From: Ailanthus altissimus
Lineage: Eukaryota > Streptophyta > Magnoliopsida > Sapindales > Simaroubaceae
DNA length: 64,000 nucleotides
Direction of reading: 5' to 3'
NCBI GenBank assembly: GCA_946807835.1
Contig: OX327704.1
Location: forward strand, 6,758,001 to 6,822,000
Within the stretch, counting starts at the first letter, position 1; every line of letters starts with the position of its first letter. The position numbers and the translations under genes are program-made. Below are positions 1-64,000 of the stretch, piece after piece. The notes below the pieces were generated by a model. That model saw only the letters and a list, made by a program, of their open reading frames with translations. It was not told the DNA's origin and did no database searches.

Positions 1-1660
1 TTATGGTGTGTAATTTATTTCATACTTTATTAATTTTATTGTCTAATATACCCTTAAGGATCTCTAACATACTATATTTCATCAAAAATAAGAATCAAGA
101 CTCGCATGACATGATATAATTAATGAAGTTTTTTACAACTTCTTGAGCTTATGAGAGAAATTAAGTATTCCATTAAACTACTTAAACTTATGAGAAGTGA
201 GGTCTTACTAACTCCTATATTGATGGAAGTAGGAGTTTTATGAAAAATTGAGGAAATCGACCCTTTACCTTTGCCCTATTAGAGTATAAGTTCCATTGTT
301 TTATCGATCATTAACCAACAAAAATTAAACACTTAAGTTTAAGTACGGCCAAGAGAGCGAAAGAGTTTTCTCTTTGAAACATTATAACTTTCAAAGGTGG
401 TCAATGCTCACGTGTGTGAGAAACGTAATAATAATAGTAATATCAAATAAGGTGGGAATGTGCCATCCTCATAACACACCTCCATCGGAGAAGGGGCTTA
501 AGACTTCTCTTCGGTGGACATAACCACCCCTTATGCCTTTTTCTATCTGTTTTTAGTCCTCTTTTTATAAATTTCTTTGCATTTGCCATCTTCTTAGCTC
601 TCCGGCGAGCTTCCTTTTAGTTTTTGGTGACTTCGACAGCCATTGCTGTCCGACGGCCTTTTCCATCTCTTCACTGTTGCGGTGCCTTGCTACAAGGCTG
701 TGCTTGATAGCCTTTGCCATCTGACATCGTGCTGTGCCAACCGTCAATGGCTTAATGGATCCAGCTGCAACAACCAACAAATCTTTTTCGACTCTGTCCA
801 ACGGCTCGTCTATCACTCATTTCACCAGACATCAGCACATCGGCCTCTCCGTTGACTAATGGGCTAGCCGATTATCAAGCCACCTCTACTGGCTTTCCTC
901 CGTGTCCGGTCACCGTATTTCACGGCTTCTTTTCGGTCACTGTAGCTCGCATGGTGTGGCACCCGCCGCTGCTTGCATTAAGCACTTGATTTGCTGTTAT
1001 AACAGCAACTAAATATATTAACAGCATATAAAGCTTAATACAAGTGTTTAGCATCTAGTGGTTAAAAGCTCTGTTTCTTGCGGTTGCCACCTCTTAGACT
1101 GTTGCTTTCGTTTTTCCTCTCTCAAGCCTCCAACTGCAGTTGGCAAACGGTCATTGTTGCCGATTTTTAATAGTAAGACTTTTTTTTAATTTAGTCATTA
1201 ATAATTAATCCCTTGTATTAAGGGATCTATATTTTCTTATTGCGTGGTCGATTATTCTTTTTCTTTTGAAAGGTTTATATTTTCTTTTTGTTAGGTGTTA
1301 TTTACCCACTATAGGTATGATTAATACTCTTGTTTGTAAGAGTTTGGATTAGGAAATCTCAATAAATATTCATGCTACTAGCTCTTGGTAATCCTTTGAT
1401 TTTATTATCAAAAGTCCTTTGATATATTATCTTGAAGTTGTTCAATGATATTCTATAATTCTTCCCCCAAAAAAAAAAATGTGGGAATGTGAAGAGTATA
1501 TATGACTTTTTAAATAGAACTTCTTTTAAATAGAGCTTTATATTAGTAGAACTTTTATAAGTAGGATTTGTTTTTAAAAAAAAGTTATTAGCGTTTGGTT
1601 AATACTTATAGTTATCAAGTAAAATTATGTAATTACTTTAATAGACTTCCTCTCCCACAA
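1..1660. other. Intergenic sequence, nothing recognised
   Basis: No reading frame here has convincing protein character. The short open frames at 565-855 overlap on both strands and have random composition. The stretch is AT-rich with a moderately GC-richer block at about 590-970. I see no LTR ends, primer site or terminal inverted repeats that I can define. A run of A residues sits near 1470-1480. Confidence 0.5.
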
Positions 1661-1754
1661 CTTTATAAATACCGACAATCCGCTCACTAACCACATCATT
1701 ACCAAACACACGATCAAAAGGCCAAAACATAAATCATATTCCACCATCCTCCTA

Positions 1755-2880
1755 ATGGCAGCCTCCTCGTCCTGTGCCTCATCTTCGTCATGTGCCTCTT
1801 CCCCCGCTGTCCCTCTAAAACCTTTCATTATCCATCCATCAGTCCCATTTGCTCCTCTAGAATTTGAAGAAAGCATTTGGGCCAGAACCATCAGGTCAAA
1901 CTCCACTGAACTCATAAGACAGTACGTTATCCAAGCTGTTGAAGAAAATGGATGGGGCACTTTAGGCACCCCACTATTCAACCTAACCTACCCATTTTTC
2001 TACCTATTCACTGTCACCCATTTCGAAGCCTGGTCCAAAAGTGTTCTTTACCTGTTATGGTACCTGTTAGATTCATACACCATTACAATGGAATTCCCTG
2101 TGCTGAAGACGAAAAAATGGCTCGAAACAATCTCGTCTAGCCCCGATGCAATCACATTCTTACAATGATTTTTCTCCTATGAACAATGGCTAGTCAAGTT
2201 CAAAAGGCTAATACATCAATACAGTCAATCAAGAATGTCACCCAGAAGATTTCATATCATCCTTCTCTTCCAACGTAATGGAATGATTATATCCGATCAT
2301 GAAGTACATTACTATCCTATCGTCGATGACTACTTTATGTTTTCATACCCCTTGCATCTGTTTCGGGATAACCACAGAGTAGAAATGAGAGAACTAGAAA
2401 GAGTCTTTGCAGAAAAAAATCAGATCATCCCACCAGCCGTATGGATAGACCCTGAAGACTGTACTCTTGGGAAACCACAGATGAAGACTTCTCATACAGA
2501 CTCCAACAAGCATCCAACATCTACAAACACAGACAGAGTGAACAACACCAACGCTACGTCCAACAGTACTACCAGTACAACCGAACCAAGATTGATCACG
2601 AAAACTCTCCTCCTATAACCATCCCATCAGAACCCCATGAGACAGACACACAGATGCATGATGCCCCACCTACCCCTGCAGGACCACTAGACTTATCCCT
2701 CTCCCTGTACCAAGATGCTCAAACCCCACTTACCGAGTCACAACCCAACAAGAAGCAAGACTGTTATCCCGATAGTTAGCCCCACAAGAAGCCAAAATTC
2801 GTGATGAAAGCAATGACGACATCAAACTCCTGGAAGAATTGATGGAAGAATATAAAAGCAAACTGGCCAAGCGTGCCTGA
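1755..2880 (+). pseudogene. Broken ORF of possible endogenous pararetrovirus (Caulimoviridae-like) origin
   Basis: A Ser/Ala-rich start at 1755 (residues MAASSSCASS) leads into a soluble, charged protein-like sequence. In-frame coding character continues after a TGA at 2166-2168, through SYEQWLVKFKRLIHQYS and the MRELERVFAEKNQIIPPAVW block to about 2455. It then moves to another frame, which is open to a TAG near 2777-2779, and moves again for a short Glu/Lys-rich, coiled-coil-like C terminus ending in TGA at 2878-2880. A further frame change near 2050-2140 is likely, because the segment VPVRFIHHYNGIPCAEDEKMARNN reads better in another frame. A TATA-like box (TATAAATA, 1664-1671) lies about 85 bp upstream. 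I do not recognise a catalytic domain. Assignment to a pararetrovirus rests mainly on the downstream promoter/poly(A) layout, so it is tentative. The alternative is a decayed host or retroelement gene of unknown function. Confidence 0.45.
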
Positions 2881-2942
2881 AAACAGTTCAATGATGAAGG
2901 AAGCCCCAGTGGATCCAGCTGATCAAGTTTCAAAACCTAAGC

Positions 2943-3190
2943 CACGTGATAAAAACAGTCCTAAAAAATAGAGCCTTTGTGCTCACAATTATCACATAGC
3001 CCAACATTATGTTTCTTTTACGTGTGTCTGTTATTAAGCAAAAGTTTGTTCTTTTTTTTAAGTTATTTTCTTTGTATGGTGGTCTACGTGCCACGTCAAA
3101 AGCTAGTTTCTTTGTTTATATCTGGAGTCTCAAGCTATATAAGGTCACTCATTCCTTTTGTAAGAAACCATCTAGAAAAAAAAATAAAAA
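2943..3190 (+). promoter_or_regulatory. Pararetrovirus-like promoter and poly(A) region
   Basis: Directly after the broken frame lie a G-box CACGTG (2943-2948), a TGACG-type element in inverse orientation (3094-3098), a strong TATA box CTATATAAG (3135-3143) and an AATAAA signal (about 3183-3188). TATATAAGG followed within about 50 bases by AATAAA is how Caulimoviridae large intergenic regions are organised. This is a motif-level inference, and each motif is common in AT-rich plant DNA. Confidence 0.35.
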
Positions 3191-3951
3191 CTCTGATTTC
3201 CATTATCCTATGAGCTTCTAAATCTTCCTCTGGTAGTTTTCTAAAGTCTCTCTTAAGTATAAAAGGCATAAAATGAGTTGATTATTTTCTAAGTTTTAAA
3301 AGAAATTTTGCCAGTCAAGTATGCTCTACAGTTGCATTTTCTTAAGGGATCCTCTGTATCAGAAAGATTGAAATATAAAATAAAAAAAAAGCTATTTTCA
3401 TTTCAATTTACCGTTTTCGGTTCTTTTCGGTTTCATTTCAATTTATGATTTTTGGTTTTTTTTTGTTCCAAATCCTGTTCAAGAGTTGTCACTACATTAT
3501 GTAAAATATTAGGCAACGTAAACCCGTCAAGGCAAAGGGTTGTTTAGGGTTCTTTTTATGTATCCACCTATTTATGTTGACAACAGTAATGGTGATTATT
3601 TCAAAACTTTTAGCAATGGTGATTATTTCAAAACTGTCATTAATAATCTTATTTTTTTCATCACTAGTATGACACTAAAATAAACATTGTCTTGATGATT
3701 TCTAATTTCTTATTGATGGTAAATAAGGATTTTTTTATTTTCTTGAATGATTGATGAATAATTTGCACTTGAACGAAAATTGTTCAAATTCTATCATCAA
3801 ATTTAAAGAATAACAATTTGAGTTTCGATGGAAATGAGGACCTTTTATGTGTTTAAAGATATTTCTATCAATTTTATTTAAAAACAAAAATTTATTAAAG
3901 AGTATGTTTCCAATTAATTACCTATTGTTTTATAGTAATTTATATTATTAA
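3191..3951. other. AT-rich spacer, no gene seen
   Basis: Low-complexity AT-rich DNA with pyrimidine-rich runs (for example 3410-3470, repeated TTTTCGGTTT-like words). I see no open frame, terminal repeats or RNA gene. Confidence 0.5.
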
Positions 3952-4158
3952 TGTACGATATTATATTATTAATATATTTGATATGATATCAATTATATTA
4001 ATAATATAATTTTTTTTTATCTTTTATAATCTGTAATTATGTCCTTCCATGTATAGTGTTACTTTCCTATTTTATAATAAGTTAAAGTTTCTATAAAGGT
4101 TCCTATTGTACAGTTTTTGATTCACAGTGAAAATATACAGTTCTTTACATTTCTAATA
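3952..4158 (+). repeat. 5' LTR of Copia-1
   Basis: It matches 8212-8418 along its whole length. It contains several nested AT palindromes around ATATTTGATATGATATCAA and a TATAAAGG box near 4093. It ends ...CTAATA just before the primer site; the 3' copy ends ...CTAACA, so the canonical CA has become TA here. Confidence 0.9.
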
Positions 4159-4170
4159 TGGTATCAGAGC
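4159..4170 (+). other. tRNA-Met primer-binding site of Copia-1
   Basis: TGGTATCAGAGC is the standard Copia minus-strand primer site, complementary to the 3' end of initiator methionyl-tRNA. It sits immediately inside the 5' LTR. Confidence 0.9.
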
Positions 4171-5147
4171 CTAAAGTTTGATTCTTTTACTGTTTTATTA
4201 TTTAGCAAAACTTGTTGAATTTTTTTTTCCAGAAACTCTTAGGAAGCTCACCGGAGTTCGCCGTAATCAACACCGTTTAGCCTAAAAATTTCAGACATTG
4301 TCGATCACTTGAACCCCACAGAAATCAAGTCTCTCTACTGCCTTACGCTACCATGCATCATCCAAACTTTCTGTCGTTGTTACTGTTCACCTTGAATTCT
4401 GATCAGCTTCTGACGCGTTAACGTGCACCGCCCAGACGACTATACTCAAAATCAACCAAAGATTTTAACGACATCGAAATTTTGTCAATCTGAAGCTGCA
4501 CGCGCCCCCACGCGCCTCAGAATAGAATTGTCGTCTGCCATCGTTCACCTTAGATCTCCACTATTTTTCAACACGTGGTTTCTCACCACCGACTCTATTT
4601 ATCTCTTTGTCGCCGGATCTATCCACCTATGGCGTCTCCATTTTTCAATTAGTCCTCTGATTTGCAATAAAGGTCTATTTGTAAACTTTTTAATATTTTG
4701 AGGTCAGATCGTTATTTTCTATACTTTTAGAATAATTTTGATATTTACAAAAAAATTTGGGTTATTTTCAAAATTATATAATCTTTAGGGGTCAATTTGT
4801 AATTTGCAAAAGTTTAGAGGTTATTTTGTAATTTATTAAAAGTCTTGGGGTTAAATTATAATTATTAAAAGTATAAGGGCTTATTCAAAATTAGTTGAAA
4901 GATCAAAAGTTACATTTTTTTAAGATCTATGGATAAGTCAGATATTTTTCAACTTTATTTCCTTACTAGTTCTACTTTATCTAAGCCATGTTATAATTGC
5001 CATTTACCTAGACTGTTTCAAGATGCTACTTCTACAGGACCTGCTATTACTACTACACAGGATAATGCGAGTCTCTCTTCTAACTTGGCTAATAATTTTG
5101 AACTTTTACTCCGTCTACTCCTCTCTAACTATGGTAATTCTTCTTAG

Positions 5148-8100
5148 TATTTTGACCTTACATATTGTAATTACATGACTTTTGATTCTACAGTTTTCTC
5201 TTCTAAATCTTTTACTTCTTCTTTACCCTCTATTCAAACTGTCAATGGTTCTATCATGAAAGTTAATCATGTTGGTCAAGTGTTTTACACTAATCTTTTC
5301 GTATCATACACTTTTTTTATTCCTAAACTCAAATTAAATCTTTTATATGTCGGTCAACTATGTGAACTTGGTCTTAATATCTTGTTTATTACTTCTAGTT
5401 GTTGTGTGCAAAATTCAAAGACAGGTCGAGCACTTGGGATAAGATGTAAGGTTGAGCGTCTATATGAACTCATATCTTTAGATTTGTCCTTTTTATACCC
5501 TTCGTCTATAGCATCTACCTCTCCAGTACATTCCCTACATCTTTGGCACTCTCGTTTGGGTCATGTGTCAGTTAATCGCATCCGATCTCTGGTATTTAGT
5601 GGTCTTTTAGATTCTATTTATGATAATAAATATGATTGTCTTGCTTGTCCATTAGCTAAACAACTAGCTTTACCTTTTAATGATAGTACTATTATCTCTC
5701 ATGCTCCATTTGATCTCATACATTCTAATATATGAGGTCTTTCTCCAAATACCACAATGGGAAGATCTAAATATTTTATGATCTTCATTGATGATTACTC
5801 TCGATATACTTGGTTGGTTATTATGAAACAATGATCAAAATTCACTAAAATTTATCGAGATTTTGCTCAGATGGTTAAAATTCAGTTCTCACGTCCTATT
5901 AAAAGTTTTCGTACTGATAATGCCATGGAGTATAGAGATTCTAACTTTCTAAATCTTCTACAAAAATATGGTACTATATGTCAAAGGTATTGTCCTAATA
6001 CATCTTAGTAAAATGGGAAAGCTTAATGTAAACACAGATATATTTTAGACACCACTCGTACTCTTCTTATCTCTTCCTCTTATCCTGAATATTTTTGGGG
6101 AGAAGCTGCCTTGACTGCTGTCTTTACTATCAATCGTATTCCTTCTCCTATTATAAAAAACATGTCACCTTATGAGAATTTGTATGAAACTCCACCTAAT
6201 TATAGTCTCCTCAAAGTTTTTGGTTTTGTTTGTTGTCATACTTCAAAAATATGAGAACACCAAACTCGAGCCACATGCTCGATTATGTTGTTTCTTGGGA
6301 CACAAGATAGAACATAAAGGCTATTAGTGTTGGGATCCCATATTTAACCGTCTTCATATTTCTCATTATGTAGTCTTTCTCGAGCATAAAATGTTTTCTT
6401 TTGTATCTAACTTTAATTTTGTGTCTCCTGATATTTCACAATTTTTTACAAATAATTCTATTGATCTTTTTTCAAATACTTCACTTACAGATACTTCTTT
6501 TAAGTTTCATACAGGTGAGTCTGCAGATACGATGATTGATCATGAGCCTTCTACCTTGTCTGAAGGATCTACTCTCGACATCTCTGAGGCCTCCTCTACA
6601 CATTCTCTTCGTCGTTCTTCTCGGGTAAGAGAACTTCCTATTAAACTTCATGATTATTATTATTTTTCTACTACTTTTTCGTTATATGAACCTTACTCCT
6701 ATTTTGAGGCTAGTGCTAATCCTGTATAGCAGCAAGTAATGACAGAAGAATTACAAGCTCTTGAGAAATCGTATACTTGGGATTTTATTTCTCTTCCACC
6801 TAATAAAACTGTCATTGGTTATAAATTGGTATATAATATCAAGACCAAGTCTGATAGGTTCATTGAGGGATATAAAGCTCGTCTTGTTGCAAAAGGCTTT
6901 ACTTAGGAATATGGAATTGATTATGAAGGAACGTTTGCCTTTGTTACTCGACTTACTTCTGTTAGAAGTTTGTTAGCTATTGCTGCAGTTCATGGTTGGA
7001 TATTATTTCAAATGGATATGAAAAATACTTTTCTTAATGGTGATTTTTCTGAATAAGTCTATATGAAGCCTTCTCTTGGTTATCCACATCCCTCAGGCAA
7101 GGTCTGTAAACTTCGTCGAGCTTTATATAGTCATAAATAAGCACCTCGTGCCTATGAATTCTTCAGTAGCACTATTTCTTAACATGGTTTTCAGTTCAGC
7201 CCCTATGACTCTACCCTTTTCATCCGCATAACAGATCGTGGTTGTGTTATACTGCTTCTTTATGTTGATGACATGATTATCATGGGTGACGATCTTACTG
7301 GTATTTCTACTCTCAATGACTTTCTTTAACAACATTTTAAAATAAAAGATCTTGGCACCTTTGGTTATTTTCTTGGCTTTGAAGTACTATCCGACTCTAC
7401 TGGGTATTATTTCTCACATGCTAAATATCATCAAATCTACTTGCTAAAGTTAGCTTGACGGATAATAAAATTGCCTCTACTCCTTTAAAGCCTAATACTA
7501 AACTCCAATCCTTTGATGGTACTCTTCTCAGTAATGTCACCCTCTATCATCAATTGATTGGTAGTTTTGTCTATCTCACTGTTACTCGCCCAGACATTGC
7601 TCATGTTGTTCATGTAGTCAATCAATTTATGGTCGTTCCTCATACTTCTCATTATGCAGTAATTCTTTATATCCTACAATATCTCAAAGGTACACTTTTT
7701 CATGCCCTCAATTTTTTAGCTCATTCTTCTCTACTATTACGAGCTTATATTGATGCAGATTAAGCGAGTGATCTTACGGATCGACAATCGACTATTATAT
7801 TCTGTCTTTCTTGGGTGATTCTCTTCTTTCATGAAAAAGTAAAAAGCAGACAGCTTTTGCTCATTCTAGTACTGATACTACCCAAGAGATTGTTTGGTCC
7901 GCTAGCTTCTTGAAGATATGTGTATTTCTCACATTGGAGCTACAGTTCTCTATTGTGACAATTAGAGTGACATTCAAATTGCTCACAATGATGTTTTTTT
8001 TATAAGCGGACTAAGCACATTGAAACAGATTGTCACTTTGTTCGGCAACATGTTTCTCAGAGAACAGTTACTCTCTACTCCATCTCTTATGAAGATCAAC

Positions 8101-8190
8101 CTGCAAATATCTTCACCAAATCTTCACTTCCTGGACATTTCAAAACTCTAGTCTCCAAACTCAAGCTTACTTCTACTTCACCATCTTAAG
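5148..8190 (+). pseudogene. Copia-1 pol remnant (protease, integrase, RT, RNase H)
   Basis: Coding similarity starts around 5150 with a protease-like segment. It continues through GAG-pre-integrase (LWHSRLGHVS), the integrase core (IDDYSRYTWL, SFRTDNAMEY), the RT block (KARLVAKGF, LLYVDDMIIM with TATGTTGATGAC at 7261-7272) and the RNase H block (TRPDIAHVVHVVNQFM). Stops interrupt it at 5733, 5832, 6007-6012, 6904, 7054, 7138, 7180 and 7327, and there is a frame change near 7455. Most stops sit where family alignments usually have Gln, Arg or Trp, as expected of C-to-T or G-to-A decay. The catalytic YVDD is still intact, but the frame cannot yield a functional polyprotein. Confidence 0.85.
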
Positions 8191-8211
8191 TTTGAGAGAT
8201 GGGGTAATTAA

Positions 8212-8418
8212 TGTGTGATATTATATTATCAATATATTTGATATGATATCAATTATATTAATAATATAATATTCATACCTTTTATAATCTGTAATTATTT
8301 TTTTCTATATATAGTATTACTTTCCTATTTTGTAATAAGTTAAAATCTATATAAAGGCTCATATTGTACAATTTTTGATTCATAATAAAAATATACAGCT
8401 CTTTTTATATATCTAACA
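8212..8418 (+). repeat. 3' LTR of Copia-1
   Basis: It is the same length as the 5' copy (207 bp). It begins TGTGTGATAT and ends CTAACA. It is preceded by the purine-rich tract at about 8194-8206. Confidence 0.9.
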
Positions 8419-8699
8419 TATATTATGAGTATTTTATTATTAAAAAAAAGTACTACAATATGAGTTTAAAGAATATGTTAGTGGGTTTAATAGTCTCATT
8501 CTATCAAATATTACATACATCCATGTCAAATAAAATAAAATATTAAATACATTATATTTGCCCTGTATACGATAATTTATATGATTCATACCAATTACAT
8601 GTACTAATAATACTTGTTAGATAATGACGACAATATAAGTATCCAACTAATGAATATAAATAACAAAATTCTAAATATTGTTGTCATGAATATTAATAT

Positions 8700-10374
8700 T
8701 GTTAAGGATAGTGCCCTAAAAGCATGTACTTGTATTATTTTTATGAAATTAATAAAGTTGTAATTTTATATTTAAAAAGTATTTGTAATTTTATGATATA
8801 AATATCAGAAAATCCCTTATTTATTTATGTAACCATAACTTTAGTATATAATTGTTATACAATAGGATTAAAGTTATGAATAATAAACAAAAAAGTCCGT
8901 AATAAATTAATTAAAATTTTGGATCTTTAATTAAATATTACTAGTGCGGTCCACAGACATTTAAAATATAGTGATATTATGGTGGAGGCACTATATATAA
9001 TATGATTATATAGGACTGGATCAGACGTAGTTTGAATTCTTATGTAAAATATCGTTAATTAAGAATTTAAATAACGTCAACTGATGATCATATGCAAATT
9101 AACTTTAATCCCGAGTGATCATAAACTCCTATTTATGTCATTTGAAGTACTCGTTACAGTTTGTTTAAAGAACAGGCTAAAAACTTATATTTTGGTGGCT
9201 TAGTGAGATAAACGGTTGGGAATATGATTTACAGATATGGAATCCATTCCTTCCTAAAAGAAGTTAGAAAGCAGGTTCTCTTAAGGGTTAATTCTAGAAT
9301 TGAACAGTTAGAGCGCTCAATTTGTAACAATGTTACAAATTAACTGTTCACTAGTGAATTAATGGTACTTAAGGTTAAAGAAATAATTAGAGGGGCAAAA
9401 TGATAATTAACCTAACTCTAATTATGAACCATCTATGGAGGGTTGAATTGCATATTGTGATTAAATCAATGGACTACTCTAAGTTTTTTAAGTAAAGTAT
9501 ATTTGCAATTTCAAGAGTGCAATTTTAGATTTTTGGTGGAATAACACTGGAATTAGTAAATTGAATGAATTAATTAAAGTGTTTAATTAATTATTCAAAA
9601 TTTATTAGAGCTTAAAATTATAAGTTCATAAGTCCCAAATACCAATTCTTTCATTATTACAGTGAACAATTAAAAAAACTGTTTGTGTTATTACAAAACA
9701 ATTTTGTCTAAAAAATAGTTTTCAAATACGTATATTTTATATTTAGATAAAATTAATTAATTAAGAATTAATTAATATAGATAACATCTTATCTAAATAT
9801 AATTAAATATTTAATTTAAGAAATTAAATAAATAAATCTTAAAGATAATTTTTGAAATTATCAAAAAGATTTTATTTTTAATTTTAGTATTTTTTTAATT
9901 AAAAAACTAATAATGCTCAAATGTTGGGTATTATACGTTAACGATAAATAGTGAGACTCTATGTGGTTTACATGAATTAGGTCTCCTTTTAAGAGTTAAT
10001 AATTTAATTAATAAATATTATTAATTAAATTATTATTTTAAAATGAGAATACTAATATAAATAAAACACAATACACATACGTAAAAAAAAAACTGCAGGA
10101 TATGTATTTTTTCTTTAAAGAAGAAAAATAAATTGGAAGCCCACTCTTTATCTCACTGTAGAACAAGAGGCTTAATTTTGAATCTTTTGGTGGAAAAAAA
10201 TTCGGCGTGGATTCAAAGTATGTTCTTGTTAATTTTTATTTATTTTAATATCAAATTAATATATTCATAAGATCATTAGATAAAATGTGTTTTTATCTAA
10301 TAAAAGCAAAGATTAAAGAATTTTTGTTTCCTATTCTGCTGCGTTATGAATGTCATAACAATAACTCTCTCACA
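8700..10374 (+). repeat. 5' LTR of Copia-2 (about 1.68 kb)
   Basis: It aligns from end to end with 23187-24873, with scattered substitutions and small indels; the 3' copy has a roughly 20-bp extra word near 23430-23450. It is AT-rich, with paired inverted words such as AATTTGTAACA/TGTTACAAATT near 9318-9345. Confidence 0.92.
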
Positions 10375-12304
10375 ACTGGTATTAAAGTAATGGTTTCTTG
10401 AATATATGATTTTGGTGTTATGATTTATTTTATTTAAATCATGATTTATGGGTATGTATGTAAGAGTGGGTACTTGTTTTTTTAATTTTGTTCATATGAT
10501 GAATGACTATTTTGTGCATGGATCTTTTGGTTGTTAATTATATGGTCCTTTAAGATTAATGGTAATTTTTTTTAATTAAATCAAAATTGTGTAAACCTAT
10601 AAAGGGGTACATAATTTTTTGTAGTATATTTTTTTTACTATTTTTTTTTTTGTGGCCGTTGGAAGAGAAAGAAAAAGAAAAATGGAAGAAATGGAAGACA
10701 AAAAAAAATTTGATTAAGAAGAAGAAAAGAAACAGTGCTGTCATGATCCCTTTTGCATATATATATATATAAAGGGAAAATGAATCTTGCTATGCACAAA
10801 AGAATAAATTATTGTTCTTTGGCCATGTATTAAGGGCTAATTGGTGGGACTGGTTGTTCTTTTACGCCAATTGTTCAATTTCAAAATTTTGATCAATAAC
10901 TCAAAATGTGCAATACGGCAACTACAATGACAGAGGGCATGGTTCAAGGCAGTGGCTTATGACAGCTGCCACCATGGCAATAGCATGAAGGTTGCTGTCC
11001 TAGGTATATTAGGGCAATAACAAAGGACTCTTAATTTTGGACTTGAGAAGTTAAAATAAAATTAGATTTGATCTCTTATAGTATTTGGGCACTAAATGGA
11101 CAAAATTCATTTTAAATATATATATATATATATATATATATCTAAGAGTTGGATTATCTTGCAAAATATACAATAGGCCTAAGAAAAGTTCTTAAGCTCG
11201 TACGTATAAAATTACAAAGAAAATGGACTGAATTTTTTATGGACTTAAGAAGACCATGTGCAGCTAGGCCTGCGTACCTATACCTTTTATGTAATTTATT
11301 TTATTTTATAGTTGTAATTTAAAATCTTAAAGGATTTGGCCAAAATTATATTAAATATTAATTATATTATTAATTTATGTGATGACTTATAACATGATTA
11401 TGAATAATTACATATCATGCATTTGTACTCACCATATTATTGTAATATGACATGCATACATGCCATAATTAAAATTTAAATAATTTTTTTTATTATGACA
11501 TATTATAATAAATAAGATTAAATTAGTGGATTGATTAGTATGTTTAAAACTTGTATAATTAATCAAATAATGTGAAATTAGATTTAATAGTTAAATTAGT
11601 AATTTCACATTATTCTAAGTAACCTAAATTAAATAGTTTGATTTAGAATTGCTTAGAAAATTATTAATAAAATTATTGATTTTATTATTTATAAAAATAA
11701 TTTATTAATTCAATAATTAAAAAACTAGGTTCATCTAAATTGTTAGGCCTATTTAAAAGGAATAGTTAGACTATTAAACCTAAACCCAACAAGATTGAAC
11801 TTTATTAGGATTAATTAATTATACCTAGTAATTTGTTATATGAGATATAATAATTTGTTGAGGCTATAAAACATAAGATATTTTATAAATTATGAAAACA
11901 CATAGTTAAAACTAGTGAGTGGGAGAGGGTACATGACAATGAATCCATCGGTCTCCATTATTAGTACAACATCGTGAGATATAGGTGGCGCCTCGCGACG
12001 CTTTGATTTCGTCCTCCCTACGGAGGGTGTCCGTTTATTTCAATAATAAGGTTGACTTCCCAGAGATAGGATTAAGTGATGTATTTCATAATTGACCGAC
12101 TCTACGATGGTAATTTTTGAGTTAAGTCATCTTAATCCGAAATAATGGGTTACACTCACAAAGATATAATTAAGCAGTTAATAATATCTTGACCAAAATA
12201 AACGGTTGTTAATAGGTAAATGAAAATATGTAATATTTTAAAATTTTCCTATTAATTTGAGATAGTCTCAATTTTAATTTTAATTTAATATAACCTACCC
12301 TACG
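10375..12304 (+). other. Copia-2 untranslated leader, left part
   Basis: It begins with a decayed primer site (TGGTATTAAAGTAATGG from 10377, versus the usual TGGTATCAGAGC core). The rest is AT-rich with no coherent frame. It contains short (AT)n tracts at about 10761-10771 and 11117-11142. The leader resumes at 19044 after the nested Gypsy element and reaches the gag start at 19189, preceded by a CAG acceptor-like word. Parts of 11160-12300 may be an older insertion that I cannot delimit. Confidence 0.6.
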
Positions 12305-12309
12305 GCGGC
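12305..12309. repeat. Target-site duplication GCGGC (left)
   Basis: GCGGC at 12305-12309 recurs at 19039-19043, immediately outside the two ends of the nested Gypsy element. It is a 5-bp duplication as expected for LTR retrotransposon integration, and it proves that B inserted into Copia-2. Confidence 0.85.
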
Positions 12310-13638
12310 TAATTGGTTGTGCTTTAGTAGCTAGCGTACGCTATCGTATCAAATAATATAGGATTTTAAGTCCAAGTATCGATCCCACAGGGACTATACG
12401 ATTTAATTCTATAAATCAAGTACTAAAATTATACCTACTTAACTTTTATTCAGAAAACTAAAATCTAGAATTTATTTAACTAATCTAATTATCTCAATTA
12501 ACTAAACAAAAGCAAAGAGTAGAATTCACAAATAAAGAAATCTAGGGTTTTGACTCGTCCCCTATTATTTCATTGGACTCATTAACCACTTAGTTAATCT
12601 TTTAATACCAATTGATTGGCTGAAATACTAATCTCATCACAAGCCTCTGTCGATGGTCAAGTAACTATATTACGCATTCTAACAATCACATATATGTCTA
12701 TGGTAATCAAATCAGAATGTAATTCATTAAGATCAAGTCTAAATTATACCATACATGTCACCTAGGTATATGTCTATCCTAGATGGAACTCATAGTTGTT
12801 ATCCTATGATCATGCATTAAACTACCATAGGCTAAACACATGAATTCCTCCATCGAGTTCATTATGGTTCCTCAATAATTCAAAATATTGATCAAATATA
12901 ATGAAAGCATTAAACACAAGATAGAATGAATCAATTGAATGCATCAAGTTCATAAACTAAAAATTCACACAATCCAAATCCATACTAGGTTTACATAGTC
13001 TATCCCTAGATGAACAAATTAACTCATCACAAAATCAAAAGTATCAAACCAATTCATAAAGATCAACAAGAACAAGAACATAATGATAAAGAAAGAGAAG
13101 AAAAACTAATCAAAGTGACTCCTTGATGTGCTTCTCCCTCAATCTTGACTTAAAGCTTGAATCTTGATCTTGGTTCTTCAATCTTTGACTTTGATCTTTG
13201 ATCTTGTGTTGTGAATTCTCTCTCTAAATTTTTGCCTTTCTTTTCTCTCCTCTCTTCTTAGGGTTTTTGGCTTTCTATTTATAAATTTTTGTCTTCAAAA
13301 TACTGTTCATGAGTTACTGTAGCAAAATAATGTTCCTATGCCACTGTTCACCGCCACGAACGCCATGGAGCTGGGTTGTGGGCACCGCGGCACTTAGCTA
13401 CTGACTTGGGAGCTGCGGCGCTCAGTCGAGTGCCCAGTCCTGGTGCCCCTTTCGTATTTTGAGCGTAACTTCTTCGTTTTACGTCCGATTAGCCTCCCGT
13501 TTGTTCCTATACGTCACATTTTCCGTCTTGCATTTATTTATGATCAAAAGCCATAATTAAATAACCAAAAATTTATGATTTGGGGAAAAATATAAAAGTT
13601 GGGTTATATATCATACTAGTATTTTTACGCCACTATCA
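12310..13638 (-). repeat. 3' LTR of Gypsy family B
   Basis: This copy is about 1.33 kb and is the fuller of the two LTRs. On the minus strand it starts TGATAGTGGCG and ends ...CCAATTA; the right copy suggests the final CA became TA. It contains a GC-rich block (13350-13450) of CCGCGG-type words, several TTGATCTTGGTTCTTCAATC-like words (13160-13205) and conserved blocks shared with the family A LTR. Confidence 0.88.
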
Positions 13639-15500
13639 AATACCCCCAAACTTAAGATTTTGCTCGTAGTCGAGCAAAACAAAAAAAAATATTCACAACT
13701 TATTTATAACTCAAAAATAAAAACTAAAAATTAAAAACAAGCTCAAGTTGATTAGATGATCAATATCGTTGTCTCAAAAGCTGCGAAAAATAGCACAAGC
13801 TCTTCATAAATCAATAAATAACCTTCAACAATCCTCATACCATTAATCAAGTACTTTATTCTCCCTTATAAATGATCACTTGTGCGTGTGTGTAATAACA
13901 AGTAATTGGCTAAATAGAACATAGATTTACTCAATACTTAAGAAATACATAAATATGATATCACGGTATATTTTCAATTATAACACTACCATAAGCTTGC
14001 TTTTTATACTACTCTCCACTAATGTAGAAATACATATATCTAGGGATCTATTTAGGACTTTATTTAGCTTGTAATGTAAGGCTAAGGTAAAGGTGGGTTA
14101 TAAAAATATATATAAAGTGCAAATCACATCATTAACACTTAGACTTTACTCAGAAATCTCTTGATTCCTTCTCCTCCTTGATTATTTTAATCCTTACTCA
14201 GAAACCTCTTGATTTCTTCTCTTCCCCAAAACTTATGCTATTTCCATTTTTCTTTCAATCCATTTTACAAAGTATTTCTTCTTTTTCTAAGTTGGGGGTA
14301 TTATGCATTTAAACTTTTTTTTTATGTACCCCCAAACTCAGATTGATATGCACCTTCAAGACTTATTTCTTTTCATTGCAGTACCCTTCTTTCATACATC
14401 CACAACCTTCTTCATTTTAAGAATATTTCTAAGTAAACTCAAGATTTATAGTGCTAACGGTAGATTTTAGGATAAGTAAACTCAAAGTCTTTAGGCTTAT
14501 AATGTGGTTAAATAGAAAAAAAAAAAGGTAATTAAGCTCAAACTGGGTGATTAGGGATAAATATACATATAAGGTAGCTCGAAAAGGCTCAAACGGTCCA
14601 AAAATGGCCTAATGTCATTTCCCTAAGCATGTGAATTCTAGGATTTTGCCTCAAGTAAGTTCTAGAGTGTTGGTCTTCGAAGCTGTGGTGTACTACTTAA
14701 GCATGAATAACTATAAGCAAAAAATTCAACTAATACATGCTTATTTCAATGTGCTAAAAAATAAGTGATTAAAAATAAGCTTGAAATTAGTTCAAGATTT
14801 ATGATATAAAAATTATCTCAAGCCTCTATTATTTCCTGAAGACTTGTGAAAAGAAATTCAGCCAATATTTTATTTCTTATCATGGACTAATGATCATCAT
14901 CTCAACTAAAACTTAACAACCTAAAAAACAATATTACTCCACAAGACAACTAACCAATATAAGTAGCAAAATAGACACAAAAAATTGTGTTTTTCACCCC
15001 CAAACTTAAATTAGACATTGTCCTCCATGTCTAAAAATAAGTTTAAAAGTAAGAGAAACTCCCCTGATAACTGAAGTTGAAGTAGTGTAGCATTGTGTTC
15101 TGATGAATGTGACTGCAATTTTCTTTGCTTTCAGCGCTTGCACTTGCTTCATTGAATGCTTGAATTGCTAATTTATTCCTATAAAAAAAAAGAACCTAAC
15201 ATAACTAAAACTGAAAATAAGCTAATAAAAATAAAATTTTACTTGGGTTGCCTCCCAATAAGCGCTTGATTTAACGCCGTCAGCTTGGCGAGGCTCTTTC
15301 TACTCTTATGGAGAATCAAAGTCAATAGTGGAAGCATCTTTATATGTGAGCTTGTTAGGCTTCCTTTCTTTCAGCTTCCACATCTTCTTTATTAGATCTT
15401 GGACAGCAACTTGTTCCTCTTTCTCCTTGTGTTTCTCCGGAAAGAGTTGAATCTTAGATCAACGAAGTGTCTCTTTTGTGCTCTTCTCTTCAATCCTGTC
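13639..15500 (-). other. Non-coding 3' internal region of family B element
   Basis: There is no pol-type coding potential. The minus-strand order runs from the protease into this region and ends with a purine tract next to the 3' LTR. It carries a conserved-looking word whose minus strand reads GGGAGGCAACCC (15256-15245) beside AAGCGCTTATT. I have met this word repeatedly in plant Gypsy-type elements, but I cannot name a function. The same internal region recurs at 62454-64000. Confidence 0.7.
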
Positions 15501-15506
15501 ATAAAA

Positions 15507-17748
15507 TTACTGCTTCTTCTTCTTCTTCTTTCTTCTCTTCTTATACTTTAACGCCTTCTTTTTTATGTAAGGGTTTATTATCTCCATGTCTTTGTGTTCT
15601 TTAGTATTTATGTGGACCACATCAATGTTATAGCAGTCTTCATCTTCAGATGGCAACTTGATTTCCTTGAAGACTTTAAATGTCGCAATGTCATCTTGTA
15701 TCCTTATGGTCATCTCCCCTTTTTGAACATCTCTTTGTCGTATGTCCTATGACTAAGAAGGGTCTTCCAAGGATGATAGGGATCTCCTTGTCTTCTTCTA
15801 TGTCTAGAACAATAAAATTGGCGGGGAAGATAAATTTGTCCACCTTTACTAGCACGTCCTCAATAATTCCCTTAGGGTAGGCAAGAAAGCGATCAGCAAG
15901 TTGAAATATGATATTGATCAACTTTGCTTCTCTCAAACCTAGCTTGTTGTAGACGTAAAGGGGCATAAGATTAATGCCTGCTCCTAGATCACATAAAGCT
16001 TTACAATGATCATAATTACCAATGAAGCACGATATGGTAAATCTCTCAGGATCTTTGAGCTTATGAGGTAACTTTTTCTGAAGAATAGTGCTACACTCCT
16101 CTGTCAATGCTACGGTCTCATAATCCTCTAGTCTCATCTTTTCGGAAATGATGCTCTTCATGAACTTGACATAACTAGGCATTTGTTCAAGCGCATCTGC
16201 AAAAGGGAGATTAATATGTAGTTTCTTAAAAACATCAAGAAATTTAGAGAATTTCTTATCTAATCTCTTATTTTGTAGCCTCTATGAAAATGGTAGAGGA
16301 GGTGTGAATGACTGCAATGATTGTTTCTGCATGTGTATGCTGTCCATCTTTCTTTTCTACGCTTTTAGGATTTTCTTGTTGCAATTTTTCAGTTTCAGCA
16401 CTTGTATTGCACCTCTGTAGCCTTTGAGGGAAAAGAATAGGTGGTTTATATGCTTGCAAATTATCTTTTTGGTCAACCCTCTCCTTTTCCTTCATCTTTA
16501 GAAGTGGGGTTGGTTGTGTGATATCATGTAAGATCTTACCACTTTGTAAGTTGACGGTTTGACATTGCTCTGCAATCCCTTTCAGATTTATCTTGGTATC
16601 ACTTAGTAGAGTACCTTGAGATCTCCTATTAATTGCAACAGCAAGTTGTCCCATTTGAACCTCTAAATTCTTCAAAGATGCTGAATGATTCTGTAGGATG
16701 ACATCATTGGACTTCATATATTGCATAAATATGTCTTCTAATGTTAACTTCTTTTCTTGTGGTGGTGAAAATCCTGAGGGATTCATTGGTCTAGATGGCT
16801 CCTCTTGGTTGTAATGCCAAGAGAAGTTTGGATGATCTCTCCACCTTGGATTAAAGAAGTTAGATTATGGGTTAGGTGGTTGTCGATTAAAATTGCCCAC
16901 ATAATTTACTACTTCATATGGTTATCACCACAAAATTCGCATGTCACTTGTCAAGTTTTGACGTCATTCAATGCATCAAACTTCTTAGATAAAATATTGA
17001 TTTGAGCTATCAATGCATTGAATGCATCAATTTCATATATACCGGTAACTCTCTTGGGTGTAACTCTCTCTGCTGGCCATTGGTAACTGTTTGACGCCAT
17101 CTCTTTTAATAGATCACAAGCCTCATCTGTAGACTTATTCATTAAAGTTCCTCTAGCTGCAATATCTATAATAGTCTTCAAATGACTTACTAATCTATTA
17201 TAGAACGTTTGGACTAATAGTCATTTAGGGACTCCATGATGAGGACACTTCCTCAACATATCCTTGAAGCGCTCCCATACCTCATACAATAACTCTCTAT
17301 TAATCTGACTGAATGAGGTGATATTATTCCTCATCTTTACTATTTTTGTTGGTGAAAAGAACTTCTGTGCTAAATCTTCCCACGTCGATATGGATCCTAA
17401 TAGCAATGACATCTACCAACTCTTAACTCTGTCCCTTAAAGAGAAAAGAGATAATCTCAATCTGACGGCATCGTCGGAGACTCCGTTGTATTTGAAAGTA
17501 TCACAAATTTTTAAGAAGTTTATGATATGCATGTTAGGATCGTCATTGGGAGCTCCACTAAACTGTACAGTTTCTTTTAGCATCTAAATAATATTCAGCT
17601 TGATCGGAAAGTTATTAGCATTGATGGTTGGTCACCGAATACTAGACTGAAGACCATTTGTAGTTGGGATAACGTACTCTTTCAAAGCTCTCTGTGGTAT
17701 CATGGGCTCAAACACAAGATTATTGATATGATCATTGTTTTCCTCCAT
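15507..17748 (-). pseudogene. Family B gag-protease remnant
   Basis: On the minus strand the frame starts at ATG 17748 (MEENNDHINN). It contains a Retrotrans_gag core (VSDDAVRLRLSLFSLRDR, CPHHGVPK), the segment MNKSTDEACDLLKEMASNSY, an RNA-binding region with a run of Gln and Ser, and a retropepsin with the catalytic word DLGAGINLMP (15990-15979 encodes DLGA) and flap-side IILGRPFL. Premature stops and at least two frameshifts break it, for example between the gag core and the protease and after the protease near 15700. The protein would have packaged element RNA. Sequence resemblance to gag-protease of the element at 55475-57798 is obvious along the whole length. Confidence 0.85.
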
Positions 17749-17879
17749 GGTATGAACTATCAAAGTAAAATAAAAATAAAATCAAAGTAAAAAGAAGAAG
17801 ATAAAACAAAAATAAAAATCTGAATTAAAAGTAAGTAGCTTAGTATTAATATTAATCTAAATAATAGATAAAACTAGTC

Positions 17880-17895
17880 CTCGGCAACGGCGCCA
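17880..17895 (-). other. tRNA-Asp primer-binding site, family B
   Basis: The minus strand reads TGGCGCCGTTGCCGA, complementary to the 3' end of plant tRNA-Asp (...CGGCAACGGCGCCA). It lies just inside the 5' LTR. Athila-type Ty3/Gypsy elements use this primer. Confidence 0.8.
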
Positions 17896-17901
17896 AAAAC
17901 T

Positions 17902-19038
17902 TGATTGTGGTGGCGGGAATCCTGAGGGATTCATTGTAATATAGAATTCACAAATAAAGATAATCTAGGATTTTGACTTGTCCCCTAATATTTCATTGAA
18001 CTCATTAACCACTTAGTTAATCCCTTAATACCAATTGATTGACTTAGACACTAATCTCATCACAAGCCTCTGTCAATGGTCAAGTGACTATATTACGTAT
18101 TCTAACAATCACCTATATGTCTATAGTAGTCAAATCAGAATGTAATTCATTAAGATTAAGTCTAAATTTGACCATACATGCCACCTAGGTATATATCTAT
18201 CCTAGATGGAACTCATAATTGTTACCCTATGATTATGCATCAAACTACCCTAGGCTAAACACATGAATCCCTCCGTCGAGTTCATCATGATTCCTCAATC
18301 ATTCAAAATATTGATCAGATATAATGAAAGCATTAAACACAAGATAAAATGAATCAATTGAATGCATCAAGTTCATAAACTAAAAATTCACACAATCCAA
18401 ATCCATACTAGGTTTACATAGTCTAACCCTAGATGGACAAATTAACCCATCACAAAACCAAAAGTATCAAACCAATTCATAAAGATCAACAAGAACAAGA
18501 ACACAATGATAAAGAAAGAGAAGAAAAACTATTCAAAGTGACTCTTTGATGTGCTTCTCCCTCAATCTTGACTTGAAGCTTGAATCTTGATCTTGGTTCT
18601 TCAATCTTTGGCTTTGATATTTGATTTTGTATTGTGAATTCTCTCTCTAAATTTTTGCCTCTTTTCTCTCTTTTTCTCTCCTCCTCTTTTTCTTAAGGTT
18701 TTTGTATTCAAAATACTGTTTACGAGTTACTGCAGAAAAATACTGTTCCTATGCCAGTGTTCACCGCCATGAGCACCGCGGTGCTAAGCTACTAACCTGG
18801 GCACCGCAGCTCTTAGTCATGGGCGCTGCAGTGCCCAGCCTTGGTACCCCTTTTGTATTTTGAGCGTAACATATTCGTTTGACGTCTGATTCCCCTTCTG
18901 TTTGTTTCTATACGTCACATTTTTCGTCGTGCATCTATTTATTATCAGAATACACAATTAAATACCCAAATATTTATGCTTTGGAGCAAAAATCAAAAGT
19001 TAGATGCAAATCATACTAGTACTTTTACACCCCTATCA
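17902..19038 (-). repeat. 5' LTR of Gypsy family B, with internal deletion and patch
   Basis: It aligns to 12310-13638 but lacks about 200 bp next to the primer site (equivalent of about 12318-12516). In place of that sequence is a 31-bp word (17906-17936) that matches the element's own gag region at 16758-16788 in 28 of 31 positions. The right end CCCTATCA meets the GCGGC duplication. Confidence 0.85.
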
Positions 19039-19188
19039 GCGGCACATTAATTGTTAAATTGAACTATCGTAGATTAGTATTAATTTATATATTTAAATAA
19101 ATGTACTCATGCATCATGTTTACTATTATAAAAATCACTATGATATTTATTCAAGTATTCTTAAAATTACTTTATTTATTTCAGCATC

Positions 19189-22100
19189 ATGTCTGGAACA
19201 AACCCTATCATAGCTCTCTTAGCAAATGAAAAATTGACCGATGATAAATTTTTAAAATGGAAAAGCAATATAAATATTGTGTTGATCTACAAGGATCAAA
19301 AGTTTTTCATTATGGAGGAGTGTCCTTCAGAACCTACAGCCAATGCTCCTTGTAATATACAGGAGCAGTATGAGAAATGGATACAGGCCAATAATAAGGC
19401 TTGCTACTATATGCTTGCCAACATGAGTGATGTGCTTAGAATGAAACACTAGCACTTAGATACTGTACATGAGATATGGGATTCTCTCTAAGCGATGTTT
19501 GGCCAGCAGCCGGAATAAAGCCGTCATAAAGCTACTCGTAGCTACATGAACACTAAAATGAAGAAAGGAGTTTCGGTGCGTGAGCATGTTTTGAACATGA
19601 TCAATCTAATGCATCAGACAGAGATCCATAGAGCCACCATAGATGATAAGACCTAAGTCAGCATCATTCTGGAGTCTCTTACTCCAGCATTTTCATAGTT
19701 CAAAATAAATTATGTTATGAACAAGCTCTCATATAATATGACTCAGCTACTTAATGAACTGCAAACTTCTGATGCTATATCAGATAAGCCCAAAAAGTCT
19801 GAGGCAAATGTTGCTGAAGTTAAGCAGCCTTCCTCCAAGCAAAATAAAAAAAGGAAGAACACTGGTGGTGTTTCAAATTCTTGAAGAAAAGCCAAGAAAG
19901 CCTTTAACTACAGTAAAAGCAAGAAGAAGGACTCCAATGCAAAGAAATGAAAGTGTTTTCATTGCAAAGTCGAGGGGCATTGGAAGAGAAACAATAAAAA
20001 AATCTCTCTCTGAGATAAAAGAAAAGAGTAAAGGTAAATATGATTTACTGGTATTATAAGCCTTATTAATGGAGGATGAACTTTCTCTTTGGATAATTGA
20101 TTCAAGAGTCACTAATCATATTTATTCTTCCTTACAGATGCTTAGTTCTTCTAAAGAGTTTTCTGATAGGGACTTTACCATGCGGGTTGGCAATGAGGCA
20201 ATCGTTTCGGCTTTAACAGTGGGAGTGGCTCGATTGAATTTTAGGAATAATTTTTAATTTTAAATAATTTTTATTTTATTCCTAAATTTAGAAGGAATTT
20301 GATTTCTGTTTTTAAGTTGCATGAACAACTCTTTAATATTTCTTTTTATAATAATGAGATTATTATTGGTAGAAATAGTTTAGATATTTGTCACGCGAAA
20401 TTAGAAAATAAGCTTTGTGTTTTAAGACCCGATGAGCCATCACTGCTTAATTCTAAGCTATTTAGAGTAGAATATCTTAAATCTACTAAAAGGAAAAAGG
20501 TTTCTCTTAATGATGACACGTATCTTTGACATTTTAGGTTAGGTCATATTAATCTGGATAGAATTAACAAATTAGTAAATGATGGTCCTTTAAGAGAGCT
20601 GAACGTTGGCATTCTTCTTGTATGTGAGTCTTGTTTAGAGGATAAAATGACTAAAAGACCCTTTTTAGCTAAGGGTGAAAGAGCCAAGGAACTACTTTAG
20701 CTTGTACATACTGATGTTTGTGGTCCATTAAATGTACAAGCAAGAGGCGGTTATGAATACTTTATTACATTTATTGACGACTATTCAAGATACGCCTATG
20801 TTTACCTAATTGAAGGAAGATCTGAGACTTTTAGAAAGTTTAAAGAATTCTTAGCAAAAGCTGAAAAGCAATTAGGTAAAACACTTAAGACCCTTCGATC
20901 AGATCGAGGTGGTGAATGCCATGACATAGAGTTAAAGGATCACCTATTGGAGCATGAGATTTTATCCCAACTCACAGCACCTGGAACACCTCAACAAAAT
21001 GGTGTTACAAAAAGGAGAAACAGAACCTTATTAGATATGGTTAGGTCTATAATAAGCTACTCTTCACTGTCACCCTCATTTTGGGGTTATGCACTACAGA
21101 CCATGGTCTACATTTTGAATGTAGTACTTTTCAAATTTATCCAAAGTACATCCTTAAAGATGTGAAATTGTAGTAAACCTAGTTTTCGCCATTTTCGCAT
21201 ATAGGGGTGTCCAGCACATGTGCTGAAAGAAAAGAATGGAAAATTAGAATTGCGAATAGAAGTTTGTCGATTTGTAAGCTACTCTAAAGGTACAAAATGA
21301 GGTTTGTTTTATAGTCCTCAAGAAAAGAAAGTAATTTTATTGACAAATGCCACTTTTCTTGAGAATGATTATATATTAAACTATAAACCTCGCAGTAAGA
21401 TTGTACCACAAGAAATACTTTTTGATCAGATCAGACACTTACCGCCAATAGTTAGTGAACAACAAAGTCAGGTAACCACCAATTCTGATCAGAACACCTT
21501 GGAACCTCGATGTAATAAGAGGATAGTGAGACTATCTTTTCGTTACAGAAAGGAGGGAGAGGCATAAGTAGTTGTGTCCGACACAAGCTAAGACAATCCA
21601 TTGACATATAGACATGCAATGAAAGATTATGATAAAGACAAATGGCAATAAGCCATGAACCAAGAAATGAAGTCTGTGTACTCCAATTCAGTCTAGGAAC
21701 TTGTAGATCCACTTGAAGATGTCAAGCCTATTGGATGCAAATGGATCTTCAAGAAGAAACAAGACGTAGATGAAAAAGTAGAGACTTTCAAAGCAAGATT
21801 AGTAGCAAAGGGTTATACCCAGAAAGAGGGAGTTGACTATGAAGAGACTTTTCTCGCCAGTAGCCATGCTCAAATCCATTCGTATTCTCTTATCCATTGT
21901 TGTATGCCTCAATTATGAGATATGACAAATAGACATCAAGATAGCCTTTTTAAATGACTATCTTGAAGAGAGCATCTACATTGTGCAACCAGAGGGGTTC
22001 GTGGTAAAAGGTCAGGAGCAAAAAGTCTGTAAATTGCTTAAGTCCATTTATGAACTTAAGTAAGTTTCAAGATCTTAGAACTTAAGTTTTGATGAGACAA

Positions 22101-23170
22101 TTAAATCTTATGGTTTCAAGAAAATTATTGATGAACCTTGTGTATACAAGTACATCAAGAACAAAAATGTGGATTTTTTGGTACTTTATATGGATGACAT
22201 TCTACTTTTTGGGAATGATGTAGAAACATTATCCAACATAAAGAAGTGGTTGGCCGAGCACTTTCAAATGAAGGATTTGAGAGAGGAAAGTTATGTCATT
22301 GGGATCCAAATTATTCAGAATCGTAAGAATAGACTATTGGCACTGTCTCAGGCATCGTATATTAAAAAAGTGCTTATACGATTTTTGATGCAAAATTTCA
22401 AGAAGGGTCAATTATCGACTCAACATGGAATTGTTCTTTCTAAAGAGCAATGTCTTAAGACACCTTAGGAGAAAGAAGATATGAGACGAGTTCCCTATGC
22501 CTTAGCAATTAGCAGCCTTATGTACGCTGTGTTGTGCACGAGGCCTGACATTTGTTATACAGTGGGAATAATCGGTCGTTATCAATTCAACCCTAGATTA
22601 GCTCACTGGATTGCAGTAAAGTACGTTCTCAAGTATTTTTAAATAACGAGAAACTATATGCTTGTGTATTTAGGTGGAGACCTGAACCCCACTAGTTATA
22701 CTGATTCTGATTTTCAATCAGATAAAGATAGTCGAAAGTCAACGTCTGGGTCAGTGTTTACTCTTAGTGGCGGAGCTATAGTCTGGAGAAGTGTAAAACA
22801 ATCCAGTACTGTTGATTCAACAATGGAGGCTGAATACATAGTAGCTTCCGAAGCAGCTAAAAAGGTAGTATGGCTTAGGAAGTTCTTCATTGATCTGAAA
22901 GTTGTTCTAGATATGGCTAAACCATTAACCCTTTACTGTGACAACAGTGAGGCAGTGCAAATTCAAAGGAACCCAAAAGCCACAAGAGAGCAAAGCATAT
23001 AGAGAGAAAGTATCACTTGATCAGGGAAATCGTTCATAGAGGTGGTATAACAGTCATGAAGATAACATCTGAAAAGAATCTTGCAAACTCGTTCACCAAG
23101 ACATTACCGGCTAGGTCGTTTGAGAGTCATATAGAGGGTATGGGTTTAAGAGACACATCTCACCTGCTTT
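19189..23170 (+). pseudogene. Copia-2 gag-pol remnant
   Basis: It starts at MSGTNPIIALLANEKLTDD (19189) with a Copia gag (UBN2-type). It continues with a Lys-rich region, a protease-like LWIIDSRVTNHIYS (20090) whose usual DSGAT triad is altered, integrase (IDDYSRYAYVYL; DRGGECHD; PGTPQQNGV), RT (KARLVAKGYTQKEGVDYEETF; YMDD intact at 22187-22198), and RNase H (TDSDFQSDKDSRKSTSGSVF; YCDNSEAVQI). In-frame stops and frameshifts occur throughout (19450, 19489, 19518, 19655, 20258, 20528, 21165, 21567 and others), so it is non-functional. The product order integrase-RT-RNase H defines Ty1/Copia. Confidence 0.9.
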
Positions 23171-23186
23171 AGAATAAGTGGGAGAT

Positions 23187-24873
23187 TGTTAGAGATAATG
23201 CTCTAAAAACATGTATTTGTACTATTTTTATGAAAATAATAAAGTTGTAATTTTATGACATAAATATTATAAAATCCCTTGTTTATTTATGTAACCATAA
23301 CTTTAGTATATAATTGTTATACAAGAGGATTAAAGTTATGAATAATAAATAAAAAAATCTATAATAAATTAATTAAAGTTTGGAATCTTTAATTAAATAT
23401 TACTAGTGCGGTCCACAGACATTTAAAATATAATAAATTCATCCGGATCACTAATATAGTGATATTATGGTAGAGGCACTATATATAATATGATTATATA
23501 GGACTGGACCAGACGTAGTTTGAATTCTTATGTAAAATACCGTTGTTAATTAAGAATTTAAATAACGTCAACTGATGATCATATGCAGATTAACTTTAAT
23601 CCCGAGTGATCATAAACTCCTATTTATGTCATTATGTCATTTGAAGTACTCGTTACGGTTTGTTTAAAGAACAGGCTAAAAACTTATATTTTGGTGGCCT
23701 AGTGAGATAAACGGTTGGGAATATGATTTACAGATATGGAATCCATTCATTCCTAAAAGAAGTTAGAAAGAATGTTCTCTTAAGGGTTAATTCTAGAATT
23801 GAACAGTTAGAGCGCTGAATTTGTAATAATATTACAAATTAACTGTTCACTAGTGAATTAATGGTACTTAAGGATAAAAAATTAATTAGAGGGGTAAATG
23901 ATAATTAACCTAACTCTAATTATGAACCACTGTGGAAGGTTGAATTGCATGTTGTGATTAAATTAATAGACTGCTCTAAGTTTTCTGAGTAAATTATATC
24001 TACAATTTCAAAAGTGCAATTCTGAATTTTTAGTGGAATAACAATGGAATTAATAAATTGAATTAATTAATTAAAGTGTTTAATTAATTATTCAAAATTT
24101 ATTGGAGCTTGAAATTGTAAGCCCATAGGTCCCAAATACATCATCTTTCGTTATTACAGTGAATAATTAATAAAAAAGATTTTGTTATTACAAAAATTAT
24201 TTGTGTTTAGAAAATAGTTTTCAAATACGTATATTTTATATTTGAATAAAATTAATTAATTAAGAATTAATTAATATAAATAATATCTTATCCAAGTATA
24301 ATTAAATATTTAATTTAAGAAATTAAATAAATAAAATCTTAAGGATAATTTTTGAAATTATCATAAAGATTTTATTTTTAATTTTAGTATTTTTCTTTTA
24401 TTAAAAGACTAATAATACTCAAATATTGAATATTATACGTTAAACACAAAGAGTAAGACTTTATGTGGTTTACATGAATTAGGTCTCCTTTTAAAAGATA
24501 ATAATTTAATTAATAAATATTATTAATTAAATTATTATTTTAAAATGAGAAGACTAGTTTAAATGAAACACAATACACATATATAAAAGAAAATGCAGGA
24601 TACATATTTTTTCTTTAGAGAAGAAAAATAAATTGGAAGCTCACTGTTCATCTCACTATAGAACAAGAGGTTTTGTTTGGAATCCTTTGGTGGAAGAAAA
24701 CTCGACGTAAATTCAAGGTATGTTCTTATTAATTTTTATTTATTTTAACATTAAATTCATATATTCATAAGATCATTAGATAAAAAGCGTTTTTATCTAA
24801 TAAAAATAAAGATTAAAAAAATTTATTTTTTATTTCGCTGAGTTATAAATATCATAACAATAATTCTCCCACA
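23187..24873 (+). repeat. 3' LTR of Copia-2
   Basis: It begins TGTTAGAGAT after a purine-rich tract, ends CTCCCACA, and is followed by AATAT (24874-24878), identical to the five bases before the 5' LTR. Confidence 0.92.
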
Positions 24874-24878
24874 AATAT

Positions 24879-25296
24879 TACATATATTGTAATTATTTTA
24901 TATGCTAAATTAAAGGTAGGTTTTTTTGTTTTTTTATTTGTGATGTATTTAAATTGGAGATTTTGAGTTTTGACATTAGTCTCAAAGTGCAGTTATCATT
25001 AAACTACTCGTATAAACTCATTTATATTATTCGACATTATATTATAAAATTATTTAAGTTATAATTTTAATATCTATTTTATATATTTATTCTTTCAAAT
25101 AATAATTATTTTATATACTTATTTATTTTAATTATGTTAGTATGAATTATATAATTAGTTTTTATATATAATATTGTAATTGTTTCAAAATTTATATTTT
25201 ACTTGTAAATTTAATTTGTAGATTATAATTAAATTTTTGGATAGACATTATAAAACTAACATGTTATCTTACTGAATCCCATAATTATGTTTTTAT
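24879..25296. other. AT-rich spacer
   Basis: There is no frame or terminal repeat. It separates the Copia-2 target duplication from the foldback element. Confidence 0.5.
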
Positions 25297-25306
25297 AAAA
25301 AAAATA

Positions 25307-27646
25307 GGAAAATTTTTTAGGTTGACCATGAATTTAATATAAATTTTTTTTTCACCGAAGTCAAATATTTTAAATTTTATTAACCAAATATATGTTACGT
25401 GGACTATTTTACTCTTATTATAATTTTTTTAATTATTTAATCTTTTCTTTCTTTTTTATAAATTAATTAAGAACATAAAATTTTAAATAATTAATTTTTT
25501 AATTAATTATAAAAATATTATTTATAATAACAATAATAATTTAAAAAAACAATAATATAAAATATAAAAGAAAAAAATTGATGGGCATGCGCCCAGCAAG
25601 CAAAAGATTACTAGGCGTGCGCCAAGCTCATCGCTTGTTTTATTTATTTATTTTTAAATTTTTATTTTTACTTTATATTTAAATTAATTATTTTTTAATT
25701 AATGTATTAAAAATAAAAATAATTAATTAATTAATTAATTAAAATATTTAATTATTTTTTATTAAATTAAAAAAAAGCTTTGAGCGCATGCGTTAGGTGC
25801 GCTCCTAACGCATGCGCCAAGCAAAGCTTGGCAAAGCTAAGCTTTGCTTATTTTATTTTTAATTTATATTTAAATTAATTATTTTTTAATTAATGTATTA
25901 AAAAGGAAAAAAGAAACAATTAATTAATTATTAAAATATTTAATTTATTTTATTAAATTAAAAAAAAAAGCTTTGGTTGCCAAGCTTTGCATGTTTTATT
26001 TTAAATTTATTTTAAAATTTTTATTTTTAATTTTATTTAAATTATTATTATTTAATTAATGTATGAAAAAGAAAAAAACAATTAATTAATTTATTGAAAT
26101 ATTTAATTTATTTTATTAAATTAAAAAAAACATTGAGCGCATGTGTTAAGCGCGCCCACACATGCGCCAAGCAAAGCTTGACATTTTATTTTTTATTTTT
26201 AAAAATTTATTTTTAATTTATATTTAAATTATTATTTTTTAATTACTATATTAAAAAAGAAAAAAAATTATTTAATTAAAATATTTAATTTATTTTATTA
26301 AATTAAAAAAAAACATTGGACGTATACGTTAGGTGCGTGCCCTATGCATACGCCAAGTAAAGTTTGATATTTTATTATTTAATTTGTAACTTTTTAATTA
26401 TTTTTTTATAAATTAATTAAAATAAATAAATTATTTCAATTAATTAATTACTTTTTTTAATATATTAATTAAAATATAATAAATTTAAATAAAAATTAAA
26501 AAAAAATTTAAATTAAAAAACAAATATAAGCAAAGCTTGGCAAAAAGCCAAGGAAAGCATGCGCTCGGGGTATGTGTATTTAAATTTGTTCAAACTTTGC
26601 TTAGCGCATGTGTAGGGCACGCGCCTAACGCATGCGCCCAATGTTTTTTTTAAATTTAATAAATTAAATTAAATATTTTAATAAATTATTTATTTTTTTT
26701 AATATATTAATTAAAAATTAAAACTTTTAATATAAATTAAAAATAAAACTTTTAAAATAAAAAATATAATGCTAAGTTTTGCTTGGCACATGCGTGGGGC
26801 ATGCTCCTAACACATGCGCCTAATTTTTTTATTTAATAAATTAATTAATTGTTTTTTTCTTTTTAAATATATTAATTAAATAATAATAATTTAAATATAA
26901 ATTAAAAATAAAAATTTTAAAATAAATTTAAAATAAAACAAGCAAAGCTTGGCGCATGTGTGGGGGGCACGCCCCACGCATGCGCCCAAAGCTTTTTTTT
27001 TAATTTAATAAAATAAATTAAATATTTTAATTAATTAATTATTTCTTTTTTTACTTTTAATACATTAATTATAAAATAAAATTTTTAAAATAAAATTAAA
27101 ATAAAACAAAGCAAAGCTTAGCTTTGCCAAGCTTTATTGGGCGCATGCATTGGGTGCGCGCCTAACGCATGCGCCCAAAGTATTTTTTTTAATTTAATAA
27201 AATTAATTAAATATTTTAATTAATTTATTTTTTAATACATTAATTAAAAAATAATTAATTTAAATATAAAGTAAAAATAAATTTAAAATAACTAAATAAA
27301 ACAAGCGATGCACTTGGCACGCGCCTAGCAATCTTTTGCTTGCTGGGCGCATCTTAGGCGCGCGCCCAATAATTTTTTTTTATAATTTATATTATTATTT
27401 TTTAAAAACTATCATTGTTATTATAAATAATATTTTTTTATAATTAATTATTTAAAATTTTATGTTCTTAATTAATTTATAAAAAAGAAAAAAAATAAAA
27501 AACTAAATAACAAAAAAATTATTAAAATTATAATAAGAGTAAAATAGTCAACGTAACATATATTTACTTAATAAAATTTAAAATATTTAATTTCAATCAA
27601 AATAAAATTTTTATATTAAATTAATGATCAACCTCAAAAATTTGCC
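25307..27646. mobile_element. Giant palindromic foldback element with Mutator-like ends
   Basis: The two halves are inverted copies of each other for about 1.17 kb. The left end GGAAAATTTTTTAGGTTGAC is matched by the reverse complement of the right end, GGCAAATTTTTGAGGTTGAT. A perfect 10-bp direct duplication, eight A then TA, flanks it (25297-25306 and 27647-27656). A 9-11 bp duplication is typical of Mutator-like elements. Each half has an outer AT-rich arm of about 270 bp and then five modules of roughly 165-210 bp. Each module is a GC-rich hairpin core (GCGCATGCG words plus an AAGCAAAGCTTGG word) in a sea of AATTAATT. No transposase is encoded, so it would need one in trans. Because the duplication is A-rich, chance agreement is possible. 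Confidence 0.85.
25784..25817. repeat. Perfect 14-bp hairpin in foldback module 2
   Basis: The arms GCGCATGCGTTAGG and CCTAACGCATGCGC pair perfectly around a 6-base loop. This is the cleanest of ten related cores, near 25583, 25782, 25970, 26133, 26318, 26528, 26772, 26941, 27107 and 27301. The first five read in one orientation and the last five in the opposite one. Confidence 0.9.
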
Positions 27647-27656
27647 AAAAAAAATA

Positions 27657-29140
27657 ACAAATTTCACGATCCATTTAATTTAAAGAAGCACGTGCAAAAC
27701 GTGTGAAAAGATGATATATGTGGATGTTGGACTTTGTCAAATGGACCCCTCGTAATCCAGCAAAGTTACATTTAGACCATTAATTCGGTATAGGACTCAG
27801 AAGTGGACCCCACACCCCCTTGTTAGATGGGGGCATTTCCAGGATTTTAATTAATAAATTAAATAACCCTAAGACTTGGGAAATGGTCAATTTCTTGCCA
27901 CGAAAAAAACAAAAATAGATTTGTTCTTTTCAATTCGGCAAACAACTTGAAAATGACTTGTTTGACCCGTTTCGTTTTGGATTTGGTGCACACAATTGTT
28001 TGAATGGAAATAATAGCCATTATGTCCTACAACAGTTCTATGGTACAATTCAATAATTTCTTTTTAAAATATATATATGTTTCAATTTTCTTTTGTTTTT
28101 TATTCTATTTTTTTGGTTACATATTTTTAATTTTTTTACAACTTAAAATCTTTTAAAATATAACACATGAAAATACACACTGTAAATTAAAATATATTGC
28201 AAAATTTTAAGATAAATAATGGAATATTGGAACAATTTTATCATAGAACCATTGTATAATAGACTTATTCTAAAATGAATTTAATAATCTATTCTAAAAT
28301 GAATTTAATCAATCAAACGAAGAAAAAAAATATTAATAAAGAATATGTTTGGTACAGTTTTAAAAAATTGTAATATAGCAAAATATTATTGAATGTAGTC
28401 ATTTTGTGTTGAACTGGAAAACTATATATAAAAGATACGATATAGGCTTAAATGATAATTTTAGCTTGAAGAGCTTTTAGAGTTTTTAAAAATTTGATAT
28501 TACAAATTTATTTTGGCTAACTTGAGTGTAAAAGATTTTATAGATAAATTCGATTTTAAATTATGAAAGATGTAGGATACAGGCATACATAATAAAAATA
28601 GATAAACTCATGTATTATAATATATTTTATGAATGTTGTGAGTGTTGTAAAATCTATGAGGCATGTAATATGTGATACAAGTTTAGGATTTAAAGTTGTA
28701 AGAACTTTAATTTTGAAGGCTAAAGGATTGAACCTCTAAAATTTTATAATGGATTGTTAAACTTATTTATAGGGAATTCAAACTTTGTAACAGATATTGA
28801 GCTACTATTATGTTTATGTTGTTTTGTGAAAAATGTGAAAAGAAGTAACATATAAGATGCCATGTAAGCTAAGGGAGTACTAGATGCCATGTGCAGGGTA
28901 CTAATACTTGGGGTGTGACATAAGACAGTTATGATTACGTAAGAGAGCTTTTAGGGTGATTATGGATCAAGAATTGTGAAAATGTTTATATTTTACATGT
29001 AATATAAATGCTCTTATTTAGCATCTTTTTCTCTTAAAATTTAATTTATTTAATAAGTTTTACTCATTTTAAAAAGAAAAAATAAATTTAATAAATAAAA
29101 GTGATAAGGTATTTAGTTTATACTAAATAAAAGATTAATA
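27657..29140. other. Intergenic AT-rich DNA
   Basis: No gene or bounded repeat is recognised. A less AT-rich block at 27660-27990 may be old unique sequence; the rest is low complexity. Confidence 0.45.
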
Positions 29141-29144
29141 TATT

Positions 29145-29899
29145 TGTTAAATAAGAAAGTTACTATTAAAGATATAGGGAATTAAGATAATCAATCCCTA
29201 TCAAATTTATAATTACTATTTACATTTTGAATTTTGAAATTTATATGTTATATTATGTTTCCTATTTAGGTTAATCTTCAACTTATATAAAGGCTTGTTA
29301 TGTAACAATTTATGTAGTAAAGATGTAACCTTTACAAAAAAATTTATTTCTCTTTATTTTTTGTTGTTTTTATTTTTTCTCACATGGTATTAAAACCTTT
29401 CGATTTTTTTTAAAAGCTAATTTTGATTACTTTCTTCATCTTTTTAATATAGTGTCTCTCACACACTTGCACTTATAACGGATGATTTATTATTCCTTTA
29501 TCAATGCGTTTGTCTTAGCAGTGGTTGATTATAAAACACTTGTACTTGTAATTGTTGATTTTTTAATTTTTTTCAACTCGGTTGCACTCACAGTAGTTGA
29601 TCTTTATAACGTACTTGTTACTTCGATAACATTGTGACTTTCTTACAACATTCTCTATTTCATTGCTTCTCTCCGACAATAGTTGTCCCCTCCGAAAATG
29701 GTTATTCCCTCCGAATTTATAATTACCATTTATATTTTAAATTAATATATTATATTATATTTTCTTATTTATATTAATCTTCAACCTATATAAAGCTTGT
29801 TATATAATAATTTATATATAATGTAATATAGTAAAGATGTAGCATTTATAATTTTCCTTGTTTCTTTTTATTTTTCTGCTGCCTTTATCTTTTCTCACA
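29145..29899 (+). mobile_element. TRIM-like LTR relic
   Basis: A 5' LTR-like block (29145-29384) ends TTTTCTCACA and is followed directly by a decayed tRNA-Met primer site TGGTATTAAAACC (29385). A related block at about 29705-29899 repeats the words TTAATCTTCAACYTATATAAAG, GTAAAGATGTA and TTTTCTCACA. About 320 bp of non-coding sequence lies between them. This is the layout of a terminal-repeat retrotransposon in miniature. The right copy lacks about 70 bp at its start, and no target duplication is visible. Confidence 0.6.
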
Positions 29900-30090
29900 C
29901 TAATTTTTATTTTAAGAAGGATTTTAAGAGTTAAATAGTATCTTACTAAAATTATGTTTCTTTATTGGTCTTAATAACATAGATTAACATGAGTTTACTC
30001 CAATTGCTACAGTTATGCTAGTGTTGGTAGGTATTGGGTTACAATAAAGGCACAAAACATGTGAACCATTAACTAAATTCCACAAGAATA

Positions 30091-30122
<32 letters not shown>
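30091..30122. repeat. (AT)n microsatellite
   Basis: Uninterrupted TA dinucleotide run of about 30 bases inside AT-rich intergenic DNA. Confidence 0.9.
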
Positions 30123-30129
<7 letters not shown>

Positions 30130-30579
30130 AAACATGTGGACCCCCCTATCAAAACCGCTTAAATTTATATTATGCCCCTCAAGGCTTGATAAAACTATTT
30201 AAATTTATATTATATGTATAATTTTTAGTAATAAATTTTTTTTTGCCATTAAATTTTTTTTCAAAATTCTTATACTTAGTGGGTTAAATTGTCAATTTAA
30301 GAAAGTAGTTCCTACTAACATTAAAGATTTACTTTTTAATACATAATTTAATATTTAAATAATATCTCATCTTTCTCTAATAAAAAAAATTATTTTTAAT
30401 TTACAAGTGGTCCTATTTTTATATTTTCCAAACTCTATGATCTTATCTTAAAAGAAAATTTTTATATTTATAAATGGTCCCATCTATACATCTATTCTTA
30501 CATGAAGAATTTTTTTTTCAATTTAACCTATATACATAGACTTACAATTATGGAATATTATATATTGGTAATTTTATCT

Positions 30580-30840
30580 TTTCTTCAATTTGCATCAAAT
30601 TCTTATTATCTATAAAATAATTGTTCTTGTCCTTACTCTTCTCATGTCTACTGCAACTAGTGAATGTTTATTTTTGACTATGCGTATTATTAAAATAAGG
30701 CTTTGCAACAAAATAGAAGATAACCTTTTTAGAGACTCATTGATCACATATATTGAAAAGAAAATTGCAAAAAAAAAAAAAATAGCATAGAATCAATCAT
30801 AGATGATTTTCGAGATATGAAAGAACGTTGAGCTATTTTT
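30580..30840 (+). pseudogene. hAT transposase C-terminal dimerisation fragment
   Basis: The frame around 30590-30790 reads VLTLLMSTATSECLFLTMRIIK followed by IRLCNKIEDNLFRDSLITYIEKKIA. It matches the hAT dimerisation signature (PVSTATSER-F, MKIIKTRLRNKM, L--LIVYIEKEIA). Two stops follow at once in the Asp-rich C-terminal tail region. Only this roughly 80-residue tail is recognisable. A CCCCCC-containing word near 30986 may belong to an element end, but I cannot pair it. Non-functional. Confidence 0.7.
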
Positions 30841-31362
30841 TTATTTAAGATTATGCTAAAGTTTCTAACAAAATATTATTCTGATTCATCCATTATTGAC
30901 ATGGAATAATAATAAATATTTTTTTATAATTTAACTTAAATATTATTTTATTTTATTAAACTTAAAATTTTATGTTATAATTTAGCCCCCCTTAAAGCTC
31001 AATTCCTAGTTTTGTCTCTGCCTATCAAATCATGACTTATGGATTAAGCATCGAAAAATAACTTAAACCGACATGTCTTATCTTGTTATACTTATTTGAG
31101 TATAAGCACTGGCTAAGACTTGAACCTTTGCAAATTTTTTCACAACAACAATCTTGTAACAACTGTCAAAGATTCTTTTCCTTTTTAATTTGTTTTCTTT
31201 TTATAGTCACATAAAAAAAATTACAGTTAATGGAGGATTTAAGTCTCCATAATTCATGAAAATCAAGAAGATTAGTAGAGAAAGAAATGAGAAGAAATAA
31301 TAGCTATTTTATTAGAAAGAGATGATTTTTACATAAATGATGATGATGCATTCCTTACCTTA

Positions 31363-31884
31363 TGTCACGGACTTTTCTAGAACCCACGTGGCCTTAGTCA
31401 CTTTTTAAGTGCTAAGTAGCCTATAAGACCAATTAATTAAAGAAAGAGATGAAGAAAAAGCACACCAAGTGTTTGAGAGAATGCTATCGTAGATTAATAC
31501 TAAAGAGAAATTACAAAGCTTTGAGAATTATAATGTTTGAGCATTTGGAGGATAGCTTGCTCAAATGAGAGCTCCATCTATTTATAGCTAAAGCTATATA
31601 TAATGGACGGTTATGATTCATTCTAATTTAACGGTCCACATTTAAAGAAAAGAATATATAAAAAAAATATTTCAAATATGCCACCTATAACAAGAATATC
31701 CCAAGGAATACGCCATCTCTAGAACATTCTTTCACCTACTACACAAATGTGGTCTTAACCCAAGTTAATTGGGCCTTCTAGAAACTCAAGCCCATGCAAC
31801 ACACTATGGGCCAAATACCCTATTGGTGGTCTTGTCGCGTGTCAAGTGTTCGAGTAATTGCTTGAGAACATTTGGGGCGTGACA
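31363..31884 (-). repeat. 3' LTR of element D
   Basis: It is bounded by the inverted repeat TGTCACG...CGTGACA and has TATA-like words (CTATTTATAGC, about 31578). The adjoining PPT-side internal sequence (GTGACATTCTC then ACGTGACGCCATCG) is shared with the TRIM units at 36521-36560 and 36918-36960. Confidence 0.7.
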
Positions 31885-32516
31885 TTCTCTCCCACTAAAT
31901 TTACGTGACGCCATCGTTGCGTCATCACTGGAACTTGCACACTCCATTCTTCAAACTCTGGTTGTGCGCTGTCGTGTCCCGAGCTTTCTCTCCCACCGAG
32001 CAACCCTTTTCACTCGACAAAGTACTTAAAGCTCGTTCTGAGTTCCTCTCATTTGTCATCGTATGTGGATATCCCAAAAGGTTCTCAGTTGTGTGGCTCA
32101 AACTCTGCGACTTCTGCACCTCCACGGTAATGCTTCTAACAGCTTACGGAATGCACTTGATGTAGCCATTGCCGTTGTCTCAAAGGTATCCCCACTTTAT
32201 GCTAGACATTGCCAACCTCGTTGACAATAATCTTGGCCCCTCGTCTCCATGATCAAGAACCTTGTGAAGTGGGCGTGCTGACTTCCGCTGTTGTGGAAGT
32301 ATCGTCTCTATCACCAAGTCCCTTGCACCATGCTTGACACGCTGCCGCTTGTCTTCAACCTACTTCTTGTGCTGCAAATGCACATCACGTGATACCTTGG
32401 ATTGTTAGATGACACTCGCATTTGTCAACTCCTTGAGTTGCCCCCACAACTCTCCCATGGCCGATTGAGGCATCGACACTATAGTCGGAAGCGTAATCTT
32501 AATCTCTAACTTGCGC

Positions 32517-32834
32517 TCAATTTCTCCTTTTGAAGGTGGTTCTTCCAGTAAGACAGAAATTTATCTCATTGTGCCATTTGCCTATGTGGATTTCAGCTCC
32601 TCGAACCACCTCATCTAGCGGCTTGGCTCTTGCATTCACTGACTTTAGGTATCCTTCTCTATTTTTTACGTAAAGGCCCAAGTGCTCCGCTTCTGCACGC
32701 TTGATGAAGTTGTGCGTAGCCCCTATATCAATCAGCATTTGAGTCTTTATACAATTGATGTAGGCTTCAATGTACATGAGCGTTGTCTTCATTGGCGCAT
32801 TGGCACCCCGCTTGGTTTTAAGGGAATTGAACAC
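32517..32834 (-). pseudogene. Element D retropepsin
   Basis: The minus-strand frame contains LIDIGATHNFI, the aspartic protease active-site loop (D-[ST/I]-G-A), followed by a beta-rich region as in gypsy gag-protease proteins (Asp_protease_2/RVP type). The usual DTGA/DSGA is DIGA here. It is open for about 105 codons but detached from gag by stops around 32840-32930. Confidence 0.7.
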
Positions 32835-32899
32835 CTATATACAACTCATATGGCTATGTTCGCCATCCTCTTGTACCTCGTACATTGCCTTGAAAGCCT

Positions 32900-33487
32900 T
32901 CTTCTTCGAAAGTCCTTCACCCAATGATCCCCATCACAGAGGAAATAGCTTGTCTTCGGACCATTACCTCTATGGCCGTCGCGTTTCTATTTCTTCCACT
33001 TAGGCGGTTTGCCTTTCTCTTCCTTGTTTTCTAGAGGCTGAAACTCTTTGACTTCCTTACCTTTGCTGTAATTGAGTTTAAAATATTTGAATTTACCCGT
33101 TTCTCCCTTACGGTAATCCATAAGCGTCTCCGCCATTGTAAGGGCATCGGATATATTCTGCACCACGCACCGCTTCAACTCATTGGCAGCCCATGATTGT
33201 AACCCGACCAGAAAATTGAACAACAAGTCTTCCTCATTCATGTTGCGAATTTGTAACATTAACAAAGAGTACTCCTCCACATACTCCCTAATGGACTTCG
33301 TTTATTTTAACTCCTTTAATTGTTTGCAAGCGTCGTGCGCCATGTTCTCCAGATAGAATTGGTGCTTCAATTCCTATTGCAATTCTTCCCATATATTTAT
33401 GGTGCAGGTACCCTTGCGAATCTTCTTACTTTTCCTATGCCACCACAGAATTGCATGATCGAAAAGGTACAAAGTTACAGTACTTAT
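32900..33487 (-). pseudogene. Element D gag, C-terminal half
   Basis: The minus-strand reading VTLYLFDHAILWWHRK, EYVEEYSLLMLQI and LLFNFLVGLQSWAANELKR is the Retrotrans_gag core. Lys-rich sequence and a degenerate CCHC-like word CDGDHWVKD follow near 32930. It joins the N-terminal half at 35812 once the solo LTR and one copy of its CTTAC duplication are ignored. Stops at about 33300 and 33370 break the frame. Confidence 0.7.
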
Positions 33488-35811
33488 TGTTGGGATTTGT
33501 GCTCACGTGTCATCCCATTGTTGTATGAATATTTTATTTTATAATATTTATTCAGTTCATTATTTATTAAATCGCTAATTACTATTATTAAATGGTTCAA
33601 TGCTTGTGACGCTACAGACATTATATGATTTGAAAGGGTTCAGATTTAGTCTAAAAAAGTTTAGATCAATGTTAAGAATTAACATCACTGAAAAATATAA
33701 ATGTTAAAGGGTTAGCATACTATATTAATCAATGAAGTCTAAGTGTTAAAATCTTGTCTGTGACGGTACAAAAACCTGAGAATACATTAGTAAAAACATA
33801 GTTGCAAAAGTTACAATAAGGGCTAAGAAAAGTTATTATGCAAGTATATTCTCAAATTATATATTCTTAGTCTTAATTCACCGATACAAGTCTGACGGTA
33901 GAATCTTTTTATATAAACCAGTGTATACTATACCTAGATGGTCTAGATGGTTGTTCTTAGCTGACCATAGGCTTACTGGAAGTTCGTATAGTATACAGGT
34001 ATTCAATGAAGACTGAATACTGAACAGACTCAACGAGGACCCCAATAGACATCCTACGAAACCGTCAATAGAAGGTCTTCTCGAGTTGAGTAGTATACGT
34101 GGTCTTTTGACCTGAGTACCATGGTGAGCTTGTAAGTGATCCATCATACTTTGGTTCCACACATGTCACAGACCTTTCACGGTGTGACCGCTAGGTGTCG
34201 CTGGGTATAGTCCAATACTTATAGAGTCCGGTGTGTACAGATATGGAATCCGTCAGCTCCATAAATGAGTTATATATATCAAGATGCTAAACAACTGTAT
34301 CTTAAAAAGTCTTATGGCCATAAGCAATAAATCCAGAAAAAAAATTTCCTACAAGGTTAAACAATATTATAAAAGTGTTTGCATATATTGTTTATTAAGA
34401 TACGTATCTGGAGATAAGTTTACAGATGAACACATAGGAATTTAACGATAGTGATCTATATCCTTACTATTCCAGGATATAATTGACAAAAGAATTATAC
34501 GTATGCGTTATGACCTTAACTTATTTGGTCTACTGTACTGATTTGTAATATCCGTGATGTGTGCGTAGGGCATCGATCTTGGACTCACAGAATAGTTCTG
34601 TTTGACAAATCGGAAGTTGACCTACAGCGTCCCACAATATGAAGTGTACTCGTTGTACACTGAGGCAGTATACCAGATTGAATAGTTCGATACAAAAAAT
34701 TCTAGCAAACTAGACATTTACTTCGGTTTCTCTTCGGTCGTGCACGTGTCAAAACTTAAGAGTTAAGTACATATTAGTTAACAATTAATTATTAACCAAT
34801 GGGATGTTGACACATGACACATGTGGGCCAATTATTATTTGTTGGACAAATAATATCATTATTTTATTCATTAAAATATTTATTGAATAAAATAAAATAA
34901 AATAAAAATATATATGATATTATTATTTAAATTAAAATCAAACAATTAATTTTTTTATTTAAATTGGCATGTGTTTCTACCATAATTTAATATGATTAAA
35001 TTATTTGTTTAATATTTATTAAATGAAATGATAAGTATAAATGGGTGGCATTTGTTAATGGTAGGTCTTAAGATATTTCTTAATAATGAGAAAGTATTTT
35101 CTCATTTGGCCTAAATTAAGGCCAAGTTCATTTAAATGATTTTTTATTTTGTTTTGTTTTTATTTGATTTATTATAAATAATAATAAACAAAAACTAATG
35201 GCAAATATAATGGATGCCATTAATTGAGAAAATGAAAGATAATAATAAACAAAACACTAATGACAAACATATTGATGTCATTAGGTGAAAAAATGATAGA
35301 AAATAATAAACAAATAAAAAAGAAATTAATTGCTCAATTAATAATCACCAATTCGTGCAAGGGGTTAAGGGAAGAGAGAGAAGTGAATTTTGCTAAGTAT
35401 TAGAAAATTCTATCAAGTGTTGAGAGCACAAAAACACAACTCTTCCATTTTTCCTTCTATTTTGTCACCCGTACTACAAGGTAGAAATAAGAATTTAAGA
35501 GTTGATTTTTTTGTTGGAAAAGCTATTATTCTAGCTTTCTCAAGCCCACCGTGTTGAGGAATTAAAATTGTGAACAGGTTACTTTAAAGGCGGGTACTCC
35601 GGTTCGACCAAATATCAAATGCTTGACAAAGTACTATTTCTCAATCTTGATATATTTTACATTTATAATATAACATGTAAAGTTTATTTGTGTTTATTAT
35701 TATGAAATTTGTATTTCGCTCATCCGCTGTGCATGTATGTATCACATATGCTATATTTGAATGATAGACACAAACCCACATGTATAGACCCTAGGTTTAA
35801 AATCACTCACA
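33488..35811 (+). mobile_element. Solo LTR, about 2.3 kb, inside element D gag
   Basis: It starts TGTTGGGATT and ends ATCACTCACA (TG...CA). It is flanked by CTTAT (33483-33487) and CTTAC (35812-35816), a 5-bp duplication with one C/T change. The gag reading is continuous across it. It has no coding content, no primer site and no internal repeat, so it is best explained as an LTR left by unequal LTR-LTR recombination of a long-LTR element. Orientation is nominal. Confidence 0.75.
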
Positions 35812-36383
35812 CTTACCTTATGTTCGTCCCCCACGCCTATAGCATCGAAATACCTCGTCATTTGCCAAAAAAATGTTGTCAAGCTCCTTGGCATCCCGTT
35901 TGCCGCTAAACTCCTTCGGTTTAAGAGTTTCAACCCTTGGTGCAGCCACCTACTTTGAGTAGCTACCCCATTAGCGACTGCTCGCTTGTACAGTCCCACG
36001 TCCTCCTTGACAGCTTTAAACCCTTTATGCAACTCCTCCACTTGAGCTTGAACTTTATCCATGGTGTTGTGGACATTTTCTTGAAAAGTCTTGATTCAAT
36101 CATGTTGCTTGCCAGCATGCTTGTCAATGGAGCTTTTGATGAGGGAGCGCAGCTCATCCTCTTGAGTGTCGATGCCTACCTCGAGCTTCTCGACTTGCTC
36201 TTCCAACTCCCCAAGGCCATTCGTCACCTTGCTCATAGCACCAATGAGCTTTATAACTATGTCCCCTAGTTCATGGTTCGGATCAATGAACTTTTCAAGT
36301 GTAACACTCTCATGTCTCCTAGTTTTAAGGTTTCTACCTTTATCTTCAGTAATCATCGATGATGTAGCAACGTCCTTCACCAT
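35812..36383 (-). pseudogene. Element D gag, N-terminal half
   Basis: The minus-strand ATG at 36383 lies 15 bases inside the primer site (MVKDVATSSMITEDKGR). A strongly predicted coiled coil follows (LGELEEQVEKLEVGIDTQEDEL, MDKVQAQVEELHKGFKAVKED), then the start of the gag core (MTRYFDAIGVGDEHK). The coiled coil before Retrotrans_gag is usual for this gag-protease group. One in-frame stop lies near 36096. The insertion at 35811 truncates it. Confidence 0.75.
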
Positions 36384-36410
36384 TGTCTTTGAACCTGCTC
36401 TGATACCACT

Positions 36411-37317
36411 TGTCACGGGCTGGACGCTTGCCATTGACTCAAAAGACTAGCCTATTAGGTAATACTACATACTCACTCTTAAATATCCAAGATCCACTCA
36501 ATTTCTATTCGATGTGGGACGTGACATTCTCCCCAACCCAATCACGTGACGCCATCGTCACGGTGTGGCTTAAACTTAAGAATCAATTTGGCCCGTATTA
36601 CCCATCCCCCCGGGGCTAGGGAACCCATTACCCATGTGACAATCTCTATTGAGGCTCAAGACACAAGATTTTTAGGATTCATTGGGCTCATATTGCCCAT
36701 CCCCTTAGCGGCATTAGGGATCCACATCTCATGTGACAATCTCTATTGAGGTAATTTTGGGGGCCACATACTAATGAGAATTCGGGTTTGATCTAATACC
36801 ACTTGTCACAGGCTGAGCGCTTGCCATTGACCTAAAAGACTAGCCTATCTATTAGGTAATGCTGCATACCTACCTTTATATACTCAAGATCTACTCAATT
36901 TCTTTTCGATGTAAGACGTGACATTCTCCTCCACCCAATCACGTGACACCCTCGTTACGGTGTGGCCCAAACTCAATGACCAACCTGGCCCGTATTGTTC
37001 ATCTCCCCGAGGCTAGGAGGCTCACTACCTACATGGCAATCTTTATTGGGGCTCAAGACATGAAATTTTTAGTGCCCACTTAACCCGTATTACCCATTCC
37101 AATAGAGGCATGAAGGACTTACATCTCACGTAACAATCTCCATTGGATCAATTTTAGGGGCTCACATACGAATAAGAATTCGAGTCTGCTCTGATACCAC
37201 TTGTCACAAACCAGACGCTTGTCATTGACCCAAAAGACTAGCTTGTTAAATAATATTGTATACTCACCTTTATATACCCAAAATCCACCCAATATCTATT
37301 CGATGTGTAACATAACA
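36411..37317 (-). mobile_element. Tandem TRIM array (three short LTRs, two internal units)
   Basis: Three related 115-120 bp LTR-like repeats (36411-36526, 36804-36923, 37202-37317) begin TGTCAC and end (C)GTGACA or ATAACA. They alternate with two internal units of about 277 bp. On the minus strand each internal unit starts with a tRNA-Met primer site (TGGTAT[CT]AGA...) and ends with a purine-rich tract (GGAGAA, GGGGAGAA), so each unit has the signals of a complete TRIM. The minus strand of each LTR carries the ACATCGAATAG-type word common in plant TRIMs. No coding capacity. Tandem TRIMs sharing LTRs arise by LTR-LTR recombination. Confidence 0.75.
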
Positions 37318-39114
37318 CTAATAACCTCTTATATATAGTTAGGGAGAGCTTATAAACTTGATCTAAATTATAAATATACCTTTAATGATTACTAATAGTA
37401 AATAACAATTTTACCCCTTATTGTAAAAAATTATTTCTACCGTTAAATATTTGATAAACTCGACTGATTTTGGAATTCGGTCAACATTGTACAAAATCGT
37501 TTGCAGCTCAAATTAATTCCAATCTTGTTTTCTTCTGTAATTCATTTCAATTGACTATGAATAAATCTTTAAAAGATGGAAAATTTTGGTCGAATCCCTC
37601 GATGTTTGACTATGCGAGCGATTTTTCCTATATTCAAAATGGTTTAAAATTTTCCATGAGATTACAAATTATAATCCACCATTCAAAAGTTTATCACGAC
37701 CTTTCATGCAATCTCTCAATAATAATAAATCTAAGCAAATATTTTTCCTGTTTTTGCTCTGAATTTGCAGTCAGAATAAGACTTTAAAAAAAAAAAAAGA
37801 AAAAATGGGCTGATTTCCTTGAGGAATGGACTGATATTCTGTTCAAGCAAATCAAGTTCGGTAAAATAAGTTTCTAAACTCTATTGATATTTATGGTGCG
37901 CTGAGAAATTGGATATGTAAAGTACTTTGGTTCAAGTAAAATGAGTCCTACAGTTGTTAAATAAGAAGGGTTAAGCATTAATGAAATAAGGTGAAATTGT
38001 TTTTTACCTACAGTTCTCTGTGAACTCATTTTGTGATACAATTCACTTTAATCATTTCAGTTTTGATCACATCAGCATTCAACACTGGTGGGCCAAAGGC
38101 AAACTCAGTAACGTAAAGTCGTGAGCTGAAAGTTTCTAAAAAAACATTGGGAGTTTTTTTCCAAGTCATTTCACACTGTGCCTATGTTTGTCATATATGT
38201 AAATGAATTAGCACAACATAATATCAGCAGACTATCCTACCAGAAATTCCAACAACAATCATCATTATTTATCTTCCATTTCAAATTACGACTGCAGCCT
38301 GAACCTAAAATTGCTCAATATCACATCTAACATTATAATGGTTTTTAAAAAAAGGGGTCAAAGCCAGTCTTAGTTAAGCCTCTAAAGTTCCAATTTCCAA
38401 ATGTAATTCACAGGCTAAGCTACAGATTTCACGCAGCACGTGTATATGTTGAAACTCATCAACTTGGGTTAATTCGAGTTCAGTAGTTTGTTAAAATGTA
38501 TACACCTGCTTATGATCATTTCTTATGTAAGCAAGGAAATTATTCTTCTGCACAATCAAAGTCCTTCATACCAAATCTGAAGAATTTAGTGGACTAATGA
38601 TATGAATTATTTAGACAATAAAATGGGGCATAAATATTTAACTAAATAAAAGACTACAAAGGTTACAATTACAGTTGAAATGAAATCCTATTCTATAAAT
38701 ACTTGAAACCTAACTATCTTCTCAACATTAGCAATCCAACTGTTGAGTATTCTAGAATCCTCTATAGACATTTGTTACTTATATGAGCAATCGTATTAGT
38801 TAAGTCTAAATTGCATTAACAAAATCTCTAACCCTCACGAACTTGCTCCCTATCAAGTTACACCAAATTGCTTACCTATGCAACATAATTTCACAAGTTA
38901 TTGTCAACTCTTGAAACCTTTCATATCTATAAGCATCTAATTCAGTCAAGGGTGTATTTGAGCTTTAATTAGCTTCTTGATTAAGAATTAGAAGAATGTA
39001 AATCTGAAAGCTTAAATACCTTGCCAGTCCTTGAGTTGAATCTGGATGCTTGAAGGTCCCTGGTTTCTCGAATTTGACACTATACAACATTATTAACTAC
39101 AGATAGCGTGTAGC
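37318..39114. other. 3' flank of the TFIIIC-like gene, no further gene recognised
   Basis: It probably holds the gene's 3' untranslated region (minus strand, just left of 39115). An open frame at 37470-37787 (plus strand) has no recognisable domain and starts beside old repeats; I do not call it a gene. An A-rich run lies at 37786-37802. Confidence 0.45.
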
Positions 39115-42100
39115 TTATACTGGTGATGCAGAGAGTAAAAAATCTGGCTGTACTCTCTGTAGAAGTATCCCGCAAAAGGGACACAAGGGTTTTGAGAATT
39201 CTTCTTGAACAGATGATTCTGTTAAAGATTTGAGATCATCAGGAAATCTAGGCATTGTAAAGAAAGACTCTGGTGCCAGTTTGGAGGTCCATCTTTGACA
39301 ACACTTGCAAAACCATAAGGCAGTAGCAGGGCAGACCTGCATAGAAATCGCACATCTTACTAATTTGTGTTTCTGATGAAAACCATCACTACTTTCCAGA
39401 CCTCGGCAAAAAGCAATTTCTGCAGAATCAAAAGGGATTGATGCTGCACAACAGTTACACTGCTCTTCCTCTACATATTTACTGGAGTGCTTCCTGTTGT
39501 TCAAGGATGCATATATATGAGAAAAAAAAAACAAAATAATTAATTATTAAAAAAAACAACAAAGGTAATGCATGTACGGTTACAAGTAGTTCTTGATTCC
39601 TAAACCAAGAAAAAATTCCTGTAGTTAACCTTACATGCTTGGATTAGACTTTCCTGGTTGAATTAATAAAAAATCTTTCACTGTGGTTTCATGAAATGAT
39701 GTCATTTTGGTATTTTCCCTACCATTCAAGGTGATGGCTCAATTTAATGATGTAGCTCCTATTAAAATTGCTGGCCTTTTGCCATTTAGTGGTATGTGAA
39801 AGAAACAAAACCTATCCCATCACAACAAGAAACCCAAATGTTACTCATGCCCTTTTAGAAGAAATAAAATATATACCTCCTCTCCAGCTGTACTTCTGAT
39901 GCAAGGACTTTTAGTTGATCTCGTACATATTCTTGATTTTGTGCAACCCATTGCTCCATTTGAGCCAGTCCGTCAGGACACCAATACCCAGGTTGAGAAC
40001 AAGTTGAGGTCAAATGGGAGGTGAGACTTATAAAAGCAGAGAAACTGAAACCCACAAGCCGTTCACGAAGTTCTCTTTCACTGTTCAAAAGTAACTCCAA
40101 CCACATGGTAAGTTGCTCCTCTTCAGCGCCAAAAATTCCTCCTAGGTTCTGCAGTTTGCTGTTAATTTGATCAGCTTTTAGCTCTGATAGTGTGAGACAT
40201 CTACAGAGAATATTAACAAGGTGCAATCTGCGAGAACCAATCTTTGAGACACTTTTAGAGACATGTGACAGAACCTTTTTGGAAGAAAAGCCTACATGTG
40301 ATCCCGGATATAAAGATGACAGCCACTTAACCAGAGTACATTCAACATACTTTGGGATAGACCGCTTGAAGACCGATAATGCTGCTATAATATCCCAAAC
40401 AACCAGAGGCTTATTTACATCTTCATATTGTTTGAAAGACCATAGGATATTGGACTCCCAACTAGACAATTCCTTCTCAGAAAAATAAGGAAAAGATTCA
40501 AGACCATAATTCTGAATGGTGTTTGACAAAATATCCAATTGCTGCCCACCAATCCAGAAGAACTCGATAGCAGCCTTCTGAGCCCTGTGTATGTTTCCAG
40601 AGAGTACAACATTCTATAAGTGACATATGGGTAAACAAGCACCAATCAAAGTAATACTTGGCCTGTCCTCTCCCCTACCTGTCCTTTGGATGCAAACAAT
40701 TTGTTTAACAAATGAACTGAGCTGGAGCTTAAAATTATTACGCTTGTTTAGTCTTTTAGCTCAAAGTCAAATCAACTACATACTCAGCTTGTGTTTGACC
40801 AGGGAGCACAAGAACCTACATATTGCCTATTGATTTATTTAATGTATATGTAGTCTATAATATACAGTTTAGACACAACATATATGCTACAGATTTATGA
40901 TATTATTTTTTCAAAAAAAATAAATTATATATATATATAAATATAAAGAAAGATAAATTTATTACATACAGCTGAATTGACTTTAAAATCTTAAAGAGCC
41001 AATTCGAGTTAAGCTCAAATTCACTTGATATTGTTTTGAACCAAGCTTGAGTTTATTGTCAAGCTTGAAGCTGAACGCAAACTTCAACCATTTCTTTGAG
41101 CTGACTTTAAATAGCCAAGTATTCAACTTGGCTTCTTTCTAACCTATTTCATGAAATGTTATGCAAGTTGTCCCCTTTACATAATCATTTGCTGCTTTTA
41201 GTTGGCACTAAGGCTTTGTTAAGTGACAAATAGTTCTCCATTTTGCTTTTATATTCTTAGTTTCATATCTCTAATTGCTCAACTATATCCACTATTACGT
41301 GCATGCACTAGAGAGGGTAGCTCTTAAGAAGAGAGTCCATCACCTTGCCTGGTACATATGATCCAAAGCATCAAGATCCAAACTGCGTACCTGCAGGAAT
41401 CAGGCACAAAACTTTTAGTTTCAACTTACTGCATGTGAAACTACAGCTTTTCGTCATTATTGTAAAGAACTTTCTGTAGCTAGATTTTTGGAGAAAGACC
41501 ATAAAGACAGGTGCTGTATCAGCAAAACTAGTAGGTCCTAGAATCAGTGATCCTATTTTGCCTCCTCTTATCATTCACCAAATAAAATGATTCAATGATG
41601 ATTAATGAAACACATAATAATCAGTAGTTTACCTGTTTTATCATCATCCAACTAATTTAATAGATTTATATCCTTATTCAAATAGTATGCAATAAGAACA
41701 GAGTTAGACCATCGTGTTCTTGTAGGTATAATTAAAAAAAGAAAAAGAAAAAGGTATTTCATGTACTGCAAATGATAGAAAGAATAAAATTGTGCAGAAT
41801 CATGAGCTATAAATGAAAATTTATAATTTTTATAGTACTTATATAAGTCTGTTTAGATTGCTAGTGTGAAATAATTGTAGACTCTAAATTCTCAATAATG
41901 GAACATTCCTATGTGATTTGATAGATTCCAAACTTTAAGCACATATGCACATAACTAAGCTGAAGTAAAATACTTTCCAGGAAAACAAATATGTCTATAG
42001 TTGAAACTAATAGCAAACAAAAAGTGGGAGAGATACTGGGGAAGATAAAATCTCATACCATAGCAAGAACATGATTTCCAGGGGACACCACCACACCAAG

Positions 42101-45100
42101 ACAAGAGACAAATGCATCCGGAAGCTGGATAGAATGAATTTATATTTTATTTAACTAGAGTGAAATATGTTAAGAGCAAACACAGAACAGACAGGGTAGC
42201 ATCATACATCAATGGAGCTCTTCAGACCAAGCGAGTTTGGGGGAATTGGTACCTCAGAGAGGGAATTCCCATGTAAAATCCAGCTACGCACAAAATTATC
42301 CTGTGGCCAACATGAAGTAGTGAGATTCAATTATTACCTTCATTTTTGCCTTAACAATGAAGGAGAGACAGCTTGTATGTATGTATTGAAGACTGAAGTG
42401 CATAACATCTTTGACAGGACAAAAAAGAAGAAATGGAAATAGTAAAATGCATCATCATAATCATAAAGTATCTTGATTTCATATACAGATAATCTTCTCC
42501 CTTTTCCTGGCTAAGCCATGTAGGAAATAATGGTTTTAGAATTTTTAACTATTATTTTATTAAGTTAGAATTTGAGAAATGTTCAAGTCATTTAATATTC
42601 CTATAACAGTTTGTCTTTTTTGAGTAGGTTTCTTTATCTTATAGGGGAATTTCCTTCTTAGCTTTTTCTCCTATAAAGATGGGCTCAATGCTTATCTATT
42701 AGATATGCTTGAATGAATGAGAACTTAATGTTTCCTCCTCTATAAGAATTCTCACTAGATTTCTCCCATTTCTTTTCTTTTCTCTTTCTAAATTTCCCCT
42801 TACTTTTTTTTTCTAAACTTCCCTCTTGTTTATTGTTCTTCCCAGTTCCTCTCTTCTTCTATTACTTCTGCCATTTCTCCATACCTACAGAAATTCTTCA
42901 TTTTGCTATCTAAATTTCCTCCTCTTTCTGTCTACATTTCTTCCTTTGTCTCCATAGTTTCTCCCCTTTTTGTTCTCTCTATTGGATTTTCTCCTCTTCT
43001 ATTTTTCTCCTGTCTTTATCTATTATTTTGCTTGATAGTCCATCCTACACCAATAGGTTTCTATCAATTAATTGATGCATACCTGAAATTAGATAAGAAA
43101 TATGAAACATATTTGACCAATTCTAAAAATAGAGGTACAATATGGATACTTGTTAGTTCAATTGGTACATTAAACATATTTAATGAAAAACCCTTTTCAA
43201 GGAATGAAGAGCATTTTAGATTTCTAACAAAATGCTATTTTTCACTTTCAGAAGACTAAAAAGTTTGATCCAGACATAATAATTAGCATTTGGTACTAGT
43301 TAGGTCTAATTAAGTACCATTTCCTTGAGCAAGAGAAAAGGGCTCAATTTGTTGAGTACAAGTGAGTAGACTTCTTCATACAAAAATGCAGAAGATTGAA
43401 CCATATCCAAATCCCCCTTCCCAGGAACCTGTTTTTTGAGAGGACTAATAACAACTACTGGTTCTTTATATCTATTTAACCTAATTTATTTTAGTGAATT
43501 TTGAAAAGCTGGAAAAACACCTACAGCAACTACATGATTGTCAACTAATGCTTGTAACAATGTACAGCAGCTACAACCTGACTTTGCCATATTGCAGGCA
43601 TCTTGTGGTAAAACATTCATAAGCAAATTATAAAATATCTGCAGAAAATCTTCTGAAGATATTCAATCTAATCTACATGCTTATAGAGATATCATGTAAG
43701 GAGTTATAATTGGCAGAAGACATCAGATAAACAGATAAAAAGAATGCAAGTTTTGAAAGTGAGATTAACTAAGCTTATGTGGTAATCAGTCGTGGGCATA
43801 TAAAATCAGATAGAAGGCATAAATCTAAAAGTGATCATATAATATCTGTTAGACATTGAATTATAATTATCATGCTGTTCAAAGTCATAAAATTTAGTAC
43901 CTGACTGCAGCTATACAAACAACATCCACCAAAAGCCCAAGCCAAACCAGTAACCTGATAAATACTCGAGTTCTTAAATCAACATTGAGATGGAGCAGAA
44001 GATAAAATAATGTGAAGAAACTCACAACTTGGTCATGGGCATCATATGAGCCAGCTTTATCAAATTTGCTGCTAGTTATGTCACATATCCATAATTCAAA
44101 AGATCCGGATCCTTTACCAACTGCCAAGAGCATTAGGTGCGGGGAATGAACAGGGACAATAAGTGAGAGAACCGAGATTGGGACAGCATTAACAGTTATA
44201 ACCTATTAAAAAGATTTGAAAAAAAAACCCTTAAAACTTAGCATTGATTTAATTCAACAAATAATATAATTAAGTCGGTGAATGAAATGCAAATACTCCA
44301 AAGAATGAGAGCCACCTCTCTCAGTAGGGAAAATGGAACATGATAAGTTCCTGCTGACTTCAGCAACTCCTGACCACATCCAGCCCAGATCCTCACACTG
44401 AAAATGACAATAAATAAAATAGTAGAAACTAATCTTACTAAGTGATTCAAGAGATTATGTTCTGCCTTCTTCACTAATATGTAATGGAAATGGAAAGCGA
44501 ATATCTATCATCATCATCATTCATGATTTTTATTGTGTTACAACTGACATTTGTCGGAAATCCAGATTGAATCCCACCGGATTAGGGATCAAATTGTTGT
44601 AGTTTAGTTAGAAATTTGTAGAGATTTGTTAGCTCCTAAAAATCTAGTAGTTTGTTATCTATTAACTTCAGATTTGAATTTTCCAACTCTAAATATTCTC
44701 TCTCCTAGGATCCTTATCATGTAAAGTCTATATCATGATGTTATCATGATGTAATCTATTCTGTTGATAATATAACACAAAAATTGGCTACGTGGGAGAG
44801 AAAAATTGGCTATCTAACTGGTGAAACACCAACTCCAGCCAAGACAGATTTGACTTATTTGACCTGGGATGTGGAGAATTCAATGATTATGGCATGGCTT
44901 GTGAATTCTATAGAGGAGGAGATTAGTGCTAATTACATTTGTTACTCTATAGCCAATGAATTGTAGGATAATATCAATCAAATGTATTCTGATTTGGGAA
45001 ATCAATCCCAAGTATATGAACTCCAACTCAAGCTCGGTGATATTCAGCAAAGCGAGAGTGTAGTCACCAAATATTTTAACACACTCAAAGGTTTGTGGGA

Positions 45101-48100
45101 CATTGATATTTTCAATGATTATGAGTGGAAATGCTCTAAAAAACTGCAACCATTATTAAAAAAATGGTTGAGAGTGATCGAGTGTTAAGTTCCCGGCTAG
45201 TCTCAACGTCAAGTTCAATGAATACGCAAAAGAATCATTGGTCGACAACCTTTTCCTTCCATTGGTGAAGTCTTTGCTAAAGTTCGTCATGAGGAGAGCT
45301 AGAGAAGCGTTATGCTTGGCAAAAGGTCCCTTGGAGGAGCGGTTGAAAGCTCTGCACTATCTGTTGTTGCGGCTGCTAATAGAAGTGCCAATAATCATTA
45401 TAGACTTGAAGAAAAGCCTCGCGTATGGTGCGATAACTGCAACAAACCTTGCACACCAAAGAAACATGCTGGAAGCTTCATGGAAAGCCAACAGAATAGA
45501 AATCGTCTAACAAGCAGAATGCCAAATCAGGGGACTCTTTAGTCTTTACCACTCAATCACCTACATCTGCCCATTTATCTTAAACTGTAGTTTTTCAAAG
45601 GAATAAATGGACCAGATTCTTCAACTATTAAAATCCAATCCACAAACGTTCTCTACTAATGGTACTCCAATTGGTTTTGTTGCTCAGTCAGGTAGTCATT
45701 CTCTTGCCTATTTTGTTTTTAACTTAACACCTTGGATCATTGATTCGAGTGCCTCGGATCATATGACGAGTATTCCCCATTTATTTAATAGCTATTCTCC
45801 TAGTCCCGATAATAAAAAAGTAAGAATTGTTGACAATAGTTATTCGTCCATAATAGGAACAGGTTCTATTACTCTTTCTAAATCCATCGAGTTAAAACCA
45901 GTTTTCCATGTTCCAATCCTTGCTTGCAACTTGCTATCTATTAGTAAATTGTCTCATGACTCTACCTTTGCATCATGTTCTTTGAATCCCATTGTAAATT
46001 TCAAGACCGGAACTCGAGGAGGATGATTGGCAGTGCTGAACTTGTGGATGGTCTCAATTATTTTAAGGAAGAATTCTCAGGAAATAAACAAGCTCATGGC
46101 TTGACTGGTACTTTTAGTTCAACCTCTATTCGTGAACAAATAATGCTCTGGCATGTTAAACTAAGGCACCTAAGTTTCCCTTATTTGAAATATTTGTTTC
46201 CTAGTCTATTTAGACAAGGGGATTATAATTCCCTTGTGAGACTTGCTTAATATCTAAGAGTCATAGGACTTCTTTCAAATTGAATAAATATTGTGCTTCA
46301 AAACCTTTTTATCTTATATATAGTGATGTTCGGGGACCTTCCAAAATTACAACTATTTCTAGTAAAAGATAGTTTGTAACCCTCATAGATGATCATACAT
46401 GCCTTTGCTGGATTTATTTAATGCAATCTAAGTTTGAAGCACAATAATTGTTTAAAAAATTTTACAAAATGATTGCAAATTAGCTTCAAACGAATATTGG
46501 AATTCTAAGAAGTGATAATGGAACTGAATATTTTATTGAGGTTTTAGGTGGTTTTCTAGTAGAAAAAAGGGATCGTACATCAATCTACATGTCATGAAAT
46601 ACCTCCACAAAATGGAGTTGCTGCGAAAAAAATAATTTATTGGAAATCATTCCAATGATCAGTAAAATCAATCTCCTTCTCCGAATATACAAGATCCAAG
46701 TAATACCTCAACTAATTCCATTTCAGATCTTAATATTCCCATTGCCATTAGGAAAGGTGTTAGAACTTGTACTATCAAGCATCTTATTTCAAATTATCTC
46801 TCTTATGACACTTTCTAAAAAATATAGAGCTTTTACATCAAAAATTTCTAATCTTTGTCCGAGAACCATTCAGGATGGCATTAAAAATTCCGGATTGGAA
46901 ATTAGCTGTTTTGGAGGAAATGAAGGCCTTGAAGAAGAATAATACCTGGGAAATTGTTGAATGGCCAAGAAAAAAAAAAGTTCATGGGGTGCAAATGGAT
47001 CTTTACCATTAAGTGTAAGGTCGATGGAAGTGCGGAGCGGTATAAGGCGAGATTGGTTGCCAAATGTTTCACATAAACTTAGGAATTGACTACCAAGAAA
47101 CCTTCGCTCTTGTGCCTAAAATTAATTCTATCTATTTTTTTATCTCTCTTGTAGTGCATTTTGATTGGCAATTATATCAGTTAGACATCAAAAATGCCTT
47201 TCTCAACAGAGATTTGGAAGAAGAAGAAGTCTTTATGTAGCTACTACCTGGTTTCGAAGATGAACTAGGCAATGGAAAAGTCTGTAAGCTTAAAAAACCT
47301 CTCTATGGGCTTAAACAATCCCCTAGAACTTGGTTTGGTAGGTTTGAGAAAGTTGTGAAAAATCAAGAATACCTACAAAGTCAGGCAGATCATACAATGC
47401 TCTTTAAACATTCAAAAGGAGAGAAGATTGTCATTTTGATAGTCTATGTAAACAATATAATTCTGACTGAAGATGATAAAAAGGAGCTCAGTAGATTGAG
47501 GGAAGTTCTTTCTCAAGAATTCGAGGTTAAGGATCTCGGAGAGTTAAAATGGTTTCTTAGAATGGAGTTTGCAAGATACAAGAAAGGGATATCCATATCT
47601 CAAAGAGAATATATCCTTGATTTGATGACAAAAACTGGTTTACTAGGAAGCAAAGCTGCCGAGACACCGATTGAGCTAAATACAAAGTTAGAACCAGTGA
47701 AAATCAAGGAGATAAAAAGACAGAGAAAGGTATCAATGGCTAGTAGGAAGATTGATTTCTTGTCACAAACCAAACCCGATATAGCCTTTGCAGTTAGCTT
47801 GGTGAGTCAATTCATGCACTCTCCAAATCAAGATCATTTTAATACAGTTTATAGAATCTTCAGATACTTAAAACGGGACACCAAGAATAGGTCTTTTGTT
47901 TGAAAAGCATAGACACTTGCAAATAGAAGTTTACACTGATGCAGACTAGGTAGGGAGTATTATGATAAAAGGTCTACTTTGGGCTATTAAACTTTTGTTG
48001 GAGGCAATTTAGTAACTTGGCGAAGTAGGAAACAGAATGTGGTAGCAAGAAGTAGTGCTGAGGTCGAGTATAGAGCAGTAACTCATAGAGTTTGTGAAGG

Positions 48101-51100
48101 GATTTGGATAAAGGGTTTGATGGAAGAAGTAAAGGATGAAAGTACTCTACTTATGAAGATTTATTGTGACAATAAATTTGCTATTGCCATTGCTCACAAT
48201 TCAGTGCTCCATGACAAGACAGAGCATCTGGAAGTGGATAAGCACTTTATTAGAGAAAAACTTGACAGTGGTTTGATTTGCATGCCTTATCTTCCTATAG
48301 ATGAACATGTGACCAATATATTGACTAAAGGGTTAACTAGAAGACAGTTCGAGAAACTAGTATGCAAGTTGGCCATGGAAGATATTTTTAAACCAGCTTG
48401 AGGGGGAGTGTTGGAAATCCAAATTGAATCCCACTAGATTAAGGATCAGATTGTTGTAGTTTAGTTAGAAATTTGTAGAGATCTGTTAGCTCCTAAAAAT
48501 CTGGTAGTTTGTTATCTATTAGCTTCAGATTTGAATTTCCAACTGTAAATATTCTCTCTCTAGGAACCTTAGCATGTAAAGTCTATATAATGATGTAATC
48601 TATTCCATTGATAATATAACACAAAATTTCCAATTCAGTACATTGTATGAAAACCTCATGTCATCCTGTAATGTTAATTTATAATTCTCCTCTAAGAGCA
48701 GATGATATAAAAAATAGTAATGTAAACAATTAGTTCTGTTAGACTATGTCTGACAGCTACAATTGCACATATGTAAGCACCATCCAATCTTTTCAAATGT
48801 GCTTACAAGAAGCGACTTAAAAAGCATAACTGATGACCATTTACAAATGAACCTTCTAGAGCTGAGAAATAATAGAGAAAACAATTAACAATATATTGGC
48901 ATAAATAACTCACCTCCCATCGGAACTCCCAGTAACTAATGAAACTCGAGGATTTGATGGATCAGATGAAAGCAATGCCCAACTGATTGTAGTGACCCAG
49001 GTATTGTGTGCTTGAAGCAGCCCAATGAGCACTGCAGTAGTAGCATTATTGCTGTGCTCAACTGTGTAGCATTCTGGAATATAAATTCTCCACAATGAAA
49101 TTTTACCAGACTTCCCTCCAACTGCCAGTACAGATAAAGAACCATTTTCAGGAACTGGACAATTTTGGGGTGATAACTTGAGCATCGGAGACCAGGCAAG
49201 ACTGAGAGAATGTAGCACTGCACTACGAGAGGTGTATTGATCAGCGGTTATCATTGGGAGAGAGCAACTTTCCAGTATCTCATTGACAGGTTTTCCTTTA
49301 GATTTAGAAGCAGAGACTATCTGAAGAGAATTATTTTCTTTCAGCTTCTCAGATTTAATCTCAAAAACCTAAAAAATTAGGAAGTAGAAATAACCCAAAT
49401 GAAACTTGATACTCACATTAACTTATAACATTTTTGAAAGAAACACAAACTATGATCTGTACTAGAATAGACAAGGTGACTGAACAGGTGGGAAAACAGA
49501 GAGAAAAAGTCTTAGCATGAAAACCATACCCTGGCTTCTTCAATGGAAATGCTAGTGCCAAGATCAGCATCCTTACTACTTCTAAAACCATCACTGTTGT
49601 AGCTCAGTCATTAAAGTAAAAAGAGGGTGAGTTCAATAACAAAAATTTCTCGTGCAAATAATGAGAGGTTCAAGGAAAAAGAAGTTGAAAACCAGTAGAG
49701 GAAAAAATGTCATTATGAATCGATTAAGAACTCACTTGAGACCCTTGGTGCTCTAATCTTTTTGTCAATATTGTGTTAAGTGGATTAGATCTTTAATTTT
49801 AGAAGGTCAAGTTTATTGAAAGTAGTAACCCAAAGGCCCTATTTCTCAACTAGTTGTTCATGTGCATAACTAAGCAGTCCAAGATTACTTTTGTAATACA
49901 AATTCCAAAATAGTGTCCTATATATGTTTATGTAGTTCTTTGAGTTTGTAACCGTCCAGCTTATCCATTGCTCCCCACGAAGTGATACCGATTTAAAGGC
50001 CATTAGACACTAAGCACAAAGTCTTAGAAGTTCTTTTTCATCCTTCTCCGCAAGTTCCAACACAAATGTTCGGCTTTAATCGTAAGCATAATCTTTTCTG
50101 ATACCCAAATAATAACTATAATCATCATCTAATTTCTCAAATGCATAAAAGATGCTTGTAATTGTGCAGTAAGAAACAAGGCAGGCATCAAAATTCAGTC
50201 TTTCTACCCCTACCCAAACAATGAACCTATTTTCTCTTTCCATGCATTAAATTTTTTACATCCACAACACCTCCTAGCTCACGACAAGAAAGAACTTTTC
50301 AATTCTCTTATTTTCCACTTCCATTCTCTTATTTTCCACTTCCACTATGTATTGCAATAATTTAATATGCTAAGCAAGTTGAAAGCTAATTTATTTACAA
50401 ACTTAAATGAACAAATTTTGTAGGATAAAAAGTGATAGACAGAGAGAGAGATGGTACTAAATAAATTTTTAATTGTATATCTACATTAGGCCAGATACAT
50501 ACACTCTTCTTCGCTTATGCTCCCTTCTTGGTACAACGTTTGGTATATCATTTACGGATTGCTGCTCTGGTCCATTCTCCTAGTAAAAGAATACAAAAAA
50601 ATTATTTCCAGAAACAAATTGGGTTGTTATGGTGTGCTAATGCATCATAGCATGGGTTAGCAAGACAACACAAAAAAGGTGCATCAGTAGATAAGCAAAC
50701 TTACTTCAGAAAATTTAGCAGATGAAATGTCCGATTCCCCAAAGTTTATAGTTGCAAGGTGGTAGTACAGTCTATCTGATATATCCATGACCTGTGGAAG
50801 ATTGGAGGGAAAAAAAAGTTGCAATTTAATTGGCTAGAAATTAAGAATAGCAATATCAAAGATAATAGCTTTCAAGATGAAACTGGAAAATATTGTGAAT
50901 ACTATTTAGTGAAAGTGCAAGTGCAGAGAGGCACAAGAGATAGTGAGATGAATTGATAATTTATTTTTTATTTCCTTTTTAGTCAATAAAAGTGAATAAT
51001 GCAGAATCATGTTACAAGTAAAATATGTCTTGTATTCAAGAGATATTATAAATGGACCGCAGTTAGTCAACAGAATTTATTTACATCTTCTAAAAATTTT

Positions 51101-52279
51101 TACTTGATATGTACATATATAACCTTAAGTAAGTGTGCAGGTCATCTACAAAAACCAGTCAATTCTACTTGAGCATTCTTTAGATACAGCAATTTAAAAC
51201 TAAGATGGATCCTTCCATTTCAGTGTTTTTAGCAGTCAGCCCATTTCAAGGGGAGAACTTGAGTGTCTATGAGTAACACCATTTCCCTAGAGAATCTCCT
51301 AGTTAGTAACAAAACTTACTATCATCACCAATGTTGGCATCATGGAGTACGTACTTAGTGCATACCTCTATCCACTCGGCTGCAAAATCACAAAATGGAG
51401 GACGATAAATCTTCACCTGTCCTTCTGTAGTGCAAACAGCTAACAAGCACCTGCATAAAATTACATCAGAAATGCAATTAATACCACGTGCAAGGTTTTA
51501 GTGAACATAACAGAAGTGATAATATAAGATGCAATGTATGAGCAGGCGAAACAAAGGGAAATACCAAAAAAGAGTTCAAAGTTTGAAAATTCATACCCTG
51601 CATTCTGTGCCATTCCAATGGGAGACCATGAAATTGACCGGACACAAGGACGATGATCTCGATTTAAACAGGTGGACAACAGGCAACCACTAAGTAAATC
51701 TGCAAACATTCCTGATCAGAGTTACATGGATATACAAGTATAAAGTGGAAGAAAATACTGGTTAAGCATTAGTAAAAGCATTTGAGAGATATATTAGCTC
51801 TCACTTACCTAGTTAGTTGCAAATTTGCAATTATGATTGCTTACCTTCTCTTTTTACCACACCTATTGAATACGGTTTACAATCTGGAATCCTGATCAGT
51901 CCTCTAGGACCAAAAGGCAATGCTGGATTCTGAATTACAAAATAAAAAATAAAAAATATATTTATTAAAGTTTTTTTTTTTAAATTTATATTCATATTTA
52001 GACCAAATAGGGAAAAAAAAATCAAATTTTAAACTGAATATTCTACGCCACGTAGCAACCAACAGGGAGATAACCAAACGCGTTTTAATTATGAAATTTA
52101 ACGATCAAAATAATGAAAATAAAACTGCACAATTTGTACAATTAAGTATAGAGCTTACTTACCAGAATGGTGACAAGATGACCAGACGCAACAGCTACTA
52201 AATTCTCATCGGACCAGGCGATGGCGTTTGGATAGGACGGCGCAGCCGCCAAGGCAGCTGCCTGAAACCGCGTAGCCAT
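39115..52279 (-). CDS. TFIIIC90-like WD40 protein with C-terminal TFIIIC zinc ribbon (16 exons)
   Basis: Exons, read leftwards: 52279-52163, 51929-51845, 51699-51597, 51450-51366, 50791-50705, 50579-50503, 49593-49530, 49368-48914, 44397-44316, 44202-44026, 43954-43901, 42300-42208, 42124-42059, 41390-41344, 40584-39877, 39493-39115. All use GT/AG, phases agree, and they give 892 codons without a stop. The start MATRFQAAAL at 52279 is the first ATG of the frame. Residues about 15-530 form a WD40 propeller (AIAWSDENLVAVASGHL, RSISWSPIGMAQ, VSLVTGSSDGRVRIW, LLAVGKGSGSFELW, VTGLAWAFGGCCLYSCSQD), interrupted by a basic patch PRREHKRRR (176-184). A helical middle follows. Residues 779-874 are Cys-rich (C779, C781, C782, C814, C821, C829, C831, C832, C871, C874), as in the TFIIIC zinc ribbon. 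The protein ends LLSASPV. By homology it is a nuclear DNA-binding-complex subunit for RNA polymerase III promoters; a role in histone acetylation is reported for the animal protein only. Every exon is intact, so the gene looks functional despite the retrotransposon in intron 8. Confidence 0.93.
42301..43900. other. Intron 11 of the TFIIIC-like gene (about 1.6 kb)
   Basis: It is enlarged relative to neighbouring introns. It contains a pyrimidine-rich stretch (42740-43040) and a TATAAAGATGG word near 42672, which look like the edge of an old insertion, but I could not find paired ends. The plus-strand open frame at 42903-43259 is low-complexity Phe/Leu/Ser-rich and is not believed. Confidence 0.5.
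44552..44779 (+). repeat. 5' LTR of Copia-3
   Basis: It aligns with 48409-48639, including TTGTTGTAGTTTAGTTAG, GTAAAGTCTATAT and TTGATAATATAACACAAAA. It carries a small internal duplication (ATCATGATGTTATCATGATG) that the 3' copy lacks. The last bases and the primer site are missing. Confidence 0.85.
44784..48401 (+). pseudogene. Copia-3 gag-pol remnant
   Basis: Gag (WERKIGYLTGETPTPAK...SDLGNQSQVYELQLKLGDIQQ) leads to a zinc-knuckle-like WCDNCNKPC and protease WIIDSSASDHMT (45733; usual DSGAS changed). A partial integrase follows (SKFEAQ...ILRSDNGTEYF); its C-terminal part is deleted near 46620. RT comes next (LKKPLYGLKQSPRTWF), where the catalytic YVDD reads YVNN (AAC AAT at 47451-47456). 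RNase H and the C terminus are well preserved (SSAEVEYRAV, IYCDNKFAIAIAHN, EHLEVDKHFIREKL, stop at 48401). Frameshifts occur near 45190, 46020, 46640-46940 and 47900. The two Asp-to-Asn changes alone would abolish polymerase activity. Confidence 0.87.
48409..48639 (+). repeat. 3' LTR of Copia-3
   Basis: It begins TGTTGGAAATCC after the purine tract 48401-48408. The end is uncertain by a few bases (TTTCCAATTCA versus ...CAGT). Confidence 0.8.
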
Positions 52280-53927
52280 TGATTGTTCGTTCCTTTCTCT
52301 TTAGTAATTAAAATCACTGAAACAGAGAGCAAACAAGCGATTGCAGGCTTTAGTTTTTCAATTGTTTTTCTCTTTTCTTTTCCGTCTATTATTTGATTTA
52401 GAGCGAGTCAGTTACCATTTAACGGAATGTTTGATCTGAAAGGATTGGAGAATTTGGAGGGAAATCAAGACTAATGCTAAAGGCTAGTGTTTGTGAATAC
52501 AAAACCCTAGTTCGAGTCGCAGTAGAGTCTTAATAAGAAAGAGGAATAAACAGTTTGCTTATAAAACATGGATGGCAATTTCTCGGGTCGGGTTAGGATT
52601 ATTCATGCTCGCGCCTGGTAAAAGAACCCGGGTATGGATCCGAGTATTACTTGGCTGAATACATATAATTTAGACTTCTTTTAAACACGCGTCTAGAGGT
52701 AGAAGATGTGTCTATCATCTTCATGTGTCAGTGTCACTCTCTAGCTCTCAGCTAAGCCGGCAAAGTTGGAGTCCAGCTGGACCGAACGGATTCGAGTCCT
52801 GATAGGGACATTAAAAAAAGGTTTCGTATGGGATTCAAATCAGGACTATGTCCCGAACAGTCTTGAATTGATCTTAAATTGAGATTCGAGATCAATTTGA
52901 GGCAAACTTTTTTTTTAATCGATATAATTGATGGACTCATGTTTCAGTCTGCGGATATTAAACTGAGTTGAAAATTTTGAATTAGTTTTGACTTTTTTTT
53001 TTTTATGATTTAGACATTTTCTTTTTTTTTTTGTTTTAAATTTTTTTTTAAAATTTCAATATAATAAATTAAAATACTCTGATTGAATTGTTCGGTTATA
53101 TTTTCTCTATGTTAGAACAATTTATTCTGAAACGAAAAACACTCATATCCCCCAAATAACCACACATATTTCTCTTTAGAGATTTAATTAAGTGGATAGA
53201 AAATTCATAGAAAATAAACCTTAAGTATTTGGTAAGTTTATCAAATTCATGATATATTATGTAATATTTAGAGAAACTAAAATATTTTTGCGATATATTG
53301 GTTTAAGATGAATATATTTAATAAAAACAAGTGAAAAAAATGTAAAATTGCATTAAATTGGTGTAAGATGAATGAAAAACGAACATGGTGCAAAATTGGG
53401 GAGGCGACTAATGCAGCACAATTTTGATAATTTACCGTTTGTTATAAGTATTATGATGCGTGTTTCAACTATTGTATGTTTCGAAAGAAGATATGAGAGT
53501 TTTAGTGACAATGTTGAGACCAATTACACTTGAAAATAATGACAATGTGGAGTTTTAATTGGGAACATTTGACACCTCTATATATAACAGTAGATGTTCA
53601 AGCTCAATTATGTAAAAATAATGAAGAGGCGCCGGTCGAAAACATACAAGCCTATCTTAATCAATTCATGTCTACAAGTGTTAGTAACTAAATGAGTATC
53701 ATAGCTCCAACAATACTAACAGTTGTATTTCCAATAAACCATCTAAATGATTATCATTATTCCTCTTTAATATTTAACGAAAACCCAACTTACACGCATT
53801 ATGATAGGTAGACATATGGGGATGATGATGGTTATCAAAATGATGATTATGGAATTGATTGATGGATTCATGAATGACATACCAGAAATTGGACCATGTT
53901 TATGTTCCTAATACTTCTCTTTGTGAG
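52280..53927. other. Upstream region of the TFIIIC-like gene and AT-rich spacer
   Basis: Minus-strand promoter and 5' untranslated sequence should lie just right of 52279. A TATA-like word TTTATAAG (minus strand, about 52565-52558) sits about 280 bp before the ATG. The block 52580-52960 is GC-richer with repeats of GGGTCGGGTT and ATCCGAGT type. From 53100 to 53927 I see only AT-rich DNA with no convincing frame. Confidence 0.4.
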
Positions 53928-55310
53928 TGATAATAGCATAATAACAATAGTATTTTAACACTCTAACTTGGGTATTTTTACTTTAATCCATTAATATTTG
54001 CCTACTTATTTGTGTTTTTAATCTTAAATAGGTGCGTGAAGAAAAATGTGACGTATAGGAACAAACGGGAAGCGAATCAGACGACAAAAAAGCAAAATGC
54101 GCTTAAAAGACAAAAGAAGGGAAACAAATGGCTCGGTGCCGCAGCGCTCAGAATAGTGAGTAAGCGCCGCGGGGTTTAGCACCCAGCGCCGCGGGGTTTA
54201 GCACCCAGCGCCGCGGCGTTGAGCCCCCAACGCTGCGGCACCCGTACAATATTTTAAATACTCTTCTCAAGCCGCCTATTTGGGCGTGGATTCGAAGCTC
54301 CTCGCTCCTCGGGTTTCTCTTAGCAACAAAAATACTATTTTAAGGTAAAAATAGATAGATTAGCAAGGAGAAAAATGCAAGCAACGAATACACATTCAAA
54401 CCAAGAAATCAAGGTGAATTTTATTGAAGATTGAAGAATCAACTCTTTGGCAATCAAGACAAAAGGAAGAAGAACAACTCAGGGCATCACTCGTTTTATT
54501 TTCTTCCTTAGTTTTAAGAGATGATTTTGATCATGATTTTTTTGTACTTTTGCTTTGATAATCGTGTTTTGAACATGAGCTAAATACTTTTGATCTAGGG
54601 TTAGCCGTTATTGAACCTAATATGTAATTGATTCTTTTAAACTCTTAGTTATGAACTTTTATCCCTTAATTGATTTAATCTATCTATGCTTAATGCTTTC
54701 ATTATACTTGATCACTATTTTGATTGTTTAGGAACCATGATAACTTTGACGAAAGGAATCATGTGTTTAGCCTAAGGTAGATTGATACATGATCATAGGG
54801 TAACATCTATGAGTTCCATCTAGGATAGACATATACCTAGGTGGCATGTATGGTTTGATTAGACTTAATCTTAATAAGTTGCATCTTATTCGGATTACCA
54901 TAGACATATAGGTAATTGTTAGGGTGTGATATTATCAATCAATTGTCGACAGAAGCTTATGATGAAATTAGTGTCTAACCAATCAATTGATAAAAAAGGA
55001 ATAACTAAGGGGCTAAAGGGTTTAGTGAACTACTAGGGATACGTCGATACCTTAGATTACCTATCAATTTAGTGAATTTTATCTCTAAGTACTGGCGATA
55101 TTTTAATTAGGTTCAATTCGATAGCAATAATTTAGTTAGTTAAACTTCATCCTTGAAGTTAGTCTGGATAAAGGTAAAATAGAGTAATTTTAGTATTCGA
55201 TTGAAGAAAATAGAAACAATAGTCTTTGTGGGATCGATAATCTGGACTTAGTCCTATATTACTTGATACAAAAAACGTGCACTTGCGCTAAGTCATTAAA
55301 TTAGACATCA
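53928..55310 (+). repeat. 5' LTR of family A
   Basis: It is bounded by TG...CA. An inverted copy lies at 60117-61341. It contains a GC-rich minisatellite (54163-54228) and blocks shared with family B LTRs, for example GTTCCATCTAGGATAGACAT and ACCTAGGTGGCATGTATGG near 54815-54855. Confidence 0.88.
54163..54228 (+). repeat. 22-bp GC-rich minisatellite in family A LTR
   Basis: Three tandem units (54163-54184, 54185-54206, 54207-54228). The first two are identical (AGCGCCGCGGGGTTTAGCAC then CC) and the third has a few changes. Embedded in an AT-rich LTR. Confidence 0.92.
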
Positions 55311-55316
55311 AATTTT

Positions 55317-55334
55317 TAGCGCCATTGCCGGGGA
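55317..55334 (+). other. tRNA-Asp primer-binding site, family A
   Basis: TAGCGCCATTGCCGGGGA differs at two positions from the tRNA-Asp complement TGGCGCCGTTGCCGGGGA. It lies six bases inside the 5' LTR. Both differences are G-to-A. Confidence 0.85.
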
Positions 55335-55474
55335 CTATTTTATCTAATCTTAGATCGATATTAATACCATACTATTTTACTTTTACTTCAATTTTTTTTT
55401 TTAAATTTCATTATTATTATTGGTCTTTTTCCATTCTAATTAATAATTGTATTTTTTTTTTGTTTTGACAGTTC

Positions 55475-56950
55475 ATGCGAAGAACCAAGAGTAAAGATTC
55501 AACATCTTTTGATCATGAGATTGAAAGAACATTCAGGAGGCTTCGTAGAGAACAACATCAAAACAAAAACATGGCAGAGAATCACAACAATATCAACAAT
55601 CCTTTGTTTGAGCCTATGAATCCACAGAGATCGTTAAGGGATTATACTGTTCTTACAACAGAAGGCATTCAGTCTAGTATTCGGCGCCCCACTTTTAATG
55701 CAAACAACTTTGAAATCAAGCCAAGTACTATTCAGATGCTTAAGGAGTCGATGCAATTCAGTGGAGCTCTCAGTGATGATCCCAACATGCATATTGTGAA
55801 TTTCTTGGAGATTTGCGATACATTCAAGTTCAATGGGGTTTCAGATGATACCATCAGGTTGCAACTATTCCCTTTCTCATTAAGGGATAAAGCCAAGAGC
55901 TGGTTGATGTCATTACCATCAGGATCTATATCAACGTGGGATGACCTAGCACAGAAGTTCTTAGCGAAGTTTTTCCCACCAGTGAAGACTGCTAAGATGA
56001 GGAATGAGATCACTTCATTTGTGTAGATCGAAGGTGAATCATTATACGAAGCATGGGAATGATTCAAGGACATATTGAGGAAGTGTCCCCATCATGGAGT
56101 TCCGAAATAGTTATTAGTTCAGAGGTTCTACGATGGGCTAGTGGGTCATTTAAGGACAATTATCAATGTTGCTACTAGAGGAGCTCTGATGAATAAGTCT
56201 ACAGATGAAGCATATGAGTTATTAGAAGAGATGGCATCTAATAGCTATCAATGGCTTGCTGAAAGAGTTACACCAAAGAAGGTTGCTAGAGTTCATGAGA
56301 TTGATGCATTTAATGCATTGGCTGCGCAGATCAACATATTAACCAAGAGGTTTGATTCTATGAATGCTATCAAGACTCAGAATTCGACTTGTGACTTCTG
56401 TGGTGACAATTATTTGAATGGACAATGTATGGAGTCAGCAAACTATGTGGGGAGCCATAATAGACAGCAGAATAATCCACATTCAAATTATTATAATCTG
56501 GGGTAGAGAAATCATCCAAATTTTTCTTGGGGTGGCAACTAAGGCCAGCAACTTAAACCTAACCCACCTGGATTTCAGTATCCTTGGAAGCATCATTGGA
56601 AGATATGTTTATGCAGTATATGAAGTCAAATGATGCTATTCTACAAAACCATTCTGCATCTTTGAAAACTCTAGAAACTCAAATGGGGCAACTTACTGCA
56701 GCACTAAATAATCGACCTCAATGGACTTTACCAAGCAACACTGAAGCTAATCCTAGAGGGGATAAAGAGCAATGCAAAGCTGTTTCTTTGAGAAGTGGCA
56801 AGGAGTTGCAGTCAAGCAGTGCAGAAGTGAAGAAAAATGCAGAATGTAATGAAGAAAATAATGCAAAAGTGCCAAAAAGTGCAGAATTTACTGCAGAACA
56901 TGATGAATAGCAGCAGAAAAATGCAAAAAGCAGTAAAGAGATGTAGAAAA
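55475..56950 (+). pseudogene. Family A gag
   Basis: The reading starts MRRTKSKDSTSFDHEIERTFRR and contains IRRPTFNANNFEIKPSTIQML, the gag core (VSDDTIRLQLFPFSLRDKAKSWLMSLPSGS, CPHHGVPK), MNKSTDEAYELLEEMASNSYQW and a degenerate knuckle CDFCGDNYLNGQC. Stops occur at 56024, 56060, 56108 and 56504, with a frame change near 56584. After this the Gln/Ser-rich RNA-binding part continues (MFMQYMKSNDAILQNHSASLKTLETQMGQL). Nearly every domain word recurs in the family B gag at 17748-16268. Confidence 0.85.
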
Positions 56951-57051
56951 ATGATAATGCAGTAGCACAAACCAGTAAAGGTCAGCAGAAACTTGCAGTT
57001 CAGCCTCTCCATCTACCTCTGCCATTTTCTCAAACGCTACAGAAATAGAAG

Positions 57052-57798
57052 TTGGACAAGCAGTTTTTGAAATTTTTAGATGTCTTCAAGAAACTCCACA
57101 TTAACATACCTTTTGCAGATGCTTTGGACCAAATGCCTAGTTATGTGAAGTTCATAAAGGACATCTTATCAAAGAAAAAGAAATTAGCTGAATATGAAAT
57201 CGTGGCACTTACCGAAGAATGTAGCGCAATATTACAACAGAAATTGCCACCAAAATTGAAGGATCCGGGCAGTTTCACCTTACCATGCACTATCGGGGAG
57301 AAATTCTTTAGCAGAGCATTATGTGATTTAGGTGCCAGCATCAACTTAATGCCATTATCTATCTACAAGAAGTTAGGTTTAGGGGAAGCTAAACCTACTA
57401 ATGGCACCTTGCAATTGGCAGACCGTTCATTCACTTATCCAATGGGCATTATTGAAGATGTTTTGGTAAAGGTTGACAAGTTCATCTTTCCAGTAGATTT
57501 CATAGTGTTGGATATGGAGGAGGATCGTGAGGTACCTATCATACTAGGAAGACCATTCTTAACAATAGGGAGAACCCTTATTGATGTGCAAAAAGAAGAA
57601 TTAACTATGAGGGTGCAAAATGAAGAAGTAACATTCAATGTGTTCAAAGCCATACGAGGGCTAAGTGAGGAAGAGGAATATATGAGCATTGACGTCATTG
57701 ACAGGGAAGTGCAGGATATGTTCAACAAAAATAATATTGAAGATTCTCTAGAAGATGCAATGGTAAATGGAGTTGAGGTAGAAAGAAGTAAAGCATGA
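57052..57798 (+). pseudogene. Family A retropepsin region
   Basis: An open segment of about 248 codons, the best preserved part of the element. LKFLDVFKKLHINIPFADALDQMPSYVKFIKD leads to the active-site loop ALCDLGASINLMPLSIYKKLGLG (DLGA at 57325-57336), LQLADRSFTYPMGIIEDVLVKVDKFIFPVDFIVLDMEED and VPIILGRPFLTIGRTLIDVQ. This is a retropepsin fold with the catalytic Asp and the ILGRPFL strand intact. It lies downstream of gag and before RT, as in Athila. It is separated from gag by stops at about 56908, 56944 and 57046 and followed by a stop at 57796. Confidence 0.87.
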
Positions 57799-57999
57799 GA
57801 GTATCTATAAAGCCTTAAGCTTTTCTCCGAGATTTGATATAATTAGGAGGAGAGCTGAACCGTAGATAGACCAGAAGGCTTGCAAACTCACATTAAGCCG
57901 TCTATTGAAGAACCTCCTAAACTAGAGTTAAAACCACTTGATGAATCTTAAGGTATGCATTTCTTGATGAATCTTCTACTTTACCAGTTATAGTTCTGC

Positions 58000-60100
58000 A
58001 CAACTTGATGACCCGCAGGTAGATAAATTATTAAGGATCTTAAGAGATCATAAGAGGGCTATAGGATGGACGATTGCTGACATCAAGGGAATCAATCCCT
58101 CTTTTTGCATGCATAAAATCCTGTTAGAGGAATGGTACAAGGCTACAATTGAGCAGCAGAGGCGCTTAAATCCAATAATGAAAGATGTAGTAAAGAAAGA
58201 GATTATTAAGTGGCTAGATGCAGGGATTATCTACCCCATTTTTGACAGCTCATAGGTAAGTCAAGTGCAATGTGTACCAAAGAAAGGAAGGATTGCCGCA
58301 GTGGCAAATGAGAATAATGATTTAATCCTAACTAGGACTGTCACAGGTTGAAGGATATGTATGGACTATCGGAAGCTGAATAAAGCCACCCGCAAATATC
58401 ATTTCCCTTTACCTTTCATCGATCAAATGCTTGATAAGTTAGCAAGACATAAATATTATTGCTTTTTGGATGGATATTCTGGCTATAATCAAATTATAAT
58501 TGCTCATGAAGATCAAGAAAAGACCACGTTCACTTGCCCATATGGTATATTTGCTTTTCGGAGGATACCATTCAGACTATGCAATGCTTCAACCACATTT
58601 CAGCGATGTATGATGGCCATATTTTCAGACATTATTGAGCACTTCATGGAGGTATTTATGGATGATTTTTCTATTTTTGGCAATTCATTTGATCAATGCC
58701 TTAATAATCTAACATTTGTGCTCAAACGGTGTGAAGATACCAATTTAGTGCTCAATTGGAAAAAGTGTCACTTTATGGTTAAAGAAGTTATAGTATTAGG
58801 TCATAAAATTTCTGCTCATGGTATTGAAGTTGATAGAGCAAAGATAGAAACCATCGAGAAGTTGCCACCACCAACTAATGTGAAAGGAGTGCTGAGCTTT
58901 CTTGGCCATGCCGAATTTTATTGAAGATTTATAAAAGATTTCTCCAAGATCTCTAAACCCTTATACAACTTACTAGAGAAAAAAGAGAGAAAAGAGGAAA
59001 AAACTTAGAGAGAGAATTCACAACACAAAATCAAATATCAAAGCTAAAAATTGAAGAACTAAGATCAAGATTCAAGTTTCATTTCAATTATGCATGTCTT
59101 GAAGCTTTTGAATTGTTAAAGAAGAAGCTTACCACTGCGCTGATCATTATAGCTCTAGATTGGGACTTACCCTTTGAAGTGATGTGTGATGCAAGTGATT
59201 TAGCTGTGGAGGCTGTACTAGGACAATGCTGAGAAAAAGTGTTTCACACGATATACTATGCAAGCAAGACTCTTAATAACGCACAATCCAATTACACCAC
59301 TACAGAAAAAGAGCTTCTAGCGGTAATCTTCTCTTTCGACAAGTTCCGAGCTTACCTGATTGGAGTCAATGTTACAGTCTTCACAGATCATTCAGCAATC
59401 AAGTACCTGATTAACAAGAAAGATGTTAAGCTAAGACGTATTCGATGGATTCTTCTATTGCAAGAATTCGATCTAGAGATCAAAGATAAAAAATGAGTTG
59501 AAAACCAAGTGGCAGATCATTTCTCTCATTTGGAAGCATCAAATCAACACCGAGAGAAGATCCAAATCAATGAAACCTTTCCAGATGAGCAACTCCTTGC
59601 AACACAACATCACGAGATCCTCTGGTATGCTGATATTGTCAATTATTTAGTTTCTGGTCTAACACCTCCTGATTTGATTTTTCAGCAAAAGAAGAAGTTC
59701 CTCCACGATGCAAGATTCTATTTTTGGGATGAACCATTCCTCTATAAATCATGTGCAGACCAAATCCTTCGAAGATGTGTCCCTGCAGAAGAAACTCAGG
59801 ACATCTTACACCATTGTCACTCATCCGGTTATGGAGGACATTTTGCGGGCGACAAAACAGCAGTTAAGGTACTTCAATCTAGTTTTTATTAGCCCATATT
59901 ATTTACAGATGCATATTCTTTTGTTGCAGGGTATGATCGATGTCAACGGATGGGGAACATCTCCAAAAGACATGAAATGCCACATCAGACCATTCTAGAA
60001 GTTGAAATCTATGACGTTTGGGGAATAGACTTTATAGGACCGTTTCCACCATCCCACAATAACAAATACATACTTATAACTGTGGATTATGTTTCAAAAT
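58000..60100 (+). pseudogene. Family A RT, RNase H and partial integrase
   Basis: RT begins about 58000 (LLRILRDHKRAIGWTIADIKGINPSFCMHKILLEE). It contains the motif block MDYRKLNKATRKYHFPLPFI, DGYSGYNQI, FRLCNASTTFQRCMMAIF and FMDD (58655-58666). RNase H follows ([48 protein letters not shown]). Integrase has a zinc-binding start (HHCHSSGYGGHFAGDKTAVKVLQSSFY) and the core start (DVWGIDFIGPFPPS) and stops near 60098. Stops lie at 58252, 58348, 58921, 59230 and 59494, among others. A roughly 103-bp foreign patch interrupts the RT-RNase H connection at 58974-59076. Confidence 0.87.
58974..59076 (+). repeat. Family B LTR fragment inserted in family A pol
   Basis: The segment matches the reverse complement of family B LTR sequence 18579-18681 almost base for base (AGAGAGAATTCACAA, AAATCAAATATCAAAGC, GATCAAGATTCAAG). 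It sits exactly between ...LYNLLEK and FHFNYACLEAF of the tether region, replacing only a few codons. There are no terminal repeats or target duplication. Confidence 0.88.
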
Positions 60101-61341
60101 GACAGCGCCAAAAACTTGATGTCTAATTTAATGACCTAGCGCAAGTGCACGCTTTTTGTATCAAGTAATATAAGACTAAGTCTAGATTATCGATCCCACG
60201 GAGACTATTGTCTCTATTTTCTTCAATCGAATACTAAAATTACTTTACTTTACCTTTATTCAGACTAACTTCAAGGATGAAGTTTAACTAACTAAATTAT
60301 TGCTATCGAATTGAACCTAATTAAAATATCGCCAGTACTTAGAGATAAAATTCACTAAATTGATAGGTAATCTAGGGTATCGATGTATCCCCTAGTAGTT
60401 CACTAAACCTTTTAACCCTTTAGTTATTCCTTTTTTATCAATTGACTGGCTAGATACTGATTTCATCATAAGCTTCTGTCGACAGTCGAATGATAATATC
60501 ACACCCTAATAATTACCTATATGTCTATGGTAATCCGAATAAGATGCAACTCATTAAGATTAAGTCTAATCAAACCATACATGCCACCTAGGTATATGTC
60601 TATCCTACATGAAACTCATAGATGTTACCCTATGATCATTTATCAATCTACCCTAGGCTAAACACATGATTCCTTTCGTCAAAGTTATTATGGTTCCTAA
60701 ACAATTAAAATAGTGATCAAGTATAATGAAAGCATTAAGCATAGATAGATTAAATTAATTAAAGGATAAAAGTTCATAACTAAGAGTTTAAAAGAATCAA
60801 TTACATGCTAGGTTCAATAACGTCTAACCCTAGATCAAAAGTATTTAGCTTATGTTCAAAACAAGATTATCAAAGCAAAGTATAAAATTATCATAATCAA
60901 AATTATCTCTTAAAACTAAGGAAGAAAATAAAACAAGTGATACCTTGAGTTGTTCTTCTTCCTCTTGTCTTGATTGCCAAAGAGTTGATTCTTCAATCTT
61001 CAATAAAATTCACCTTGATTTCTTGGTTTGAATGTGTATTCGTTGCTTGCGTTTTTCTCCTTACTAAATCTCTCTATTTTTGGCTCAAAATAGTATTTTT
61101 GTTGCTAAGAGAAACCCTAGGCGCGAGGAACTTCAAATCCCCTACGAATAGGTGACTTGAAAAGAGTATTTAAGCATCTGCACAGGCGCCGCGGTGCTGG
61201 GGGCTCAGCACTGCGACGCTGGGCACGAGCACAGGTTTTCGTAAATCTTCAACGAGCACCGCGACGCTGTGTGCTGAGCGTCGCGATGCTCACTCGCTGT
61301 TCTAGGTGCTGCAGCGCCCAGCCACTTGTTTTCCTTCTTTG
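60101..61341 (-). repeat. Inverted, truncated family A LTR with start of primer site
   Basis: The minus-strand reading reproduces family A LTR from about base 182 to its CA end (60117) and continues into TTTTTGGCGCTG, the beginning of the primer site. It then stops at the junction with A integrase. It is therefore a 5' LTR of an oppositely oriented copy. It pairs with 54110-55310 to make a 1.2-kb inverted repeat around a 4.8-kb spacer. Confidence 0.88.
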
Positions 61342-61342
61342 A

Positions 61343-62453
61343 TCTCAATTAACTAAACAAAAGTAAAGAGTAGAATTCACAAATAAAGATAATCTAGGGT
61401 TTTGACTCGTCCCCTAGTATTTCATTGGACTCATTAACCACTTAGTTAATCTTTTAATACCAATTGATTGGCTTTGACACTAATCTCATCACAAACCTCT
61501 GTCGATAGTCAAATGACTATATTACGCATTTTAACAATCACCTATATGTCTATGGTAATCAAATCAAAATGTAATTCATAAATATCAAGTCTAAATTATA
61601 CCATACAACCTAGGTATATGTCTATCCTAGATGAAACTCATAGTTATTACCCTATGATCATGCATCAAACTACCCTAGGCTAAACACATAAATCCCTCCG
61701 TCGAGTTCATCATGGTTCTTCAATCATTCAAAATATTGATCAGGTATAATGAAAGCATTAAACATAAGATAGAATGAATCAATTGAATTTATCAAGTTCA
61801 TAAACTAAAATTTAACTCAATCAAAATCCATACTATGTTTACATAGTCTAACCCTAGATGAACAAATTAACCCATCACAAAATCAAAAGTATCAAACCAA
61901 TTCATAAAGATCAATAAGAACAAGAACATAATGATAAAGAAAGAGAAGAAAAACTAATTAAAGCCACTCCTTGATGTGCTTCTCCCTCAATCTTGACTTG
62001 AAGCTTGAATCTTGATCTTGGTTCTTCAATCTTTGGTTTTGATATTTGATTTTGTGTTATAAATTCTCTCTCTAAGGTTTTTTTGCCTCTTTTCTCTCTT
62101 TTTCTCCCCTTTTAGGGTTTTTGACTTTCTATTTATAGGTTTTTGTTTCTAAAATTCTGTTCACGAGTTACTGTACTGTTCACACAGCCACTGTTCACCA
62201 CAACGAGCCGCTGCGCTGGGTTGTGGGCGCTGCGGTGCTCAGCTACTGACTTGGGCACCGCGGCTCTCAGTCATAGGTGCTGTGGCACCCAGCCCTGGTA
62301 CCAATTCACCTCTCGTTTGTTCCTATACGTCAAATTATTCATTGTACATCTATTTATAATCAAAAACCACAATTAAATAGCCACATATTTATGATTTGGA
62401 GCAAAATACGAAAGTTGAGTACAAATTATACTAGTGCTTTTACGGCCCTATCA
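61343..62453 (-). repeat. Family B 3' LTR, truncated, fused to inverted family A LTR
   Basis: It aligns with 12492-13638: it starts at TCTCAATTAACTAAAC and ends CGGCCCTATCA at 62453. About 182 bp of the LTR (equivalent of 12310-12491) is missing at the fusion. It contains the same GC-rich block (62200-62290) as the other B LTRs. Confidence 0.87.
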
Positions 62454-64000
62454 AATACCTATAAATTTAAGACTTTACTCGCCCTGGAGCAAAACAAAGA
62501 AAAATATTCACAAATTATTCATGACTTAAAAATAAAACTAAAATCTAAAAATAAGCTCAAGTTGATTAGATGATCAATATCGTTGTCTTAAAAGCTGAGA
62601 AAAATAACACAAGGCTCTTCAGAAATCAATAAACATCTTTCAACAATCCTCGTACCATTGATCAAGTACTTCATTCTCCCTTGTAAATGATCGCTTGTGC
62701 GTGTGTGTAATAAGCAAGTAATTAGCTAAATAGAACTTAAATTTATTCAATACTTAATAAATACGTAAATATGATATCTCGGCATATTTGTAATTATAAC
62801 ACTACCACTAATGTAGAAATACACATATCTAGGGATCTATTTAGGACTTTATTTAGCTTGTAATGTAAGGCTAAGGTAAAAGTGAGTTATAAAGATATAT
62901 AAAGTGTAAATCACACCATTAACACTTAGACTTTACTCAGAAACCTCTTGATTCCTTCTCCTTCTTGATTATTTATCTCTTCTCCAAAACTTATGATATT
63001 TTCATTTTTCTTTTAATCTATTTTACAAAGAATTTCTTCTTTTTCTCAAGCTGGGGGTATTATACATTTAAACATTTTTTTTATATACCCCCAAACTTAG
63101 ATTGATATACATTTTCAAGACTTATTACTTTTCATTGCAGTATCCTTCTTTCATACATCCACAACCTCCTTCATTTTAAGAATATTTTTAAGTAAACTCA
63201 AAGTTTATGGTGCTACCGGTAGATTTTAGGATAAGTAAACTCAAAATCTTTAAGCTTGTAATGTGGCTAAATAGAAAAGGATGATAATTAGGATCAAACA
63301 GGATGACTAGGGATAAATATACATATAAGGCAGGCTCGAAAAGGCTCAAACGGTCCAAAGATGGCCTAATGTCATTTCTCTAAGCATGTGAATTCTAGGA
63401 TTTCACCTCAAGTAGTAATCAAGCAAGTTCTAGAGTGTTGATCCTCGAGATTGTGGTGTATTACTTAAGCATGAATAACTCTAAGCAAAAAAAAATCAAC
63501 TAATACATGCTTCTTTCAATGTGCCCAAGAATAAGTGATCAAAAATAAGCTTGAAATCAGTTCAATATTCATGATATAAAAATTATCTCAAGCCTTTATT
63601 ATTTTCTAAAGACTTGTGAAAATAAATTCAGCTAATATTTTATTTCTTATCATGGACTAATGATCATCATCTCAACTAAAACTAGACCAAAAAAAAAAAA
63701 TTACTCTACAAGACAACCACTCAAATCATGTAGTAAAAATAAATACAGGTTATGTGTTTTTCATCCCCAAACTTAAATTAGACATTGTCCTCAATGTCTA
63801 AAAATAAACTTAAAAGTAAGAAAAACTCCCTTAGTAGATAAAGTTGAAGCAATGCAACGTTGTTGCCCATTGATTGGACTGCGTCATTCCTTTACTTCTA
63901 ACGCTTGAAACTGCTTAAGCTGCTTTCTTGAATGCTTGACTTGCTGATTTTATTCCTAAGAGAAACAAAGAAACTGACATAACTAAAACTAAAAATAAGC
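62454..64000 (-). mobile_element. Second family B element, 3' internal region (runs off the window)
   Basis: It aligns with 13639-15200 in the same order, including the (AAT)ACCCCCAAACTTAG word near 63087, TCGAAAAGGCTCAAACGGTCC (63336) and CATTGTCCTCAATGTCTA (63783). It is non-coding. The copy's protease and gag would lie beyond 64000. Confidence 0.85.

Follow-up and report, generated by a model that had tools for sequence, protein, structure and literature searches.

The locus at positions 25307–27646 of the window (the whole 64-kb stretch of Ailanthus altissimus DNA that was analysed) is a long inverted repeat with further repeats inside its arms. This raises the question of whether it is a transposon, of what type it would then be, and how its two arms came to be alike.

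Ends, arms and centre of the element

The element is 2340 bp long and has a GC content of 18.2%. Both of its ends begin at the same base of the repeat, the left one with GGAAAATTTTTTAGGTTGACCAT at 25307 and the right one, as the reverse complement read inward from 27646, with GGCAAATTTTTGAGGTTGATCAT. Outside them, the direct repeat AAAAAAAATA lies flush with either end (25297–25306 and 27647–27656). Because its TA fixes the register, this duplication can be read as 10 bp only; lengths of 8, 9 or 11 bp are not flush. In 2 million random draws of one point from each of the two AT-rich flanks, flush 10-mers matched at a frequency of 2.85e-5. Taken alone, an A-rich duplication is a weak marker. 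The coordinates, ends and 10-bp direct repeat given in a preliminary description of the locus were found to be exact in the sequence. The outer parts and the centre of the element are as follows.

25297–25306, plus strand: left target-site duplication, AAAAAAAATA (sequence; flush-match frequency 2.85e-5)
25307–25565, plus strand: left outer domain of the terminal inverted repeat, starting with GGAAAATTTTTTAGGTTGACCAT, without units (arm alignment; end pattern)
26371–26590, no strand: poorly matched centre, including the unpaired GC-rich stretch at about 26531–26590 (sequence; arm alignment)
27380–27646, minus strand: right outer domain, starting with GGCAAATTTTTGAGGTTGATCAT on the minus strand (arm alignment; end pattern)
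27647–27656, plus strand: right target-site duplication, AAAAAAAATA (sequence; flush-match frequency)

When searched with up to 3 mismatches, the end pattern occurred in the window only at the element's two ends, and 100 shuffles gave no match. The 64-kb window contains no second copy of the element ends; the element is thus known from one copy, and neither an empty site nor a transposase was seen in this stretch. The end pattern had no match in viral or prokaryotic contig collections, nor did two core patterns in viral contigs, which has little bearing on plants.

Global alignment of the two halves gave a score of 1297.5; for dinucleotide-shuffled sequences (30 pairs) the mean was 70 and the highest score 129.5. 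Up to position 26370 the arms were identical at 912 of 992 aligned sites (92%), with 36 gaps. The alignment also contained 13 perfect runs of at least 20 bp (379 bp in sum, the longest of 49 bp), a count for which it extends into the centre. In each arm, five units follow an outer domain of about 260 bp that contains none. The inverted halves of the preliminary description were confirmed by the alignment, but not their length of about 1.17 kb each: the well-matched arms measure about 1.06 kb and are separated by some 220 bp (about 26371–26590) that match poorly between the halves and include one additional unpaired GC-rich stretch (about 26531–26590). The arms make up about 2.1 of the 2.34 kb in total. 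Inverted repeats carrying internal repeats thus form most of the element, which is the structure of the foldback class. The predicted RNA fold of the whole element comprised 982 pairs, 901 of which join the left and right arms, and the suggestion that an RNA would form a very long hairpin is true of the sequence.

Assignment to a transposon type

These features of the sequence give good support to a foldback transposon that duplicated 10 bp of its target. We consider that the element is most likely a non-autonomous foldback DNA transposon of a flowering plant, probably of the Mutator (MULE) type. The MULE label is the best fit, probable rather than proven, and draws on the duplication length and the long inverted repeats only. 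Target-site duplications of MULEs measure 9–11 bp, and long terminal inverted repeats are usual in this superfamily, if not universal. The one copy present here has a flush duplication of 10 bp, and its terminal inverted repeats of about 1.06 kb show the 912/992 identity given above. The element overlaps no stop-to-stop ORF of 100 codons and hence encodes no transposase, and Pfam searches with 10 of the 40 window ORFs of at least 100 codons found retroelement domains only. The Mutator-type transposase proposed earlier fits the duplication and the long inverted repeats, but neither a transposase nor a second copy was found in the window to go with it.

The element could also be a foldback transposon moved by the transposase of another superfamily, for example of the hAT or P type. 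We find this unlikely: the foldback shape does arise in several superfamilies and no transposase is linked to the element, but other plant transposon superfamilies duplicate 2, 3 or 8 bp, against a duplication that can be read here as 10 bp only. Foldback-like repeats are known with P-type (Galileo), Mutator-type and Tc1/mariner-type transposases (PMC3169594).

Still less probable, and in our opinion very unlikely, is that a small satellite-like array was duplicated in inverted orientation on the chromosome, without any transposon being involved. Such an origin would agree with the AT-rich surroundings (17.8% GC in 24001–26000), with the single copy seen in the window and with the length of the unit (about 180 bp), which is close to that of many plant satellite monomers. 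It does not account for an inverted repeat that stops at the same base on both sides, each time next to the flush 10-mer, nor for the outer 260 bp without units.

The units and the order in which they arose

The arms were cut into ten units of 164–200 bp, five per arm, measuring, from the outer to the inner one, 200, 192, 165, 180 and 180 bp on the left and 189, 189, 164, 186 and 192 bp on the right. These cuts bear out the five modules per arm and the flip of orientation at the centre that had been noted before. As cut here, L5 and R5 share 23 bp of the centre, so that pair 5 is slightly flawed. The units are listed with their folding results (z-scores, and shuffles out of 200 that folded as well).

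25566–25765, plus strand: unit L1, core 11 bp short compared with R1 (weak fold, 26/200)
25766–25957, plus strand: unit L2, core with two strong hairpins (z −7.09, 0/200); pairs with R2
25958–26122, plus strand: unit L3, core hairpin lost (28 bp; gaps at 25976–25978); pairs with R3
26123–26302, plus strand: unit L4 (z −3.99, 0/200); pairs with R4
26303–26482, plus strand: unit L5, inner end set in the centre by our cut (weak fold)
26460–26651, minus strand: unit R5, with extra central sequence (z −2.13)
26652–26837, minus strand: unit R4 (z −1.70)
26838–27001, minus strand: unit R3, strong core hairpin (z −5.60, 0/200)
27002–27190, minus strand: unit R2, strong core hairpin (z −4.55, 0/200)
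27191–27379, minus strand: unit R1 (z −1.52)

Each unit is made of a mostly AT-rich spacer and a GC-rich core. In the best-kept units the core resembles GGGCGCATGCGTTAGG...CCTAACGCATGCGCC, after which GCAAAGCTTGG or a related sequence is often found; L1 and R1 have a core that differs from that of the other units, and the core of L3 is lost. All 20 window matches to GCGCATGCG (up to 1 mismatch) fell inside the element, where 1.1 was expected. DNA folding was carried out on 11 core stretches, one from each of the ten units and one from the centre. None of the 200 shuffles folded as well as L2, L4, R3 or R2, while 6 did so for R5 and 12 to 47 for L1, L3, L5, the centre, R4 and R1 (z −0.5 to −1.7). 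The palindromic core, which had been ascribed to every module, is thus strong in 4 of the 11 stretches; in the others it is weak, has decayed or is lost. Palindromes commonly lose hairpins. L3 is missing 28 bp relative to R3 (one gap of 16 bp and one of 12 bp, at 25976–25978), which correspond to the hairpin sequence of R3, and the core of L1 lacks 11 bp compared with R1.

To establish how the two arrays relate to each other, we compared the units by local alignment scores. Reciprocal best matches were found for L1–R1 (score 250), L2–R2 (249), L3–R3 (203) and L4–R4 (216). L5 and R5 had a score of 89 and were not best matches, L5 being nearest to L2 (122) and R5 to L4 (110). The collinear pairing had the highest total among all 120 possible left–right pairings, with a mean score of 201 for same-position pairs compared with 132 for other left–right pairs; units of the same arm had mean scores of 144 (left) and 119 (right). 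A tree strongly supported pairs 1 and 2, supported pairs 3 and 5 less, and did not settle pair 4 (p-AU 0.41). A clade of the five left units was rejected by 86 log units (p-AU 1.3e-58). Pairs 1, 2 and 3 were again recovered from the spacers only (86–87% bootstrap; 9 units, R5 being left out), and a tree of the cores only (7 units, without L1, R1 and L3) had no resolved grouping. As to a duplication of two-unit blocks, units 1 and 3 grouped together (98/96) and units 2 and 4 did not, the grouping of the latter being 5.05 log units worse and not rejected (p-AU 0.094).

Because the collinear pairing came first among the 120 and a clade of left units was rejected, the array is older than the mirror-image arms, or else they have been kept equal by exchange, position by position. 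In either case the two arms did not grow separately. That each arm enlarged by its own unit duplications, in an element that is still a transposon, is scarcely credible: the units of one arm do resemble one another, and L5 and R5 each match another unit better than each other, but this has to be set against the higher scores of same-position pairs, the rank of the collinear pairing and the 86 log units mentioned above. What stands of the growth by module duplication within the arms suggested in the preliminary description is the multiplication of the units, and not growth of each arm on its own. The differences between the arms, counted per 90 sites, were not significantly uneven (chi-square p 0.16), and patchy conversion between the arms is therefore not demonstrated.

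The cores differed more between the arms (30/247 sites) than the spacers (27/496; Fisher p 0.002), and the outer domain differed at 23/249 sites. Transitions and transversions numbered 26 and 4 in the cores, 8 and 19 in the spacers and 10 and 13 in the outer domain. The transition bias of the cores over the spacers was significant (Fisher p 1.3e-5), part of this excess being due to composition, since the spacers consist almost entirely of A and T. Differing core columns comprised 7 of 44 in CpG, 19 of 99 in CHH and 0 of 2 in CHG context, and the observed/expected ratio of CpG was 1.01 in the left-arm cores and 0.55 in the window. A simple decay of the cores by CpG methylation is not supported, as there is no excess of changes at CpG and no CpG depletion in the left-arm cores. 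The cores look neither protected nor plainly CpG-decayed.

We also looked for changes that keep the hairpins. In the 7 units with both core arms (L1 and R1, with their different core, and L3, which lost it, were left out), the 5' and 3' core arms of the same unit paired at 69/84 positions, compared with a mean of 66.7 when partners were permuted, and 22% of the 5040 permutations were as good. Because the cores differ more than the spacers and pair no better with their own partner, selection on the hairpins, correction within each hairpin and protein binding by the cores are all unsupported, and the weaker conservation of the cores speaks against the last of these. The corrected divergence of 8.5% between the arms would correspond to a separation of about 3.3 million years at a rate of 1.3e-8 substitutions per site per year or 6.1 million years at 7e-9, a date that applies to the arms and not to the insertion.

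The MULE reading suggests the following mechanism. The common ends would be recognised by a mudrA-type transposase supplied from another place in the genome, for which the units may provide additional binding sites; it would excise the element and insert it with a 10-bp stagger. Within one terminal repeat, a unit of about 180 bp may have given rise to a head-to-tail array, which was then copied in inverted form to the other end, unless the arms were equalised by exchange. Since then the arms would have drifted, in the GC-rich cores chiefly through transitions, and would also have undergone small deletions, among them the loss of a hairpin.

The element preserves the build order of a foldback transposon, with a unit array common to both arms position by position, and offers a way of testing whether such arms come about and remain similar through one inverted copying or through repeated exchange. 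Were the element transcribed into a hairpin RNA, this might serve as a source for small-RNA silencing, in the way that has been suggested for Mu killer of maize (PMC3440606).

Published analogues and neighbouring sequences

The closest published analogues in plan appear to be Tetris and Galileo of Drosophila, compared here by description and not by sequence. Tetris of Drosophila virilis is, like the present element, an apparently non-autonomous foldback element whose long inverted repeats have an outer domain followed by tandem repeats (about 220 bp), and its target-site duplications are 8–9 bp in three complete copies and 9–10 bp in four rearranged ones (PMC4079207). Its unit number varies, its units have fed satellite arrays, and a role as extra transposase sites has been suggested for its ~220-bp repeats (PMC4079207). 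It differs in belonging to an insect and in that its units group by element in two of three complete copies, whereas they group here by position across the arms; the available part of that report mentions no palindromic core (PMC4079207). Should copies of the present element vary in unit number, or should its unit also form long arrays, the element would exemplify, in a plant, satellite DNA seeded by a transposon. It is unlikely, though conceivable, that foldback MULEs of this family multiply a hairpin unit of about 180 bp, equalise their arms by exchange and nurse plant satellite DNA as proposed for Tetris.

Galileo shares inverted repeats of up to about 1.2 kb and, in group F, tandem repeats of about 210 bp (PMC3573991; PMC3688188), and in its groups C and D short inverted repeats occur internally (PMC3573991). 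Footprinting placed a transposase site near its end, with further sites, identified by sequence, in the tandem repeats. It differs in belonging to the P superfamily, in having, in the available parts of these sources, at most 2 or 3 tandem units per repeat, and in the unequal unit numbers at the two ends of one copy (PMC3573991; PMC3688188). Mcmar of Meloidogyne chitwoodi, whose repeats have been described as made up of direct repeats and palindromes, is a nematode element of the Tc1/mariner type with terminal repeats of 355 bp (cited in PMC3169594). Going by the available parts of these sources, long terminal repeats with palindromes inside them have precedents, namely Galileo groups C and D and Mcmar.

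By duplication length and host, the closest elements are plant MULEs with complex inverted repeats. In MULEs with tandem long inverted repeats, the terminal repeat is tandemly duplicated at both ends, for which slippage has been proposed; the whole terminal repeat is present two or three times, whereas here internal units occur five times and the terminus is single (PMC3310237). MuTAnT of Medicago is a foldback MULE with modular inverted repeats and an autonomous mudrA partner, but it is mostly 200–300 bp long and inserts in TA microsatellites (PMC4486113). FARE of Arabidopsis, a plant foldback element with a long palindromic repeat at either end, has been classed with the MULEs (as cited in PMC4486113 and PMC3169594). 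In the available parts of the sources on the analogues compared, there is no description of five units per arm, in register and several with a hairpin of their own. Among the literature matches listed (foldback, MULE, palindrome, tandem-repeat and hairpin RNA topics), as far as their accessible text goes, none concerned a plant foldback element with palindrome-bearing units; the matches listed for five core strings in published texts, judged on the same portions, all dealt with unrelated subjects. The element looks like a transposon of a known kind whose build is unusually layered.

The window also contains retroelements. A Copia-type retrotransposon lies at 8700–24873, with LTRs at 8700–10374 and 23187–24873 and a 5-bp duplication, AATAT. 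Its LTRs are about 1.68 kb long and 91.7% identical (136 of 1642 sites differ), and gypsy-like repeats at about 12346–19038, between them, are probably nested. We considered whether the foldback element was inserted in the neighbouring Copia LTR, which would have provided an empty site in the window, and rejected this: the LTR ends at 24873 and the AATAT at 24878, 428 bp to the left of the element.

The protein encoded at 39855–40610 (minus strand) had 63 relatives, the named ones all from plants, which agrees with a plant host; the nearest named one, from Prunus avium (60%), carries PF12660. The minus-strand ORFs of 39115–49368, of which 39855–40610 was the one searched, may be exons of a single TFIIIC90-like gene. 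Between them lies a set of Copia ORFs (45607–48401), flanked by direct repeats at 44552–44785 and 48409–48629.

Both Rfam matches of the window were to snoR71 (RF00097), at 17231–17337 (plus strand) and 55994–56100 (minus strand), and they sit in similar, inverted gypsy-type regions (16558–17729 and 55590–56778; 71%). Because both matches fall in such regions, the snoR71 model may match retrotransposon sequence and not a snoRNA gene. A direct repeat was found at 36395–37307 with an offset of about 393 bp (36396–36912 compared with 36789–37306, 77%) and a third partial match. Finally, a GC-rich minisatellite of 3.5 copies of 22 bp is present at 54163–54238, in AT-rich DNA within a gypsy-like repeat region.
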